Source: Ruegeria marisrubri (lineage in GTDB: Bacteria; Pseudomonadota; Alphaproteobacteria; Rhodobacterales; Rhodobacteraceae). From it: a DNA stretch of 64,000 nucleotides. The notes beneath the pieces were generated by a model. The model saw nothing but the letters and a program-made list of their open reading frames with translations. It had not been told where the DNA came from and searched no databases. A program made the position numbers and the translations under genes. Shown piece by piece: positions 1 to 64,000 of this stretch (position 1 is its first letter; each line of letters begins with the position of its first letter). The stretch covers positions 1-64,000 of the forward strand of contig NZ_LQBQ01000001.1 in NCBI RefSeq assembly GCF_001507595.1, read 5' to 3'.

Positions 1-1023
1 CAAAAATGGACGTCAAACCAGTCTTCACCTCGTGCCCAGCAACTGATCGAAGAAGATACGGTGACCCAGAACGCGCTCGCAGCCTTTCTGGGAGCGTTCA
101 TATTTGCTCTGGCCTCGCTCATTCTTGTCGAGGTCGGCGTATACGAAGACCGATCCATCGCAGCCATATTCGCATTCACTCTTGTCGTCATTGTTCTGGT
201 CGTAGTCGCCATCCTGCGCTGGATCGATCAATTGTCGAACCTTGGGGGCGTAGCGCAGACCGCAAGCAAAGTTGAAGCCGCGGCGCGGAAAGCATTGCAC
301 CGGAGATCTGAGTTGCCCTGTCTCGGCGCGGTTGCTTGCGACCTTGACGCCATCCCAGAGTCCGCGACGGCCGTTACCTCGGACCGGTCAGGATACGTTC
401 AGCACATCGATGTCGGTGTGCTGGAAGAATGTGCCGCTGCAAAGGATGACCGGGTCTGGGTCATGGTGCTCCCTGGAACATTCGTTTCTGAAAACCAGGC
501 ACTGGCCAGCATTTCCGGCAGGCTGGATGAGGAACGGGTAAGGGATGCTTTTCTGGTCGGAGAAGAACGCAGCTTCGATCAGGACCCGCGTTTTAGTCTC
601 CAGGTCCTTTCGGAAATCGCCCAACGGGCGCTGTCACCGGGGATCAACGATCCGACGACCGCCATTTCCATCATGGGACGGCTGCTGCGGTTGTTGTTGC
701 CCTTGACCGCCGAAACCTCCTCGCCCGATACAGCGAGCTGCACTCGCGTTGGCGTTCCGCCGATCGCGGCAGCGAGTTTGTTGGAAGACACTTTCGACGC
801 CATCGCACGGGATGCCGGCGACAAGGTCGAAGTTCATCTGTTCCTGCAATCGGCTTTGTGCCGACTGGCGCACAGCCAAGACACCGAAATGGCAACGGCT
901 GCCCGTGTGGCATCTGCTCGCGCACGGGCCTTTTCGGATCGTGACCTGGCATTGAAAGAAGACCGGGACCGCGTTCTAGCCGCGGCCCCGGATATGGCTT
1001 CGAGGACTAGCTCCAAACGTTGA
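1..1023 (+). CDS. DUF2254 family membrane protein, C-terminal part (5' end outside window)
   Basis: The reading frame is open from base 1, so the gene starts upstream of the window. A GTG at 61 lies inside the conserved region and is probably not the start. About 340 residues are visible. They open with an S-P-R-A...TVTQNALAAFLG segment and two hydrophobic helices (roughly residues 26-45 and 50-70), followed by a long soluble C-terminal domain with the motif ALSPGINDPTTA. This is the pattern of the DUF2254 predicted membrane protein family, whose function is unknown. The stop is TGA at 1021-1023. No neighbour suggests a pathway. Confidence 0.8.
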   Translation, partial: QKWTSNQSSPRAQQLIEEDTVTQNALAAFLGAFIFALASLILVEVGVYEDRSIAAIFAFTLVVIVLVVVAILRWIDQLSNLGGVAQTASKVEAAARKALHRRSELPCLGAVACDLDAIPESATAVTSDRSGYVQHIDVGVLEECAAAKDDRVWVMVLPGTFVSENQALASISGRLDEERVRDAFLVGEERSFDQDPRFSLQVLSEIAQRALSPGINDPTTAISIMGRLLRLLLPLTAETSSPDTASCTRVGVPPIAAASLLEDTFDAIARDAGDKVEVHLFLQSALCRLAHSQDTEMATAARVASARARAFSDRDLALKEDRDRVLAAAPDMASRTSSKR

Positions 1024-1046
1024 ACGCCTGAACCGTTCCAGCTCTA

Positions 1047-1331
1047 TCAAAAGCGGCTTGCCGCCTTCTGGATCGCTTCTTGAATTTCGCTCCACGCCTT
1101 CTCTGAGCCGAGCCGGACATCATCCCAAGCGCTATCGCTGGATTTTTGAACCTTGTCGATTTGCTCTTTCGCCTCTTCACGCTTGCTGCGGAGCTTCTTC
1201 AACTGATCCTCGTATTCCTTCTTGGCGTCGGCCTCTGCCTTCTTCCAGCGCGCTTCGAGCTCCTCGATTTGCGCATCCCAACGGTCCAGTTGTGCTTTTG
1301 CTGCTTGAATGAATTCTTTGCGCGTTGTCAT
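1047..1331 (-). CDS. small charged coiled-coil protein (sll1863-type stress protein)
   Basis: A 94-residue protein, almost entirely a charged heptad-rich helix: an Arg/Lys/Glu-rich coiled coil at about residues 8-60, then an Ala/Ser/Trp-rich tail. There are no cysteines, no signal peptide and no membrane segment. An AGGAG lies six bases before the ATG. It resembles short coiled-coil proteins annotated as sll1863-family stress response proteins. It sits 44 bp downstream of the Dps-like gene on the same strand, which fits a stress-related pair. Function is inferred only from this weak family resemblance. Confidence 0.65.
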   Translation of the reverse strand: MTTRKEFIQAAKAQLDRWDAQIEELEARWKKAEADAKKEYEDQLKKLRSKREEAKEQIDKVQKSSDSAWDDVRLGSEKAWSEIQEAIQKAASRF

Positions 1332-1375
1332 TGCTTTCTCCTTTACCTGTCAAAAAATTTTTGCACTTGCTTCTC

Positions 1376-1804
1376 TTAAGAAGTCGCGATGGCTTTCAGC
1401 ATCCAGACTGCTTCTTCGTGTTTTGCCATCCTCGCGTTCATAAGATCTTCCGTCGCCCCATCGCCGTGACGTGATGCAAGAGCAGCAGTCTCTCTCAACC
1501 TGCGCGCCAGCGACTCGTTGTCGTGGATCAATTGTTCAATCATTCCATGCGCGTCCCTGATCGTCTCTTCTTCGGTCAAATGCGCCTGGCTGATCATGTC
1601 CGTGACGGACAAGGGGGCGATCTGACCCAGGGCTCGAATACGCTCGGCCAATGCGTCGATGGCCTCGAACAAGTCGCGATACAGCCTCTCGGTCATTTCG
1701 TGGATCGGCACGAAAAGGGGTCCGACCACGTTCCAATGATACCCTTGCGTCTTGATCATCAACAGAACGCTGTCACACAGAACCTCGGTAAGGGTTCTGC
1801 GCAT
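1376..1804 (-). CDS. dps: Dps-like ferritin family DNA-protection protein
   Basis: A 142-residue four-helix ferritin-like protein. Residues T-Q-G-Y-H-W-N-V-V-G-P near 20-30 and the following H-E-M...D-x-L-A-E-R-I segment carry the His/Asp/Glu ligands of the Dps intersubunit ferroxidase centre. Dps proteins oxidise Fe(II), usually with peroxide, store it, and protect DNA under stress. The start at 1804 (M-R-R-T-L-T) is preferred over upstream in-frame ATGs because a GGAG lies about eight bases before it and the family fold begins there. The start lies inside the 3' end of the MFS gene (46 bp overlap), so the two are probably cotranscribed. Confidence 0.85.
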   Translation of the reverse strand: MRRTLTEVLCDSVLLMIKTQGYHWNVVGPLFVPIHEMTERLYRDLFEAIDALAERIRALGQIAPLSVTDMISQAHLTEEETIRDAHGMIEQLIHDNESLARRLRETAALASRHGDGATEDLMNARMAKHEEAVWMLKAIATS

Positions 1805-3105
1805 TGGCTTGGCTCCGGGGGAGAGGTGGTTTCGGTTTGCGCGCTGCCCGTGAACAGGTCGCGCGGCAGAAAGGCGAGAAGGGCAAGGGACAGGATCTTG
1901 AGCGCGCAAGGCACCAGCGCGTAGGCCGCGTTGAGCGCATCGAGCGCCGCTGCGTCATCGGTGCCGGCGGGGTCGAAGCCGACGAGGCCGAGGACGGGCA
2001 GCATTACCGCCGCGGCGAGGGCAAGCGACGCCTTGGCCAGAAAGCTCCAGAGCCCGAAGGCCTGCCCCGCCGGCAGCCCGGCGCGGCCGAGCGTGCTTGC
2101 CAGAAGGCTGGTCAGGATCACGCCATCGGCCCCGACTGCAACCCCGGAGGCGGCGGCGATGACGGCAAAGGAGAGCGCCGCGCCGGAGGGCAGCGCGTAG
2201 GCCCACACAAAGCTTGCGATGGCAAGGCACATGGCCCCGGCCAGCACCGGACGGGGGCCGTAGCGCGTGGCAGCGCGCGCCCAGGCTGGGGCGCTGAGCC
2301 CGCCGGCGGCGAAGAACAGCACGAGAAACGCGCCCGCCAGATGCGAGAGGCCCAGGCGCTGATCGACAAAGAAGATAAACAGCGTCGTTGTCACCGCCAC
2401 CGGCAGACCGTTGACGAACGCCAAGGTGAGCACCCAACCCGCTCCCGAGCGCAAGAGCGTGCCGAGGTTCGGTGGAGGGCTGAGCGCGACGGGGCGGTGC
2501 CAGAGCGGGCGGGAAGCCCATGCCGCGACGATGGCGAGCGCCGCCGCGGCGCAGGCGAAGGCCGGGTATCCACCTGCATCGGGAAAGGCTAGGCCGAGAA
2601 GCTGCGGCCCCATCGCCCCAAGCGCGACGCCGGCCAGAATCCCGAGCTCGCGCGCACCGGCAAGCCGCAGCTGGGCCGCTGGCGCGTCGCTGCCGGCAAT
2701 GCTGACGCTCTGGCCATAGAGCAACAGCGTGCCCAGCGAATAGGCAGTGAAAGTCAGAGCCAGCGCCGCAGCAAGGGCGCCCACGCCGCCCTGCGCAGGG
2801 ACCACCGCGAAGACCCAGACCACCCCGACCGCCAGCCCGCCAAGCGCCAGGGTCGCGAACCGCCCGCGATGCGCGGCGAAACGATCGGTCAGCCGCCCGA
2901 GAAGCGGGTCCTGTACGAAATCCACCACCCGGATGAGGCCCAGAAGCGCTCCGATCTGGCCGAGGGTGAGCCCGAGCTCAGCGCTCGCAAAGCGCGGCAG
3001 GTGGATGTAGAGCGGCACGCCCACCGCCGCGAGCGCGGCGGCAAGAATCGCCACCCTCACCGCAGGAATGCGGCTGGCCCCATCATTTGTGACGACCCGG
3101 GTCAT
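1759..3105 (-). CDS. MFS transporter, GPH (melibiose-type) cation symporter-like
   Basis: A 448-residue polytopic inner-membrane protein with about 12 hydrophobic segments. The loop motif D-F-V-Q-D-P-L-L-G-R-L-T-D-R followed by H-R-G-R-F is the signature of the glycoside-pentoside-hexuronide (MelB-like, MFS_2) family. The substrate cannot be read from the sequence. The start is ATG at 3105, overlapping the TGA (3104-3102) of the upstream DCC-domain gene. A raw ORF would fuse the two proteins, because a frameshift in the DCC gene keeps the frame open into the transporter. Neighbours: DCC oxidoreductase, SDR and DUF3833 upstream, dps downstream. Confidence 0.8.
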   Translation of the reverse strand: MTRVVTNDGASRIPAVRVAILAAALAAVGVPLYIHLPRFASAELGLTLGQIGALLGLIRVVDFVQDPLLGRLTDRFAAHRGRFATLALGGLAVGVVWVFAVVPAQGGVGALAAALALTFTAYSLGTLLLYGQSVSIAGSDAPAAQLRLAGARELGILAGVALGAMGPQLLGLAFPDAGGYPAFACAAAALAIVAAWASRPLWHRPVALSPPPNLGTLLRSGAGWVLTLAFVNGLPVAVTTTLFIFFVDQRLGLSHLAGAFLVLFFAAGGLSAPAWARAATRYGPRPVLAGAMCLAIASFVWAYALPSGAALSFAVIAAASGVAVGADGVILTSLLASTLGRAGLPAGQAFGLWSFLAKASLALAAAVMLPVLGLVGFDPAGTDDAAALDALNAAYALVPCALKILSLALLAFLPRDLFTGSAQTETTSPPEPSQCAEPLPRFCVTAFC

Positions 3106-3531
3106 CGGCTCTTCATCCGCTGCAGCCGCACGAACGCGCCGACGAGCACCGGACGGAAGCGAAGAAACAGCAGATAGAGCCCTTCGAGCAGCCGGCGGAT
3201 TCCGGGCAGCCCGCCGATCCGCGCAAAGGGCCGCTAGCCGGGGCAGCGTGGCCATCAGCGCGAGAAAGGCGGCCGCGCCCGAAATCACCTGGCCCTGGGC
3301 CGTCTCGACATGAAAGCGTGCCCGCGCAGAGGTGCGGCTTACACCCTCGGGCAGGGCTGTGTCCTCTCGGGCGACATCGACGAAGGCGATCTTCTCGGCG
3401 CCGCGCTGGCGGCGGTAGAAGGCGATTTCCGCCCGGCAGAGCGGACAGGCGCCATCATGAAATACCGTCAAAGCCGGATCGCGCGGCGTTGGCGCGGTTC
3501 GATGCGGATGGGAGAGCGACTTGGCGTTCAT
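3102..3531 (-). pseudogene. DCC1-like thiol-disulfide oxidoreductase (DUF393), frameshifted
   Basis: The N-terminal part shows F-H-D-G-A-C-P-L-C-R, the D-G-x-C-x-L-C redox motif of the DCC/DUF393 family. After L-P-R-L-A-A-L-C the annotated frame leaves the family. The next frame continues with a typical family C-terminus (GLPGIRRLLEGLYLLFLRFR) and stops at TGA 3104-3102, overlapping the transporter ATG. The span of 430 nt equals 143 codons plus one base, so one extra base in roughly 3230-3238 explains everything. It could be a true mutation or a sequencing/assembly error. As written, it reads through into the MFS protein as a 590-residue fusion. Confidence 0.75.
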
Positions 3532-3537
3532 GTGCTC

Positions 3538-4287
3538 TCACTCCGCAGATCGTCGAGCGAACAGGGCATGAAAGAGCGGCAGCGGAAGCTTGCTTCCGAG
3601 CGTGAAGAGCCAGGAAAAGGGCGCGGGAAAGCTCGTCGAGAAGCGCCCGTGTCGGATCGCACGCATCACGCGCTGCGCCGCCTCTTCGGGCTCCATGATC
3701 TGGGGCATGGCAAAGTCGTTTTTCGCCGTCAGCCGGGTGCGGATGAAGCCGGGGTTGACCTGCTGAACGGTTACGCCCGTGCCGCGCAGATCGGCGCGCA
3801 GATTTTCGGCCAGATGCATGAGCGCGGCCTTCGAGGCGCCATAGCCGACTGCACCCGGCAAGCCGCGAAATCCAGCAAGCGAGCCAATCAAGACGACCCG
3901 CCCTTCGCCGTGCGTGGCCATGGCCGGCACGAGATGGGAAAGCACCCTGAGCGCGCCGGTGAAATTGACCTCGGCCATGGCTTCGGCCACGCCGGGGCGC
4001 CAGCTGCGCCCGCTCATCGGTTCGTAGGCGCCCGCGGCGTAGATCACGCCGAAGGGCGCGGGCACGGCGGCGCATGCGGCCGCCACCGAACCTGCGTCGG
4101 TCACGTCCATGGGCAGGGCCGTGATGTTCGGCGCCTCGCCAGCCACCGCGGCCAGCCGCTCGGAACTGCGGGCCGACGCGGTCACAGTTGCCCCTGCCGC
4201 GGCAAGCTCGACGGCCAGTGCACGCCCGAGGCCTTCTGAGGCGCCGATCACCCACCAGTGCCGGCCGACGAAAGGATCATTCGGCAA
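3538..4287 (-). CDS. SDR-family NAD(P)-dependent oxidoreductase
   Basis: A 249-residue classical short-chain dehydrogenase. It has a G-A-S-E-G-L-G Rossmann motif near the N-terminus, Y-A-A-G-A at the N-A-G position, a catalytic Ser in L-I-G-S-L-A, and Y-G-A-S-K (YxxxK) near residue 145. The chosen start is TTG at 4287, preceded by GGGAGG eight bases upstream and overlapping the end of the DUF3833 gene by 11 bp. An in-frame ATG at 4323 would lie deep inside that gene. The substrate is unknown. Similar SDR/GPH-transporter/DUF3833 neighbourhoods occur around lipid-modification genes in Rhodobacterales, so a lipid role is possible but is inference. Confidence 0.8.
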   Translation of the reverse strand: MPNDPFVGRHWWVIGASEGLGRALAVELAAAGATVTASARSSERLAAVAGEAPNITALPMDVTDAGSVAAACAAVPAPFGVIYAAGAYEPMSGRSWRPGVAEAMAEVNFTGALRVLSHLVPAMATHGEGRVVLIGSLAGFRGLPGAVGYGASKAALMHLAENLRADLRGTGVTVQQVNPGFIRTRLTAKNDFAMPQIMEPEEAAQRVMRAIRHGRFSTSFPAPFSWLFTLGSKLPLPLFHALFARRSAE

Positions 4288-4843
4288 CGATCTCGGCCTC
4301 CCTTGCCGGGCGCATTGTTGCAACCAACTCGGCCACCTTGATGCCGAATTTGCGCATCACCGACTTGTTGAGGATCACTCCATCCTCGGTCAGGTAGAGC
4401 CAGTCCACCACGTCGAGAACATGTCCGCCGGCGGTATCGGGCAGGCGCAACCGATAGCGCAGCATTACCGTGGCGCCGGACTGGCGGCCGCGTGCTTCGC
4501 CCACGATGTCGGGCGCGGTCCCGATGATCTCGCCATCATTTCCGAGCCGCAAGGTCCATTCACGCATCTGCTCTGTGCCGCTTGAATAGCGGAAGGTTTC
4601 GGACAGCCGGCCGGCGGCGCCGTCCCACACGCCTTCCATATTGGCCACGAACCTCTGGCTCATCCCGCCCGTCGGCCCGAAGATCACGCCTTCGGCGAGC
4701 ATGGGTCCCGAAAGATGCCTGCGGATGTCGAAGACGGGCGTCGTTTCGGCATAGTCCTCTGACCGCTGGGACTGGAATCCCATCAATCGCGGCCAGGCAT
4801 AGAGCCCCGCGCCGAACAGCGCGAGGAGAAGTAGTGTGGTCAT
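4277..4843 (-). CDS. DUF3833 family protein (membrane-anchored or exported)
   Basis: About 188 residues. An N-terminal hydrophobic segment (M-T-T-L-L-L-L-A-L-F-G-A-G-L-Y-A-W) acts as a signal or anchor. The domain has F-D-I-R-R-H-L-S-G-P, R-F-V-A-N-M-E-G-V-W-D-G, and the near-terminal W-L-Y-L...N-K-S-V-M-R-K-F-G segment typical of DUF3833. The biochemical role of the family is unknown. The start at 4843 is chosen because AGGAG lies seven bases upstream. The longer ATG at 4858 would put this ribosome site inside the gene. It overlaps the SDR gene downstream and follows a short ORF with almost no gap. Confidence 0.75.
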   Translation of the reverse strand: MTTLLLLALFGAGLYAWPRLMGFQSQRSEDYAETTPVFDIRRHLSGPMLAEGVIFGPTGGMSQRFVANMEGVWDGAAGRLSETFRYSSGTEQMREWTLRLGNDGEIIGTAPDIVGEARGRQSGATVMLRYRLRLPDTAGGHVLDVVDWLYLTEDGVILNKSVMRKFGIKVAELVATMRPAREAEIVAE

Positions 4844-4854
4844 CAGACATCTCC

Positions 4855-5073
4855 TCATGCGCGCGGCCTCGCCGGCGCGTGTTGTCGGATCCGGATCGGC
4901 TCAGGCACGTAGCAGCTGTCCAGCTTGTGGAGCCAGCTGCGCAGGAACGGCCCGTCAAAGTCCAGCCGCGCAACAACGCGGGCGGCGAGATCGCGAGCGG
5001 CGCAAAGCCCGGTGCTCCCCACCTCAACGACGACGATGCGGAGGCATTCAGAAGTTCCGGTGTAGATGGGCAT
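4855..5073 (-). CDS. short hypothetical protein at head of the DUF3833 cluster
   Basis: A 72-residue ORF with ATG at 5073 and an AAAGGA about nine bases upstream. Its stop lies just before the ribosome site of the DUF3833 gene. The N-terminal half (M-P-I-Y-T-G-T-S-E-C-L-R-I-V-V-V-E-V) is mildly hydrophobic. The C-terminus is Arg/Pro-rich, as expected for a shifted or degenerate frame. I recognise no family. It is listed because of its spacing and ribosome site. It may be a decayed remnant of a longer gene or not coding at all. Confidence 0.3.
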   Translation of the reverse strand: MPIYTGTSECLRIVVVEVGSTGLCAARDLAARVVARLDFDGPFLRSWLHKLDSCYVPEPIRIRQHAPARPRA

Positions 5074-5501
5074 GCGGCGGGATCCTTTTCATGACTTATG
5101 ATCATTTACGCGAAACGATCGCCGTTGGACCAATCCAGTGCCCACGGATTGCCGTAAGCAAACCTGGCGAGGCCTAGTCAGAATAAACTGATTTCGTATG
5201 GTGTGAGTTGGGAGTTTCAGTGCTGGTCACAGTCATCTGCTTGGTTTCACCCAAGCAAACTAAGAAAATTCGCCAACACACCGAAGCAAGTGGGCGGGAA
5301 GGGGCGGCTTTCCACTTTTGCTCCGACAATACCCAGTATTGGACTCCGGATCGGCATTCAGCGCGTTCCCGATGGGCTTTGTCAGTGAGCTTCGGACGCG
5401 AATTTTTGTTTTCAGCTCAATTCCTTGCGGTTTAGATCCGGATTGGCCCTGTCAGAGGAACACGGCTTGCCGCGAAGGCAGGCGCCACCTAACGTCCGAT
5501 T
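5074..5501. other. intergenic stretch between the DUF3833 cluster and the IS6 remnant
   Basis: 428 bases with no convincing gene. Short ORFs on the plus strand have no recognisable content. The left part should hold the promoter for the minus-strand DUF3833/SDR/MFS cluster, but I could not settle on -35/-10 boxes. The right part, from about 5450, is probably the left end of the IS6-like element: a TGTCAGA at about 5454 partly matches the inverse of the right-end sequence. Confidence 0.4.
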
Positions 5502-6083
5502 ATGACGAAGAGATCCCCGTTCAAGTACTTCAAGACCAGCCCCGAGATCATCCGGCTGGCCGTGATGCTGTACATTCGCTTCCCGCTCTCGCTTCGCAAT
5601 GTCGAAGACCTGCTCCATGAACGCGGTATCGACGTCAGCCACGAGACGATCCGGTTCTGGTGGAACAGGTTCGGCCCGATGTTCGCTTCCGAGATCCGGA
5701 AACGTCGGATCGAAGGGATGAAATCGAGCCGTTGGCGTTGGCATCTCGACTAGATGTTCGTGAAGATCAATGGGGAGCGGCACTATCTGTGGCGGGCGGT
5801 CGATCACGAGGGCGAGGTGCTGGAAAGCTACGTCACAAAGACCCGGGACAAGAGGGCCGCATTGAAATTCCTAAGGAAAGCAATGCGCAAGCACGGATGC
5901 CCCGAGATCATTGTTACTGATCGACTCAGATCCTATGGCGCCGCTCTGAAAGAGCTGGGCGCCGCCGTTCATTCCTCCGTTTACAACCATTTCAACCAGG
6001 AGCGCCACCTCTACACCCGCGAAAACTTCAAGCTGATCCGCAACGCCGCTCTCGCCAAGTGGCGTCAGCTATGTTCCGCCTAA
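5502..6083 (+). pseudogene. IS6-family transposase, inactivated (copy 1)
   Basis: The conceptual protein runs from M-T-K-R-S-P-F-K-Y-F-K-T-S-P-E through the helix-turn-helix region and W-R-W-H-L-D, then meets an in-frame TAG at 5751-5753 where relatives have Glu. Reading resumes at M-F-V-K-I-N-G-E-R-H-Y-L-W-R-A-V-D and continues through I-V-T-D-R-L-R-S-Y. It then jumps from L-G-A-A to V-H-S-S-V-Y-N-H-F-N. About 40 residues are missing in frame, including the E-N-S-H-L-P segment with the catalytic Glu of the DDE triad. With a stop and a catalytic deletion the copy is dead. It ends R-Q-L-C-S-A at 6083. Confidence 0.85.
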
Positions 6084-6106
6084 GTTCCCGCGGTTCCCGG
6101 GCAACT

Positions 6107-6131
6107 GAGACTGGTTAGAATCCGTCTGACA
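6107..6131 (+). repeat. right-end sequence shared by both IS6 remnants
   Basis: The 25 bases 6107-6131, starting GAGACTGGTTAGAATC, recur at 51824-51848 with a single C/T difference. In both places they lie about 25 bp beyond the transposase stop codon. This is the expected position of the element's right terminal repeat. The left ends are degenerate (only TGTCAGA at about 5454 looks related), so a full inverted-repeat pair could not be confirmed. Confidence 0.6.
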
Positions 6132-6266
6132 CCACCGATTTCTGAAAGCTTGCATCGCTCGTCTAACGCCATGAATTAGAGGGATAAAGTCCTCTTGGGG
6201 ATTGTGCGGCAGAGCCGCGTGGTATTGTTCGACGGAAAAAATGTCTGGAAATTTACTTTCAAATAG

Positions 6267-6286
6267 GTAAGGTGGTACCGAAATAC
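6267..6286. promoter_or_regulatory. operator copy 1 (RTA-N4-RGTACY-N4-TAC), thioesterase/pad promoter
   Basis: Sequence GTA-AGGT-GGTACC-GAAA-TAC. It matches the 20-bp palindromic pattern found at four other promoters of the island. It lies 26 bases before the ATG at 6313. TAAGGT inside its left arm occupies the place of a -10 element, so a bound protein would block RNA polymerase. The gene run 6313-12431 should be controlled from here. Confidence 0.7.
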
Positions 6287-6312
6287 GTATTTAGCATGAA
6301 GTGGCGGTGCAA

Positions 6313-6720
6313 ATGAATGAAAATCTGACCGTTGGAACGTCCATAACGCGAGCGATCAAGGTCGACAGAGACCGGACGATAGATTTCATGGGCGAGGATT
6401 GCCGGGTCTATGCGACACCGTCTCTGGTCCGCGACATTGAGCATACCTGCCGTGATCTAATCGTGGAGCGCGTGCTCAAAGGACAGGACTCGGTCGGCAC
6501 GGTTGTGTCGATCACGCACACCGCGCCAACGCTGCTTGGCATGGAGGCTTTGGTAACCGTCACCGTGGCAGAGGTGGACGGGCGCAAGGTGGTGTTCGAC
6601 GTCGTTGCCAAGGATGCCGTCGACACGATCTGCAAAGGCCGCCATGAGCGCTTCATCGTTGATGTCGACAAGACCCGGGAAAAACTTCGTCAGAAAGCAG
6701 CCAGGCTGCAGGAGAGCTGA
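6313..6720 (+). CDS. FlK-like hotdog-fold acyl-CoA thioesterase
   Basis: 135 residues in the single-hotdog thioesterase pattern of the fluoroacetyl-CoA thioesterase (FlK)-like group: F-M-G-E-D-C-R-V-Y-A-T-P-S-L-V-R-D-I-E near the N-terminus, a central S-V-G-T-V-V-S-I-T-H-T-A-P-T-L-L-G-M, and V-V-F-D-V-V-A-K-D. The family hydrolyses acyl-CoA thioesters. It heads an operon with PadB, PadC-D and a phenylacetate-CoA ligase, with 12 bp to padB. It may release CoA from phenylglyoxylyl-CoA or another thioester of the phenylacetate route (inference). A GTG at 6301 is an alternative start. Neither start has a strong ribosome site. Confidence 0.75.
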   Translation: MNENLTVGTSITRAIKVDRDRTIDFMGEDCRVYATPSLVRDIEHTCRDLIVERVLKGQDSVGTVVSITHTAPTLLGMEALVTVTVAEVDGRKVVFDVVAKDAVDTICKGRHERFIVDVDKTREKLRQKAARLQES

Positions 6721-6732
6721 AAGGCCAACCCC

Positions 6733-9486
6733 ATGGGTACCTCTTCGAAACCGGTCTCCAAAAGCGTGTCGTCCTATTGCTATCAATGCGTGGCGGGACC
6801 GGACCTGATGAAGGTCGATGTGATCGACGGTGTGCCGGTGCAGATCCGGCCCAACGGGTCTGCCGCGGCGGTGCATCCCGCCCACGGCAAAGTCTGCGTC
6901 AAGGCGTTTGGCCTGATCCAGAAAACCAATAACCCCAACCGCATCCAGACCCCGATGATCCGCTCCAATCCCAGGAAGGGAAGGGATCAGGATCCCGGGT
7001 TTCGTCCGGCTACCTGGGACGAGGCACTGGATCTGATCTGCGGCAAGCTGATCGATACCCGCAACAAGGGGCTCACTGATGAAAGCGGATTCCCCCGCGT
7101 GGCCGCCAGTTTTGGCGGAGGCGGCACTTCGACCGTCTACATGGGCACCTTCCCGGCGTTTCTGAAAGCCTGGGGCCCGATCGACATGAGCTTTGGCAGC
7201 GGGCAGGGGGTGAAATGCTATCACTCCGAGCACCTGTACGGGGAATTCTGGCACCGGGCCTTCACGGTGTCCCCGGATACGCCGATGGTCGAGTTGATCA
7301 TCTCGTTCGGGGCAAACGTCGAAGCATCGGGCGGCGTCTGCGGCGTGCGTCGCCATGCGGACGCGCGGGATCGTGGTGTCAAGCGGATCCAGGTCGAACC
7401 GCACCTGTCCATCACCGGCGCGTGCTCGGCGGAATGGGTTCCGATCCGTCCGAAAACGGATCCGGCTTTCATGTTCGCGATGCTGCATGTTCTGCTGCAT
7501 GAGGTCGAGCGCGACAGGCTGGACGTGCCTTTTCTGAAAGCGCGGTCTGCCTCGCCCTATCTTGTCGCTCCCAACGGTTTCTACATGCGCGATCCGGCGA
7601 CACGAAAGCCGCTGGTCTGGGATCTGAAGTCGGGACAGGCGGTGCCGTTCGATACCGAAGGCACAGACCCGGCCCTTGACGGCGAGTTCGTCGTGTCCGG
7701 GGTCGAGGTCGGGCCGGATGACAAGACGTGGCAGCACGAGGCGGTGAGCTGCAGGACCGGTTTCGGGCGCCTTGTCGATCACATTGCACCCTACAGCCCG
7801 GAATGGGCCTCGGGTATTTGCGATGTGCCCGCCGGGATGATCCGCAAGACGGCGCTGGAATTCCTGGAACATGCGCATGTCGGAGAAACAATCGAGATCG
7901 ACGGCTGCACGATGCCGTTCCGTCCGGTTGCGATCTCGCTGGGCAAGACGGTCAGCAATGGCTGGGGTGGCTACGAATGTGCCTGGGCCCGCACTTTGAT
8001 GGCTGTGCTGATCGGCGGGCTCGAAGTGCCCGGCGGCACCCTGGGCACCACGGTGCGGCTGAACCGCCCGGCAGACAACCGATGGTCAAGCGTCGTTCCG
8101 GGACCCGACGGGTTCATGAACTATCCGATGAACCCGACCCGAAAGGGCGAGTTCAACGAAACCTCGGGGTCGCGCCACGCGCATACAACGCTCATTCCGC
8201 TGGCCGCAAACTCACCTTGGTCGCAGGCATTGGGCCCGACGCATCTGGCGTGGATGGCCCAGAAACAAGGGTTTGCACACCTGCCTGATCCGACGCCGCC
8301 CGATGTCTGGTTCGTCTACCGGACCAACCCGGTCATCTCCTTCTGGGATACCAAGGCCGTCGGAGAGGCAATCGCGAAATTCCCCTTCACCGTCTGTTTC
8401 GCCTACACGATGGACGAAACGAACCATATGGCCGACGTGCTGCTGCCGGAATGCACCGATCTTGAGGGGTTGCAGCTGATCCGGATCGGCGGTTCGAAAT
8501 ATGTCGAGCAGTTCTGGGAACACCAGGGATTTGCGCTGCGTGATCCAGCTTCGAACCCCATGGGCGAGGCCCGCGACTTCACTTGGATCGCAACGCAGCT
8601 GGCCAAGCGTGTCGGGCTGCTCGAGGAATACAACACCGCCATCAACAAGGGTGCGGCCGGTGTCCGGCTATTCGGCGCGAACTACGATTTCTCGCTGGAG
8701 CCCGAGGCTGAACACTCGGTCGAGGAGATCTGGGACAGTGCCTGCCGTGCCGCCAGCGCGGAGTTGACCGATGGCGCTGAAAGCCAAGGCCTGGAGTATT
8801 ATCGCCAACACGGATTCCGCACCGTGCCGTTCCCCAAGCGACGCTGGTACCTGTACCCGGCGATGGCCGAAAAGGGGCTGAGGTTTGAACTGCCCTACCA
8901 GGAACGCCTGTTGCGGATCGGGCAGGAATTGGGCGCCAGGTTGCACGAAATGGGTATTACCTGGTGGGACCGGCAACTCAGGGAATATGAGGCGCTGCCT
9001 CATTTTCAGGATCTCCAGAGTTTGTGGGAAAAGGCGATCGAGGCGCAATATGACGTCAAAATCGGCGATTACCCGTTCTGGCTGCTATCGGCGCGATCGA
9101 TGCAGTATTCCTGGGGCGGCAACGCCGGTATCCAGATGATCCACGAGGTTGCGGCGAACGTAGCGGGGCATGGTGGAGTGGTGATGAACCCGCAAGCAGC
9201 CGCGAGACTCGGCCTGTCTGAAGGTGACCGGGTCGAAGTTTGCTCTCCGGTGGGTCGCACCGACGGCGCGGTGATCCTGCGCAACGGTATCCGCCCCGAT
9301 ACCTTGCTCATGATCGGGCAGTTCGATCACTGGAAGACACCGTTTGCCAAGGATCTCAAGACGCCCAGCATGAACGGCCTGGTTCCGATGTCGCTGGAAC
9401 TGACCGACGCAACCGGGTCAGGTGCCGATCTTGTGCGGGTGGCCGTGAGAAAGGCAACGGGCGATGCTGCGAGGGCGGGCAAATGA
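6733..9486 (+). CDS. padB: phenylacetyl-CoA:acceptor oxidoreductase, molybdopterin subunit
   Basis: 917 residues of the DMSO-reductase-type molybdopterin family. An N-terminal iron-sulfur segment has C16, C19 and C55. The usual third Cys position is occupied by P23-D24 (C-Y-Q-C-V-A-G-P-D), so cluster ligation is atypical. A molydopterin-dinucleotide binding C-terminal domain follows (I-Q-M-I-H-E-V-A-A-N-V, V-V-M-N-P-Q-A-A-A-R-L-G). No Tat signal is seen, so it is probably cytoplasmic. In the pad pathway this enzyme alpha-oxidises phenylacetyl-CoA to phenylglyoxylate and passes electrons to quinone. The assignment rests on family, length and context: the fused FeS/NrfD partner, the adjacent ligase, and the phenylglyoxylate oxidoreductase genes. 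A related molybdoenzyme with another substrate is possible. Confidence 0.8.
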   Translation: MGTSSKPVSKSVSSYCYQCVAGPDLMKVDVIDGVPVQIRPNGSAAAVHPAHGKVCVKAFGLIQKTNNPNRIQTPMIRSNPRKGRDQDPGFRPATWDEALDLICGKLIDTRNKGLTDESGFPRVAASFGGGGTSTVYMGTFPAFLKAWGPIDMSFGSGQGVKCYHSEHLYGEFWHRAFTVSPDTPMVELIISFGANVEASGGVCGVRRHADARDRGVKRIQVEPHLSITGACSAEWVPIRPKTDPAFMFAMLHVLLHEVERDRLDVPFLKARSASPYLVAPNGFYMRDPATRKPLVWDLKSGQAVPFDTEGTDPALDGEFVVSGVEVGPDDKTWQHEAVSCRTGFGRLVDHIAPYSPEWASGICDVPAGMIRKTALEFLEHAHVGETIEIDGCTMPFRPVAISLGKTVSNGWGGYECAWARTLMAVLIGGLEVPGGTLGTTVRLNRPADNRWSSVVPGPDGFMNYPMNPTRKGEFNETSGSRHAHTTLIPLAANSPWSQALGPTHLAWMAQKQGFAHLPDPTPPDVWFVYRTNPVISFWDTKAVGEAIAKFPFTVCFAYTMDETNHMADVLLPECTDLEGLQLIRIGGSKYVEQFWEHQGFALRDPASNPMGEARDFTWIATQLAKRVGLLEEYNTAINKGAAGVRLFGANYDFSLEPEAEHSVEEIWDSACRAASAELTDGAESQGLEYYRQHGFRTVPFPKRRWYLYPAMAEKGLRFELPYQERLLRIGQELGARLHEMGITWWDRQLREYEALPHFQDLQSLWEKAIEAQYDVKIGDYPFWLLSARSMQYSWGGNAGIQMIHEVAANVAGHGGVVMNPQAAARLGLSEGDRVEVCSPVGRTDGAVILRNGIRPDTLLMIGQFDHWKTPFAKDLKTPSMNGLVPMSLELTDATGSGADLVRVAVRKATGDAARAGK

Positions 9487-11066
9487 CGACATGGGCCATT
9501 GTCGCTGACCTGAATCGCTGCGTGGGCTGCCAGACCTGCACCTCGGCCTGCAAACATGCCAACGCAACCGCGCCCGGCGTACAGTGGCGCAAGGTCTTGG
9601 ATTTCGAAACCGGCGAGTTCCCCACCGTGAACCGGGCCTTCCTGCCCGTGGGGTGCATGCATTGCGACGAACCATCCTGCCTGGATGCCTGCCCCTCGAC
9701 AGCCACGCGCAAGCGCGAGGACGGCATCGTCACCATCGACTATGACCTGTGTATCGGCTGCGCCTATTGCGCGGTATCCTGCCCGTATCAGGCTCGGTTC
9801 CGGGTGGACAAGCCGACTGCGGCCTACGGCGGCATGCCGATGCGCCACGAGGCCAAGCGCGAGGATCCGGCCCGGCTTGGCGTGGCGCAGAAATGTACGC
9901 TGTGCGTCGAGCGCATCGACGAAGGGCTTGCCAACGGCCTCGTGCCCGGTGTCGACATGCAGGCGACGCCCGCCTGCGTGGCGTCCTGCATCTCGGGCGC
10001 GCTGCAGATGGGAGATCTGGACGACCCAAACAGCAATGTCTCGACGCTGCTGCGCACCAAGCGCCATTTCCGCATGCACGAGGAACTGGGGAACGGCCCC
10101 AACATCTATTACCTCTATGATGGCGAGATCGACGAAGTGTCCACTCCGAATGCGGTGCCGATGGTGGCCGAGCCGGTGGGGCTGGCGGCGGTATCGCCGA
10201 AACGCCAGACGAACTGGGACTGGCGGGCCGCCGCGAATTTCATCTGCGGCGGCACGGGCACGGGCCTGCTGGCAACGACGATGGCGGCGGGGCTGTTCGC
10301 GCCGGTGCTGTGGCCGGCGGTGCTGGTGGCGCTGGCCATCGTCGCGTCCGGGCTGTTCTGCATCTGGCTTGAAATCGGGCGCCCGTGGCGGTTCTTGAAC
10401 GTGTTCCTCAATGCCCGGTTCAGTTGGATGACCCGAGAGGCGATGGCGGCGGTGCCGTTCTTCGGGTTCGGGGGGCTGTCATGGCTGTTGGGTTCGCCGG
10501 TGCTCGGGGTGCTGGGCGCGTTGAGCGGCTTGGTCTTCCTTTATTGTCAGGGGCGGATTCTGCGCGCCGCAAAGGGGATCCCCGCGTGGCGCCGGCCGGC
10601 GATTGTGCCGTTGATTCTGTTCACCGGCCTGGCCGAGGGGGCGGGCGTGCTTGCGGTGCTGGCCTTCGCAACGGGATGGAGCGCCGCGATCGGCACCAGT
10701 CTGGCGGCCGTCCTGCTGGTTCTGGTGGGGCTCCGTTTCGTGATGTGGCAACGCTACCGCGCGGACCTTGACCGGACCGGCGCCCCCACCGGGACGTTCC
10801 AGGCGTTCGACGCGATGCAGGCCGGGCTGTCGGCGGTGCCGCAGGGCGTCGTGGCCGGCTTGGTCCTGCTTGCGACCTTGGTGCCCACGGGGCAGGGGCT
10901 GCTCTTGGCCCTGGCAGGGCTGGGTGCGGCGGTCACCGGCTGGCTGTTCAAGCACACGCTGATCACAAAGGCCGCATTCACCCAAGGGTACGCGATCAAC
11001 AGGATGCCTGCTCGCGGTGCCGGCAAGAGCAGCCCGGGCGTTCAACCAGGATGGCGCAAGGCCTGA
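9483..11066 (+). CDS. padC-padD: fused iron-sulfur/NrfD-type membrane subunit (PadC-PadD fusion)
   Basis: 527 residues starting at ATG 9483, overlapping the padB stop (ATGA). Residues 1 to about 230 are a four-cluster ferredoxin subunit: C13-x2-C16-x2-C19-x3-C23, then C-M-H-C-D-E-P-S-C, C-I-G-C-A-Y-C-A-V-S-C and K-C-T-L-C-V-E. From about residue 245 the protein becomes a polytopic membrane domain with some eight helices of the NrfD/DmsC anchor type (I-W-L-E-I-G-R-P-W-R). Electrons from the molybdenum subunit would pass through the clusters to the quinone pool. In known pad systems these are two separate proteins. Here the frame is continuous with no stop between them. Confidence 0.85.
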   Translation: MTTWAIVADLNRCVGCQTCTSACKHANATAPGVQWRKVLDFETGEFPTVNRAFLPVGCMHCDEPSCLDACPSTATRKREDGIVTIDYDLCIGCAYCAVSCPYQARFRVDKPTAAYGGMPMRHEAKREDPARLGVAQKCTLCVERIDEGLANGLVPGVDMQATPACVASCISGALQMGDLDDPNSNVSTLLRTKRHFRMHEELGNGPNIYYLYDGEIDEVSTPNAVPMVAEPVGLAAVSPKRQTNWDWRAAANFICGGTGTGLLATTMAAGLFAPVLWPAVLVALAIVASGLFCIWLEIGRPWRFLNVFLNARFSWMTREAMAAVPFFGFGGLSWLLGSPVLGVLGALSGLVFLYCQGRILRAAKGIPAWRRPAIVPLILFTGLAEGAGVLAVLAFATGWSAAIGTSLAAVLLVLVGLRFVMWQRYRADLDRTGAPTGTFQAFDAMQAGLSAVPQGVVAGLVLLATLVPTGQGLLLALAGLGAAVTGWLFKHTLITKAAFTQGYAINRMPARGAGKSSPGVQPGWRKA

Positions 11067-11108
11067 CCCGGCAAGCCCGGGGCGCCGAAGTTCAGGGAGG
11101 AAGAACCG

Positions 11109-12431
11109 ATGCTGGTAACCAACCAAATCGACCCGGGGTTCATGTTCGAGCCACCGGCAGAGACCATGTCGCGCGCCGAGATCGGCGCGCTGCAACTGGA
11201 ACGCCTGCGCTGGTCGCTGGAGCGTGCCTATACCGACGTGCCGCATTACCGCGCGGCCTTCGACAAGGCTGGCGTCACGCCGGCGGATCTGGGCAGTCTC
11301 GCGGATCTGCGGCATTTCCCCTTCACCGAGAAAACCCACCTGCGAGACAATTACCCGTTCGAGATGTTCGCCATGCCGCTGGAGAAGATGGCGCGCATCC
11401 ATGCCTCGTCTGGCACCACCGGCAAGCCCACGGTGGTGGGGTATTCCGCTGGCGATCTTGAACGGTGGGCTGGCCTGATGGCGCGGTCGATGGCGGCGGC
11501 GGGCATCCGGCCCGGGGACCTGGTGCACAACGCCTATGGCTACGGTTTGTTCACCGGCGGGCTGGGCGCGCATTGCGGCGCCGAGAGGCTTGGTTGCGTG
11601 GTCGTGCCGATCTCGGGTGGTGGGACAGAGCGGCAAGTCACACTGCTGCGGGATTTTGGCCCCGGCATCCTGTGCGCCACCCCGTCCTACGCGCTCAACA
11701 TCGCCGAGGTGGCCGAGGTCATGGGGGTCGATATCGCCCGCCTGCCGTTGCGGCGCGGGCTGTTCGGCGCCGAACCGTGGTCGAATGAAATGCGGGCCGA
11801 ACTGGACCGGCGCCTTGGTATCAAGGCGGTCGATATCTATGGCCTGTCCGAGATCATGGGGCCGGGTGTCGCCTGCGAATGCGATGCCGAGCGCGACGGC
11901 CTGCACGGGTGGGAAGACCACTTCCTGTTCGAGATCATCGACCCCGAAACGCAAGAACCGCTACCGATGGGGGAGTCAGGGGAACTGGTGATCACGACCC
12001 TGACCAAGGAAGCGATGCCGATGATCCGCTATCGCACCCGGGACATCACCCGCCTGAGCGACGAGCCCTGCAGCTGCGGGCGCACCCATGTGCGTATCCT
12101 GCGTGTCGACGGGCGCAACGACGACATGATGATCATCCGGGGCGTGAACGTCTATCCCTCGCAGGTAGAGGCGGTGCTGGTGGGCTTCGAAGGTCTGTCG
12201 CCGCACTACCAGATCAAGCTGTTCAAGGACGGGCCGCTGGACGCCATGAGCCTGGATGTCGAGGTCGCCCCGGAAGCCTCGACAAGCCGCGAGGCGCTGG
12301 CGGAAAAGGCGGCGGAGGTACGCCACCACATCAAGTCGACCATCGGGGTGACCTGCGCGGTGAACGTGAAGGCGCCGGGAGAAGTCCCGAGATCCGAGGG
12401 CAAGGCGGTGCGGGTGGTGGACCTGCGCTGA
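11109..12431 (+). CDS. paaK: phenylacetate-CoA ligase
   Basis: 440 residues, the usual length for PaaK/PadJ-type AMP-forming ligases. It shows the P-loop motif S-S-G-T-T-G-K-P-T-V-V-G-Y, the Y-G-L-S-E-I-M-G-P-G motif, R-Y-R-T-R-D, C-S-C-G-R-T-H and the hinge/K-containing tail R-S-E-G-K-A-V-R. It activates phenylacetate (ATP, CoA, AMP and PPi), feeding PadBCD just upstream. An A-G-G-G-A-G-G-A-A ribosome site precedes the ATG. It lies 42 bp after padC-D and ends at the bidirectional terminator 12463-12486. By context it serves the anaerobic pad route rather than the aerobic paa route, since no paa epoxidase genes are present. Confidence 0.9.
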   Translation: MLVTNQIDPGFMFEPPAETMSRAEIGALQLERLRWSLERAYTDVPHYRAAFDKAGVTPADLGSLADLRHFPFTEKTHLRDNYPFEMFAMPLEKMARIHASSGTTGKPTVVGYSAGDLERWAGLMARSMAAAGIRPGDLVHNAYGYGLFTGGLGAHCGAERLGCVVVPISGGGTERQVTLLRDFGPGILCATPSYALNIAEVAEVMGVDIARLPLRRGLFGAEPWSNEMRAELDRRLGIKAVDIYGLSEIMGPGVACECDAERDGLHGWEDHFLFEIIDPETQEPLPMGESGELVITTLTKEAMPMIRYRTRDITRLSDEPCSCGRTHVRILRVDGRNDDMMIIRGVNVYPSQVEAVLVGFEGLSPHYQIKLFKDGPLDAMSLDVEVAPEASTSREALAEKAAEVRHHIKSTIGVTCAVNVKAPGEVPRSEGKAVRVVDLR

Positions 12432-12462
12432 TCGGCTGGCCGGTAAAGCGGAAAAGGAAGAA

Positions 12463-12486
12463 GGGGCCGCCCGGATGGGCGGCCCC
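12463..12486. terminator. bidirectional terminator between paaK and korB
   Basis: Perfect 10-bp stem GGGGCCGCCC / GGGCGGCCCC with a GGAT loop, between the convergent ends of paaK (12431) and korB (12514). There is no long T tract on either strand, but position and strength fit a shared terminator. Confidence 0.75.
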
Positions 12487-12513
12487 GTCCTGTTGCTGAG
12501 GCGGGGGGCGGCC

Positions 12514-13338
12514 TCAGATCTCGAAGGCGGCCTCGAGCGCGGAGATATCTCCCTCTTCATCGGACACCGAGGCGAAATAGGGTTTGCGCCGACCACGGTA
12601 GAGAATGCCGGTATTCATGCCGTCATCGGTCATGATGCGCCGCGCCGCGCGGGCGGGATCGTCGGTCTCGGGCACGCTGGCAAGGTGAACCTGGTTTTTC
12701 CACTCCCGCTCGTCCGGCCGGAAGGTCACGCAGGGGCTGAGGATCTCGACGAATGAAAAGCCCGGGTGGTTGATCGCCTGGACGATGGTTTCCGTGCAGG
12801 CCTTGATGTCGCCGGAAAACTCGCGGGCAACGAAATTGGCCCCCGAGGCCAGCGCGATCACCAGCGGGTGGAACGGCGACAGCCCGGTGCCGCCGGGCGA
12901 CAGGGCGCTGTCCCAGTCCGGCTCGGTCGTCGGTGAAGGCTGCCCCTTGGTCATCCCGTAGACGCGGTTGTCCATCACGATATAGGTCATGTCCACGTTG
13001 CGGCGGCAGGCATGCAGGAAGTGGTTGCCACCGATCGAGAACCCGTCGCCGTCACCGCTCATGGCCAGAACCGTCAAGTCGGGGCGCGCAACCTTGAGGC
13101 CCGCGGCCACCGCCAGCGACCGGCCATGAACCCCGTGGAAGCCGTAGCAGTTGGTATAGGCCGGGATCCGCGAGGAACAGCCGATGCCGGATATGACGGC
13201 GATCTGCTCGGGTGGTCGTCCGAGTTTTGCCAGTGCCTTGGTAATCGACATCAGGACGTGGAAATCTCCGCATCCGGGACACCAGATCGGGTTTATGTCT
13301 GATTTGTAGTCGCTTGCTTTGAAACAGGGCGCGTTCAT
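12514..13338 (-). CDS. korB: 2-oxoacid:ferredoxin oxidoreductase beta subunit (2-oxoglutarate type)
   Basis: 274 residues. The N-terminal P-I-W-C-P-G-C-G-D-F-H motif and the thiamine-pyrophosphate motif G-D-G-D-G-F-S-I-G-G-N-H-F...D-N-R-V-Y-G-M-T-K-G-Q identify the beta (TPP) subunit of the KorAB/OforB family. With KorA it oxidises 2-oxoglutarate to succinyl-CoA and reduces low-potential ferredoxin. In Thauera-type benzoyl-CoA metabolism this regenerates the ferredoxin used by benzoyl-CoA reductase. The start at 13338 overlaps the korA stop (ATGA). An in-frame ATG at 13350 lies inside korA and is unlikely. Confidence 0.9.
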   Translation of the reverse strand: MNAPCFKASDYKSDINPIWCPGCGDFHVLMSITKALAKLGRPPEQIAVISGIGCSSRIPAYTNCYGFHGVHGRSLAVAAGLKVARPDLTVLAMSGDGDGFSIGGNHFLHACRRNVDMTYIVMDNRVYGMTKGQPSPTTEPDWDSALSPGGTGLSPFHPLVIALASGANFVAREFSGDIKACTETIVQAINHPGFSFVEILSPCVTFRPDEREWKNQVHLASVPETDDPARAARRIMTDDGMNTGILYRGRRKPYFASVSDEEGDISALEAAFEI

Positions 13339-15077
13339 TGTGCTTTCCATTCCCGGATCTGAGTGGCGATTTCGTCGGGGCCGATGATATACGGGCCCTC
13401 GCGATTGAGCGACCTGACCTCGTAGGGCAGGTCGATATGCGCACGGATGTGTCGGTAGAACTGGCCAGAGAAACTTTGTTCCACGAATAGCACCCGCTTC
13501 GCCCCGGCAAGGGCACCTTCCAAGGCCTTGAGGGGAACCGGCAGGATCTGGCGCAACGAAACAAGGCGGGCCGAGATGCCTTCGGCGGCCAGGGCGTCGA
13601 TTGCCTCGCGCGCAGCGCCGGTCAGGGACCCCCAGGTCAGGATCACGGTGTCGCTGCCATCGTCACCTTCGGCCACGCCCCAGTGATCGCCGTAGTCGAA
13701 GCCCTCGATCTTGGTGCGGCGCTTCTCGAGTTGTATCCGTTGGTCGTGCCTGGCCGAGGATGGGGCACCGCGTTCGGTATGCGTCAGCCCGTCGGCGGTG
13801 TATTGGCCTCCGTTTTGTCCCGGGATGGACATCGGCGACACGCCATCGGCTGTCACGGCGTAGCGCTTGTAGGGCTCGTCCGCTTTTTCAAAGGGCTTGC
13901 GGCGGGTCAGGAAGCTCACCTCGGCCGGTTTGTCGATCAGAACGCGGGCCTGCCCGATGGACTGGTCCGAAAGCAGGATCACCGGGGACTGCAACGTCTC
14001 TGCGATATGAACCGCCCATTGCGCGGTGAATAGGCAGTCGGCGACGCCCAGCGGCGCCACGACCACGTGGTCCGCGTCGCCGTGGAACCCGTAGACCGCG
14101 ATGTTCAGGTCGGATTGCTCGGACTTGGTGGCGATGCCGGTCGACGGCCCTACCCGCATCACGTCGACGACGACGATCGGGGTTTCGGACGCCGCCGCAA
14201 GGCCCAGGCTCTCCATCATCAACGACAATCCTGGCCCCGAGGTGGCGGTGATCGACGGGCGGCCGCCGAAAGAGGCGCCGATGATCATGTTGATCGAGGC
14301 CAGCTCGTCCTCGGCCTGCACCAATGCGCCGCCGACCGAGGCGAGGGCGGGCGCCAGGTATTCCAGAACTTCGGTCGCCGGCGTGATCGGGTAGGCGGCC
14401 GCAAAACGGATGCCGCCGCGAAGGGCCCCGAGGCCCACCGCCTCGTTGCCGGTGATCAGCCAACGGTCGCAGGTCTTTTCTGCGGGCGGGGCCATTGAGA
14501 TCGCGTGGCCGAACCCTGCCGCCGCTTGAATTCCGGCCTCGATGCAGGCGCGCCCATTTTCTATCGCCGCCTCTCCCTTGCTGCCTAGCTTGGTGGCAAC
14601 AACTTCCATCACGCGTTCCAGCGACAGACCGACCAGCTGAGTCACAAGGCCGACCGAGATCATGTTCTCGCGCCCGCCCGGCAGCGACTTTGCAAGTTCT
14701 CCGATCGGGCATTGCACGATGGTGCAGTCGGCTTCGAGTACTGCCTTCGGCGGATCACCGGCAGCAGGATCACAGATTACCAGACCGCCCGAAGCGACCG
14801 GCATGGCGTTGATGAAGCGATCGGCGTTTTTCCAGTCGATGGCGACGAGGATATCGAACTGTTTTGACATGCAACTGGCGGGCTTGGTCGACAGTCGCAC
14901 CAACGCGGCCGCCTCGCCGCCGCGAATCTGCGGTCCAACCGAGCGGTTCAGCAATCCGTACCAACCGGACTTGCCGGCCGCTTCCAGCAGGATGGCCCCC
15001 GCCGTCATCGCGCCGGCCCCGCCGCTGCCTACGATGGCAAATGAGATGTTGTTCGCGTGGTCAGAGTGGGCATTCAT
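13335..15077 (-). CDS. korA: 2-oxoacid:ferredoxin oxidoreductase alpha subunit (gamma-alpha fusion)
   Basis: About 580 residues. An N-terminal gamma domain (I-V-G-S-G-G-A-G-A-M-T-A-G) is fused to the alpha domain (A-Y-P-I-T-P-A-T-E-V-L-E-Y-L; Q-A-E-D-E-L-A-S-I-N; T-S-G-P-G-L-S-L-M). This is the standard two-subunit KorA layout. It forms the KorAB complex with the next gene and should supply reduced ferredoxin to BcrCBAD, whose operon is divergently transcribed. The start at 15077 has GGA about eight bases upstream; ATG at 15089 is also possible. The promoter is in 15078-15235 and carries the operator at 15156-15175, where TAATTT on this strand fits a -10. Confidence 0.9.
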   Translation of the reverse strand: MNAHSDHANNISFAIVGSGGAGAMTAGAILLEAAGKSGWYGLLNRSVGPQIRGGEAAALVRLSTKPASCMSKQFDILVAIDWKNADRFINAMPVASGGLVICDPAAGDPPKAVLEADCTIVQCPIGELAKSLPGGRENMISVGLVTQLVGLSLERVMEVVATKLGSKGEAAIENGRACIEAGIQAAAGFGHAISMAPPAEKTCDRWLITGNEAVGLGALRGGIRFAAAYPITPATEVLEYLAPALASVGGALVQAEDELASINMIIGASFGGRPSITATSGPGLSLMMESLGLAAASETPIVVVDVMRVGPSTGIATKSEQSDLNIAVYGFHGDADHVVVAPLGVADCLFTAQWAVHIAETLQSPVILLSDQSIGQARVLIDKPAEVSFLTRRKPFEKADEPYKRYAVTADGVSPMSIPGQNGGQYTADGLTHTERGAPSSARHDQRIQLEKRRTKIEGFDYGDHWGVAEGDDGSDTVILTWGSLTGAAREAIDALAAEGISARLVSLRQILPVPLKALEGALAGAKRVLFVEQSFSGQFYRHIRAHIDLPYEVRSLNREGPYIIGPDEIATQIREWKAQ

Positions 15078-15155
15078 GATCGTTTCCATCTGCGTTTCGG
15101 CGGGCTTCCCGCCATGTTTCCCGCGCCGCCCTTTTTCTTTGTTGACTAAAAAATG

Positions 15156-15175
15156 GTAATGCGGTACCAAATTAC
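15156..15175. promoter_or_regulatory. operator copy 2, between korAB and the had-oah-dch-bcr operon
   Basis: Sequence GTA-ATGC-GGTACC-AAAT-TAC, the same 20-bp palindrome as at four other promoters. It sits in the divergent intergenic region, 60 bases from the had start and 78 bases from the korA start, so it can act on both. A TTGACT at 15142-15147 is a possible -35 for the rightward promoter. Confidence 0.75.
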
Positions 15176-15235
15176 GGTAATAAAGATCGAGACTGCTGTC
15201 AACATGGCTCTCGAGCCGGGAATGGGAGGATCAGG

Positions 15236-16300
15236 ATGCCGACACGCTGGATGATGGTTTCGCCGGGGGAGCCGCTGGAAAAGGTTGAGTTCGAGCTTGA
15301 AAAGCCTGGCCCGGGCGATGTTGTCGTCGAGGTGTCGGGCTGCGGCGTGTGCCACACGGATCTGGGGTATTTTTATGATGGCGTGCGCACCAATCACGCG
15401 CTGCCGCTTGCATTGGGGCACGAAATCAGCGGCACGGTGGTAGATGTCGGCGAGGGCGCGGAGGAATGGCTTGGTCAGACCGTGATCGTGCCGGCGGTCA
15501 TGCCCTGCGGCGAATGCGACCTTTGCAAGCGCGGCAAGGGCACCATTTGCCGGGCTCAGAAGATGCCGGGTAACGATATTCAGGGCGGATTTGCCAGCCA
15601 TATCAACGTGCCCGCGCGCGGGCTATGTTCGGTTGATACCGACAGGCTTGCAGCCGTGGGGCTGACGCTGGCGGATGTCTCGGTGGTGGCGGATGCGCTG
15701 ACTACGCCATACCAGGCGGCGGTGCAGGCCGGTATCTCGGACGGTGACCTTGTCATCGTGAACGGCGTCGGCGGCGTCGGCGGATACGCGGTTCAGGTGG
15801 CCCATGCGCTTGGCGCAACCGTGGTCGCGATCGACGTGGTGCCCGAGAAGCTGGAGGCCGTGGGCGACTATGGCGCAGCCCTGACGCTGAACGCCCGCGA
15901 ACACGACGCGCGGAGCCTGAAGAAGACGATCGCGGAGTTTGCCAAGGCCAACGGCCTGAGGTCGACGGAATGGATCATCATGGAGTGTTCGGGCACCGCG
16001 GCCGGGCAGGCTACGGCCTTCAGCCTGCTGAACCACGGCGCGACCATGTGCGTGGTCGGCTTCACGATGGACAAACTCGAGGTACGGCTGTCGAACCTGA
16101 TGGCGTTCCATGCTCGTCTGTTGGGCAACTGGGGGTGTCCGCCCGAACTTTATCCCGGCGCTCTGGAACTGGTGATGAGCGGCAAGGTCAAGCTGACCCC
16201 GTTCGTCGAACAGCGGCCGCTGAATGACATCAACGACGTTTTCAAGGCTGTCCACGAAGGAAAGATGACCCGGCGCCAGATCCTCGTGCCCGGACTCTAA
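15236..16300 (+). CDS. had: 6-hydroxycyclohex-1-ene-1-carbonyl-CoA dehydrogenase
   Basis: 354 residues of the zinc-dependent MDR alcohol dehydrogenase family. Catalytic-zinc residues are in C-G-V-C-H-T-D-L and G-H-E-I-S-G; structural-zinc cysteines are in [15 protein letters not shown]; the NAD motif is [11 protein letters not shown]. Had oxidises 6-hydroxycyclohexene-carbonyl-CoA to the 6-oxo compound after benzoyl-CoA reduction and Dch hydration. The specific call rests on being directly followed by oah, dch and bcrCBAD. It is the first gene of this operon, with GGGAGGATCAGG before the ATG. Confidence 0.92.
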
Positions 16301-16312
16301 AGGAGCAACATC

Positions 16313-17434
16313 ATGAACTACGCAAAGTTCGAATTCGTTTCACATGACCTGGTGTCCGACGCCACCCGCGAAGCGATCTCCGACAAGGTGATCTTCGAGA
16401 AGCGGCCGGCGAAACTGCCCGATGGCACGGTGGTCGACGGGCTCTACAACGCGTGGATCACGCTGAACAACCCGTCGCAGTACAACTCGTACACGACCGA
16501 CATGGTCAAGGCCGTGATCCTCGGGTTTCGCGCCGCATCCAACATGCGCGACGTGAACGCGGTGGTGTTCACAGCGGTGGGCGACAAGGCCTTCTGCACC
16601 GGCGGCAACACCAAGGAATACGCCGAGTACTATGCCGGGCGGCCCGAGGAATACCGCCAGTACATGCGGCTGTTCAACGACATGGTTTCAGCCATTCTTG
16701 GCTGCGACAAGCCCGTGGTGTGCCGCGTCAACGGCATGCGCATCGGCGGCGGGCAGGAAATCGGCATGGCATGCGATTTTTCGGTGGCCTCGGACCTTGC
16801 GCGGTTCGGACAGGCCGGGCCCAAGCACGGCAGCGCGGCGATCGGCGGCTCGACCGACTTCCTGCCACTGATGATCGGCTGCGAGATGGCGATGAACTCG
16901 GGCGTCCTTTGCGAGAGTTTTTCGGCGCATGAGGCGATGAGGCTGGGCATTCTGACCGACATCGCACCGGCGCTGAAGGTGGATGGCAAGTTCGTGCCCA
17001 ACCCGCTGGTCGAGACCCGCATGGTCACCGACGAATGGGGCCGGATCGTGCATGGCAAGCCCAAGACCGGCGAGGCGCTGGCCGAGGGCAAGGCGCTGAT
17101 GGCGCGGGGCGAGGTGGACCTGAGCGAGCTGGACCGCAAGGTCGAGGAGCTGTGCGGCAAGCTGCTGCTGACCTTCCCCGGCTGCACCACCAAGTCGGTC
17201 GAGGAGCTGCGCAAGCCCAAGCTCAACGCCTGGAACATGAACAAGGAGAACTCGCGCGCCTGGCTGGGCCTGAACATGATGGCCGAGGCCAACATGGGCT
17301 TCCGCGCCTTCAACGAGGGTAACCGCGAGGTCGGCCGCGAAGTGGACTTCGTGCAGCTGCGTAGGGAACTGGCCGACGGCGCCAAGTTCACACCCGAATA
17401 CATCGACAGCATGATGCCGGGGGTGCGCAAGTGA
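16313..17434 (+). CDS. oah: 6-oxocyclohex-1-ene-1-carbonyl-CoA hydrolase
   Basis: 373 residues of the crotonase superfamily, longer than ordinary enoyl-CoA hydratases and matching the Oah family size. It has A-F-C-T-G-G-N-T-K-E-Y-A-E-Y-Y in the oxyanion region, R-V-N-G-M-R-I-G-G-G-Q-E-I-G-M-A-C-D and G-P-K-H-G-S-A-A-I-G-G-S-T-D-F. Oah adds water and hydrolytically opens the ring of 6-oxocyclohexene-carbonyl-CoA to 3-hydroxypimeloyl-CoA. It starts 12 bp after had with AAAGGAGC in front, and overlaps dch at its stop. It marks the Thauera-type lower route rather than the BadK/BadH/BadI route. Confidence 0.92.
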   Translation: MNYAKFEFVSHDLVSDATREAISDKVIFEKRPAKLPDGTVVDGLYNAWITLNNPSQYNSYTTDMVKAVILGFRAASNMRDVNAVVFTAVGDKAFCTGGNTKEYAEYYAGRPEEYRQYMRLFNDMVSAILGCDKPVVCRVNGMRIGGGQEIGMACDFSVASDLARFGQAGPKHGSAAIGGSTDFLPLMIGCEMAMNSGVLCESFSAHEAMRLGILTDIAPALKVDGKFVPNPLVETRMVTDEWGRIVHGKPKTGEALAEGKALMARGEVDLSELDRKVEELCGKLLLTFPGCTTKSVEELRKPKLNAWNMNKENSRAWLGLNMMAEANMGFRAFNEGNREVGREVDFVQLRRELADGAKFTPEYIDSMMPGVRK

Positions 17435-18219
17435 GCACGCAGGTTGCAGAAAAGGGCACCGTGGTTGCCGATACGCTGGCGCTGGATGGCACGCTGCTGC
17501 GGCTGAAGCTGAACCGGCCCAAGGCCAACATCGTCGATGCCGAGATGATCGGGGCATTGGACGGCGCGTTGGCCGCGCAGCAGGACAACCGCGATCTGGT
17601 AGCCGTGCTGGTCGAGGCCGAGGGGCCGCATTTCAGCTTCGGCGCCTCGGTCGAAGAGCACCTGCCCGAAAGCTGCGAGCAGATGCTGAAATCGCTGCAC
17701 GGGCTGGTCAGGCGGATGCTGGAATATCCGGTGCCGGTTCTGGTCGCCGTGCGCGGGCAGTGCTTGGGCGGCGGGTTGGAGGTGGCGATGGCGGGGCATA
17801 TGATCTTTGCCGCGCCGGATGCCAATCTCGGCCAGCCCGAGATGTTGCTGGGGGTGTTCGCGCCGGCCGCGTCCTGCCTGTTGCCGGGCCGCGTCGGCCA
17901 GGCGCGGGCCGAGGACCTGCTGTATTCGGGCCGCTCGGTCAGCGGCGCCGACGCGGCCGAAATGGGGCTTGTCGACGCGGTCGATCCCAGCCCCGAGGCC
18001 GCCGCCGTCACCTATGTCGAAACGCACCTCAAACCCAAGAGTGCCAGCAGCCTGCGCATGGCGGTGCGGGCGGCGCGGGCCGGCTATTGCCGACAGGTGA
18101 TCGCCCGCTTGGACGAGGTCGAGGCGCTGTACCTCGATGAATTGATGTCAACCCGTGATGCGGTTGAAGGGCTGGACGCCTTTCTCGCGAAACGCACAGC
18201 AAAGTGGGAAAACAGATGA
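17431..18219 (+). CDS. dch: cyclohexa-1,5-dienecarbonyl-CoA hydratase
   Basis: 262 residues of the enoyl-CoA hydratase/crotonase family. It has H-F-S-F-G-A-S-V-E-E-H-L-P, V-R-G-Q-C-L-G-G-G-L-E-V-A-M-A-G-H and L-G-Q-P-E-M-L-L-G-V-F-A-P-A-A. Dch adds water to the dienoyl-CoA formed by benzoyl-CoA reductase, giving 6-hydroxycyclohexene-carbonyl-CoA. Start and stop both overlap neighbours by four bases (oah and bcrC), so translation is probably coupled. The family alone could be a general hydratase; the operon makes Dch the clear choice. Confidence 0.92.
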   Translation: MSTQVAEKGTVVADTLALDGTLLRLKLNRPKANIVDAEMIGALDGALAAQQDNRDLVAVLVEAEGPHFSFGASVEEHLPESCEQMLKSLHGLVRRMLEYPVPVLVAVRGQCLGGGLEVAMAGHMIFAAPDANLGQPEMLLGVFAPAASCLLPGRVGQARAEDLLYSGRSVSGADAAEMGLVDAVDPSPEAAAVTYVETHLKPKSASSLRMAVRAARAGYCRQVIARLDEVEALYLDELMSTRDAVEGLDAFLAKRTAKWENR

Positions 18220-19391
18220 CGGACAAATCGGTATCCGAAATCGTCGCGCGCTGCGAAGCTCTGTACGAGGATCTGAACTTCACGGCCGCCCGCGAATGGA
18301 AAGAGGCCGAGCCGGGCCGCAAGGTCATCGGCTACATGCCGATCTACGTGCCGCGCGAGTTGATCCACGCCGCCGGAATGCTGCCGCTTGGCATCATGGG
18401 CGGCGGTGACAACCTCGAGGTCATCCACGGCGACGCCTATTACCAGAGCTACATCTGCCGGATCCCGCGCTCGACCATCGAACTGGGCGTTTCCGGGCGC
18501 TTGGATTTCGTCGACGGCATGCTGTTCCCGTCCATCTGCGACGTGATCCGCAACCTGTCAGGCATGTGGAAGATGCTGTTCCCCGAGGTGTATGCCAAGT
18601 ATTTCGACGTCCCCCAGACCTATCAGGACGAGGTCGGCGGCGTGTTCTACACCAACGAGATGCGCGAGTTTCTGCACGACCTTGAAGGCATCGCCGGGCA
18701 CAAGATCACCGATGACGACATCCGCGCCTCGATCGAGGTCTACAACGAGAACCGCCGGGCCATCGGCGATCTCTACGCGCTGCGGGCGGCGCAGCCGTGG
18801 AACGCACCGGCCTCCGAGGCCTACCTGGTGATCCGCGCCGGGCTGGTTCTGCCGGTCGAAGAGCATACGCAGCTGGTCCGCGACTACATCGCCGCCGCCA
18901 GCGCCGAAGAGCGCCCGCTGAAGGACAACAGCCGCGTGATCCTGACCGGCATGTTCTGCGAACAGCCGCCGCTGAACCTGATCAAGTCACTGGAAATGTC
19001 CGGCTGCTACATCGTGGATGACGATTTCGTCCTGATCAGCCGTTGGCTGCTTGGTGATGTCCCGACCGAGGGTGACCCGGTGCACAACCTGTCGCAGGCC
19101 TTCCTGCACCGGTCGATGTCGACGGCGGCAAAATACGAACCCGACCAGGCCGAGAAGGGGCAGTTCCTGGTGCGCGCGGTACAGAAAGCCGGAGCTGAGG
19201 GAGTCATCTTTGCCTCGACCAGCTTCTGTGACCCGGCCCTGCTGGACCGGCCCATCCTTCAGAACGTGCTAAAGCAGGCCGGCATTCCCTACATTGCGTT
19301 CAAGTACGCCGAGAACTCCGGCCAGATGCAGCCCATCCGCGAACAGGCCGGAACCTTCGTGGATTCAATCAAATTGTGGAGCGCAGCATGA
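18216..19391 (+). CDS. bcrC: benzoyl-CoA reductase subunit C
   Basis: 391 residues of the 2-hydroxyacyl-CoA dehydratase-like (HgdB/BcrB/BcrC) fold. Features include Y-M-P-I-Y-V-P-R-E-L-I-H-A-A-G-M-L-P, Y-Q-S-Y-I-C-R and F-A-S-T-S-F-C-D-P with conserved cysteines for the active-site cluster. With BcrB it forms the substrate-reducing half of ATP-dependent class I benzoyl-CoA reductase. ATG 18216 overlaps the dch TGA. The gene order C-B-A-D equals that of Thauera and of badDEFG in Rhodopseudomonas, not the Azoarcus bzdNOPQ style. Confidence 0.93.
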   Translation: MTDKSVSEIVARCEALYEDLNFTAAREWKEAEPGRKVIGYMPIYVPRELIHAAGMLPLGIMGGGDNLEVIHGDAYYQSYICRIPRSTIELGVSGRLDFVDGMLFPSICDVIRNLSGMWKMLFPEVYAKYFDVPQTYQDEVGGVFYTNEMREFLHDLEGIAGHKITDDDIRASIEVYNENRRAIGDLYALRAAQPWNAPASEAYLVIRAGLVLPVEEHTQLVRDYIAAASAEERPLKDNSRVILTGMFCEQPPLNLIKSLEMSGCYIVDDDFVLISRWLLGDVPTEGDPVHNLSQAFLHRSMSTAAKYEPDQAEKGQFLVRAVQKAGAEGVIFASTSFCDPALLDRPILQNVLKQAGIPYIAFKYAENSGQMQPIREQAGTFVDSIKLWSAA

Positions 19392-20695
19392 GATCTCCTA
19401 ACGTCAAAGCCCAGCCCCAGGACGTCGTCAAAGACGCCTCGATGATCAAGCAGAAGGAGATGATGGCGAGCCACTACGAAAGGCTGACCGGCGCTCCGCA
19501 GACCGGCGCGAAGGTTGCCTCGACTTTCGTGCCCGGCAACCTCAACGAGTTGATCATGTGTTTCGACCTGGTAAACAACCTGCCCGAGGTCAACGCGATC
19601 CAGAGCGGCCTGCGCAAGCAGAGCGGCGGCTACATCATGGAGGCCGAGCGGGCAGGGCATTCGGAAGATGTCTGCACCTATGTCAAATCCGACATCGGCA
19701 TGATGATGAAGGGCAACATCGGCCCCAACGGCAAGCAACTGCCGAACCCGGACGTGCTGCTGCTGTCGTACACCGGCTGCTTCACCTTCCTCAAATGGTT
19801 CGAACTGCTGCGCGAGCAGTACAAATGCCCGACGATCTTCCTGCAGACGCCCTACATGGCTGACGGCAAGATTACTAAGAACATGATCGACTATATGGTC
19901 AAGCAGTTCAAAGAGGACGTGATCCCGACGCTAGAAGAGGTCTCGGGGGTCAAGTTCGACATCGACCGGCTGCGCGAGTACCTGGCGAAATCGGCCAAGG
20001 CCGAGGATGACCTCGTGCATGTCCTGCAGAGCGCCAAGAACAAGCCGTCGCCGATCGATGCCTATTTCGGCGGCATCTACTATATCGGGCCGATCTTCGG
20101 GGCGTTCCGCGGAACTGATGACGCCATCGACTACTATCGCTTCCTGCGCGAAGAGGTCGATGCCCGCGTCGCTGCTGGCAAGGGGCCGGTGACCCCGGAT
20201 GGCGACATGGGCGAGGAGAAATACCGCCTCGTGGTCGAGGGCCCGCCGAACTACACCTCGTTCCGGCAGTTCTGGAAGATGTTCTATGACGAAGGCGCCA
20301 CCGTCGTCGCATCCTCCTATACCAAGGTGGGCGGCACCTATGATTTCGGGTTCCGCCACGATCCCAGCAAACCGCTGGAGTCGCTCGCCGAATACTGCCT
20401 TGGCGTCTACACGAACCGCAGTCTGCCGATGCGTATCGACATGCTGGTCAACTACATCAACGAGTACGAGGCCGACGGCCTGCTGATCAACTCGATCAAG
20501 AGCTGCAACAGCTTCTCGGCTGGTCAACTACTCATCATGCGCGAGGTGGAAAAGCGTACCGGCAAGCCGGCGGCCTTCATTGAAACCGACCTGGTCGATC
20601 CGCGGTACTTCTCGGCGGCCAACGTCAAGAACCGTCTCGAAAGCTACTTCCAGATGGTTGAACAGAAACGCAGCGGGAAAGGGGTGGCAGCATGA
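19388..20695 (+). CDS. bcrB: benzoyl-CoA reductase subunit B
   Basis: 435 residues, the second HgdB-like subunit. It contains [28 protein letters not shown] and [15 protein letters not shown], supplying cluster cysteines and the aromatic-binding site. It partners BcrC in two-electron ring reduction of benzoyl-CoA. The start at 19388 overlaps the bcrC stop (ATGA). The upstream in-frame ATG at 19376 is within bcrC and less likely. Confidence 0.93.
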
Positions 20696-22017
20696 AGACC
20701 TTTGTAGGAATTGACCTCGGTTCCACTACCACCAAAGCGGTGCTTTTGGACGAAGAAGAGCGCGTTCTGGGGCGCGGGATTACGAACTCGCGGTCCAACT
20801 ATGATACTGCCTGCAAAGTGGCCACCGAAGAGGCCAAGATCGACGCGCGCTTTACGCTGTTTCGTCGGGAGTTCGGTGGAACCGATACGCTTGACGACCA
20901 AGTCGAGGATTTCCTTGGGGCGCTGGAACGTTCCTTCCGGCTGGAGCAGTTCCTGGAGCAGCTGGGCGACTTGGAGGAAACCTGTACCCGTCTGGTCCGG
21001 GGCGAGCGTTTCGAGAAGATTGGCCGCGAGGTGAAATCGGCACTGGCCGAGGTCTTCAAACGCCTTCGCGCAGAAGCGCCAGCGATGTATGCGCCCGACG
21101 CCGAGCGCAAGTCGGACTTCTTCCGGGACATCGCCGGCTCCCGCTATCTGGCAGTGGCCGAGGAGGTCGGACGCGACGCCGGCATCCCCTATGATGTCCT
21201 GCTCAACATCTACGACAAGTCGATCATCGCCGTGGAAAACCGCCCGCCCTCGGGCAGTCTGAACGAAAAGTTCAAGAGTGCGCTGGAGCGGGTTGCCAAG
21301 GAAGGGGCCGGCTTTTCCCGCGAGCTTGGCGAAAATGCCGAACGCGCGCTGGGGATCGAATTGGAAGAAAGCTATCTGGTTGGAACCGGTTACGGCCGCG
21401 TGACCCTGCCGTTCTCCAAGGAGCACATCCGTTCAGAGATCCTGTGCCACGGGCTGGGGGCGCACATGATGTACCCGAAAACCCGCACGGTTCTCGATAT
21501 CGGTGGTCAGGATACCAAGGGGATTCAGGTCGACGCCGACGGCATTGTCGAGAACTTTCAGATGAATGACCGCTGCGCGGCGGGGTGTGGGCGCTATCTC
21601 GGCTATATCGCGGACGAGATGAACATGGGCCTGCACGAGCTTGGCCCGCTGGCGATGAAATCGGGCAAGCCGGCCCGCATCAACTCGACCTGCACCGTCT
21701 TCGCGGGCGCCGAGCTGCGGGACCGCCTGGCCCTGGGAGAGAAGCGCGAGGACATCCTGGCCGGCCTGCACCGCGCCATCATCCTGCGGGCGGTTTCGAT
21801 CCTGTCGCGCTCGGGTGGCGTGGCCGATCAGATGACCTTTACCGGCGGCGTGGCCAAGAACGAGGCCGCGGTGCGCGAACTGAAGAAGCTGATCGCCGAG
21901 AACTACGGAGACGTGACAATCAACATCAACCCGGACTCGATTTACACCGGCGCACTGGGCGCAGCCGAATTCGCCCGTCGCGCCGCCGAGGGCCGCATGG
22001 AAGGGCTGGACGCATGA
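20692..22017 (+). CDS. bcrA: benzoyl-CoA reductase subunit A (ASKHA ATPase)
   Basis: 441 residues. An acetate/sugar kinase-Hsp70-actin type nucleotide-binding domain opens with [14 protein letters not shown]. The cluster-bridging cysteines are in [13 protein letters not shown] and [12 protein letters not shown], and F-T-G-G-V-A-K-N lies near the end. Subunits A and D share a bridging [4Fe-4S] cluster and use ATP to drive electrons from ferredoxin to BcrBC. The start overlaps the bcrB stop and the end overlaps bcrD. The insertion at residues 50-150 relative to subunit D is normal for BcrA. Confidence 0.93.
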
Positions 22018-22859
22018 CACTGACTGCTGGAATTGACGTTGGTACGGGCGCGGTAAAGGCCGCGATTTTCCGGGTGGAGGACGGCAAGGAGGAATGGCTG
22101 TCGCGCTGCACGCTCAGAATCCGCCAGAGGGACCCGATGCAGTTGTCTCGCGAAGCCTTTGAACAGGTGCTCGAAGACGCCGGGGTTCAGGAAAGCGACC
22201 TCGATTACGTGGCCACGACCGGCGAGGGAGAGACCATTCCCTATCACACCGGCCACTTCTACTCGATGACATCGCATGCCCGCGGTGCGCGCTATCTCAA
22301 CCCGAAATCCATGGCCGTCCTCGATTGCGGGGCGCTGCATGGCCGCGCCATGATCACCGATGCCGCCGGCAAGGTCACCAACTACAAGATGACCAGCCAG
22401 TGTGCGTCAGGATCCGGGCAGTTCCTCGAAAACATCGCGCGCTACCTGGGTATTGCCCAGGATGAGATTGGCAAACTGTCGATGCAGGCCGATGATCCAG
22501 AGGAAGTGTCATCCATCTGTGCGGTGCTGGCCGAGACCGACGTGATCAACATGGTGTCGCGAGGCATCACCGCACCCAACATCCTCAAGGGCATTCACCT
22601 ATCGATGGCGAGCAGACTGGCACGTCTGCTGAAATCCATCGGTGTCAGGAACGACCTGATCATGATGACCGGCGGCCTGGCGCAGGACGAGGGGCTTTGC
22701 CAGGCCATGCGCGAGCAGCTTGCCAAGATGAAAGGCGTCGATGCCGAGGTCTTGAACCATCCGGATTCGATCTATGCGGGCGCCATCGGTGCAGCGCTTT
22801 GGGGCGCATTCCGGTACGAAAAGCTCGCCCAAAGCGGCCAGATACTCAAAGCATCCTGA
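22014..22859 (+). CDS. bcrD: benzoyl-CoA reductase subunit D (ASKHA ATPase)
   Basis: 281 residues, the shorter ATPase subunit. It has [30 protein letters not shown] and [12 protein letters not shown], with the two cluster-ligand cysteines, plus [10 protein letters not shown]. It pairs with BcrA. The true start is ATG 22014, overlapping the bcrA TGA. A longer frame upstream runs through bcrA and is not real. A 24-bp gap with AAGGAGGAGGA follows before the ferredoxin gene. Confidence 0.93.
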
Positions 22860-22883
22860 GGACCAAGGAGGAGGACCAGACAC

Positions 22884-23126
22884 ATGGCACTAATGATCGT
22901 TGACCCTTGCACCGCGTGCGACGCCTGCGAGCCGGTTTGCCCCAACGAGGCCATCACGGCGGGCGATCCGTATTACGTCATCGACCCGATGAAATGCACC
23001 GAGTGCGTCGGCGAAGAGGATGAGCCCCAGTGCAGGCTGGTCTGCCCAGAGGACTGCATCGTGCAAAACCCGGATTGGGAGGAAACCCAAGAGGAATTGC
23101 AGGCCAAGTATGAGGCCCTGCACTGA
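22884..23126 (+). CDS. fdx: 2[4Fe-4S] ferredoxin, electron donor to benzoyl-CoA reductase
   Basis: 80 residues. The first cluster motif is C9-x2-C12-x2-C15-x3-C19 (D-P-C-T-A-C-D-A-C-E-P-V-C-P). The second is C-T-E-C-V-G-E-E-D-E-P-Q-C-R-L-V-C-P with an eight-residue insertion between the second and third ligands. That insertion typifies the Allochromatium/YfhL-type ferredoxins found in bcr/bad clusters (BadB-like). It carries low-potential electrons from KorAB to BcrAD. It is the last gene of the had-oah-dch-bcrCBAD operon, with a strong AGGAGGA site, and is followed by a terminator. Confidence 0.92.
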   Translation: MALMIVDPCTACDACEPVCPNEAITAGDPYYVIDPMKCTECVGEEDEPQCRLVCPEDCIVQNPDWEETQEELQAKYEALH

Positions 23127-23160
23127 ATCGGGCACCAGTGCGCTTTGAACAATTGGCAGA

Positions 23161-23192
23161 GGGTCGGAAAGCAGGTGCTTTCCGGCCCTTTC
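23161..23192 (+). terminator. terminator after fdx
   Basis: Stem GGGTCGGAAAGC / GCTTTCCGGCCC (12 bp, one wobble) with an AGGT loop, followed by TTT. It lies 35 bases past the fdx stop and also faces the end of the minus-strand GNAT gene, so it may act on both strands. Confidence 0.75.
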
Positions 23193-23298
23193 GCGCTTTG
23201 CTGCTCTGGAGCCCCCGCAACTGATTGCTGGAACGAATTGACCCCGGCCGGCCGCCATGGCCACGGGGTCATTCGATTGCGCGTCGGGAATGGTCCGG

Positions 23299-24285
23299 TC
23301 AGAGCGGTTTGGAGAGAGAGATCCGTTGCGCGGGCCGGAAGCCTACAGAGCTGAAGTAGCCAATCAGCGGTATATCGTTCCAGTCGACCTCGGTACGTAC
23401 GGTTTCCACCTGCAAGGCCTTGAGATTGGCCATCAGCTTTGCCATCAGGAAACGGCCGATGCCTTGGCCGCGGAAACCGGTGTCGACACCGATCGAGTCC
23501 ATGACGGCCTCCGTGCTGGTGCGGCCGAACTCGCCGTAATCCACGCGTGCCATGATGAAGCCGGCGGGAAATCCGTCCTGTTCTGCCACCAGTGATACCC
23601 GAACGCCGCTTTGATTCAGGGCCTCATCCTGTTTCCGAGAGAAATAGTCGGTTCGCTCGGATCCGGAACTTTCCGCGTCGATCGAGATGATCTTGGCAAG
23701 ATCGGATTCCCTCATGCTGCGTACTGGAACGAAGTCGTGGGACAGCGCGTTGCCGGCATCTCCGTCAGGCGAGCTGTAGTCCAGCTCCAGTGCGTTGGCG
23801 GCGGGGTCGTCCCGAAGTTCATGCGGCATTTCCCTGGTAGTGCGGGTCAGCACCATGCGAGGGGCCATCTTGAAACCGGAATGGGCAAAGAAGCTGAGCA
23901 GCGGCCACTGGTCCCAATCAACCTGGCTGTCAAACTCGGTCACGCCCTTGTGGCGCAGGACCTTTTCAACTTCTTCCAGCAGGCGATGCCCGATACCTTG
24001 TAGCCCGTGATCAGGATTGACGCCGATCGCATCCAGAGAGGCGCTGGCACCTGTTTTGCCGAACTCGCCCTTGTCCAGCTTGGCGAATGCGAAGCCTGCC
24101 AGTTCCTCACCGTCAAAAACTCCGACAAAGACATAATCTCGGGGGTTGTCGATTGCGGCTTGGAGCCGTTTCTCGAAATAGCCGCGTCGAGGCGACCCGG
24201 ACGCGGCCATGTCGATGGCGATGACCGCCTCGAGATCGCTGGGGGACAGGGGTTTTGCGTTGGGTTGGGCCAATGTGTCAGGCAT
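23299..24285 (-). CDS. protein with two tandem GNAT acetyltransferase domains
   Basis: About 328 residues made of two similar GNAT domains. In the first, I-D-M-A-A-S-G-S-P-R-R-G-Y-F-E-K-R leads to D-A-I-G-V-N-P-D-H-G-L-Q-G-I-G-H-R-L-L. In the second, I-D-A-E-S-S-G-S-E-R-T-D-Y-F-S-R-K leads to D-S-I-G-V-D-T-G-F-R-G-Q-G-I-G-R-F-L-M. Both keep the acetyl-CoA binding Q/R-x-x-G-x-G/A loop, so both may bind acetyl-CoA. GNAT enzymes such as RpPat and KatA in Rhodopseudomonas acetylate acyl-CoA synthetases, so control of the island's ligases is a reasonable guess. It lies directly after the hemerythrin gene. TTG 24306 is an alternative start. Confidence 0.75.
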   Translation of the reverse strand: MPDTLAQPNAKPLSPSDLEAVIAIDMAASGSPRRGYFEKRLQAAIDNPRDYVFVGVFDGEELAGFAFAKLDKGEFGKTGASASLDAIGVNPDHGLQGIGHRLLEEVEKVLRHKGVTEFDSQVDWDQWPLLSFFAHSGFKMAPRMVLTRTTREMPHELRDDPAANALELDYSSPDGDAGNALSHDFVPVRSMRESDLAKIISIDAESSGSERTDYFSRKQDEALNQSGVRVSLVAEQDGFPAGFIMARVDYGEFGRTSTEAVMDSIGVDTGFRGQGIGRFLMAKLMANLKALQVETVRTEVDWNDIPLIGYFSSVGFRPAQRISLSKPL

Positions 24286-24302
24286 CTTCGGGCTCGCTGG
24301 TT

Positions 24303-24803
24303 TCAATGGTTGCCGGCATATGCGGCAGACAGTTCCATATCGGTTTCGGGATCCAGAAGATCCTCGAGCGCCGGAACAAGCGCCATTTCTTCCTTCTGAA
24401 TATGGGCGTACATGCGTTCGATCAGTTCGCCGGCCACGTTTCGGAACTCAGTCCATGACTCGTCGGTGAATCCGTTTTCCAACGTGTCACGAGACATTTC
24501 GGCGACTTTGGTTCCCAGCGGCGTTAGCGCGCGGTGTTCCTCGCGCAGGTGTTCCCCGATACCGACATCTCCCATGTCCTCGAGGCGGGTGAAAAGCTCG
24601 GTTTCCTCGAACGCGAAATGCAGGTTGACCTCTTCTTCCAAAGCACCGATTGCCTGTGTCAGAGTGGTCCTGACCCACGCATCGCTGGTGTCGGGTGCCT
24701 TTTTCCGGTGCTTGGCGATCAGCTGATCAAGCGCTTCGATCACGGCGATCGTTTGCTGGTGGTCCTCGTGAAGAAGTTGCGCCGTGCGTCGTGAGAAGGT
24801 CAT
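24303..24803 (-). CDS. hemerythrin HHE-domain protein
   Basis: About 166 residues, predicted all helical. Diiron-ligand type residues are L-L-H-E-D-H-Q-Q-T near the N-terminus, H-F-A-F-E-E-T-E-L-F, H-L-R-E-E-H-R-A-L, and H-I-Q-K-E-E-M-A-L near the C-terminus. HHE proteins bind O2 or NO, or sense oxygen and iron state. The start at 24803 is preferred because the longer ATG at 24842 lies within the operator. The tandem GNAT gene follows immediately on the same strand. An O2/NO-responsive protection or sensing role for the oxygen-sensitive enzymes of the island is inference. Confidence 0.85.
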   Translation of the reverse strand: MTFSRRTAQLLHEDHQQTIAVIEALDQLIAKHRKKAPDTSDAWVRTTLTQAIGALEEEVNLHFAFEETELFTRLEDMGDVGIGEHLREEHRALTPLGTKVAEMSRDTLENGFTDESWTEFRNVAGELIERMYAHIQKEEMALVPALEDLLDPETDMELSAAYAGNH

Positions 24804-24827
24804 GGGTGTGTCCGTCAGCTTAAATAT

Positions 24828-24847
24828 ATAAATAAGTACCACAATAC
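24828..24847. promoter_or_regulatory. operator copy 3, hemerythrin-GNAT promoter
   Basis: Sequence ATA-AATA-AGTACC-ACAA-TAC, 24 bases upstream of the hemerythrin ATG. On the minus strand TATTGT in the operator arm takes the -10 position. It belongs to the five-member 20-bp palindrome set and lies in strongly AT-rich DNA. Confidence 0.7.
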
Positions 24848-24911
24848 TTAAATAGACTCAACCGGGTTCTGGGGTGCTGCGACATTGCCGCGGAAAGGAT
24901 CATGCGGGCTG

Positions 24912-26177
24912 TTACGGGCGCTTGAGTTTCAAGGCCACGTTGACTGCGAACAGGGCGAAGGACACCGCCCCGGCCGTCCCGGCGACGGCGCCAAGCTGAA
25001 CCAGCCAAACCTGGTTTAGCAGGATGCCGGCGGGGCAGACCGCAAGCGCGGCAAGGTGGCATGCCGCATGCACCCTGAGGGGGGTGTCGGCGGTCAGCTC
25101 AGACAACAGCGGCGGCAAGCCGGATTTGCCGGCGGCATGCATTGAGGCCAGGAACGGCATGATGCGTTGCAGCACGCCGGTCAGGAAGGTCAGCAGCCAC
25201 CCGGCGAGAATGGTGAAACCGGTCAGAGCAGGGGCGTTCGGGATGTCGGCTCCTGCGTACACTGCTCCGGCCAGCAGCAAGCTCAGAACCAGAAAGGCCC
25301 AGGACGTGCGGATCAGGACAAAGGACAGCCCCAACCGCTTTCGCATGCTGGTTTTCAGCGCGGTGCGCATCAGCCACAGATAGCAACCGGCGGCGGCAAG
25401 CGAAGCGGCAAGCGAGATCCAAACCAGCAAGCTGACGCCGAAAAAAAGCCCGCCAGAAAATCCCGCAAGAGCCAATCCGGAAAGGATCATCTGCGCCCAG
25501 CCCGGAGACTGGGGCAGGCTGCGGGACAGGATGAACATCGGGATCAGCACCAGGCTCAGGCCCAGCACCAGGAACCCCATGAACCCGAAACTGGCCAGCG
25601 TCATGTGAATGGTGGCCAGCATCGCATGATCTTCAAGGAACCCGGTTTCGAAATCCCGGATCAGCAGGACGCCAAGCAGGGCCACGAGTACAAGCGAGGC
25701 CAGGGCCAGCCAGCCATGCGCCGAGACCACGGGTATGCTGCCCGCCCGGCGCAGGTTGTCGGCGGTCACCAGAGAAAAGACCGCGAGGCCAAGACAGGCC
25801 AGAATCGCCCCGATCATCATTCCGGTCGAGTCCGCCGCCGCCATCGCGCCGGTCAGCAGCGCAACCCCCGGTAGGAACAGCCAGAAACTCAGCCGCGGCG
25901 GCCAGTCCCGGGCCAGCGGCCGTCGGGTGACCACCGGCAGCAGCTGATAGCTGGCGCCGATCGCGGTCATGGCCATCACGCCGAGCGTGGCAAGGTGGAT
26001 CGCCGCAAGTGTCATGCCCGTGCCGCCGCGAAAGCCGGCCACATCCGGTGCCGCGAACAACAGCGCGATCCAGGCCAGGACGTGGAACAGGGCGGCGGAC
26101 AGGAAAAAACGGAACGGGATCGAGGCCGGCAACAGCCGGTCCTTCGCGCCGCCCAGAAATCCGCCCGGCATGCTCAT
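24912..26177 (-). CDS. polytopic membrane protein, heme-copper-oxidase subunit I/NnrS-like
   Basis: 421 residues with about 12 transmembrane segments. Histidines sit in helices or at their edges: G-M-T-L-A-A-I-H-L-A-T-L-G-V-M-A-M-T-A-I-G-A-S-Y-Q-L-L-P-V-V, then E-D-H-A-M-L-A-T-I-H-M-T-L-A-S-F-G, then M-P-F-L-A-S-M-H-A-A. This recalls small cytochrome-oxidase-I-like or NnrS-like heme proteins, but the family call is tentative. The start ATG overlaps the DUF2249 stop, so it is the last gene of an operon with hcrC-hcrA-hcrB-DUF2249. A role in oxygen/NO handling or quinone redox beside the reductase is inference. Confidence 0.6.
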   Translation of the reverse strand: MSMPGGFLGGAKDRLLPASIPFRFFLSAALFHVLAWIALLFAAPDVAGFRGGTGMTLAAIHLATLGVMAMTAIGASYQLLPVVTRRPLARDWPPRLSFWLFLPGVALLTGAMAAADSTGMMIGAILACLGLAVFSLVTADNLRRAGSIPVVSAHGWLALASLVLVALLGVLLIRDFETGFLEDHAMLATIHMTLASFGFMGFLVLGLSLVLIPMFILSRSLPQSPGWAQMILSGLALAGFSGGLFFGVSLLVWISLAASLAAAGCYLWLMRTALKTSMRKRLGLSFVLIRTSWAFLVLSLLLAGAVYAGADIPNAPALTGFTILAGWLLTFLTGVLQRIMPFLASMHAAGKSGLPPLLSELTADTPLRVHAACHLAALAVCPAGILLNQVWLVQLGAVAGTAGAVSFALFAVNVALKLKRP

Positions 26178-26431
26178 GTCGCGGCCCTCAGGATCAGTCT
26201 CACGCCGTCGGGTTCACACATCGCGTATTCATAGCGCCACCCAAGCTCCTCGAGTTCCGGCAGCAGGAAGATCGGGTTTCGGTCGAAATAGGCGGTGATC
26301 GGCCCGAACTGGCCCGGCCGCCCGATGTGCCACAGGATGGCGACCATCGGGTCGGGCGGGTGCAGGCCGCGGGTATCCACGTGCAGCCCGTCTGCATCCT
26401 GCCATGACGATCCGGGGACCTCGGAGCTCAT
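26174..26431 (-). CDS. DUF2249 domain protein
   Basis: 85 residues carrying the DUF2249 pattern: L-H-V-D-T-R-G-L-H-P-P-D-P-M near the start, F-D-R-N-P-I-F-L-L-P-E-L-E-E-L-G-W-R-Y-E-Y in the middle, and a short beta-rich end. Biochemical function is unknown, although the domain often sits beside hemerythrin and NO-related genes. Both ends overlap neighbours by four bases (hcrB upstream, membrane protein downstream), which indicates translational coupling with 4-hydroxybenzoyl-CoA reductase. Confidence 0.8.
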   Translation of the reverse strand: MSSEVPGSSWQDADGLHVDTRGLHPPDPMVAILWHIGRPGQFGPITAYFDRNPIFLLPELEELGWRYEYAMCEPDGVRLILRAAT

Positions 26432-27396
26432 GTCAACCTTTTGGCCAGGCGGACGGTCAGGGCCGAGATCGACAGCCGCCGGTAATGGGGCGCTATCGTT
26501 GTGGTGCGTTGCGGGGAAACGGCCTTTTGCACCGCCTTTTCCAGTGCCGCGAAGAACGCCTCGGGCGCGCTGTGCGGCGGCAGGTCCCCCGGCACATCGA
26601 CCATAAGGGGCTTCGAGTTGGTGCCGGTGACCGCGACCGAGAACCGGGCCGCGCCCTCGGGCGTGCGTGCGCAGGCGACGGCAACGCCGGCAAGCGGAAA
26701 GTCGATCGACCCGCGCACCCGGACCTTTTCATATTCCGACGCCGCGCCCGGAGGTGGAAGATGGGCAGCGACGAGGATCTCGCCATGCTCAAGCCGGATA
26801 TGGGCGGCGCCGTCCTCGTGGTAGAATTCCGCCAGCGGCAGGCGCCTTGTTCCCTTGGGCCCGGCGATCTCGATCTCGGCGCCATGCACCATCAGGGAAG
26901 GGGCCATGTCGCCGCTGAACGCGGCCCGACAGCGGTTGCCCTGCGGCGCGACATGGCAGGTATCGCCGCGGTATTTCAGGCAGAAATCGTTGGATTTGCG
27001 CCACCAGTGACTCTGGTTGTAATAGACGCACCGTGTGTCGAGACACAGGTTGCCGCCCAGTGTCGCAACCCCGCGATGCGCAGGCCCGGCGACCGAGCGT
27101 GCGGCCTTGGCGACCGCCCGATAGCCGTCGACGATGACCTGTGCCCGTTCGATCTGGGACAATGTGACCCCGGCGCCGATGCGCAGCCCCGCGTCGGTCA
27201 CCTCGATCTCCCGCAACGCGGCGATACCGCTCAGGCTGACCAGTGTCCCGGTCTCCGCAAGCCCCTTGCGCAACTGGACGACAAGATCGGTTCCGCCGGC
27301 GCAGAGCAGGGCATCCGGCGTCTCGTTCAGCAGCGCCACGGCCTCTTCCACGGTGGCCGGTTCCATGAGACGGAAATTCGGCAGGACTTCGGTCAT
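26428..27396 (-). CDS. hcrB: 4-hydroxybenzoyl-CoA reductase beta (FAD) subunit
   Basis: 322 residues of the FAD-binding subunit of the xanthine oxidase family: [11 protein letters not shown], then V-A-T-L-G-G-N-L-C. Residues 118-156 hold five cysteines (C118, C123, C139, C147, C156) in the [10 protein letters not shown] insertion. This extra [4Fe-4S]-binding loop sets 4-hydroxybenzoyl-CoA reductase apart from other family members. The enzyme reductively removes the phenolic hydroxyl of 4-hydroxybenzoyl-CoA using ferredoxin, giving benzoyl-CoA. It overlaps hcrA upstream and DUF2249 downstream. The order gamma-alpha-beta equals hbaBCD of Rhodopseudomonas. Confidence 0.95.
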
Positions 27397-29714
27397 TCTG
27401 CAGCCTCCTTTCGGCGGGCCGCGCGCCGGTACTTGATGAGCGCCTCAAGCAGCCGGTCCGGCGTGACGGGCAGAAAGTTGACGTCCAGCCCGATAGCGTC
27501 GGCCACAGCATTCACGAGGGCGGGCGGAAAGCCCGACAGCGCACCTTCGCCGGCCTCCTTGGCGCCGAACGGGCCAAGCGGGTCGATGCTCTCGACGATC
27601 TGAACGTCGATGGGCGGCGATTCCGCGATGGTCGGGAAGCGGTAGTCCGTCAGGTTGGAATGCGCGGGCAATCCATTGATGTAGTGTGTTTCTTCACAAA
27701 GGCCTTGGCCCATGCCCATCCAGACAGACCCCTCGATCTGGCCTTCCACGGCCAGCGGGTTGATCGCGTAGCCGCAATCGAGCGCGGCCCAGACCTTCTC
27801 GATGTTTATCTGCCCCGTGGCCTCGTCCACGCTGACTTCGACCACCTGCGCGGCATAGGAAAAGCCCATGGTTGAACCCACCGCGCCGCCACGGTGCTTG
27901 CCGCCCTGCGCCTCGACCGGGGTCGAGAACGTTCCCTTGACGGTAATGGTGCCCTCTTTGGCAAGTGCCGCGATTGCGACGTCATGGAAGGACAGCTCGG
28001 ATTGCGAACTGCCCCTGACGAAGAAGGTTTCGCCCTCGCATTCGACATCCTCGGGCGCCGTGTCCAGCAATCCGGCTGCCGCGTCGATCAGCTTGCCACG
28101 CAGCGCCTTGGCGGCCTCGATGGCGGCATTGCCGACCATGAATGTCACCCGGCTGGAATAAGAGCCGTTGTCCTTGGGCGTGATGGTGCTGTCATTGGCG
28201 ACCACGCGGACGCGGCCCAGATCGATGCTCAGCACCTCGGCTGCGGCCAGCGCCACGATGGTCGACGAGCCCTGTCCGATATCCGACGCCCCGGTCAAGA
28301 CCGTCACGCCACCGTCGAAGTCGAGCTTCATGGAGACCACCGCGTGCGGCTCGCCGGTCCAGTGCACCGGCTTGGCCGCGCCCGAGACATAGTGCGAACA
28401 GGCCATGCCAAGGCCACGGCCCTTGCCCAGCTTGCCCTTGCGCTCGGACCAGCCACTGGCCTGCTCGACCCTGTCCAGGCATTCGCCCAACCCGCAGGAG
28501 TTCACCATCAGCCCGTTGGCGGTGAACAGTGGTGGCTTAAGCAGGTTGGCCCGGCGCACAGCGAAGGGATCGAGCCCGAGCTCGCGGGCCATCCGGTCGA
28601 GCATCGTCTCGAAGGAATGGCGCACATCGACGGTGCCGTGCCCGCGCATCGCGCCGCAGGGCGGGTGGTTGGTGTAGACCCGGTAGCCGTCATACTTGAC
28701 GTTGCCGATGTCGTAGATCCCGTGCAGCAGTGCACCCGCATACAGGATCGTGACGACCCCGTATCCGGCATAGGCCCCGCCGCTCATCACCACCTCGCAT
28801 TCCACCGCGGTGATCCTGCCCGCATTGGTCATGCCGATCTTGAGCTTGACCTGGGTGTTCGGGCGGCCGCGATGGGTCAGGAAGCTTTCCTCGCGGCTCA
28901 GCTGCATCATCACCTTGCCGCCGACCTTGCGGGCCAGCAGCGCCGTGATGATCTCGAAGTTCAGGGTTTCGGTGCGCGCCCCGAAGCCGCCGCCGACGAA
29001 CGGTTTCACCACCCGGATGCGCGAGCTGTCCATGTCCAGGCATCGTGCCAGCATAAGGTGAACGTAGAAGGGCACCTGCGTGACCGAGTGAAACGTCAGC
29101 CTGTCGCGCTCTGCGTCGTACTCTGCCAAGGCCGCGTGGGGCTCCATCTGGGCGTGGTTGACCTCGGCGCAGTCGAATGTCTCTTCGCGCACCAGTTCGG
29201 CCTCCTGGAAACCGGCCGCCACATCGCCGAACGTATGATGAACCTCGCGTTCCAGGTTGCCCGGTTTGCCCTCGTGCAGCTGCGGTGCGTCCGGCGCCCG
29301 CGCCTCGGCCGGGGTGTAGCAGGGCGGCAGCTTTTCGATCTCGACATCGATCAGTTCCAATGCGCGCGCCGCGGTGACGGCATCCTGGGCGGCCACCGCA
29401 GCGATCGGTTCGCCGCGATAGCGGACCTGATCGCGCGCCATCGGGTATTCGTTCATCGCGATCGGGATCACGCCATAGGTCTTGTCGCAGTCCTGGCCGG
29501 TGAGCACCGCCCGAACACCGTCAAGAGCCTCGGCGCGGGACGTGTCTATCGAAAGGATGCGCCCATGGCTGACCGGGGCGCGCAGGATCCGGCCGACCAG
29601 CGCGTCGCGTGCGTCCAGGTCAGCTGTGTACATCGCCCTCCCGGTCACCTTCTCGATACCGTCCACCAACGGGACCGGTCGCCCGACCACCTTGGTCTTG
29701 GCTGTCACCATCAT
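27393..29714 (-). CDS. hcrA: 4-hydroxybenzoyl-CoA reductase alpha (molybdenum) subunit
   Basis: 773 residues of the molybdopterin-binding xanthine oxidase family. It contains [39 protein letters not shown] and near the end [12 protein letters not shown], the catalytic-Glu region. It is the catalytic subunit of the HcrABC dimer of trimers, in the cytoplasm. The start at 29714 overlaps the hcrC TGA; ATG 29711 is equally possible. The longer upstream frame lies within hcrC and is rejected. Confidence 0.93.
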
Positions 29715-30181
29715 CGTCTCGCCTCCGCTGCTGCGACCATTATGGACTCGATGATCTTCACATAGCCGGTGCAGCGACACAGATTGCCGCCCAACGCGGA
29801 TTTGATGTCATCCTCGTCAGGATCGGGATTGTCACGCAGAAGCCCCTCGGCAGCCATGATCATGCCTGGGGTGCAGAACCCGCATTGGGTACCGAGGTTT
29901 TCGTGGAACGCGCGCTGGAGCGTCGAAAGCCGACCATTTCTGGCTTGCCCTTCAATAGTTTCGATCTCGGTCCCTGCGCAACTGGCCGTCAAGGTGAGAC
30001 ACGACAAACGCGGGTGCCCGTCCACCAGCACGGTGCAAGCTCCGCACTCGCCGCCGTCGCAGCCCTTTTTCGCCCCGGTCAGTGCCTGTCTTTCACGTAG
30101 AAAATCGACAAGCAGCAGGTTGTCGGGGATGGCTTCCTCGACGGTGCGACCGTTGATGTTCAGGCTGACAATTCGCTTCAT
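29711..30181 (-). CDS. hcrC: 4-hydroxybenzoyl-CoA reductase gamma ([2Fe-2S]) subunit
   Basis: 156 residues with the two [2Fe-2S] domains of the family: [11 protein letters not shown]...C for the plant-type cluster, and Q-C-G-F-C-T-P-G-M...L-C-R-C-T-G-Y for the second. The start at 30181 (M-K-R-I-V-S-L) is chosen because AAAGG lies eight bases upstream and the plant-type fold begins there. The ATG at 30214 lies too near the operator and predicted transcription start. It is first in the hcrCAB-DUF2249-membrane-protein operon, with a perfect TATAAT -10 in operator 4 and a leader of about 44 nt. Confidence 0.94.
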
Positions 30182-30218
30182 GTCGGCAACCTTTTCGCAT
30201 TTCGTGGGCGACAAATAA

Positions 30219-30238
30219 ATAATTAAGTACTATTATAC
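30219..30238. promoter_or_regulatory. operator copy 4, hcrC promoter (also near badL)
   Basis: Sequence ATA-ATTA-AGTACT-ATTA-TAC. On the minus strand the outer arm contains a perfect TATAAT (complement of 30232-30237) suited to transcribing hcrC. It lies in a divergent region with badL to the right. A further half-site-like GTAGTATAG at about 30252-30260 lies on the badL side. Confidence 0.75.
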
Positions 30239-30427
30239 CGAAATAGAAATTGTAGTATAGAAATTTCTCGGCGGCGCGCCCAAAAAGGAGGAGCATCGAA
30301 AGAGCGAACATCAGGGCCATGCAGCGTGCCCGGTTGCAAACCCGTCCTGCTTCACCCTAAAATCCGCATTCTGGTACTACTGCTGAACAATTCGACATGG
30401 CGGGCAATGACACAGGAGTCTTCATTC

Positions 30428-30922
30428 ATGACAGATGCGCCGGAAAAGCGGTTGCTGGAAGAAAGTCTGCGTATCCGCAAGGCGACATCAGAGCACCTTC
30501 AGCATGCCATCGATCTCGACGCGAGAATCACCGGACAGCCAAAGCCCGAATATTGGCAGGATATTTTCGAACGCTACGGTTCGCGGCATGTCGATGAACG
30601 TTTCTTTCTGGTTGCCGAGCCGAGGGATCCGTCCTCTGGCCCCGAGATTCTGGGGCTGATCGTCGGTGAGGTGCGAGGGTGGGAGTTCGGTTCCGAGCCC
30701 TGCGGGTGGGTTTTTGCCGTTTCCGTGGACCCGGATTATCGCCAGCAGGGGATCGGAGAAGCCCTGTTCCAGGCATTGTGCGAGAAATTCAGAGAAATCG
30801 GCATCACCACTGTGCGAACGATGGTCCGACGCCAAGACCCGCTGCACATGTCATTCTTCCGCAGCGAGGGCATGATGGCCGGCCCATACATCCAGATGGA
30901 GTTGAACCTTGAAGACGAATAG
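30428..30922 (+). CDS. badL: GNAT acetyltransferase, BadL-like
   Basis: 164 residues of the GNAT fold: R-K-A-T-S-E-H-L-Q-H-A-I-D-L-D-A-R-I-T-G near the N-terminus, and V-S-V-D-P-D-Y-R-Q-Q-G-I-G-E-A-L-F as the acetyl-CoA binding loop. In Rhodopseudomonas palustris badL (a predicted acetyltransferase) sits beside badM, and the same pair is seen here, which is the basis for the symbol. Its substrate is not known from the sequence; a protein lysine or ligase target is conceivable. The start at 30428 has AGGAG nine to ten bases upstream. Earlier in-frame ATGs (30326, 30407) lack a better site. Confidence 0.75.
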   Translation: MTDAPEKRLLEESLRIRKATSEHLQHAIDLDARITGQPKPEYWQDIFERYGSRHVDERFFLVAEPRDPSSGPEILGLIVGEVRGWEFGSEPCGWVFAVSVDPDYRQQGIGEALFQALCEKFREIGITTVRTMVRRQDPLHMSFFRSEGMMAGPYIQMELNLEDE

Positions 30923-30961
30923 CCGTGGACCCATCTCCCCGAGAAACGAAGAGGTGCAATC

Positions 30962-31399
30962 GTGCAGCAATCAAGTCGCATAGCCATCTATGCGTTAATC
31001 GAGTTGGCATCCAACCCGGACCGACAGCTTTCGGCCGCTGAAATCGGCGAGAAGTACCGCATTTCTGCTCACCATCTGGCCAAGGTACTCATGACCCTTG
31101 GTCGAGCAGGGCTCGTGAAAGCCACCCGGGGCGTGGGCGGTGGCTACAGTTTCATCGGCAATGCAAAGCGCCTGAACCTGCTTGATGTCATTAGCCTTTT
31201 TGAAGACACGTCCATGGGATGCAAACTCGCCGATCCTTCCACGGCAACGGCCGAGGAATGGGCCCTGTTCGACATCTCGAAGGAAATCAAGGAAATTTCG
31301 ATGTCGACCTATGCTTCCATCACGATTGCGACCATGTTGAAGCAGATCGAACGCCGCAAGAAAGCTGCGGCGGCCAAAAACAAGATTGGAGCAGCGTAG
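30962..31399 (+). CDS. badM: Rrf2-family transcriptional regulator, BadM-like
   Basis: 145 residues. It has the Rrf2 winged-helix layout: S-R-I-A-I-Y-A-L-I-E-L-A at the N-terminus, recognition region I-S-A-H-H-L-A-K-V-L-M-T-L-G-R-A-G-L-V, and wing R-G-V-G-G-G-Y-S-F. Only one cysteine is present (G-C-K-L-A-D), so the three-cysteine iron-sulfur site of IscR/NsrR-type members is missing. It starts at GTG 30962 with GAGG eight bases upstream, 39 bp behind badL. BadM of R. palustris represses the benzoyl-CoA reductase operon. This protein is the best local candidate for binding the five 20-bp operators. Confidence 0.88.
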   Translation: MQQSSRIAIYALIELASNPDRQLSAAEIGEKYRISAHHLAKVLMTLGRAGLVKATRGVGGGYSFIGNAKRLNLLDVISLFEDTSMGCKLADPSTATAEEWALFDISKEIKEISMSTYASITIATMLKQIERRKKAAAAKNKIGAA

Positions 31400-31549
31400 T
31401 CCTGATCCCTGAGGCCCGACAGGCCTGGATGGGGGGTTAACTCTCAGGATTGCGGATGCGCCTTCAGAGCATCGTTCACGAGATCCGAAGATGGCTTCAG
31501 CCGGCTCTTTTTCCGTATCAGTCATGGACCCGAATTGCGGAGCCGGGTC

Positions 31550-32434
31550 TCAGGCGTTCAGGTCTTTGCCGGCCCGCGCCAATAGCCGTGACCAGGCGTC
31601 ATCCACCTCGGACTGAAGCGCGGCGCGGTCCTCATCACTGAGGCGGCGATAGCGTTTCTGTTCGGCCAAATAGGCGTCGATGGGGCGGGTCTTCTCGGCG
31701 ACCGTCAGGGAGTAGTGCACTCCGTCTTCGATCTCGAGCAGGGGAAACGCGCCGGCTTCGACAGCCAACCGCGCCGTCTTGACCGCCGCGTTGTCGGCGA
31801 CGCCCCATCCGGGCAGGCAAGGTATCAGAACGATGATGACCTTGGTGCCCCGAATCGACTTGGCTTTTTCCACCTTGGCTGCCAAGTCGCTCAGGTGCGA
31901 GGGGCTGGCGGTTGCGATGTAGGGGATACGGTGCGCGGCGAGGATCTCGATGAGGTTCTTCTTGTGGGTGGCCTTGCCCAAGGGTGTGCTCCCCGTTGTC
32001 GCCATGTGCGGTGTCGAGGAGCTCTTTTGCCCGCCGGTGTTCATGTAGCCTTCGTTGTCGAAGCAGACATATAGTATGTCCTCGTTGCGCTCGGCCGCCG
32101 ACGACAGTGCCTGAAGTCCGATGTCATAGGTGCCGCCATCCCCGGCAAGGCACAGAACCGTAGTATCATCGCGCCCCTGCGCCTTGAGGGCGCGCTTGAC
32201 CCCGCTGGCAGAGGCGGCCGCCGATTCCAGTGTTCCGTGCAGAACGGGAATCTTTGCGGAACTCATCGGATGGCCGCCAAGGATGACGGCCGTGCAGGAT
32301 GGAGCGACGACGCCCACCGTATCCTCGCCTACGGCGTTCAGGATGACGCGCATCGACAGCGCCTCGGCACAACCGGCACAGGCTACATGCCCGGAACAGA
32401 ACTGCCCATTGTCGCGGTACTTGGTCATTTCCAT
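31550..32434 (-). CDS. padI: phenylglyoxylate oxidoreductase beta (TPP) subunit
   Basis: 294 residues of the 2-oxoacid:acceptor oxidoreductase beta family. It has C-S-G-H-V-A-C-A-G-C-A-E-A near the start, the TPP motif G-D-G-G-T-Y-D-I-G-L-Q-A-L...D-N-E-G-Y-M-N-T-G-G-Q-K-S-S-S-T-P, and P-C-L-P-G-W-G. With alpha, gamma and FAD/FeS subunits it converts phenylglyoxylate plus CoA and NAD to benzoyl-CoA and CO2. The gene set padE-H-G-I matches this complex, and the pad ligase and PadB are present 20 kb away. Pyruvate or other 2-oxoacid specificity cannot be excluded from sequence alone. The start at 32434 has GGAG eight bases before it. Confidence 0.82.
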   Translation of the reverse strand: MEMTKYRDNGQFCSGHVACAGCAEALSMRVILNAVGEDTVGVVAPSCTAVILGGHPMSSAKIPVLHGTLESAAASASGVKRALKAQGRDDTTVLCLAGDGGTYDIGLQALSSAAERNEDILYVCFDNEGYMNTGGQKSSSTPHMATTGSTPLGKATHKKNLIEILAAHRIPYIATASPSHLSDLAAKVEKAKSIRGTKVIIVLIPCLPGWGVADNAAVKTARLAVEAGAFPLLEIEDGVHYSLTVAEKTRPIDAYLAEQKRYRRLSDEDRAALQSEVDDAWSRLLARAGKDLNA

Positions 32435-32438
32435 GGCC

Positions 32439-33605
32439 CTACTCCACCCAGACTGGTTCTGCGGTCTGCTCTGCGTTGCGGCAATCCGCCGCCAGTTTTG
32501 CGATGCTTCCAACCGGAACATTCACACCGCCAACTCCTGCCAGCATCCCATGCACCCGCGGTGGATTTTCCATGCCGAACAGCCCGGCCTTCAGTTCCTG
32601 ATGCAGAACTCCCCCCGTCCCCGGAGAATAATTGCGGTCGAGCACGATTGCGCAGGAGGTTCCGGCCAGCGCGTGGCGCAGAGCCTGAACGGGAAGGGGG
32701 CGGAACAGTCTCACCTTCAACAGTCCCGCCGGGACTCCGGATTCGCGCAGAAGATCGACTACCTCGCGGACAGTGCCGGACATACTGCCCATGGTGACAT
32801 ACACGATTTCCGCATCCTCGCAGCGATAGAACTCGAGCGGTGCCGAGGGGCGACCGGTCAGACGTTCCCATTCGCTTCCGGCTTGTTCGCTCACGTTTTC
32901 CACGCGTTTCATCGCAGCGTCCATTTCCCGCCTGGTCAGGTTCCATGCCGCTTGGTCGATCGGAGCCCCCAGAGATCTCCCCGTGCCGTCGCCCAGCTGG
33001 ATCTCGCGCGGTATACGCGGCAAGAAATCCCTGACCATTCCGGCGTCCGGGATGCTGACCGGCTCGACGGAGTGCGATACATAAAAGGCGTCGTGATTGA
33101 CCATCACCGGCAGGTTGACGGCCTCGGCGATGCGAAAGGCCTGGATCACGCTGTCTAGGGATTCCTGCGGGCTCTCGCTGTAGAGTTGAACCCAGCCGGT
33201 ATCGCGCTGGGAAAGGCTGTCGATCTGGTCCGGCCAGAACCCCCATGGCGCGGCGGGTGTGCGGTTCACGTTGAACAGGACGATCGGAGTGCGCGCGCCA
33301 GACGCATAGTGCAGCAGTTCGTGCATCAGCAGCAGCCCCTGTGACGAGGTCGCCGTGAACACCCGCGCCCCGGTGGCCGAGGCGGCAATGGCGGCAGCCA
33401 TGGCGGAATGCTCGGATTCCGGGGTCAGCAACTCGATCTGGCAGGCGCCCCTGCTTTCGAAATCTATGAGCTTTTCCAGGATCGGCGTCTGCGGCGTGAT
33501 CGGATAGACCGGCGCGACGTCGGGTTCGGCCAGGCAAACGCCCCAGGCAACGGCGTGGTTGCCGTTCAGAAGTTTCAGATCCTCTGTAAACAAAGGTGCA
33601 TTCAT
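32439..33605 (-). CDS. padG: phenylglyoxylate oxidoreductase alpha subunit
   Basis: 388 residues of the 2-oxoacid:acceptor oxidoreductase alpha family. It has Y-P-I-T-P-Q-T-P-I-L-E-K-L for the thiamine site, E-S-E-H-S-A-M-A-A-A-I-A-A-S, and T-S-S-Q-G-L-L-L-M-H-E-L-L. C-terminal domain II includes V-R-L-F-R-P-L-P. It forms the catalytic core with the beta subunit next to it. The start at 33605 overlaps the PadH stop (ATGA); the longer frame upstream lies within padH. It belongs to the operon ligase-padE-padH-padG-padI read from operator 5. Confidence 0.83.
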   Translation of the reverse strand: MNAPLFTEDLKLLNGNHAVAWGVCLAEPDVAPVYPITPQTPILEKLIDFESRGACQIELLTPESEHSAMAAAIAASATGARVFTATSSQGLLLMHELLHYASGARTPIVLFNVNRTPAAPWGFWPDQIDSLSQRDTGWVQLYSESPQESLDSVIQAFRIAEAVNLPVMVNHDAFYVSHSVEPVSIPDAGMVRDFLPRIPREIQLGDGTGRSLGAPIDQAAWNLTRREMDAAMKRVENVSEQAGSEWERLTGRPSAPLEFYRCEDAEIVYVTMGSMSGTVREVVDLLRESGVPAGLLKVRLFRPLPVQALRHALAGTSCAIVLDRNYSPGTGGVLHQELKAGLFGMENPPRVHGMLAGVGGVNVPVGSIAKLAADCRNAEQTAEPVWVE

Positions 33606-35248
33606 GACGATGTGTCCTCCCGCATGTGGATCGAGCCGGTGGGACACTCGGCCACGCAGAGCCCGCAACCCTTGCAGTAGTCAGAGTTCACCACATAGCC
33701 GTTCTCCAACTTGGTGATCGCCATGTCCGGGCAGTAGAAGTAGCAGTTGTCACAATAGATGCAGGTTCCGCAGCTGAAACACCTCGCGGCCTCGGATCGC
33801 GCCTCGTTGGGTCCCAACGGCTGCTGCACTTCGTCAAAGGTTGCGAGGCGCGCCTCGATTTCAGTATTGCGTTGCCTGTTGCGGCCATGCGTGTCGTGAT
33901 AGGCGATGTTGATCCGGTCATAGGCGACCTGCGCCGCGCCATTCGCTGGCGGGCGGGCATCGCCCGGAGTGAGCGCGGCGGCTATCGCGGTTGCCGCCTC
34001 CTTGCCCATGCCGACGGCCTGGGTGACGAACCGGTTCATGCTCGCCACGTCACCGCCCGCATAGAGGCCGGGTTTGCTGGTTTGCCAGTCCCGCCCGGTT
34101 GCGACCACCGGGCCTTTCGCGTCCAGCACTCCGCTCCACCGTGCGAGATCAGCATCTTGCCCGATCGCGGGGATGATCGTATCGGCCATGAGTTCGAAAT
34201 CGCTGCCGTCCAGTGGCTCGACGCTGAATGCTCCGGGCGCATCGCCGGGCTCGAAATCCACGCGAACACAGTTCAGAACGACGCCCGAACCAAGGGCCTC
34301 GGCGGATTTCATCATCGCGCCATGAACGAAGTTCACACCCTCCTCGACGGCTTCCTCGACCTCGATTCGCTGCGCGGGCAATCGCCCTTCGGGTTCGAGG
34401 GCCAGAACGGTGACAGAGCGCCCGAGGCGGCGGGCCGAACGGGCGACATCCATCGCCGCGCTGCCGCCGCCGATCACGATGACCCTTGCGCCGGTACGGT
34501 CGGTCTGTTCCGAGACCGGCGCGGCAAGAAAATCGGCGCTGTCCACGACCCAAGGGTTGGCATAGTCGAGTGCGGGCAATCTCTTTGGAAGGCTGGCACC
34601 CGTTGCCAGAAACACCGCGTCATGGCTGTTTTGCAGGGTTTCCAGCGCGGCTCCGTCGACCGCAGGGACACCGAGATGCAGGTCGACCCCCATTGCGGTG
34701 ATGCGGTTGATTTCGCCGTCCAGAACCGATCTGGCCAGCCGATAGGCCGGGATGCCGAACCGCATGAGCCCGCCCAACTCGTCCTTCGTCTCGTACAACG
34801 CCACCCGGAAACCGCGGCGCCGCAACTGATAGGCGGCCGACAATCCGGCGGGCCCTCCGCCGATGACGGCAACGGATGTCTCCTGGGTGGGCGGGGCGGA
34901 AAACTGCCAACCCTCGGCAAGCGCCGTGTCGCCGACGAAGCGTTCCAGGCTGCAGATGCCGACAGTCTCGTCCATATGCTGCCTGTTGCAGGCGGATTCG
35001 CAAGGGTGATGACAAATACGCCCTGCTATGGCTGGAAAGGGGTTGTTTTCGGTGAGAGTAACCCAGGCACCGTAAACATCTCCGTCCTTTACCTGCTTGA
35101 TCCACTCGGCAATGTGTCCGTGGACCGGGCAGGCGCCGAGGCACGGTGAGGGTTGGTTTTGGTAGTTCGGCAGCGCGCTGCGCCATGTGCCGGTCATCCG
35201 GTTTTCGCTGGTCAGGTGGGTCCATAGCGGAGAAGGATGCTTGTTCAT
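33602..35248 (-). CDS. padH: phenylglyoxylate oxidoreductase FAD/NAD- and FeS-binding subunit
   Basis: 548 residues with three parts. An N-terminal GltD-like cysteine domain has C-L-G-A-C-P-V-H-G-H-I and I-C-H-H-P-C-E-S-A-C-N-R. The middle has FAD and NAD(P) Rossmann motifs V-I-G-G-G-P-A-G-L-S-A-A-Y and V-I-V-I-G-G-G-S-A-A-M-D-V-A. The C-terminal 2[4Fe-4S] ferredoxin domain has C-I-Y-C-D-N-C-Y-F-Y-C-P and C-K-G-C-G-L-C-V-A-E-C-P. This subunit passes electrons from the oxidoreductase core to NAD. In Azoarcus the complex has a separate small ferredoxin subunit; here a ferredoxin domain is part of this protein and no separate one is seen. Confidence 0.83.
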   Translation of the reverse strand: MNKHPSPLWTHLTSENRMTGTWRSALPNYQNQPSPCLGACPVHGHIAEWIKQVKDGDVYGAWVTLTENNPFPAIAGRICHHPCESACNRQHMDETVGICSLERFVGDTALAEGWQFSAPPTQETSVAVIGGGPAGLSAAYQLRRRGFRVALYETKDELGGLMRFGIPAYRLARSVLDGEINRITAMGVDLHLGVPAVDGAALETLQNSHDAVFLATGASLPKRLPALDYANPWVVDSADFLAAPVSEQTDRTGARVIVIGGGSAAMDVARSARRLGRSVTVLALEPEGRLPAQRIEVEEAVEEGVNFVHGAMMKSAEALGSGVVLNCVRVDFEPGDAPGAFSVEPLDGSDFELMADTIIPAIGQDADLARWSGVLDAKGPVVATGRDWQTSKPGLYAGGDVASMNRFVTQAVGMGKEAATAIAAALTPGDARPPANGAAQVAYDRINIAYHDTHGRNRQRNTEIEARLATFDEVQQPLGPNEARSEAARCFSCGTCIYCDNCYFYCPDMAITKLENGYVVNSDYCKGCGLCVAECPTGSIHMREDTSS

Positions 35249-35251
35249 TGT

Positions 35252-35800
35252 TCAGACCTCCACGGCGACCGGCTGCAACAAACCGTAGGCTTCGCGGCAT
35301 GCTGCCAAATTTTCCTGCACTTTCGTTGGTGCAGTTTCCTTGATGACGCGGCACATGGCATCGATTCCGGGTTTGCCGACTGTTGCTGAGAACGCCCCCA
35401 AAAGCGCCGAATTCACGACTTTTCCCATGTTGTTGCGCCGGGCGATGGCCTTGCCATCCACAGGAACGACCCGAAGGTTTCCGCGGCTCGGCAGCGCCTC
35501 GGGCTCCCGTGCGGAATTGACCACCACCACCGCGCCGTCCCCGGCCAGCTTGAGAAAGGCGTCGTCCAGCAGGCTATCGTCAAAGCACAAAAGGGCGGAA
35601 GCGCTCGAGATGTTGCAGCGCAGCCGGATCGGGCGGGTATCGACCCTGAGCGATGACGTCACCGGGGTGCCGCGCCGCGCGCCGCCATAGGTGGAAAAGG
35701 ACTGTACATGGTAGCCTTCCGTGAACAGCGCCTGCGCCAACTGGTTGCCCGCGGTCTGCGCCCCTTGGCCGCCGCGACCGAGGATTATGATTTCGAGCAT
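35252..35800 (-). CDS. padE: phenylglyoxylate oxidoreductase gamma subunit
   Basis: 182 residues of the 2-oxoacid:acceptor oxidoreductase gamma family: I-I-I-L-G-R-G-G-Q-G-A-Q-T-A-G near the N-terminus, Y-G-G-A-R-R-G-T-P-V-T-S-S-L-R-V and N-M-G-K-V-V-N-S-A-L-L-G-A. It has no cluster cysteine pattern and provides the CoA-binding gamma domain of the complex. It lies 36 bp after the acyl-CoA ligase gene and three bases before padH, so all are read together. Confidence 0.83.
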   Translation of the reverse strand: MLEIIILGRGGQGAQTAGNQLAQALFTEGYHVQSFSTYGGARRGTPVTSSLRVDTRPIRLRCNISSASALLCFDDSLLDDAFLKLAGDGAVVVVNSAREPEALPSRGNLRVVPVDGKAIARRNNMGKVVNSALLGAFSATVGKPGIDAMCRVIKETAPTKVQENLAACREAYGLLQPVAVEV

Positions 35801-35836
35801 GACGCGCTCCGGTTTTTCATTTCGATTCTCAAGATT

Positions 35837-37405
35837 TCAGTTCCGTAGCTTGAAACGCTGGATCTTCCCCGTCGCGGTCTTGGGAAGTTCATCGACCGCA
35901 ACAACCCAGCGCGGGTATTTCCACACGCCGATCGAGGTCTGTACATGGATCTTCAGCTCTTCGAGAAGGCCGTTCACCTCACCTGGTTGGTTGAGGACGA
36001 CGAAGGCCTTGGGCTTCACGAGCCCTTCCTCGTCTTCGTGCGCCACGACGGCCGCCTCGATCACCGCCGGGTGCGAAATGATCGCCTGCTCAACCTCGAA
36101 CGGTGACACCCAACGACCGCTGACCTTGAACATGTCATCGGTGCGACCGCAGTAGTGATAGTACCCTTCTTCGTCCCGTATGTACTTGTCGCCGGTCCGG
36201 GTCCACTCGCCCAGGAACGTGGCGCGGGACTTGGCCCGCTGGTTCCAGTAGCCGTCGCCAGCCGACCCGCCCGAAACCAGAAGCTCGCCCATTTCGCCGT
36301 CCTTGACGTCATTGCCATTTTCATCGACGAGACGCAGCTTGTAGCCCGGGAATTCCCGCCCCGAAGTGCCATAGCGGATGTCGTCTGGTCGGTTGGACAG
36401 AAAGACATGCAGCATTTCCGTCGATCCGATCCCGTCGAGGACGCCCACGCCCATGCGGCGTTCCCAGTTTCGGCCGACGTCTTCGGGCAGACCCTCGCCG
36501 GCCGAAATGCACAGGCGCAATCTGTTGGATCCGTTCTCCGGGGTGCATGCGGCGTCAGCAAGCATTGCTGCGTAGAGCGTGGGAACCCCGAAGAAGAGGG
36601 TCGGGTTGAACCGGTGCATCATCTCCAGGACGGACCGTGGTGTCGGACGGTCCGGCAGAAGCACCGCCGTGGCGCCGACCGACATCGGAACTGCCATGCT
36701 AGCGCCCAGCCCGTATGCGAAAAAAAGCTTTGCCGCGCTGAAGCACACGTCATCATGTCGGATTCCCAGAACGTTCCGACCGTAGTTGTCAGCGACATAG
36801 GCGGGGCTGGTATGCACATGGCGGACGCCCTTGGGGGCTCCGGTCGAGCCTGATGAATACAGCCAGAATGCGGTTTCATCCGGATGGGTCCGCGCCGTTT
36901 CGAACGTGTCCCCGGCCTCGGCCATCAAAGAGCTTAGATCCGGGTAACCGGTGCCATCTCCGCCTGACACGATGATGTGCTCGAGGAACGGAAGCTTCCC
37001 GAACAAGGGCTCGACCACCGCAAGCAGCGGAGCGGACACAATGAGCGCCTGCGCGCGGCTGTCTTCCAGCATGTAGAGGTACTGGTCGCCAGTCAGGAGC
37101 GTGTTCAGACAGACCGGCACGATTCCCGCCCGTACCGCGCCCCAGAAAACGCCGGGATAGTCCACTGTATCCAGCATCAGCACCGCGACCCGCGTTTCGC
37201 GGTGTATTCCGAGCCCGGTCAACATGTTGGCGATCTGGTTGGTGGCCGTTTGCAGCTGCGCATAGGTCAAGGTCCGGTGAGGATCGACAAAGGCGTACTT
37301 TTCCCCAAACCCGTTTGAAACGTTGCGGTCCACCATCACTTCGGCGGCGTTGTAGTGATTTGCCCGAGTCACGAAGGCAGCCTCCCAAACCACTTCCGTT
37401 TTCAT
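35837..37405 (-). CDS. benzoate (or 4-hydroxybenzoate)-CoA ligase
   Basis: 522 residues of the AMP-forming acyl-CoA synthetase family, benzoate-CoA ligase branch by overall layout. It has the P-loop Y-S-S-G-S-T-G-A-P-K-G-V-R-H, F-F-G-V-P-T-L-Y-A-A-M-L, D-G-I-G-S-T-E-M-L-H-V-F-L, T-G-D-K-Y-I-R-D-E-E-G-Y and the C-terminal P-K-T-A-T-G-K-I-Q-R with the catalytic Lys (a likely acetylation target). It forms benzoyl-CoA or 4-hydroxybenzoyl-CoA; benzoate and 4-hydroxybenzoate enzymes (BadA, HbaA, BclA) are too similar to separate here. The ATG lies five bases from operator 5 with no recognisable Shine-Dalgarno, so the leader is very short. Confidence 0.87.
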   Translation of the reverse strand: MKTEVVWEAAFVTRANHYNAAEVMVDRNVSNGFGEKYAFVDPHRTLTYAQLQTATNQIANMLTGLGIHRETRVAVLMLDTVDYPGVFWGAVRAGIVPVCLNTLLTGDQYLYMLEDSRAQALIVSAPLLAVVEPLFGKLPFLEHIIVSGGDGTGYPDLSSLMAEAGDTFETARTHPDETAFWLYSSGSTGAPKGVRHVHTSPAYVADNYGRNVLGIRHDDVCFSAAKLFFAYGLGASMAVPMSVGATAVLLPDRPTPRSVLEMMHRFNPTLFFGVPTLYAAMLADAACTPENGSNRLRLCISAGEGLPEDVGRNWERRMGVGVLDGIGSTEMLHVFLSNRPDDIRYGTSGREFPGYKLRLVDENGNDVKDGEMGELLVSGGSAGDGYWNQRAKSRATFLGEWTRTGDKYIRDEEGYYHYCGRTDDMFKVSGRWVSPFEVEQAIISHPAVIEAAVVAHEDEEGLVKPKAFVVLNQPGEVNGLLEELKIHVQTSIGVWKYPRWVVAVDELPKTATGKIQRFKLRN

Positions 37406-37410
37406 AAAAA

Positions 37411-37430
37411 GTATTGTAGTACTAATATAC
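37411..37430. promoter_or_regulatory. operator copy 5, CoA-ligase/pad promoter and divergent SDR
   Basis: Sequence GTA-TTGT-AGTACT-AATA-TAC. On the minus strand TATATT (complement of 37424-37429) fits a -10 for the ligase gene, with transcription starting only about 12 nt before the ATG at 37405. The divergent SDR gene starts at 37538, about 108 bases away. Confidence 0.75.
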
Positions 37431-37537
37431 CTAATTTAACTGCCGCGCAATCTGAGAATTGCCATGGGGGCCGTTCAATCATCGCTGGCCTTTTGGAAAA
37501 CGCGGAAAAAAAGAAACGCTGAGGGAAGGTCGAAATC

Positions 37538-38455
37538 TTGAGAAAGCGTCTGTTGGAAGGAAAAGTGGCGCTCGTCACAGGGGGGGGACGTGGCGTGGGG
37601 CGCGACATCGCATTGATGATGGCGAACATGGGTGCGAAGGTCGTGGTCAATGACCTTGGTGCTGAAAACGACGGCGAGGGGCAGGATGAAACCCCGGCGC
37701 GCGCTGTTGCTGATGAGATTGCCGCGAATGGCGGTGAGGCGGCAGTGAATTATGGGTCGGTCGCGATATTCGATCACGCCAAGGCCATGGTCGAGTTGGC
37801 GCTGAGCAGCTTTGGTCGACTTGACGTAGTGGTCAACAACGCCGGGATTCTGCGTGACTCGATCTTTCACAAGATGACCGAACGGGACTTTGACCAGGTG
37901 ATTGCGGTTCACCTGAAGGGGGCGTTCAATGTCAGCCGCTGTGCGGCTGATGTGTTTCGCGATCAGCAATCCGGATGTTTCGTGCACATGACCTCGACCT
38001 CCGGGCTGATCGGCAATATGGGGCAGGCCAACTACATGGCCGCCAAGCTGGGTATTGCCGGTCTGTCGAAATCCATCGCGCTGGATATGGCGCGCTACAA
38101 TGTCCGGTCGAATTGCATCGCCCCTTTCGCGTGGAGCCGCATGACGGAGTCCATTCCCGCGGTCACGCCGGAGGAGATGGCTCGCGTCGAGAAGCTCCGC
38201 CAGATGACCCCGGACAAGATCGCAGTGGTCGCGACAGCTCTGGCGGCTGACGAGGCGCAGGACGTGACAGGTCAGATCTTCGCGGTTCGCAACAACGAGA
38301 TTTTCCTGATGGGACAATCGCGCCCCCTGCGCGGAATGCAGCGCAGCGAGGGCTGGACGCCGGAAACTGTTCTGACGCACGCATTTCCGGCCATGAAGGC
38401 AAGCTTTTTCGGGCTCGACCGAACGTCGGATGTGTTCACCTGGGAACCGGTGTGA
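37538..38455 (+). CDS. SDR-family 3-hydroxyacyl-CoA dehydrogenase-like protein
   Basis: 305 residues of the SDR family, of the type seen in the dehydrogenase domain of multifunctional beta-oxidation enzyme 2. It has V-T-G-G-G-R-G-V-G-R-D-I-A, V-V-V-N-D-L-G, N-N-A-G-I-L-R-D, then S-T-S-G-L-I-G-N-M-G-Q-A-N-Y-M-A-A-K for the Ser and YxxxK site. It may oxidise a 3-hydroxyacyl-CoA; 3-hydroxypimeloyl-CoA released by Oah is an attractive substrate by context, but this is inference. The start is TTG 37538 with AAGG eight bases upstream. It is divergent from the ligase gene across operator 5. Confidence 0.75.
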   Translation: MRKRLLEGKVALVTGGGRGVGRDIALMMANMGAKVVVNDLGAENDGEGQDETPARAVADEIAANGGEAAVNYGSVAIFDHAKAMVELALSSFGRLDVVVNNAGILRDSIFHKMTERDFDQVIAVHLKGAFNVSRCAADVFRDQQSGCFVHMTSTSGLIGNMGQANYMAAKLGIAGLSKSIALDMARYNVRSNCIAPFAWSRMTESIPAVTPEEMARVEKLRQMTPDKIAVVATALAADEAQDVTGQIFAVRNNEIFLMGQSRPLRGMQRSEGWTPETVLTHAFPAMKASFFGLDRTSDVFTWEPV

Positions 38456-38588
38456 TGCCGGGTGATCCTCTTGGCTGACGGGCCGGAATCGCTGCTGCCG
38501 GGACACTGGTCGAGATTTCCGCCCTGCTGCGCGTCCGCGGCGCGTTCGGGGTGGTTCGCATCAAACACCGCGGTCTAGGGAGGAATAC

Positions 38589-39620
38589 ATGACCATATTG
38601 AAATCACTCAAGTGCCTGGTGGGCGGGGCGGCGTTGGCGCTGTCGACATCGGGAGCGGCGCTGGCCGCGGAGTTCTCGTTCAACCTGCAGAGCTTCCTGC
38701 CTGCCCAGGCCACCATCCCCAGCAAGATCATCGACGTGTGGGCCGACGAGATCGAGGAGAAGTCGGGCGGGCGCATCGAGATCAATCGCTATCCGTCGAT
38801 GCAGTTGGGTGGCAAGCCGCCCGAGTTGATCGACCAGGTGATCGACGGCGTTATCGACATCACATGGAACGTGGTGGGCTATACCCCGGGGCGTTTCCCG
38901 TCGACCGAGGTGTTCGAGTTGCCGTTCCTCGTGACCGATGCCCGTGCGGCCTCGTCGGCCTATTGGCAGATGATGCAGGAGCACATGGCGGATTCGGAGT
39001 TCAAGGACGTCAAGGTGCTGGGCGTGTGGGTTCACGGCCCCGGTGTCATCCACGCGAACAAGCCGGTTCTGGCGCCGGCTGATTTCAACGGCATGAAGAT
39101 CCGAGGGGCTTCGCGTCAGGTCAACGCGCTTCTCAAGGAACTGGGCGCAACCCCTGTCGGAATGCCGGTGCCGGCGGTGCCGGAAGCTCTATCCAAAGGC
39201 GTGATCGACGGGACCACCATTCCCTGGGAGGTTACCAAGGCACTGAAAGTGCCGGAACTGGTCCATAACCATACCGAGTTCACCGGCCCGATGATGTACA
39301 CCGTCACCTTCGTCCTGGCGATGAACCACGACAAGTACAACAGCCTGCCGGAAGACCTGAAGGCCGTTGTCGACGAAGCCTCGGGGCTGAAGTTCTCGGT
39401 CTTTGCCGGTGGCACGCAGCAAGCCTATGACGAACCGTCGCGGCAACTGGCTGTCGAGATGGGCAACAACATCGTGACCCTCGACGAGAAGCAGTCGGCG
39501 GAATGGGCGGCGGCGGCCGCGCCCGTCTATGACGCCTGGATCGCCGAGATGAATGAAAGGGGTATCGACGGACAGGCCCTGATCGACGAGGCCAAGGCGC
39601 TGATGGCGGCCTACAAGTAA
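38589..39620 (+). CDS. TRAP transporter DctP-type substrate-binding protein (orphan)
   Basis: 343 residues. A signal peptide covers residues 1 to about 26 (ending G-A-A-L-A). The periplasmic DctP domain has M-Q-L-G-G-K-P-P-E-L-I-D-Q-V, F-E-L-P-F-L and M-K-I-R-G-A-S-R, whose Arg usually binds the ligand carboxylate. Such proteins deliver organic acids to a DctQM permease. Only a 34-residue start of DctQ follows, and no DctM is in the window, so uptake would need a permease elsewhere. An aromatic or cyclic carboxylate ligand would fit the island but is not shown by sequence. Confidence 0.88.
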   Translation: MTILKSLKCLVGGAALALSTSGAALAAEFSFNLQSFLPAQATIPSKIIDVWADEIEEKSGGRIEINRYPSMQLGGKPPELIDQVIDGVIDITWNVVGYTPGRFPSTEVFELPFLVTDARAASSAYWQMMQEHMADSEFKDVKVLGVWVHGPGVIHANKPVLAPADFNGMKIRGASRQVNALLKELGATPVGMPVPAVPEALSKGVIDGTTIPWEVTKALKVPELVHNHTEFTGPMMYTVTFVLAMNHDKYNSLPEDLKAVVDEASGLKFSVFAGGTQQAYDEPSRQLAVEMGNNIVTLDEKQSAEWAAAAAPVYDAWIAEMNERGIDGQALIDEAKALMAAYK

Positions 39621-39627
39621 CTCGGAT

Positions 39628-39658
39628 CGCTGCGCCGGTGCCCGGCGCAGCGTTTTTT
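39628..39658 (+). terminator. terminator/attenuator after dctP-like gene
   Basis: Perfect 11-bp stem CGCTGCGCCGG / CCGGCGCAGCG with a three-base loop, followed by six T. It starts eight bases after the stop codon. In TRAP operons a hairpin here commonly lowers expression of the permease genes relative to the binding protein. Confidence 0.9.
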
Positions 39659-39686
39659 CCCAAGGAGATGGGAGAGGGGCATTTCA

Positions 39687-39791
39687 ATGCGCCGTTTGAC
39701 GGATCGACTTGCTCGCACGTTGGCCGTTTCCGGAGGGGTTGTACTGACCGTGCTAATCTTTGTTACCTGTAAAACTTCAGGCTTGATCTGA
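39687..39791 (+). pseudogene. truncated DctQ-type TRAP small permease, N-terminal fragment
   Basis: A 34-residue ORF with GGGAGAGGGG upstream. It begins M-R-R-L-T-D-R-L-A-R-T-L-A and enters a hydrophobic helix V-V-L-T-V-L-I-F-V-T-C, which is how DctQ small permease subunits start. It then runs into K-T-S-G-L-I and a TGA. The remaining roughly 130 residues and the large DctM subunit are missing. The TRAP operon has therefore been cut here by deletion or rearrangement just before the nar region. Confidence 0.75.
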
Positions 39792-40040
39792 CGGACATCT
39801 CAGCGAACAGCGCTGAGGGTGGGTTGTTGGCTGTGTCTTGGATCGGGAGCCTGGGTTGCCACTTCATCGAAGATCAGCAGACAACGAACCACAACTTGTG
39901 TCAGCGCCCGAATTTCAGAGGGTAGCTCTCCCCTCGCCGAGCACACTGCGGCGCCGTCACACGAACCGCTGTACTCGACGGCAGGCTGGCAGACTCTCAC
40001 CAAAAAACACCGCCTGCCACTCGGGTCCTTTCCGCCCCTC
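39792..40040. other. intergenic stretch at the TRAP/nar junction
   Basis: 249 bases with no gene I can support. It contains a small hairpin, CTCAGCG-AACAG-CGCTGAG, just after the truncated dctQ. A minus-strand frame here has no recognisable domain. It probably represents scar sequence from the event that truncated the TRAP permease. Confidence 0.4.
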
Positions 40041-40730
40041 CTAGTCGTCAATAAGCGGGTTAGGGTGTGCGAATTCCTCCAGCGCTTGCTGGTCAAAGAT
40101 GGTTACGCGCCCGCCTTTGCTGGAAACTCCGTGATCTCTCAGGTTTTTGAAGGCACGGCTGAGGCTTTCGGGTGTCATGCCAAGAAACGACGCAAGTCTG
40201 CGTTTTCTGATGCTTAGATCGAACTCGTTTGCCCCACCGGCCCGCTTTTGTTGTCGGAGGATGTAATTGGCAAGCCGTTCCAGAGACGCTCTCAGTTTGA
40301 GATTTTTCGTCGTTTTTACCAACAACCGATAATTCTCCGCCAACTCGGTTACTACCGCGCGCGCGAATTGGGGGTCTTGTTCGAAAACCGTCCTCACGTC
40401 TTGGCTAGGGACCAGAACGATGCGACTCTTCTCAAGTGTCTCGGCGGACATCAGATAGGGTGCATCCTTGATCGATGCGGCAATGATGAACGTCGAGACA
40501 GGTCTGACCGTGGTCATGCTAGTCTCGCGTTCGTTCCAGGTCGCATATAACGAGACCGACCCAGACAGGACGATATGCAAAAAGTCGCTGGGTTCTCCCT
40601 CGCTGACTATTTCCACAAGAGGGGGGAATGTCTGGACATAGGACCCGCGCATTAGAATTTCGAAGTTTTCGTCGCTCATGTCGCGAAACAACGGAAGTTT
40701 TCGAATCTCTGAATGCTCTGATTCGGGCAT
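40041..40730 (-). CDS. narR: Crp/Fnr-family regulator of nitrate respiration, NarR-like
   Basis: 229 residues. An N-terminal cyclic-nucleotide-binding-type beta barrel (residues about 10-130) and a long dimer helix lead to a helix-turn-helix with R-R-L-A-S-F-L-G-M-T-P-E-S-L-S-R-A-F. The E-x-x-S-R in the recognition helix matches the FNR group, which reads TTGAT/TTGAC-type half-sites. The protein contains no cysteine at all, so it cannot carry an FNR [4Fe-4S] cluster. This fits NarR/NnrR/Dnr-type proteins that respond to nitrate, nitrite or NO. It is divergent from narK, with two matching boxes in between. Confidence 0.82.
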   Translation of the reverse strand: MPESEHSEIRKLPLFRDMSDENFEILMRGSYVQTFPPLVEIVSEGEPSDFLHIVLSGSVSLYATWNERETSMTTVRPVSTFIIAASIKDAPYLMSAETLEKSRIVLVPSQDVRTVFEQDPQFARAVVTELAENYRLLVKTTKNLKLRASLERLANYILRQQKRAGGANEFDLSIRKRRLASFLGMTPESLSRAFKNLRDHGVSSKGGRVTIFDQQALEEFAHPNPLIDD

Positions 40731-40774
40731 GGGCGAAGCTCACCTTTTTGTTGGACGCAAAGTCAAGCACTGGC

Positions 40775-40788
40775 CTGACATTTGTCAA
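40775..40788. promoter_or_regulatory. FNR/NarR-type box 1 in the narR-narK intergenic region
   Basis: Sequence C-TGAC-ATTT-GTCAA, nine of ten positions of the TTGAC-N4-GTCAA consensus. It lies 45 bases from the narR start, so it may control narR itself. Confidence 0.65.
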
Positions 40789-40888
40789 GCCCATGTCGGC
40801 CGGTCATCAATTCAGACCTTGATCAAATCACGTTCGCTGTTTGACATTTGCGATATTCCTTTGATTTTCAAGTATTTTTTATCGCTGC

Positions 40889-40902
40889 ATGACTTAGGTC
40901 AA
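40889..40902. promoter_or_regulatory. FNR/NarR-type box 2 upstream of narK
   Basis: Sequence A-TGAC-TTAG-GTCAA, nine of ten consensus positions. Its centre is about 71 bases before the narK ATG. A class II promoter (centre near -41.5) would start at about 40937, giving a 30-nt leader. Confidence 0.7.
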
Positions 40903-40966
40903 GTGCGTTTCCACCCGGTCAATACAGATCTGGCGTGCTTACTGCCGTTCGTGCCGGGAGAAGGGT

Positions 40967-42289
40967 ATGCACACACTCGACGGAGTTTCACGCGGGGATC
41001 AGTATAGAGCCCTAGGGCTCAGCACCTTCGCATTCACTGTTTGTTTTGCCGTTTGGACGATCTTTTCGATCATCGGAGTGCGGATAAAGCAGGAACTCGG
41101 GCTGAGTGACACTCAGTTCGGGCTTCTCGTAGCAACGCCGGTTCTGACCGGTTCCATCAGCCGTATCTTCTTGGGGGTCTGGACGGAACAGTTTGGCGGG
41201 CGGATCATGTTCCCGCTCCAGATGTTGGTGACTTCGGTAGCCGTCTGGCTATTGACCAGTGTTCAGACATACGAGGTCTTCCTTCTGGCAGCGCTGGGCC
41301 TGGGTCTTGCGGGTGGATCCTTCATCATCGGGGTGGCATACACCTCGCGTTGGTTCAAGAAGGAACATCAAGGCACCGCCCTGGGCATCTTTGGGGCCGG
41401 CAACGTCGGGGCGGCCGTCACCAACTTTGCAGCACCATTTCTTGTTGTTGCGGTGGGATGGGAGGGCACCGCGCGCGTCTATGCCGTCGTCCTGGCGGCG
41501 ACAGCCGTGCTGTTCTTCCTGCTGGCAAAAGATGATCCGGTCCAACAGGAACGCAAGCGCAGCGGCGCGCGGCCGGTGTCGGCCGGCACACAGCTCGAAC
41601 CATTGAAGAACATCCAGGTCTGGCGTTTCGCCACCTACTATTTTTTCGTGTTCGGCGCTTTCGTCGCGCTAGCCAGCTTCTTGCCGCGCTACTATGTCGG
41701 CGCATACGGCCTCGAGCTGACCACGGCCGGTGTCTTTGCAGGGCTCTATTCGCTGCCGGGTTCAGTCTTCCGTGCGCTTGGCGGCTGGATGTCGGACAAG
41801 TGGGGCGCACGGTTTGTCATGTATCTGACGTTCATCGTGTCGCTGATCGTGCTCTTCATCATGAGCTATCCGCACACAAGTTACAGCGTGGCCGGCATAT
41901 CGGGGACGATCGAGTTCAGCTTCGGTCTGTCGGTCGGGTTCTTTGTTTTCCTGACGGTAATCCTCGGTTTCGTGATGAGCCTGGGCAAGGCGGCCGTCTA
42001 CAAGCATATCCCGGTTTACTATCCCGACCACGTCGGTTCCGTTGGTGGTCTGGTCGGCATGATCGGAGGGCTTGGCGGTTTCTTTCTGCCGATCCTGTTT
42101 GGTGTGCTTCTGGACTATACCGGAGTTTGGACCGCGCCGTTCATGGCGTTGTTCGTGATCGTCGCCATCTCGACCGTCTGGATGCACGTTGCCATACGTC
42201 GGACTGAACTGGGCCGTCACCCGCAACTGGCTGGGGAGCGCTACCTGTCGGACGTTCCGGACCAGCCTTTCTCCAAATCTGGACACTAG
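40967..42289 (+). CDS. narK1: nitrate/nitrite transporter, NarK1 type
   Basis: 440 residues with about 12 transmembrane helices of the MFS nitrate/nitrite porter family. Family motifs include G-L-S-D-T-Q-F-G-L-L-V-A-T-P, the Arg in L-T-G-S-I-S-R-I-F-L-G, the glycine-rich nitrate signature around G-I-F-G-A-G-N-V-G-A-A-V-T, and G-G-L-V-G-M-I-G-G-L-G-G-F-F. NarK1 proteins are thought to be proton-nitrate symporters that start nitrate respiration. It is first in the narK1-narK2-narGHJI operon. In Paracoccus the two NarK domains form one fused protein; here they are separate genes 63 bp apart. Confidence 0.88.
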   Translation: MHTLDGVSRGDQYRALGLSTFAFTVCFAVWTIFSIIGVRIKQELGLSDTQFGLLVATPVLTGSISRIFLGVWTEQFGGRIMFPLQMLVTSVAVWLLTSVQTYEVFLLAALGLGLAGGSFIIGVAYTSRWFKKEHQGTALGIFGAGNVGAAVTNFAAPFLVVAVGWEGTARVYAVVLAATAVLFFLLAKDDPVQQERKRSGARPVSAGTQLEPLKNIQVWRFATYYFFVFGAFVALASFLPRYYVGAYGLELTTAGVFAGLYSLPGSVFRALGGWMSDKWGARFVMYLTFIVSLIVLFIMSYPHTSYSVAGISGTIEFSFGLSVGFFVFLTVILGFVMSLGKAAVYKHIPVYYPDHVGSVGGLVGMIGGLGGFFLPILFGVLLDYTGVWTAPFMALFVIVAISTVWMHVAIRRTELGRHPQLAGERYLSDVPDQPFSKSGH

Positions 42290-42352
42290 GGCCAACGGCG
42301 GGGTCGGCAAACGGCCCTGTCCCCATACGCTAAATACAAGGAAACCAAGACG

Positions 42353-43744
42353 ATGTCTGATGCAACATCTGACCAATCCGGGCGCACGCTGATCGACTGG
42401 CGTCCTGAGGACGACAACTTCTGGAAACAGAAAGGCAAGTCGATCGCCACCCGCAACCTTTGGATCTCGATCCCGGCGCTTTTGCTGGCATTCTCGGTCT
42501 GGATGGTCTGGTCGGTGGTTGTCGCGAAATTGCCTGCAATCGGCTTTGAATACACGACCTCGCAGCTTTTCTGGCTTGCGGCTCTGCCTGGCCTTTCAGG
42601 TGCAACCCTGCGCATCTTCTACAGCTTCATGGTTCCGATTTTCGGCGGGCGCAAGTGGACGGCCATTTCCACGGCTTCGCTTCTGTTGCCGGCGCTGGGT
42701 ATCGGCTTTGCCGTGCAGAATCCCGAGACCCCTTATGTCGTCTTTCTCGTTCTCGCGCTGATGTGCGGTTTCGGAGGTGGCAACTTTGCCTCGTCCATGG
42801 CCAACATCGCCTTTTTCTATCCGAAGAAATCCAAGGGCAACGCGCTGGCGCTGAATGCCGGTCTTGGCAATCTGGGTGTTTCGGTCATGCAGTTCGTCGT
42901 GCCGATCGTCATTACCACCGGCGTTTTCGGCACGATCGGCGGCGAGCCGCAGGTCCTGTCGGACGGCAGCAAACTGTGGGTGCAGAACGCAGGCTTCATC
43001 TGGGTGCCCTTCATTGCCATCTGCTCGGTGGCCGCTTGGTTCGGAATGAATGACATTGCCAATGCGAAAGCGTCGTTCAAGGAACAGTCGATCATCTTTT
43101 CGCGTTTCCACAACTGGATCATGTGCATCCTGTACACAGGCACATTCGGCAGCTTCATCGGCTACGCGGCGGGTTTCCCGCTGCTGATGAAGACGCAGTT
43201 TCCCGACGTGAACGTGCTGCAATATGCCTTCCTGGGTCCGCTTGTCGGCGCGCTCAGCCGTGCGGGCACCGGCTGGATCTCGGACAAGTTCGGCGGCGGC
43301 CGCGTGACCTTCTGGACCTTTACCGGCATGATTGTCGCGGTCTGGGGTGTGTTGCAGTTCCTGCCGTCCGACGCCGATCCGAACGGCAACTTCTGGGGCT
43401 TCTTCGCCTGCTTCATGGCGCTGTTCTTCCTGACCGGTGTGGGCAACGCCTCGACCTTCCAGATGATCCCCTCGATCATGCGCCAGGAGATTCCGCGCCT
43501 GATGCCGGAGCTCGACGCGGCCGCAACCCTGAAACAGGCCGAACGCGAAAGTGCCGCGATCATCGCCTTTACCAGCGCGATCGCCGCCTATGGTGCCTTC
43601 TTCATCCCCAAAGGTTACGGCACCTCGATTACGATGACCGGCGCCCCGAACGGCGCGCTTTGGGCCTTCCTCATCTTCTACGTGATCTGTGTCGCGATCA
43701 CCTGGCTGTTCTACAGCCGCAAGAACGCGCCGGTGCCCTGCTGA
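42353..43744 (+). CDS. narK2: nitrate/nitrite transporter, NarK2 type
   Basis: 463 residues with about 12 transmembrane helices. It contains F-W-L-A-A-L-P-G-L-S-G-A-T-L-R-I-F-Y-S-F, F-G-G-G-N-F-A-S-S-M-A-N-I-A-F-F-Y-P, A-G-L-G-N-L-G-V-S-V-M-Q, and A-L-S-R-A-G-T-G-W-I-S-D. NarK2-type proteins exchange periplasmic nitrate for cytoplasmic nitrite. It lies between narK1 and narG. A GC-rich hairpin-like repeat (GGGCGC...GCGCCC) in the 59-bp gap before narG may tune expression. Assignment to type 2 is from the pairing and the longer N-terminus. Confidence 0.88.
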   Translation: MSDATSDQSGRTLIDWRPEDDNFWKQKGKSIATRNLWISIPALLLAFSVWMVWSVVVAKLPAIGFEYTTSQLFWLAALPGLSGATLRIFYSFMVPIFGGRKWTAISTASLLLPALGIGFAVQNPETPYVVFLVLALMCGFGGGNFASSMANIAFFYPKKSKGNALALNAGLGNLGVSVMQFVVPIVITTGVFGTIGGEPQVLSDGSKLWVQNAGFIWVPFIAICSVAAWFGMNDIANAKASFKEQSIIFSRFHNWIMCILYTGTFGSFIGYAAGFPLLMKTQFPDVNVLQYAFLGPLVGALSRAGTGWISDKFGGGRVTFWTFTGMIVAVWGVLQFLPSDADPNGNFWGFFACFMALFFLTGVGNASTFQMIPSIMRQEIPRLMPELDAAATLKQAERESAAIIAFTSAIAAYGAFFIPKGYGTSITMTGAPNGALWAFLIFYVICVAITWLFYSRKNAPVPC

Positions 43745-43803
43745 GCATCGATCGCCATCGGGGGCGCGCCTGAGCGCCCTCGCCAAGCCAATAGGAGAAC
43801 ATG

Positions 43804-46800
43804 ATGAGCCATCTGCTCGACAGACTGAACTTCCTGGAATCCAAGGAACTGGAGAAGTTCTCGAATGGTCACGGTCAGGTCACGAAAGAGAACCGTGACT
43901 GGGAGGACACCTACCGCAACCGTTGGCGCCACGACAAGATCGTCCGCTCGACCCACGGTGTGAACTGCACCGGGTCCTGCTCGTGGAAGATCTACGTGAA
44001 GTCGGGGATCGTCACCTGGGAAACCCAGCAGACGGACTATCCGCGCACGCGGCCCGGTCTGCCAAACCACGAGCCGCGCGGCTGCCAGCGTGGCGCATCG
44101 TACAGCTGGTATCTGTATTCGGCCAACCGGGTGAAGAACCCGCTTGTCCGTGGACGGCTCATGAAAGTCTGGCGGAAGATGCGCGAAACCATGTCGCCCA
44201 TCGAAGCCTGGACCAAGATCCAGAACGACCCGATCCTGCGTGCCTCCTACGTCGAAAAACGCGGCATGGGGGGCTTTGTTCGCGCAACCTGGGACGAGGC
44301 AACCGAGATCACCGCAGCCGCCAATGCCTATACCGCCAAGACCTACGGTCCTGACCGCATTTTCGGCTTCTCGCCGATCCCGGCCATGTCGATGATCTCT
44401 TACGCTGCCGGCTCTCGCTACCTGAGCCTTCTGGGTGGCGTCTGCATGTCCTTTTACGATTGGTACTGCGACCTTCCGCCGTCCTCGCCGCAGGTTTGGG
44501 GCGAACAGACCGACGTGCCGGAATCCGCTGACTGGTACAATGCCGGCTACCTTCTGCTCTGGGGTTCGAACGTGCCGCAGACCCGGACGCCCGACGCGCA
44601 TTTCTATACCGAAGCGCGTTACCGCGGCACCAAGTCTGCCGTGATCTGCCCGGACTATTCGGAAGCCGCCAAGTTCGGCGACGTCTGGCTGAACGTCAAG
44701 CAGGGTACCGACTCGGCACTCGCCATGGCCTTTGGCCACGTCATTCTGCGCGAGTTCCACCTCGACCGCCAAGTCGAATATTTCGAAGAATACTGCCGCA
44801 AGTATTCCGACTTCCCGATGCTGGTGAAGCTCGAGGAGAAAGATGGCCGCGTGATCCCCGGCCGCTTCCTGCGCGCCGACGACCTCGACGGCAAGCTGGG
44901 CGAGGACAACAACCCCGAGTGGAAGACCGTCGCCATCGACGAGATCTCCAAGGGCCTGGTCGCGCCGAATGGCTCGATCGGCTATCGCTGGGGCGAACAG
45001 GGCGAATGGAACCTAGAAGAGAAGGCTGCCGGCGCTGAAACCAAGCTGAAGTTGACGCTGATCCTCGAAGAGGACCATGATGACGTCGTCGGCGTCGATT
45101 TCCCCTACTTCGGCGGCGAGGCCCATGAAGCCTTCGCGACCGGCGAGGATCACCCCGACGTGATGACCCGCAACATCCCCGTCAAGACGGTCAAGACCGC
45201 CGATGGCGAGGTGAAGGTCGCCACCGTTTTCGACCTGTTCTGCGCCAACTACGGTCTCGACCGCGGTCTCGGTGGCGACTGGGTGACGTCGGACTACAAC
45301 TCGAGCATGCCGGGCACGCCGGCTTGGGCCGAGAAGATCACCGGTGTCTCCCGCGACAAGATCATTCACGTGGCGCGTGAATTCGCGCAGAACGCCGAGA
45401 AGACCAACGGCAAGTCCATGGTCATCATCGGTGCTGCGATGAACCACTGGTACCACATGGACATGAACTATCGTGGCGTCATCAACATGCTGGTAATGTG
45501 CGGCTGCGTCGGCCAGTCCGGCGGTGGATGGGCGCACTACGTGGGGCAGGAGAAACTGCGCCCGCAGACCGGCTGGCAGCCGCTGGCCTTCGCGCTTGAC
45601 TGGGGCCGTCCCCCGCGTCACATGAACTCGACCAGTGCCTGGTACGCACATACCGACCAGTGGCGCTACGAGACCGTGTCGGCCGGGGAAATCCTGTCGC
45701 CCACGGCACCTGAAGGCGACTGGGACATCTCGATCATCGACTACAACATCCGCGCCGAGCGCATGGGCTGGCTGCCGTCTGCGCCGCAGCTCAAGACCAA
45801 TCCGCTCGAGGTGGCCAAGGCAGCCAAGGCGGCTGGCAAGGACATCCCTGACTATGTCGCCGAGCAGTTGAAGTCCGGCGCGCTTGAGATGTCCTGCGAG
45901 GATCCGGATGATCCGGCAAACTGGCCGCGCAACCTGTTCGTGTGGCGTTCCAACCTGCTGGGTTCGTCCGGCAAAGGGCACGAGTATTTCCTCAAGCACT
46001 TGCTGGGCACCGACCACGGCGTCATGGGCAAGGACCTGGGCGAAGAAGGTCGTCAGCTGCCCAAGGAAGCCAGGTGGCACAAGGACGCTCCGAAGGGCAA
46101 ACTGGACCTGCTGGTGACGATCGACTTCCGCATGAGCACCACTGCAGTCTATGCCGATATCGTGCTGCCGACGGCGTCCTGGTACGAGAAGAACGACCTC
46201 AACACTTCGGACATGCACCCGTTCATCCACCCGCTGCAGGCGGCCGTGGATCCGGCCTATGAGTCGAAGTCTGACTGGGAAATCTTCAAGGCCATCGCCA
46301 AGAAATTCCAGGAAGTCGCGCCGGAAATCCTCGGGAAAGAGACCGATATCGTCGCGCTCCCGATCCTGCACGACACGCCGGCCGAGATCGCACAGGACCA
46401 GGTTAAGGACTGGAAAAAGGGCGAGTGCGACCTGATCCCGGGCAAGACCGCTCCGGCCTATGTCCCGGTAGAGCGCGACTATACCGCGATCTACGACCGC
46501 TTCGTGGCGCTTGGTCCGCTCATGGACAAGCTGGGCAACGGCGGCAAGGGCATCTCGTGGAACACCGAACACGAGGTGCAGGCGCTGCGTGACCTGAACG
46601 GCGAGTGGCAGGACGGCCCGGCCAAAGGCTGCCCGAAGATCGTCACCGACATCGACGCGACCGAGGTGGTGCTGATGCTCGCCCCGGAAACGAATGGCGA
46701 GGTTGCGGTCAAGGCCTGGGACGCGCTGAGCAAGGGCACGGGCCTGGACCATACCCACCTGGCGATCCCGAAAGAGGACGAGAAGATCCGGTTCCGCGAT

Positions 46801-47544
46801 ATCGCCGCGCAGCCGCGCAAGATCATCTCGTCACCGACCTGGTCGGGTCTGGAAAGCGAGAAGGTCTGCTACAACGCCGGCTACACCAACGTCCATGAAC
46901 TGATCCCGTGGCGCACGCTGACAGGTCGTCAGCAGCTCTATCAGGATCACCTGTGGATGCGGGCGTTCGGTGAAGGCCTGATGTCCTACCGTCCACCGGT
47001 CGACCTCAAGACCATAACCGCAGAGGTCAACCGTGATGCTCGCGAGGGCACGCCGCACGTGGTCCTCAACTTCATCACGCCCCACCAGAAGTGGGGAATC
47101 CACTCAACCTATACCGACAACCTACTGATGTTGACGCTGAACCGCGGCGGACCCTGTGTCTGGATCAGCGAGAACGACGCGAAGAAGGCCGGTATCGTCG
47201 ATAACGACTGGATCGAGCTGTACAACGCCAACGGCGCGCTCACCGCGCGTGCGGTGGTTTCGCAGCGGGTGAAGGACGGCATGACGCTGATGTATCACGC
47301 GCAGGAGAAGATCGTGAACACGCCCGGCTCGGAACTGACCGGCAAGCGGGGCGGTATCCACAACTCGGTGACCCGCGCGGTCCTGAAACCAACCCACATG
47401 ATCGGCGGCTACGCCCAGCAGTCCTACGGCTTCAACTACTACGGAACCGTGGGATCGAACCGGGACGAGTTCGTCATCGTCAGAAAGATGCGGAACGTTG
47501 ACTGGCTTGACCAGCCCGCTACCCAGAAGGAGGCCGCGGAATGA
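43804..47544 (+). CDS. narG: respiratory nitrate reductase alpha subunit
   Basis: 1246 residues, normal for the membrane-bound cytoplasmic-facing NarG. The N-terminus has H-G-V-N-C-T-G-S-C-S-W...R-G-C, the His/Cys ligands of the FS0 [4Fe-4S] cluster, and the bis-MGD molybdenum domain follows (Y-C-D-L-P-P-S-S-P, E-S-A-D-W-Y-N). It reduces nitrate to nitrite with electrons from quinol through NarI and NarH. Two ATGs are adjacent (43801, 43804). AGGAG is only three bases from the first and six from the second, and M-S-H-L-L-D-R matches known NarG starts, so 43804 is preferred. It overlaps narH by four bases. Confidence 0.97.
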   Translation: MSHLLDRLNFLESKELEKFSNGHGQVTKENRDWEDTYRNRWRHDKIVRSTHGVNCTGSCSWKIYVKSGIVTWETQQTDYPRTRPGLPNHEPRGCQRGASYSWYLYSANRVKNPLVRGRLMKVWRKMRETMSPIEAWTKIQNDPILRASYVEKRGMGGFVRATWDEATEITAAANAYTAKTYGPDRIFGFSPIPAMSMISYAAGSRYLSLLGGVCMSFYDWYCDLPPSSPQVWGEQTDVPESADWYNAGYLLLWGSNVPQTRTPDAHFYTEARYRGTKSAVICPDYSEAAKFGDVWLNVKQGTDSALAMAFGHVILREFHLDRQVEYFEEYCRKYSDFPMLVKLEEKDGRVIPGRFLRADDLDGKLGEDNNPEWKTVAIDEISKGLVAPNGSIGYRWGEQGEWNLEEKAAGAETKLKLTLILEEDHDDVVGVDFPYFGGEAHEAFATGEDHPDVMTRNIPVKTVKTADGEVKVATVFDLFCANYGLDRGLGGDWVTSDYNSSMPGTPAWAEKITGVSRDKIIHVAREFAQNAEKTNGKSMVIIGAAMNHWYHMDMNYRGVINMLVMCGCVGQSGGGWAHYVGQEKLRPQTGWQPLAFALDWGRPPRHMNSTSAWYAHTDQWRYETVSAGEILSPTAPEGDWDISIIDYNIRAERMGWLPSAPQLKTNPLEVAKAAKAAGKDIPDYVAEQLKSGALEMSCEDPDDPANWPRNLFVWRSNLLGSSGKGHEYFLKHLLGTDHGVMGKDLGEEGRQLPKEARWHKDAPKGKLDLLVTIDFRMSTTAVYADIVLPTASWYEKNDLNTSDMHPFIHPLQAAVDPAYESKSDWEIFKAIAKKFQEVAPEILGKETDIVALPILHDTPAEIAQDQVKDWKKGECDLIPGKTAPAYVPVERDYTAIYDRFVALGPLMDKLGNGGKGISWNTEHEVQALRDLNGEWQDGPAKGCPKIVTDIDATEVVLMLAPETNGEVAVKAWDALSKGTGLDHTHLAIPKEDEKIRFRDIAAQPRKIISSPTWSGLESEKVCYNAGYTNVHELIPWRTLTGRQQLYQDHLWMRAFGEGLMSYRPPVDLKTITAEVNRDAREGTPHVVLNFITPHQKWGIHSTYTDNLLMLTLNRGGPCVWISENDAKKAGIVDNDWIELYNANGALTARAVVSQRVKDGMTLMYHAQEKIVNTPGSELTGKRGGIHNSVTRAVLKPTHMIGGYAQQSYGFNYYGTVGSNRDEFVIVRKMRNVDWLDQPATQKEAAE

Positions 47545-49064
47545 GAGTGCGCGCACAAATCGGCATGGTGCTGAACCTCGATAAATGTATCGGGTGCCAC
47601 ACCTGCTCGGTGACCTGTAAGAACGTCTGGACCAGCCGCGACGGCGTCGAATACGCGTGGTTCAACAACGTCGAAACCAAGCCGGGCACCGGCTATCCGA
47701 CCGACTGGGAAAACCAGGACCGCTGGAACGGTGGCTGGGAACGCACCAAGTCGGGCAAGCTGCAGCCCAAGCAGGGTGCGAAATGGCGGATCCTGGCGAA
47801 CATTTTCGGGAACCCGGATCTGCCCGAGATCGACGACTACTACGAGCCGTTCGATTTCGACTATGACCACCTGAAATCGGCGCCCGAGATGACGGCGTTC
47901 CCGACGGCGCGTCCGCGCTCGAAAATCTCGGGCGAACGGATGGAAAAGATCGTGAAGGGCCCGAACTGGGAAGAAATCCTGGGCGGCGAATTCTCGAAAC
48001 GTAGCCAGGACTACAACTTCGAAGGTGTGCAGAAGCAGATCTACGGGGAATACGAAAACACCTTCATGATGTATCTCCCCCGTCTGTGCGAACACTGCCT
48101 CAACCCGGCCTGTGCCGCGTCGTGCCCGTCGGGCGCGATCTACAAGCGCGAAGAGGACGGCATTGTCCTCATCGACCAGGAGAAGTGCCGCGGCTGGCGG
48201 ATGTGCGTCTCGGGCTGCCCCTACAAGAAGGTCTACTACAACTGGTCGACCGGCAAATCCGAGAAGTGCACGCTCTGCTATCCCCGGATCGAGAGCGGCA
48301 ATCCGACCGTCTGCTCGGAAACCTGCGTGGGCCGCATCCGCTATCTGGGTGTGATGCTCTATGACGCCGACAAGATCGAGGAAGCCGCGAACGCGGCCGA
48401 CAAGATGGACCTATATGATGCCCAGCTTGGCGTGTTCCTCGACCCTAACGACCCGGTGGTCATCGAGGCCGCGCGCGTGGACGGCATCCCCGAGGATTGG
48501 ATCAAGGCGGCTCGGCAAAGCCCGATCTGGAAGATGGCGATGGAGTGGAAGGTGGCTTTCCCGCTGCACCCCGAATACCGGACGTTGCCGATGGTGTGGT
48601 ACATTCCGCCTCTCAGCCCGATCCAGAACGCGGCCGAGGCCGGCGCAATCGGCATGGACGGCGCAATGCCGGACGTGACGAACCTGCGCATTCCGGTGCG
48701 GTATCTCGCCAACATGCTGACAGCAGGCGACGAAAAGCCGGTGGAACGCGCGCTCGAGCGGATGCTTGCGATGCGCGCCTACATGCGGGCCAAGACCGTG
48801 GATGGCGTGATCGACGAGGCTATTGCGGACCGCGTGGGTCTTAGCGGCCGGGTGATCGAGGACATGTACAAGATCATGGCCCTGGCTGACTATGAGGACC
48901 GTTTCGTCATCCCGACGACGCACCGTGAACATGTCGAGGAAGCCTACGACCTTCGCGGAGGCTGCGGCTTCACCGACGGCAACCGCTGCTCGACCGGTAT
49001 TTCCAAGGGGTCGCTCTTTGGCGGCTCCAAGAAGCCGTTGAAAATGCCCGAGGAGGTGCGCTGA
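47541..49064 (+). CDS. narH: respiratory nitrate reductase beta subunit
   Basis: 507 residues. It carries the four iron-sulfur clusters of NarH: C-I-G-C-H-T-C-S-V-T-C, C-E-H-C-L-N-P-A-C-A-A-S-C-P, and C-R-G-W-R-M-C-V-S-G-C, where Trp replaces one Cys (the NarH hallmark giving a [3Fe-4S] cluster), followed by C-T-L-C-Y-P-R. It relays electrons from NarI heme to NarG. It overlaps narG upstream and shares one base with narJ. Confidence 0.97.
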   Translation: MRVRAQIGMVLNLDKCIGCHTCSVTCKNVWTSRDGVEYAWFNNVETKPGTGYPTDWENQDRWNGGWERTKSGKLQPKQGAKWRILANIFGNPDLPEIDDYYEPFDFDYDHLKSAPEMTAFPTARPRSKISGERMEKIVKGPNWEEILGGEFSKRSQDYNFEGVQKQIYGEYENTFMMYLPRLCEHCLNPACAASCPSGAIYKREEDGIVLIDQEKCRGWRMCVSGCPYKKVYYNWSTGKSEKCTLCYPRIESGNPTVCSETCVGRIRYLGVMLYDADKIEEAANAADKMDLYDAQLGVFLDPNDPVVIEAARVDGIPEDWIKAARQSPIWKMAMEWKVAFPLHPEYRTLPMVWYIPPLSPIQNAAEAGAIGMDGAMPDVTNLRIPVRYLANMLTAGDEKPVERALERMLAMRAYMRAKTVDGVIDEAIADRVGLSGRVIEDMYKIMALADYEDRFVIPTTHREHVEEAYDLRGGCGFTDGNRCSTGISKGSLFGGSKKPLKMPEEVR

Positions 49065-49768
49065 TGGACCGGACACTCAAAGCCTTGTCGCTGATACTGA
49101 GCTATCCTTCACGCGAGCTGCAGGCCGCCATGCCCGACATCGGCGGCGTTCTGGCCGCGGACAGCCGTTTGACGGCTGCCGCGCGCCGTGAACTGCGACC
49201 GCTGGTCGAGGAACTGTCGGGGGGCGACCTCTATGACCTGGAAGAGCGCTATGTGGCGCTCTTCGACCGGTCGCGGACTCTGTCGCTGAACCTGTTCGAG
49301 CACGTCCACGGCGAAAGTCGCGACAGAGGCACCGCGATGGTGTCGCTACTGGAAACCTATCGTGATGGCGGGTTCGAACTCAGCACCACGGAACTGCCGG
49401 ACCACCTGCCGGTGCTGCTGGAATTCCTGGCGACCCGGCCTGCCGAAGAGGCGCGCGAAATCCTGGCCGATGCCGCGCATATCCTCGAAGCGCTGAGTGC
49501 CCGCCTCGAGCGGCGCGAAAGCGCCTATGGTGCGGTCTTTGCGGCGCTTCTGCAACTGGCCGGTGTCGAGGCCGACAAGGAGGCCGTTGCCGAGCTGCTC
49601 GAGCAGCCCGACGACGATCCGAACGACCTCGAAGCGCTGGATGCGGTCTGGGAAGAAAGCGAGATTCGTTTCTCTCCGGATCCGAATGCCGGCTGCCCGC
49701 AGGTGCGCGACATGCTTTCGCGCATGGACGAACCAATCAATCCCGCCCCCGGCGTGGCCGCCGAGTAA
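49064..49768 (+). CDS. narJ: nitrate reductase molybdenum-cofactor assembly chaperone
   Basis: 234 residues of the NarJ/TorD-type helical chaperone family, with L-S-L-I-L-S-Y-P near the start and L-S-L-N-L-F-E-H-V-H-G-E-S-R-D-R-G, the most conserved NarJ segment. It helps insert the molybdenum cofactor into NarG and is not part of the final enzyme. Its ATG overlaps the narH stop; narI follows after 11 bp. The C-terminal tail is acidic with D-D-D-P-N-D. Confidence 0.95.
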   Translation: MDRTLKALSLILSYPSRELQAAMPDIGGVLAADSRLTAAARRELRPLVEELSGGDLYDLEERYVALFDRSRTLSLNLFEHVHGESRDRGTAMVSLLETYRDGGFELSTTELPDHLPVLLEFLATRPAEEAREILADAAHILEALSARLERRESAYGAVFAALLQLAGVEADKEAVAELLEQPDDDPNDLEALDAVWEESEIRFSPDPNAGCPQVRDMLSRMDEPINPAPGVAAE

Positions 49769-49779
49769 AGGAACAAGAA

Positions 49780-50484
49780 ATGCACAACTTCGTATTCGGT
49801 ATCTACCCGTACATCGCCCTGTCGGTGCTGATCCTCGGCTCGATCGTGCGCTATGAACGCGACCCGTTCACCTGGAAATCGTCGTCCAGCCAGTTGTTGC
49901 GGCGCAAGCAGCTGATCATCGGTTCGGTGCTGTTCCATTTTGGCGTCCTGGTGATCTTCCTGGGTCACTTCTTTGGCATGCTGACGCCGATCTGGGTCTT
50001 CGACGCGTTAGGAATCAGCCACGGCGCCAAGCAGGTTCTGGCCATCGTGGCCGGCGGCATCGCCGGCATCATGGCGCTGATCGGCGGCGGCATGCTGTTC
50101 CACCGTCGCTGGACCGATCCGCGTATCCGCAACAACTCCAGCTTTGCGGATATCGGTATTCTGGCGCTGCTGCTCGTGCAACTGGTGCTCGGCCTGCTGA
50201 CGATCACCGTGTCGCTGCAGCATCTCGATGGTCACGAAATGACCACCTTCATGAACTGGGCGCTGGGCATCTTCACTTTCGACAGCAAAGCAGCCAGCTA
50301 CATCGAGCACGCCTCGCCGATCTTCAAACTCCACATCTTCCTGGGGCTGACGATCTTCCTGCTGTTCCCGTTCACGCGACTGGTGCACATGCTCTCGGTC
50401 CCGCTGCGCTACTTCATGCGTCCTGGCTACCAGATTGTCCGTTCGCGCCGCAGCGAGCCTTTGCCCGCTCGACAGTCCAAGTAA
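49780..50484 (+). CDS. narI: respiratory nitrate reductase gamma subunit (cytochrome b)
   Basis: 234 residues with five transmembrane helices. Histidines in L-F-H-F-G-V-L-V-I-F-L-G-H-F-F-G and near the C-terminal helices (H-I-F-L-G, R-L-V-H-M-L-S-V-P) are the usual two b-heme ligands. It takes electrons from quinol at the membrane and passes them to NarH. A strong hairpin with six T follows at 50492-50521. Confidence 0.96.
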   Translation: MHNFVFGIYPYIALSVLILGSIVRYERDPFTWKSSSSQLLRRKQLIIGSVLFHFGVLVIFLGHFFGMLTPIWVFDALGISHGAKQVLAIVAGGIAGIMALIGGGMLFHRRWTDPRIRNNSSFADIGILALLLVQLVLGLLTITVSLQHLDGHEMTTFMNWALGIFTFDSKAASYIEHASPIFKLHIFLGLTIFLLFPFTRLVHMLSVPLRYFMRPGYQIVRSRRSEPLPARQSK

Positions 50485-50491
50485 ACAAGGT

Positions 50492-50521
50492 CGGTGGCTC
50501 CTGCCGGGGCCGCCGTTTTTT
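50492..50521 (+). terminator. terminator after narI
   Basis: Ten-bp stem CGGTGGCTCC / GGGGCCGCCG (two G-T wobbles), TGCC loop and six T. It lies between narI and the PpiC gene and should end or reduce the nar transcript. Confidence 0.85.
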
Positions 50522-50537
50522 CGGTGGAGTAAACTGA

Positions 50538-51335
50538 ATGCCCGCAGCACTTTTTCCTGATCTTGTCGTCAACGGCGAAACCGTGCCCCACACCGCGGTC
50601 GCGGCCGAAGCCCAGAACCACAGCGGTCCAAAGGGCAAACCGGGCATCGCCTGGCGCAAGGCGGCAAATGCCGTGGCCATTCGCACGCTGTTGTTGCAGG
50701 AAGCCCGAAAGTGCGGCTTGACGCCCGAGCCGGCCGAAGTGGGGCCGGGGCGTTTCGAAACTGACGAGGAGGCCTTGATCCGGGGGCTTCTCGAACAGGA
50801 AATCGACGTGACGGCGCCGACCGAAGAAGAAGTCCGCGCGGAATGGGCCCGCGGCCCTGAGCGTTTCCGGGCTCCGCCTCTTTGGGAAGTATCGCATATT
50901 CTGTGCGCCTTTGACCCCGGTGATGAAACGGCCAAGGAGGCAGCCCGGGCCCGGGCCGAGGAACTCTGCCGACGAGCGCACGCCACCCCAGAGGACTTTC
51001 CCCGCCTGGCCAGTGAACACAGTGATTGCGGGTCAAAATCCGCGGGCGGTGCTCTGGGGCAGCTCGGTCCGGGGAGCACCGTGCCAGAATTCGAAGCGCA
51101 TCTTCGTGAACTTGCAGAAGGCGAGATCTCGAATGAACCCTTGCTGACACGATATGGCTGGCATGTTGTTCGCATGGATGCGGCCGCGCCGGGTGATGTT
51201 CTGCCATTCGACACCGTCCGCGACAAGATCGCCGAAGCCATGGAGAAGGCCCGCTGGGCCTCAGAAGCAGGCAAGTACGTGAACCGTCTCGTTGAAGCCG
51301 CCGAGATTTCGGGGGCAGATCTGGGACCTGTCTAA
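50538..51335 (+). CDS. PpiC-type (parvulin) peptidyl-prolyl isomerase of the nar locus
   Basis: 265 residues. An N-terminal helical part leads to a parvulin domain from about residue 115: W-E-V-S-H-I-L-C-A-F, F-P-R-L-A-S-E-H-S-D-C-G-S-K-S-A-G-G-A-L-G-Q-L-G-P-G, F-E-A-H-L-R-E-L-A-E-G-E-I-S and G-W-H-V-V-R. There is no signal peptide, so it is cytoplasmic, like NifM-type PPIases. Such a gene often follows narGHJI in proteobacteria and is thought to help nitrate reductase folding. The TAA at 51333-51335 directly abuts the second IS remnant, so the gene's end may have been affected. Confidence 0.87.
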   Translation: MPAALFPDLVVNGETVPHTAVAAEAQNHSGPKGKPGIAWRKAANAVAIRTLLLQEARKCGLTPEPAEVGPGRFETDEEALIRGLLEQEIDVTAPTEEEVRAEWARGPERFRAPPLWEVSHILCAFDPGDETAKEAARARAEELCRRAHATPEDFPRLASEHSDCGSKSAGGALGQLGPGSTVPEFEAHLRELAEGEISNEPLLTRYGWHVVRMDAAAPGDVLPFDTVRDKIAEAMEKARWASEAGKYVNRLVEAAEISGADLGPV

Positions 51336-51349
51336 TCTGAGAGCCTGCC

Positions 51350-51800
51350 GTGACGACTCATGGCCGTTCCGCTGATTTCGAACCAGCCCCGAGATTATCC
51401 GACTTGCGGTGAAGCTGTATGTCCGTTTCCCGCTCTCGTTGCGCAGCGTCGAGGATCCTCTGCATGAACGCGGGATCGACGTCAGCCACGAGGCGGTGAG
51501 GTTCTGGTGGCACCGGTTCGGACCGATGTGTGCCGGTGAGATCCGAAAACGTCGGATCGCCCGCATGTGTTCCAGCAAGTGGCGCTGGCATCTTGACGAG
51601 ATGTTCGTGAAAATCAACGGCGAACGCCATTACCTATGGCGTGCGGTTGATCACCAAGGTGAGGTTTGCAGAAATTCGCAACCGTCCATACCTCGGTCTA
51701 CAACCTTTTCAACTCGGAGCGCTGCCTCTCCTCCAGACCAAATTTCAAGCTGAACCGCGCCGCTGCTCTCGCCGAGTGGCGCGGTCTCTGCGCGGAATAA
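51350..51800 (+). pseudogene. IS6-family transposase, inactivated (copy 2)
   Basis: The conceptual reading begins at a degraded start (GTGACGACTC) with a stop eight codons in, then continues F-R-T-S-P-E-I-I-R-L-A-V-K-L-Y-V-R-F-P-L-S-L through W-R-W-H-L-D-E-M-F-V-K-I-N-G-E-R-H-Y-L-W-R-A-V-D-H-Q-G-E-V. After 51666 about 80 residues are missing. The sequence rejoins in another frame at Q-K-F-A-T-V-H-T-S-V-Y-N, ending R-G-L-C-A-E and TAA at 51800. The second Asp and the Glu of the DDE triad are gone. It has the same orientation as copy 1 but different lesions. Confidence 0.85.
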
Positions 51801-51823
51801 GGGGCAAGCATCCTGTCCTTGTA

Positions 51824-51848
51824 GAGACTGGTTAGAATCTGTCTGACA
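51824..51848 (+). repeat. right-end sequence of IS6 remnant copy 2, overlapping ppsA 3' end
   Basis: Matches 6107-6131 at 24 of 25 positions. The stop codon of ppsA (TAA, complement of 51834-51832) and its last codons (S-D-R-F) lie inside this shared sequence, so the element end now forms the end of ppsA. Confidence 0.65.
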
Positions 51849-54231
51849 GCGCCAGTTCAGCATCCGAGACGTGCTTCCTGACCTTGAAGAAGCTGTCTGG
51901 CGTGACAGAGATGGAATCTATGCCAAATTCGACGAGAGTTCGGGCAAAATCGGGGTAGTTTGAAGGGGCCTGCCCACATAACCCGACCTTCGTGTCAAAA
52001 GCATGGGCTTTTTCGATTACGGTTCGGATCATCCACTGAACCGCATCATGTCGTTCATCAAACAGCATCGCCAGCTTCTCGCTGTCACGATCGATACCCA
52101 AAGTCAGTTGGGTCAGGTCGTTCGAACCTATGGAAAACCCGTCAAATCGTTTTGCGAACTCCTCGGCGAGTATGACGTTCGAGGGAACTTCGCACATGAC
52201 ATAGATCTCGAGTCCGTTCTTTCCCCGAACGAGACCTTCTTCGGCCATCACTTCGAGAACTCGGTCGGCTTCCTCGGGTGTTCGGCAGAAAGGCACCATG
52301 ACCAGAACATTGTTAAAGCCGATTTCCTCTCGCAGGCGACGTATCGCTCTGCATTCCAGGCGAAAACCGTCGCGGTAGGCGGGGTCATAGTAGCGCGAGG
52401 CCCCACGCCAACCAATCATCGGGTTTGCCTCGGCGGGTTCGAATTGCCGACCTCCCAGAAGATCGGCATATTCATTGGTCTTGAAGTCGCTCAGGCGCAG
52501 AATCATTGGGTTGGGATAGGCCACTGCGGCAATCCTCGATATGCCCAAGGCAAGCCGGTCGACAAAATATTCGGCCTTGTCGTCATATCCGCGGGTGAGG
52601 GCTTCGATCTCCTGCCTGTCGTTCTGATCCTCTAGGTTGGCGAAGTTCAGCAGCGCCATGGGGTGGACCCGGATGCTGTTGGAAATGACGAATTCCATGC
52701 GCGCAAGACCCACGCCATCTGCTGGCAAACGCCACCATCTTGTGGCAGTGGCCGGGTTTGCAAGGTTGAGCATGACCTTCGTCGTTGTCCGGGGCACCTG
52801 GCCGAGGTCCAACTCTTCGACGGAGAACTCCGCGTAACCGTCATACACGTGCCCCGTGTCTCCTTCGGCACAACTGACGGTAACCTCTTGCTGATCGTAA
52901 AGAACATGGGTTGCATCACCACAGCCGACAATTGCCGGCACGCCCAGTTCACGGCTGACAATCGCGGCGTGGCTGGTTCTGCCGCCACGGTCCGTCACGA
53001 TGGCGGACGCGCGCTTCATCACCGGCGTCCAGTCCGGGTCTGTTGTCGAGGTCACCAGAACCGATCCATCGACGAACTTGTCGATGTCCTCGGCGCTTTC
53101 GATGAGGCAGACGCGACCCGTTGCAATCTGTTCCCCGACAGACAGACCTGTTGAAACGACCGGTCCATGTCGGCCTATCCGGAAGGTCTTGAGCGAATTG
53201 CCAGTAATACGAGACTGAACCGTTTCCGGCCTGGCCTGAACGATAAACAGCTGCCCCGTAATTCCATCCTTGGCCCATTCCATATCCATGGGCTGGCCGT
53301 AGTGATCTTCGATGATCGTTGCCTGCCTGGCCAGGGAAAGCACCTCATCATCACTGAGGACGAATTTCGCGCGCTCTGCCTTGGATGTCGGGACGTTTCG
53401 GGTTGGCCCGCCATCCCCCCGGCTGGCGTAGATCAACTTGACCTCCTTCGCTCCCAGCTTTTTCTCGATGATCGGACGAAGGCCTTTCTGAGAAAGGAAG
53501 GGCTTGTAAACCTGGAATTCATCTGGCGTGACGGTGCCCTGAACGACATTTTCACCCAAACCCCAAGCCGCATTGATCAAAACCACCTTGTCAAAGCCGG
53601 ACTCGGTGTCGATTGAAAACATCACGCCCGAGCCACCCAAGTCTGAGCGGACCATTTGCTGAACCCCGATCGACAGGGCGACCCCGAGCTGATCGAACCC
53701 CTTCATGCTGCGGTAGGAAATGGCGCGGTCCGTGAACAAGGACGCATAACATTTCCGGCAGGCGACAAGCAGAGCGTCCTCGCCCGAGACGTTCAAAAAA
53801 GTTTCCTGCTGGCCGGCAAAGCTGGCGTCCGGCAGGTCCTCTGCCGTGGCGCTGGAACGGACGGCAACCGAAAGCTCGGTCTGGCCGACACGTTTTGAAA
53901 GTTCCCTATACGCTTGCCGGATCTCGTTTTCGGTGGAAGCTGGCCAATCACCTGCGATGATCGCGGTCCGGATTTTTTCGCCTGCTTTGCGAAGGCTTAT
54001 CTTGCCGGCTTGTTGATCGGCCAGAACGGTCGCGATCACCTCTGTCAGGTTGTTTTCATCCATGAATTTGCGGAAGGCATCTGCCGTGGTCGCGAACCCG
54101 GGTGGTACATAAATGCCTTTCGCGCCCAGTGCCTGCACCATTTCTCCAAGCGAGGCGTTCTTGCCGCCCACAAGCGGTATGTCTTCCTTGCGCAAGTCGT
54201 CGAACGGGATCACCTGAGGATCGGTCGGCAT
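51832..54231 (-). CDS. ppsA: phosphoenolpyruvate synthase
   Basis: 799 residues. It has an N-terminal ATP-grasp domain (L-V-G-G-K-N-A-S-L-G-E-M, V-A-V-R-S-S-A-T-A-E-D-L-P-D-A-S-F-A-G-Q-Q), the phosphohistidine domain (G-G-R-T-S-H-A-A-I-V-S-R-E-L-G-V-P-A-I-V-G), and a PEP-binding barrel (F-S-I-G-S-N-D-L-T-Q-L, V-G-L-C-G-Q-A-P-S-N-Y-P). It makes PEP from pyruvate and ATP for gluconeogenesis. The ATG has GGAGG seven bases upstream. The last few codons come from IS-end sequence; the domain itself looks complete, so the enzyme may still work. The upstream region has an FNR box. Confidence 0.95.
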   Translation of the reverse strand: MPTDPQVIPFDDLRKEDIPLVGGKNASLGEMVQALGAKGIYVPPGFATTADAFRKFMDENNLTEVIATVLADQQAGKISLRKAGEKIRTAIIAGDWPASTENEIRQAYRELSKRVGQTELSVAVRSSATAEDLPDASFAGQQETFLNVSGEDALLVACRKCYASLFTDRAISYRSMKGFDQLGVALSIGVQQMVRSDLGGSGVMFSIDTESGFDKVVLINAAWGLGENVVQGTVTPDEFQVYKPFLSQKGLRPIIEKKLGAKEVKLIYASRGDGGPTRNVPTSKAERAKFVLSDDEVLSLARQATIIEDHYGQPMDMEWAKDGITGQLFIVQARPETVQSRITGNSLKTFRIGRHGPVVSTGLSVGEQIATGRVCLIESAEDIDKFVDGSVLVTSTTDPDWTPVMKRASAIVTDRGGRTSHAAIVSRELGVPAIVGCGDATHVLYDQQEVTVSCAEGDTGHVYDGYAEFSVEELDLGQVPRTTTKVMLNLANPATATRWWRLPADGVGLARMEFVISNSIRVHPMALLNFANLEDQNDRQEIEALTRGYDDKAEYFVDRLALGISRIAAVAYPNPMILRLSDFKTNEYADLLGGRQFEPAEANPMIGWRGASRYYDPAYRDGFRLECRAIRRLREEIGFNNVLVMVPFCRTPEEADRVLEVMAEEGLVRGKNGLEIYVMCEVPSNVILAEEFAKRFDGFSIGSNDLTQLTLGIDRDSEKLAMLFDERHDAVQWMIRTVIEKAHAFDTKVGLCGQAPSNYPDFARTLVEFGIDSISVTPDSFFKVRKHVSDAELALSDRF

Positions 54232-54291
54232 TTCTCTTCCTCCCGCGTTTGGAGCCGCTGGCCAAGGCTAGACCGAGCGTGAATTCTAGCC

Positions 54292-54305
54292 TTGATCTCG
54301 GTCAA
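54292..54305. promoter_or_regulatory. FNR-type box between ppsA and the 54360 gene
   Basis: Sequence TTGAT-CTCG-GTCAA, ten of ten for mixed TTGAT/TTGAC half-sites. It lies in the 128-bp divergent gap, about 61 bases from the start of the rightward gene and about 67 from ppsA. A TATAGA at 54343-54348 could be a rightward -10. Confidence 0.65.
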
Positions 54306-54359
54306 CGAGAAATCCGGCGCCAGATGTCATCATCCTCGACAGTATAGAGGGAGAATGTC

Positions 54360-54710
54360 ATGGACATGGCACTTGCCGCCTTGGCAGAGGAGGTTGAAGC
54401 TGCGTTCGTTCTGGAGCCGGACCTTGCCGCGCGCGTCCTTGCTGCGATCAACGGAGTGGCCGGCGACCTGACGATCCAGCGCGAAGACCTGGGCTCGACC
54501 GACAAAGTGCTTTCGGTGATTTATGCTGTGAAACCGGGTTGGAGCGTCACGATCCGCGGGAACGCGGCCATGCCAAATGGTCACTGGAGCTGTACGCTCC
54601 GAAAGACTTCAGCCAGTGACGACGACGAATATATCGGTATCGGCCGCGGACCGACTTTGCCGCATTCTCTGCTGGCTGCGTTGCTCAAGGCGCTGAGTGT
54701 TTCCGCTTGA
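54360..54710 (+). CDS. hypothetical protein behind an FNR box
   Basis: 116 residues. The N-terminal half is helical and Ala/Glu-rich (A-L-A-A-L-A-E-E-V-E-A-A-F-V-L-E-P-D-L-A-A-R-V-L), followed by beta-like strands (D-K-V-L-S-V-I-Y-A-V-K-P-G-W-S-V-T-I-R-G) and D-D-D-E-Y-I-G-I-G-R-G-P-T-L-P-H-S-L-L-A-A-L-L-K. No signal peptide or metal motif is seen, and I do not recognise the family. GGGAG lies six bases before the ATG. Divergence from ppsA with an FNR-type box suggests expression at low oxygen or with nitrate/NO. Confidence 0.6.
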   Translation: MDMALAALAEEVEAAFVLEPDLAARVLAAINGVAGDLTIQREDLGSTDKVLSVIYAVKPGWSVTIRGNAAMPNGHWSCTLRKTSASDDDEYIGIGRGPTLPHSLLAALLKALSVSA

Positions 54711-54758
54711 AGCGCTCTGGATCCAATTTGACCCAAGCATAGGTTGCCCCGGAGGGGC

Positions 54759-55709
54759 TTAGAAACGTTCCATCCGGCATTGCGGCAGCAAGGCGTGGGT
54801 TTCCGTGAAGCCGCAGAACGAGGTTCCTTCTGTTCCGACCGTCGCCGCCGCGGCTGCAACGCCCCATTTCAGGGCCTCTTCCGGTGGGTCGCCGCGCGAC
54901 AGTGAAAAAGCAAAAGCACCGACCAAGGCGTCGCCCGCGCCGATTTTGCTGCGCACGGCGACCTTTGGGGCGTGGCAGAAAAATTTCTGATCTCCAGCGA
55001 CCATGACGGAGCCCTCCTCGCCGTGACCGGTTATCACGATCCGTGCGACGCCGCGCCTGACGAGCCGTTCCGTGAACGCAAGGTTGTCGGATATTGACCG
55101 CATCGGGCGGGAAAACACCTTTTCGATTTCGCTGCGGTCCAGCCGCAGAACATCGAGCGGAGCAACCGGAGCTTCGATCAGGCGCTTCAGCGGAGCCTTT
55201 GACGTGTCGACGATCAGGCGTCCGTTGCATCGCGAAACGGCAGCCTGCACCTCTTGCGGAAAGTCGTCGGCAAGACCATTGGCGACGCCCCCGCTCAATA
55301 CGACAAGCCCATCCCTTTGCACCGTGTCGGATATCCGGTTCAGCACCATCCGTCCTTCGTCTTCGCTCAGCAGTTCTCCCGGCAGGCTGAAGCGGAATTG
55401 TTCCTGTGTCGTCTCATCGGTCACCGCCAGGCTATAGGTCGTCTCTCCGCGAACCCGGCATTCCATGACCGGGACGTTTTCCGCCGCCAGCAAAGCCAAC
55501 AGGCGATCACCCATTGCGCCACCAACCACGACGAAAGCCCGAACGCTTCCACCCAGTTTCACAATCGTTCGGGCAACGTTTACGCCCCCACCTCCGGGAT
55601 CGACCTTCGGCTTGTTGCAATACAGTTTCGGTCCCGCAGTTACATGTTCCGTCGTCGTTGCATAGTCGATCGCGGGTTTGAGGGTGATCGTCAGAATCTC
55701 GGGCAGAAT
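54759..55709 (-). CDS. PfkB-family sugar kinase (1-phosphofructokinase-like), non-ATG start
   Basis: About 315 residues when extended upstream of the first standard start. The true N-terminus reads I-L-P-E-I-L-T-I-T-L-K-P-A-I-D-Y-A and P-K-V-D-P-G-G-G-G-V-N-V-A-R-T-I-V-K-L-G-G, the conserved PfkB substrate-binding region. It can only start at ATT 55709 (seven bases after GGAG) or CTG 55706. GTG 55562 would delete the conserved front. The C-terminal S-K-I-G-A-G-D-A-L-V-G-A-F holds the catalytic Asp. It should phosphorylate fructose phosphates or tagatose-6-phosphate. It lies downstream of the cbb-type block. Confidence 0.8.
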   Translation of the reverse strand: MLPEILTITLKPAIDYATTTEHVTAGPKLYCNKPKVDPGGGGVNVARTIVKLGGSVRAFVVVGGAMGDRLLALLAAENVPVMECRVRGETTYSLAVTDETTQEQFRFSLPGELLSEDEGRMVLNRISDTVQRDGLVVLSGGVANGLADDFPQEVQAAVSRCNGRLIVDTSKAPLKRLIEAPVAPLDVLRLDRSEIEKVFSRPMRSISDNLAFTERLVRRGVARIVITGHGEEGSVMVAGDQKFFCHAPKVAVRSKIGAGDALVGAFAFSLSRGDPPEEALKWGVAAAAATVGTEGTSFCGFTETHALLPQCRMERF

Positions 55710-55872
55710 ACGATGTCTCCTTGTTCACGCGTAGAGCCTATCTGGCTGTGCAAGAACCCGTGCCGAAGGCTGCCGCAAATCGTATGTTCCGGTGGCAAGT
55801 ACAATATGAATGCCCGACCGAACTCAAGCCTCCACGCTCAGGCCGAGGTATCCGGTCGAAAAGGCAGCAAGT

Positions 55873-56520
55873 TCAAGCGCATGTTTCGCTGACGATGCCG
55901 GGGAGGTCGCCGAAATGGCCAAAGGAACGGGCATGTGGCAGTTTCTCGACCGGCATCTTGCGATAACCACCCTCAAACAGCAGGAACGGAACGCCCGCCC
56001 GCTCTGCCGTCTCGGCGTCCACTTCGCTGTCGCCGACATAAATACATTGACCTTCAGGCAATGCTGCAAAAGCCGCGTGCAACGGGGCCGGGTCGGGCTT
56101 GTGGACCGACAGGCTGTCGCCGCCCCAGGTCGTGGAAAAGAAACGGTCAAGCCCTAGGTGGGCCAGAACCGCGCGGGTCGGTCGGATGGGTTTGTTGGTG
56201 CACACGCCCATTGCGTGGCCCTCGAACGCCAGGGCTTCGAGCGCCTCGACCACGCCAAGGTAAGGGCGGGTCAGGTGCACCGCATCGTCGTAGCTTTCGA
56301 TGAAATCGGCCAGCAGACGAGGATGTTCGCTGTCCGGAATATTCCGGGCCCGCCGCATTTTCTCGACAAAGACCGAGGCACCCTGGCCGATGAAGTTGCG
56401 CGCGTCTTCCAGCGTGATCGGCTCGGCGCCTTCTTCCGCGAGCAATCCGTTGGCGATGCCGTGGATGTCGGGGGCGCTGTCGATCAGCGTGCCGTCGAGA
56501 TCGAAGATTATACGGGCCAT
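55873..56520 (-). CDS. gph: phosphoglycolate phosphatase
   Basis: 215 residues of the HAD superfamily: I-I-F-D-L-D-G-T-L-I-D-S at the start (nucleophile Asp), V-C-T-N-K-P as motif II, and Y-V-G-D-S-E-V-D-A-E-T-A as motif IV. This subgroup (Gph/CbbZ) removes phosphate from 2-phosphoglycolate produced by RuBisCO oxygenation. Its position in a Calvin-cycle gene block supports that role. AAGGAT precedes the ATG; cbbY lies 30 bp upstream. Confidence 0.88.
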   Translation of the reverse strand: MARIIFDLDGTLIDSAPDIHGIANGLLAEEGAEPITLEDARNFIGQGASVFVEKMRRARNIPDSEHPRLLADFIESYDDAVHLTRPYLGVVEALEALAFEGHAMGVCTNKPIRPTRAVLAHLGLDRFFSTTWGGDSLSVHKPDPAPLHAAFAALPEGQCIYVGDSEVDAETAERAGVPFLLFEGGYRKMPVEKLPHARSFGHFGDLPGIVSETCA

Positions 56521-56550
56521 TCAGAAACTATCCTTTCACTTGAACGGGCA

Positions 56551-57270
56551 TCATGCGGCCCGGGCCATCTTTCGGCGCAAGGCTTGCATGTCCGCGACCT
56601 CGGAAAAGCAGCGCACCACCAAATCGGCCTCCGAGAAATCCTGCCCCTCGGTGTAAGGGCCGGGAGAAACGATGCAGGCCATGCCGGCGGCCTTTGCCGA
56701 AATGAGACCGTTGCGGCTGTCCTCGAAAGCAAGGCACGCCGTGGGCGGGAGGCCCAGCATTTCGGCCGCGAGCAGGAAGACGTCCGGCGCTGGCTTCTTC
56801 GCCTTGACCATGTCGCCGGCGGCAATGGCATCAAAGATCTGGGGTGCGGGCCCTTGGCCGGTTGCGCGGGTCAGTGCCTCGACATTGGGAAGGTTGGTCG
56901 TGGTGGCGACGGCGACCTGCAGGCCCTCGGCGCGCGCGTTCGCGATCAGATCGGCGATGCCCGGTCGCAAACTTAGCGTGCCTTCAGCGACGAGTTCGGC
57001 ATAGCGCCAGGTCTTGCGCGCGTGAAGCGCGGGGATGTCGTCTTCGGTCGGGGCTGTCTCTGGCGCGTAGTCGCGCATGAAGGCGCGTATCCTCTCCTTG
57101 CCGCCTGTGGTTCCAAGAAGTTCCCGGTAAAGCGAACGGTCCCAGTGCCAGTCGAGCCCCGCTTCGGTGAAGGTCTCGTTGAAGGCGCGGCGGTGAAGTT
57201 CTTCGGTTTCGGCGAGTGTGCCGTCCACGTCGAAAACGAACGCTCGGAAGGGAAGGGGGGCGCCAGTCAT
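56551..57270 (-). CDS. cbbY: CbbY-type HAD phosphatase
   Basis: 239 residues of the HAD beta-phosphoglucomutase-like group: F-V-F-D-V-D-G-T-L-A-E-T-E-E-L-H-R-R-A-F-N, V-A-T-T-T-N, K-A-K-K-P-A-P-D-V-F and C-L-A-F-E-D-S-R-N-G. CbbY proteins dephosphorylate xylulose-1,5-bisphosphate, a misfire inhibitor of RuBisCO. The start at 57270 (M-T-G-A-P-L-P-F) is chosen because the HAD domain starts there; the longer frame upstream has no domain content. Confidence 0.88.
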   Translation of the reverse strand: MTGAPLPFRAFVFDVDGTLAETEELHRRAFNETFTEAGLDWHWDRSLYRELLGTTGGKERIRAFMRDYAPETAPTEDDIPALHARKTWRYAELVAEGTLSLRPGIADLIANARAEGLQVAVATTTNLPNVEALTRATGQGPAPQIFDAIAAGDMVKAKKPAPDVFLLAAEMLGLPPTACLAFEDSRNGLISAKAAGMACIVSPGPYTEGQDFSEADLVVRCFSEVADMQALRRKMARAA

Positions 57271-57331
57271 GCCAGCGCTCGCAAGTCGAACATCTCCACT
57301 CGGGTCCGGGTCGCGATTGGGTTTGCAAACG

Positions 57332-58021
57332 TCACGGGTTGGCGTCCTCTGCGGCTGCGCGGATCGCCCGGATGTTTTCGCCATAGGGTGCGGGGTTTTC
57401 GACCGAGCCGCCACGGAAGACTGCCGAGCCGGCGACCAGAACATCGGCCCCTGCGGCCACAACCTTGGGCGCGGTGGTCGGGTCAACCCCGCCGTCCACC
57501 TCGATATGGATGGGCCGGTCGCCGATCATGGCCCGCAGGGCCCGGATTTTCGGGGTCATGTCGATGAACTTCTGCCCGCCGAAGCCGGGGTTCACGGTCA
57601 TCACGCAGACCAGATCGCAGAGGTCGAGAACGTGGGCCACGGCTTCGGACGGCGTGCCGGGGTTGAGCGCCACGCCTGCCTTCATGCCCGCACCGCGGAT
57701 CGCCTGAAGCGTGCGGTGGATGTGCGGCCCAGCCTCGAAATGGGCGGTGAGGATGTCGGCGCCGGCATCCGCATAGGCTTCGATCGAAGGGTCCACGGGC
57801 GCGATCATCAGATGCACGTCCATCACCGATTTAACATGCTTGCGGAAGGCCTTGACCGCCGGTGGGCCGAAGGTGAGGTTGGGCACGAAGTGATTGTCCA
57901 TCACGTCCACATGCACCCAGTCGGCCCCCTGGGCCTCGATGGCTTGGATCTCGCGGCCGAAATCAGCGAAATCCGCAGAGAGTATCGACGGAGCGATCTT
58001 GACGGACTGGTCGAAAGTCAT
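57332..58021 (-). CDS. rpe: ribulose-phosphate 3-epimerase
   Basis: 229 residues of the TIM-barrel epimerase family: [49 protein letters not shown] and I-E-V-D-G-G-V. It interconverts ribulose-5-phosphate and xylulose-5-phosphate in the Calvin cycle and pentose phosphate pathway (CbbE). AAGGAAG precedes the ATG. It lies between fba and cbbY on the same strand. Confidence 0.95.
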
Positions 58022-58082
58022 CGGTCAGCTTCCTTTCGCGTTGCCGGCGGCTATGGCCATGCGCTTCATGACCGCTCTGGCC

Positions 58083-59162
58083 TCAGGCCGCGCGAGCGGC
58101 GGGAATGACCGGGTCGAGCGCGCCTGAGGCGTATCGCTTGGCCATCTCGTCCATGTCGATCACGGTGATCTTGCTGGCGTTGCCGGCGGTGCCGAAACGC
58201 TCGAACCGGTCCTTGCAGAGCTTTTCCATCTCGTCCATCGCGGGGATCAGGAACTTGCGCGGGTCGAACTCGCGGGGCTTTTCCTGCGCCACCTTGCGGA
58301 ACTGGCCAGTGAGCGCCATGCGGCAATCGGTGTCGATGTTGACCTTGCGCACGCCAGTCCGGATGCCCTTCTCGATCTCCTCGACCGGCACACCGTAAGT
58401 CTGGGGCATCTCACCGCCGTATTCGTTGATCAGATCCTGCAGATACTGCGGCACGGAGGACGATCCGTGCATCACGAGGTGCACCGAGGGGATGCGCGCG
58501 TGAATCTCTTCGATCCGCTTCATTGCGAGGATTTCGCCATCGGGCTTGCGAGAGAACTTGTAGGCGCCGTGGGAGGTGCCGCAGGCGATGGCCAGCGCAT
58601 CGACCTTGGTTCGGGCCACGAATTCGGCCGCCTGATCGGGGTCAGTCAGCAGGTCTTCCTTCGAGAGCTTGCCTTCCGCGCCCGAGCCGTCTTCCTTGGC
58701 CGCCTCGCCGGTTTCCAGGCTGCCCAGCACGCCCAGCTCTCCCTCGACCGAGGCGCCGACCCAGTGCGCCATGCGCGCGACCCGTTCGGTGATCTCGACG
58801 TTGTACGCATAAGAGGCAGGCGTCTTCATGTCCGCCTCGAGTGAGCCGTCCATCATCACGCTGGTGAACCCGTGGCGGATCGCCGAAAGGCAGGTCGCTT
58901 CGTTGTTGCCGTGGTCCTGATGCAGGCAGATCGGGATGTGCGGATACATCTCGGCAAGTGCCTGAACCATGTGGCGCAGCATGATGTCACCGGCATAGCT
59001 GCGCGCGCCCCGGCTGGCCTGCAGGATCACCGGCGCATTGCAGGCGTCGGCAGCGCGCAGGATCGCAAGCCCCTGTTCCATGTTGTTGATGTTGAAGGCG
59101 GGCACACCGTAGCCCTCCTCGGCGGCATGGTCGAGAAGCTGGCGGAGTGTGATGATGGCCAT
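58083..59162 (-). CDS. fba: class II fructose-1,6-bisphosphate aldolase
   Basis: 359 residues of the zinc-dependent class II aldolase family, CbbA subtype. It has [22 protein letters not shown] for zinc and the active site, [12 protein letters not shown] with a zinc His, [10 protein letters not shown] and V-R-K-V-N-I-D-T-D. It joins dihydroxyacetone phosphate with glyceraldehyde-3-phosphate (or erythrose-4-phosphate). AGGAG lies seven bases before the ATG and pgk ends 13 bp upstream. Confidence 0.95.
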
Positions 59163-59175
59163 GGGAAATCTCCTT

Positions 59176-60387
59176 TCAGGCGGCTTTGCTGGCGTGCGTC
59201 AGGGCGGCAATGCCGGGGAGCGTCTTGCCCTCCAGCCATTCGAGAAACGCCCCTCCTGCAGACGACACATAAGTGAATCTGTCAGCGACGCCAGCCTTGT
59301 TGAGCGCGGCGACAGTATCTCCGCCGCCGGCGACGCTGGTCAGCGCCCCCACATCGGTCAGCTCGGCTGCGATCTGTGCGAGCCGCATCGTGGACCTGTC
59401 GAAAGGCTCGATCTCGAAGGCGCCCAGAGGACCATTCCACAGAAGCGTGGACGCCTGGGCAAGCTCGGCCTCAAACATCCGCAGGCTTGCCGGGCCCGCA
59501 TCCAGAATCATCGCGTCGTCAGGACATTGGTCGGCTGGGGCTACGAAATTGCGCGCGTCCGCTTCGAATTTGCGGGCGCAAACCACATCGACGGGCAGAA
59601 GCAGGCGGCAACCGGACTGTTTGGCCGCATCACGGATCTCGTACACCGTCTCCACCTGGTCTGCCTCATGCAGCGACCTTCCCACCGGCGCGCCATCGGC
59701 AAACAGAAAGGTGTTGGCCATGCCTCCGCCGATGATGACCGCGTCCAGCTTTTTCACGAGGTTCTTCAGGACATCGATCTTGGTCGACACCTTGGCTCCG
59801 CCGACAACCGCGACGGCGGGCGATTTGGGCGCCTCGAGCGCGGCGCTCAGGGCTTCGATCTCTTCGACGAGCAGCGGACCTGCCGCCGCCGGGAGAAGAC
59901 GCGCAAGCGCGTCAGTTGAGGCATGTGCCCGGTGCGAGACCGAGAAGGCATCGTTGACGTAAATGTCGCCCAACTTGGCCAGTTCGGTTGCGAAGGCCGG
60001 GTCATTTTCGGTTTCGCCCGTCTGGTAGCGCAGGTTCTCCACCAGCAGCGCCTCGCCATCACTCAGTTGGCGGGTCAGGATTTCGGCCGACGTGCCGACG
60101 CAGACATCGGAAAAGCGCACCGGGATGCCTAAGGCATCGGAAAGGGCGGGGCGCAGCTTGTCGACCGAAAAGCCCGGATCAAGTTCGTTCTTTGTCGGAC
60201 GGCCAAAATGGGTCAGGATGACCAATCTTGCGCCTCTGTCCAGCAGGGGCTTCATTCCGGCGGCGAATCTTTCGATCCGGGTCGCGTCAATCACCTGGCC
60301 ATTCTCGACCGGAACATTCAGGTCGGCCCGGACAAGCAGCCTTTTGCCTCGGACATTCCAGTCCGTGATGCGGGGCAATTCCATCAT
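59176..60387 (-). CDS. pgk: phosphoglycerate kinase
   Basis: About 403 residues. It shows the PGK hallmarks [40 protein letters not shown] and G-G-G-D-T-V-A-A-L at the C-terminus. It phosphorylates 3-phosphoglycerate using ATP in the reductive direction. The start is uncertain: ATG 60387/60384 follow GGTGG, while ATG 60399 is placed only two bases after a large hairpin and lacks a ribosome site. The upstream in-frame extension to 60549 has no family match. Confidence 0.93.
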
Positions 60388-60401
60388 GTCAGCCACCATA
60401 G

Positions 60402-60435
60402 CGTGATGAACGCGGCGACCGCGCAGTTCATCACG
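60402..60435 (-). promoter_or_regulatory. large hairpin in the tkt-pgk leader
   Basis: The outer arms CGTGATGAA and TTCATCACG are exact complements, and inside them CGCGG-CGA-CCGCG extends the stem, with one three-base bulge (CAG). It lies in the 158-bp gap between tkt and pgk, just before the pgk start. There is no T tract, so it is more likely an mRNA processing, stability or translation element than a terminator. Confidence 0.6.
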
Positions 60436-60545
60436 TTCCATGCCGTGAGGTGCCGGGGCAGGGCGCGTGTCTTCGTGCTGGCAGCAGCAAGCATCGTCGG
60501 GAGTTTGAACGTCGTTGTCCGGAAATCCATTTTCGCCCTCTCGTG

Positions 60546-62531
60546 TCAAATGATTTCGCGTGCGGCGTTGGCAACGGCTTCGGGCGTGATGCCGAAGTGG
60601 CGATAGAGATCGGCCGCCGGTGCCGAGGCGCCAAAACCTGTCATGCCGATGAAGCGGTCCTTTCGGCGCAGGAACAGATCCCAGCCCTGCTTGACCGCTG
60701 CCTCAATGCCGATGCGGGGCGCGTCCCCAAGGACGGATTCCCAATAGTCTTCGCCCTGCGCCTCGAACAGTTCGAAACTGGGGGCTGAAACCACAGCAGC
60801 CCTGATGCCTTGCTTGGCCAGCATATCGGCCGCTTCCATCGCGATGGCCACTTCCGAACCCGAGGCAATCAACGTCGCGTCGCGCGGGCCGTCGGCCTCG
60901 CGCAGAACATAGGCGCCCCGCGCGGTCAGGTTCTCGCCCTCGGTGCCTTCGCGCAAGGTCGGCAAACCCTGGCGCGACAGGGCCAGAACAGTTGGCGTGG
61001 CCTCCGAGGTGACCGCGATCTCCCACGCCTCGGCTGTCTCGATTGCATCCGCGGGGCGAATGACGGTCATGTTGGGCATCGCCCGCAAGCTGGCGAGCGT
61101 TTCCACTGGCTGGTGGGTCGGGCCATCTTCGCCCAGACCGATCGAGTCATGGGTGAGCACATAAGCAACCGGAACGCCCATCAACGCAGAAAGCCGCATC
61201 GCGCCGCGCATGTAGTCGGCAAAAACGAGGAACGTGCCGCCATAGACGAAGAACCCGCCATGCAACGCCATGCCATTCATGCCCGCCGCCATGCCATGCT
61301 CGCGCACACCCCAATGGATGTAGTCGCCAGAATAATCGCTGCGGGTGATCGGCCGCATGGCGCTGGTCATCGTGTTGTTCGAGCCGGTCAGGTCGGCCGA
61401 GCCGCCCACCGAATTTGGTAGGACCCCATTGACCACCTCCAGCGCCATCTGCGAGGCAACACGGGTCGCGACCTTGGGTTTTTCCGAGCCGAGCTTCGCC
61501 TTGTGCTCGGCCATCGCCGAGCGAAGCGCCTGAGTTGCTGGTTTTGCATTGACGGCGTCGAATTCGCCGCCCTTCGGGTTCTCTGCCTTGCGGGCCAGCC
61601 ACTCGGCACGCGCCTCGGCGCCTCGGGTGGCAATCCTTCTCCAGGCCGCGCGCACTTCGGTGGGCACTTCGAAGGGCGGCAGCGTCCAGCCAAGCGCTTT
61701 GCGAGCGGCGGCGACCTCGTCCTCACCCAGCGGTGATCCGTGGACCTTGTGGCTACCGGCCTTGTTGGGCGCGCCCTTTCCGATCACGGTGCGGCAGGCG
61801 ATCATCGAGGGCTTGTCGGTGACTTGCCGGGCGGCCTCTATTGCGGCGGCGATGGCTTCGTTGTTGTGGCCGTCCACCGCCTGCACATGCCAGCCTGACG
61901 CCTCGAAGCGCTTGATCTGATCCGTCGAGGTCGAGATGTCTGTCGCGCCGTCGATGGTGATGTGGTTGTCATCCCACAACACGATCAGTCGTCCCAATCC
62001 CATGTTGCCGGCAAAGTCGATGGCTTCGTGGCTGACCCCTTCCATCAGGCAGCCGTCGCCGGCGATGACATAGGTGTAGTGATCGACGAGTTCATCACCG
62101 AAACGCGCGTTCATCATCCGCTCGGCCAGCGCCATGCCGACCGCATTGGTGATGCCCTGGCCCAGCGGGCCAGTCGTGGTTTCGATCCCCTTGGCATGGC
62201 CGTATTCTGGGTGGCCCGCGGTGCGGGATCCGAGCTGGCGGAAATTCCGCAGCTGGTCGACGGCCATGTCATCATAGCCCAGAAGGTGATTGATCGCGTA
62301 GATCAGCATCGACCCGTGGCCCGCACTCATCACGAAGCGATCGCGGTCGGGCCATTTGTCGTCTTCCGGGGCGATCTTGATGAAGCGGTTGAAAAGCACG
62401 GTCGCCACATCGGCGAGCCCCATCGGGGCGCCCGGATGGCCCGAGTTCGCCGCTTGGACCGCATCCATGGCCAAAACGCGGATCGTGTCGGCCATGAGCC
62501 TTTCGTCTGCCTGTTTCATCGGAGCGTTCAT
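60546..62531 (-). CDS. tkt: transketolase
   Basis: 661 residues of the bacterial transketolase family. It has [24 protein letters not shown], the TPP motif [13 protein letters not shown]...[27 protein letters not shown] and G-S-E-V-A-I-A. It moves two-carbon units between sugar phosphates in the Calvin and pentose phosphate cycles. The start at 62531 (M-N-A-P-M-K) has GGGAGAA upstream; the ORF extending to 62843 overlaps prk and is rejected. prk ends 11 bp upstream. Confidence 0.96.
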
Positions 62532-62542
62532 TGCATTCTCCC

Positions 62543-63421
62543 TCAGCGGCGCAGTTTGCGGGCGTTTGTCACCAGACGCTCGATCAGCGGCGTCAGGATC
62601 AGTTGCATCGCCAGATCCTGCTTGTTTCCGGGAATGACGATCGAGTTGGCGCGGGTCATCCACGAACCGGCGATCATCGAGGTCAGGTAGGGGAAGTCGA
62701 TCCCGCGCGGGTTCTTGAAACGGATCACGACGAGGCTTTCGTCGGGTGTGGGAATCCAGCGGGCGATAAAGGGGTTCGAGGTATCCACCACCGGCACGCG
62801 CTGGAAATTGATATCGGTCTGTGTGAACTGCGGGCAGATGCAATGCACATAGGCTTGCATGCGCCGCAGGATCGTATCGGTGACGGCTTCGGTCGAATAT
62901 CCGCGCGCCGCCCGGTCACGGTGAATTTTCTGGATCCACTCGAGGTTTATGACGGGAACGACGCCGATCTTCAGGTCAGCCAGCGCGGCCAAGTTCACTT
63001 CGTCGTTGACGACGGCTCCGTGCAGGCCTTCGTAGAACAGCAGGTCCGCGCCCTCTTCAAACGACGCCCAGGCGGTGAATTCGCCGGGTGGCACTCCGTG
63101 GCGTTCGGCCTCTTCCGCATCATGGACATAGTGGCGGGTGCGACCCATTCCTGTCTCGCCAAAGCTGCGAAAGACGTTTTCCAGTTCCTTCAACTCGTTC
63201 GCTTCATAGGAAAAATGCGAAAACGTGCGATCTCCGGCTGCGGCTCGACGCTCCAGCTCGGCGCGCATGTCGGCGCGGTTGTAGCGGTGGAACGCGTCGC
63301 CCTCGATCGAAACCGCCGTGAATCCTTCGCGCCGAAAGATCTGTTCGAAGGTGGCCTTGACGGTCGACGTTCCGGCCCCCGAGGACCCCACGACGGAAAT
63401 GATCGGGTATGTCTTGCTCAT
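62543..63421 (-). CDS. prk: phosphoribulokinase
   Basis: 292 residues, the proteobacterial octameric type. It has the P-loop [40 protein letters not shown] and [11 protein letters not shown]. It makes ribulose-1,5-bisphosphate, so it marks this block as Calvin cycle (CbbP) rather than glycolysis only. It begins three bases after fbp ends. Confidence 0.97.
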
Positions 63422-63424
63422 GCT

Positions 63425-64000
63425 CTATCCTCGAAACAGGCCGCGTTTGCCGAAAAGTGCCGAAGTCTCTTCTTCGGGCAGGTCGAAATAGGTCGCGACC
63501 CGGCCAACCTTGTTGGCGCTGCCAAAGACGAATGGCGTTCGCGCGTGAAGCGCATCGGCTGTCGCATCGAGGATCGGGTCGAGGCCATCAGTGGCCCGGC
63601 CGCCGGCCTGCTCGATGAGAAAGGCGATCGGCGCACATTCATAGACCATGCGCAGGCGGCCTCGTTCGTAGCCTTTCCGTGCGTCCGAAGGGTAGAGAAA
63701 GATGCCGCCACGGGTCAGGATCCTGTGCGTTTCCGCCACCAGAGAGGCGATCCAGCGCATGTTGAAATCATGGCCCAGCGGGCCTTCGGCACCGGCCACG
63801 CGGTCGTCGATATAGGCGCGGATCGGCGCCGGCCAGTGGCGGTAGTTGGAGGCATTGATGGCATATTCAGTGGACTCTTCCGGGATCGGCCCCATCGGGC
63901 CAACAAGGCGGAAGACACCGGTGTCGGGGTCCAGAACATATTTCAGGGTTCCGTCACCGACACTGAGAACGAGAACGCATTGAGGCCCGTATATCGCGTA
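63425..64000 (-). CDS. fbp: fructose-1,6-bisphosphatase, C-terminal part (5' end outside window)
   Basis: The frame is open to the right edge, so the gene start lies beyond 64000; about 191 residues are visible. It has [12 protein letters not shown]...G-V-F-R-L near the edge, [34 protein letters not shown] and G-L-D-P-I-L-D, all typical of class I FBPase. In cbb operons this is CbbF. It is the most upstream gene seen in the block; the promoter, cbbR and RuBisCO genes, if present, lie outside. Confidence 0.95.

Follow-up and report, generated by a model that had tools for sequence, protein, structure and literature searches.

In Thermus, the DUF2249 protein DrpA acts together with DrpB to control expression of the nar genes, and the two were proposed to be nitrate sensors; in a drpAB double mutant the NarG protein is kept and the activity is about a tenth, according to the accessible sections of that study (PMC6282519). 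Links of DUF2249 to hemerythrin and to heme-copper oxidases have already been noted in the portions available of two papers (PMC11218638, PMC6282519), and the family is rarely mentioned in the literature we searched. The membrane protein family described below may also have been named earlier, for example in a 2014 oxidase-superfamily paper cited in PMC11218638. For anaerobic aromatic metabolism, the closest regulatory precedent is the benzoate cluster of Rhodopseudomonas palustris, in which BadL (a GNAT protein) and BadM (an Rrf2 protein) control benzoate degradation (accessible part of PMC6191541). In aromatic-degrading denitrifiers, NO is produced inside cells that also contain Mo- and Fe-S-dependent enzymes, and the survival of such aromatic-degrading enzymes under NO appears to be little studied in the literature searched. 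Within the available parts of that literature, which includes PMC1274295 and PMC7500099 and lies mostly outside subscription papers, we found neither a description of the gene set reported here nor a gene link between hydroxybenzoyl-CoA reductase and hemerythrin.

The window, a stretch of 64,000 nucleotides from Ruegeria marisrubri taken at its whole length, carries on its minus strand the genes for the gamma, alpha and beta subunits of 4-hydroxybenzoyl-CoA reductase: hcrC (29711..30181, its ATG lying within an ORF of 29711-30214), hcrA (27393..29714) and hcrB (26428..27396). The hcrA and hcrB products exceeded the cut-offs of TIGR03194 (1242.4 bits, cut-off 994.55) and TIGR03195 (417.7 bits, cut-off 404.55), and the hcrC product had its best match to TIGR03193, at 248.2 bits against a cut-off of 257.8. 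They are followed by genes for a DUF2249 protein (P0002; 26174..26431) and a predicted 12-helix membrane protein (P0001; 24912..26177). The original prediction, that these five genes are joined throughout by four-base overlaps, was confirmed at each of the four junctions. Beyond them, a gene for a hemerythrin-like protein (P0006; 24303..24803) and, next after it, a double GNAT acetyltransferase gene (23299..24306; Pfam) continue on the same strand; a double GNAT-like gene also occurs within the locus of many hcr-type relatives (adjacency seen in the listed loci). Divergently upstream of hcrC lie genes for a single-domain GNAT protein (30326..30922, plus strand; Pfam) and an Rrf2-family regulator (30962..31399, plus strand; Pfam and NCBIfam), BadL-like and BadM-like by position and pairing only. 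Benzoyl-CoA reductase (bcr) genes are found close by on the strand opposite to the hcr operon, and a benzoate-CoA ligase family gene at 35837-37405 on the minus strand.

Two further regions of the window were noted. At 6733-12431, a gene resembling phenylacetate-CoA ligase (624 bits, cut-off 646) comes after molybdenum oxidoreductase genes; we take 6733-9486 to be pad (phenylacetyl-CoA oxidoreductase)-like, and no curated model gives this part a name. Pad- and ligase-like genes share a stretch with the DUF2249, membrane protein and hemerythrin genes in five other loci (L062, L091, L143, L144, L145). At 40041-50484, an FtrB-like CRP gene, two NarK-type transporter genes and a nar operon are present, and in one public locus (L149) narK and narG lie near the DUF2249 and membrane genes. 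The window's own genome has a single membrane gene and a single DUF2249 gene.

A scan of public genomes yielded 64 loci that encode a membrane protein relative; the gene calls in the neighborhood listings were made with a simple ORF-based heuristic, and names were in part assigned by sight. The DUF2249 gene occurred directly upstream of the membrane gene in 57/57 loci with room for it (the script found 56/57; in L040 the called ORF start hid the neighbor, whose adjacency was seen on inspection), and in 51/57 the membrane gene was immediately followed by a hemerythrin gene of the same strand. In four loci the hemerythrin gene is on the opposite strand (L049, L055, L066, L099), and in two none was found at the membrane-gene locus (L098, L100). 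The three genes, for DUF2249, membrane protein and hemerythrin, recur together as a module. With hcrB upstream in 22 loci (21 of the 55 having 1.7 kb of upstream sequence, plus L066) and one further hcr-linked locus (L105), the predicted coupling of hcr to the DUF2249 and membrane genes is conserved outside the window, and these public loci rule out that the linkage is unique to the window's genome, the outcome that the original prediction had named as refuting it. That the module is specific to hcr is likewise ruled out, by genomes that carry the module and lack hcrA and by denitrification and other anaerobic aromatic genes among its neighbors.

The start codon at the hcrB-DUF2249 junction sits exactly at a 4-nt overlap in 19/22 measured loci, and that at the DUF2249-membrane junction in 20/21 hcr-linked loci; in the other 36 loci the latter junction shows a 4-nt overlap in 11, a 1-nt overlap in 23 and a gap in 2, in all cases with a script that favored whichever start codon came closest to such a 4-nt overlap. 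Because starts at 4-nt overlaps are kept across loci, the hcrB-DUF2249-membrane coupling is not a product of chance.

A midpoint-rooted protein tree separated 29 rows, 23 of them hcr-linked, from 30 rows without hcr linkage. The six unlinked rows on the hcr side mostly lie next to other aromatic genes: bcr genes in L052, L086 and L087, pad-like and PaaK-like genes in L091, and an acyl-CoA dehydrogenase gene with a GNAT/Rrf2 pair in L083; L050 is truncated by a contig edge, and the genes on its downstream side look ferredoxin- and bcrD-like (by sight). The module-linked HcrA proteins also cluster on an HcrA tree, which covers rows of at least 600 residues and 600 bits other than L010 and the window's own copy. 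At 19 other HcrA loci over the cut-off, no DUF2249 gene was found in the short stretch behind hcrB. Among 101 near genomes, a full-length relative of the membrane protein was present only in the window's genome and in G061. The short flanks of 27 distant relatives, drawn from a sample of the phylum, contained DUF2249 in one case and a weak hemerythrin match in 14; the distant relatives being mostly without DUF2249, the full module therefore belongs to the nearer family. The main alignment (A1) comprised the window protein and 56 of the 64 loci, excluding L057, L059 and L095-L100.

Several loci show additional features. In L011 (3-1526, minus strand), which belongs to genome G147 and is one of the 19 HcrA loci just mentioned, a hemerythrin-like match of 85 bits lies beside hcrB, with neither the membrane family nor DUF2249 there. 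Copies from records titled Halieaceae and Stygiobacter (L042, L080) group among alphaproteobacterial ones, for which mis-binned contigs or transfer are possible explanations. A second multi-helix-looking protein is encoded near the module in L087 (11377-12504; no Pfam or NCBIfam match) and L091 (11301-12458). A small FeS_assembly_P (DUF59-type) protein is encoded beside or inside the module in L086 (9322-9624), L087 (10908-11303) and L143 (9454-9753), called by a Pfam match for the L087 copy and by sight for the other two.

The AlphaFold2 model of the membrane protein (pLDDT 93.4) has 12 transmembrane helices and resembles CcoN (8smr_E; Z 35.5, 388 residues aligned, rmsd 2.9) and NorB (4xyd_A; Z 33.5, 378 aligned, rmsd 3.1); as modeled, the protein has the fold of heme-copper-oxidase subunit I over nearly its full length. 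By sequence, it scored 23.4 bits against the Pfam COX1 profile (PF00115), under the cut-off of 34.8, with residues 21-121 aligned further along the profile (308-407), an offset for which repeats within the fold are a possible reason; a search of PDB sequences with the membrane family profile gave no match. NnrS binds heme and copper; against its profile (PF05940) the window protein scored 10 bits, under the cut-off of 28, and weak matches occurred in 8/57 family members (best E 1.3e-4).

In the oxidases, an HxH motif in TM10 serves the high-spin and low-spin hemes, and the CuB ligands are a histidine in TM6 and an HH pair in TM7. With helices matched by number, TM10 of the window protein (315-347) contains no HxH, its sole histidine being H347 at the helix end, and TM7 (223-246) contains no histidine and hence no HH. 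We take H61 (TM2) to occupy the position of a low-spin heme ligand and H191 (TM6) that of a CuB ligand, mapped by helix number only. H61, H191 and H347 are invariant in 59/59 near rows (58 of the 64 loci plus the window) and in 27/27 distant relatives, of which 16/27 keep H374 and 8/27 keep H370. The 59 near rows show little or no variation in the segment IMPFLASMH at the TM10 end, and H370 and H374 are close to it, early in TM11; together this region is a possible cytoplasmic-side metal site. The predicted oxidase fold and the kept H61 and H191, set against the lost HxH and HH, make heme binding plausible and no more. Catalysis like that of NO reductases is unlikely because the canonical heme a3/CuB ligands are absent, which equally disfavors a working oxidase. 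The proposed likeness to heme-copper oxidases and NnrS-type proteins thus holds for the modeled fold, and does not extend to most canonical oxidase ligands (the TM10 HxH and the TM7 HH) or to the NnrS cut-off.

The DUF2249 protein matched PF10006 above the cut-off (32.7 bits, cut-off 29.5). Its structure model (pLDDT 86.2) had TusA/SirA-type proteins as its five best matches (Z 8.7-9.6; next row 7.4), including 3hz7 (Z 9.4, 69 aligned, rmsd 2.1) and 3lvj_C (Z 8.9, 73 aligned, rmsd 2.5); the best Foldseek E value was only 3.4e-3 and a sequence search of the PDB gave no match, so that we assign the predicted TusA/SirA-like fold with modest confidence. TusA/SirA sulfur carriers have a conserved active cysteine, and alignments of 18 and 15 DUF2249 sequences contained no conserved cysteine column. 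The paired histidines of related DUF2249 proteins (44/49 and 40/49) correspond to Y48 and F49 in the window protein; both are lost in its close relatives L038, L046 and L055, and one in L041 and L042. The hemerythrin-like protein exceeded the PF01814 cut-off (52.2 bits, cut-off 25.3), and its residues H15, H62, E66, H90, H134 and E138 are kept in 54/54 hemerythrin sequences. Against the RIC/YtfE model TIGR03652 it scored 26.5 bits, far under the cut-off of 204.7, and against YtfE itself it gave an E of 0.4.

The hcr and hemerythrin genes are also connected by a candidate regulatory element. Palindromic operator candidates, listed without strand, lie between hcrC and the divergent GNAT gene (30225..30240), before the hemerythrin gene (AAGTACCACAATACTT; 24834..24849) and before the ligase family gene (37409..37424). 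Allowing one mismatch, the window has two occurrences of the pattern AAGTAN6TACTT (0.12 expected), before the hemerythrin and ligase genes. A matrix built from the hcrC and hemerythrin regions found 50 sites above 15 bits in 34 hcr-side loci, and none in the 30 other loci or in shuffled sequences. Above 9 bits, it detected sites in 12/15 hcrC regions, 24/28 hemerythrin regions and 28/298 other upstream regions, leaving 3/15 and 4/28 of the first two under that score; among the 25 of the 28 other regions that were listed, many share the hcrC or hemerythrin intergenic region or precede a ligase-type gene. A matrix made only from hcrC sites scored above 10 bits in 22/28 hemerythrin upstream regions vs 9/560 shuffled ones, in 0/31 and 0/21 control upstream regions, and had its three best sites in the window before the hcrC, hemerythrin and ligase genes. 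By analogy with BadM (available part of PMC6191541), the Rrf2 protein is a natural candidate for the reader of this operator; BadM responds to acetamidobenzoate and binds its operator. An FNR-type box (TTGATNNNNATCAA) was also considered and dropped, as the window held one match with a mismatch against 1.4 expected by chance.

To place the module in the context of metabolism, 385 genomes of the class were searched with profiles for HcrA, the membrane family and cytochrome-cd1-type proteins (three class samples, equal in size and genome labels and hence taken as one set). HcrA was over its cut-off in 21 genomes, the membrane family was present in 16, and cd1-type matches (E up to 1e-60) in 27, the last being a proxy since PF02239 also matches NirF and NirN. 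The membrane family occurred in 10/12 genomes with both HcrA and cd1, 0/9 with HcrA only, 2/15 with cd1 only and 4/349 with neither (Fisher p = 2e-4 among HcrA-positive and 4e-4 among cd1-positive genomes, counted singly). Counted by family, by hand, the first three values were 7/9, 0/4 and 2/10 (p about 0.02 for each contrast), these family counts being the sole handling of kinship. The module follows hcrB in only 2 of the 10 double-positive carriers (G000, G428) and lies on a different contig from hcrA in the other 8, so the association is not mere linkage. Two of the carriers in the neither class have NirK (G131 and, with a weaker match of 221 bits, G361), and the other two (G241, G414) are incomplete genomes (88 and 86%) whose family also includes the cd1-positive G119. 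NirK is present in 1/9 HcrA-only genomes (G366).

Searches were also run on the genomes that carry the module, covering 42/64 loci for HcrA and BcrC (the latter in module-bearing genomes only) and 43 genomes, including the window's own, for cd1 and NirK. Where hcrB is not at the locus, HcrA was over the cut-off in 24/36 genomes and BcrC in 20/36 (with L050 a contig that ends there); the 12/36 without HcrA indicate that aromatic enzymes are not the only setting of the module. A cd1 match of at least 480 bits was present in 29/43 module genomes (402 bits in the window's own) and in 9/12 of those lacking hcrA. Copper nitrite reductase was rejected as the main partner, being over the cut-off in 1/43 module genomes and 3/27 chosen class-sample genomes.

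Neighborhoods in other genomes likewise combine aromatic and denitrification genes. On an Azospirillum brasilense Sp7 plasmid the annotated genes run from cytochrome c and cbb3-type oxidase subunit I through DUF2249, the membrane protein relative (annotated "hypothetical protein") and hemerythrin to hemA; nirJ and a cytochrome D1 gene lie beyond these. Judging by size and location, we take the cytochrome c/oxidase pair to be norCB; among NCBIfam models it matched neither NorB nor NorC, and ccoN only far under the cut-off. In G361 the DUF2249 and membrane genes are flanked by a norCB-like stretch and by nirK, in G131 they adjoin a CRP-type gene, narK and narG, and no hemerythrin gene was found beside them in either. 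hemA also adjoins the module in G139. Aromatic neighbors elsewhere are bcr, pad-like or PaaK-like genes, with pad-like genes in the module stretch of G061, G244 and G247. The module has a pair of CRP-type genes next to it in L064, L069, L073 and L094 (recognized by sight, and by Pfam in L069) as well as in G361; in L064 and L069, which are Rhodospirillales-type loci, the pair is upstream.

The original prediction had offered two roles for the membrane protein, a redox partner or a protector of the reductase against O2 or NO. That the module tracks aromatic metabolism together with nitrite reduction, and adjoins denitrification genes elsewhere, favors NO protection over a redox partner, and it is the co-occurrence with cytochrome-cd1-type genes, seen at the level of gene content, that speaks for the protective idea. 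In the reading we prefer, and to which we give an even chance, the DUF2249 protein, the oxidase-fold protein and the hemerythrin would form a module that binds or removes NO (possibly O2) and so protects or restores the Mo and Fe-S centers of anaerobic aromatic enzymes in nitrite-reducing cells. In the membrane protein, H61, H191 and H347 would serve as the binding site for heme or another metal, the hemerythrin would bind NO or O2, and the three proteins would act together on behalf of HCR, a pad-type enzyme or BCR; the Rrf2 protein would read the operator candidate, and the module may have been recruited into the anaerobic aromatic regulon. We also count for protection the FeS_assembly_P gene near the module in L087 and the weak RIC/YtfE likeness of the hemerythrin. 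General NO defense is not the role, given that 13/15 cd1-positive, HcrA-negative genomes lack the membrane family. Against the preferred reading, 2/12 genomes with both HcrA and cd1 lack it as well. A more specific version is tentative and more likely wrong than right: a guard system in which a re-purposed oxidase fold with a new invariant histidine set (H61, H191, H347) would act with a hemerythrin and a TusA-fold protein that has no cysteine to capture NO or O2 at the membrane, built into the anaerobic aromatic regulon to let ring-reducing Mo and Fe-S enzymes work while the cell denitrifies.

The two CRP-type genes beside the module in L064, L069, L073, L094 and G361, and the control of nar by DrpA and DrpB with its proposed nitrate sensing (available part of PMC6282519), would fit a module that senses NO, nitrate or O2 and tunes the expression of aromatic or nitrate genes. 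We consider such a sensor unlikely, as hcr-type loci instead carry the BadL/BadM-like pair nearby and Pfam finds no signaling output domain in the three window proteins. Loading or sulfuration of a Mo centre by DUF2249 and its partners draws on the predicted TusA-like fold, on the hcr, pad-like and nar Mo enzymes among the neighbors and on the reduced activity of retained NarG in the Thermus double mutant (same source, in part); a counterpart of the TusA cysteine is not conserved in DUF2249, and nor-like, nirK, hemA and bcr neighbors do not encode Mo enzymes, making this maturation role quite improbable. For electron transfer between the quinone pool and the reductase, the modeled oxidase fold, the two histidine groups placed by helix position towards opposite sides of the membrane and the tight coupling to hcrB could be cited. 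Oxidases have two positions for low-spin heme ligands, of which only the one in TM2 is kept, however, the module also adjoins nor-like, nirK, nar and bcr genes, and 11/21 HcrA-positive class genomes lack the membrane family; with nothing in its favor beyond fold and coupling, the predicted redox partner is very unlikely. Heme or iron handling for denitrification, kept near hcr by chance, would suit the hemA neighbors in A. brasilense and G139, and is highly improbable in view of the conserved 4-nt overlaps and of the operator candidate that the module has in common with hcrC and the ligase gene. If the protective role is correct, the three genes and the operator make the question of enzyme survival testable by knockout, and the DUF2249/oxidase-fold/hemerythrin set gains its first testable role.

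Each component resembles a known system and departs from it. The membrane protein shares with CcoN and NorB the predicted 12-helix fold and a histidine in both TM2 and TM6, but lacks the TM10 HxH and the TM7 HH and has an additional invariant H347. Some members of its family weakly match NnrS, whereas the window protein is under the cut-off and is paired with DUF2249 and hemerythrin. The hemerythrin has a hemerythrin-type likeness to the RIC/YtfE iron-sulfur repair proteins, with weak matches, yet falls far below that family's cut-off. The GNAT gene next to an Rrf2 regulator near benzoate genes recalls BadL/BadM of R. palustris, as described in the available part of PMC6191541, although the window's pair is recognized from Rrf2 family membership and gene pairing alone. 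Finally, Thermus DrpA and the haloarchaeal DUF2249 proteins also occur near denitrification genes, according to the accessible sections of PMC11218638 and PMC6282519, whereas the DUF2249 protein of the window, with its paired histidines replaced, stands with an oxidase-fold protein and a hemerythrin in an aromatic operon.
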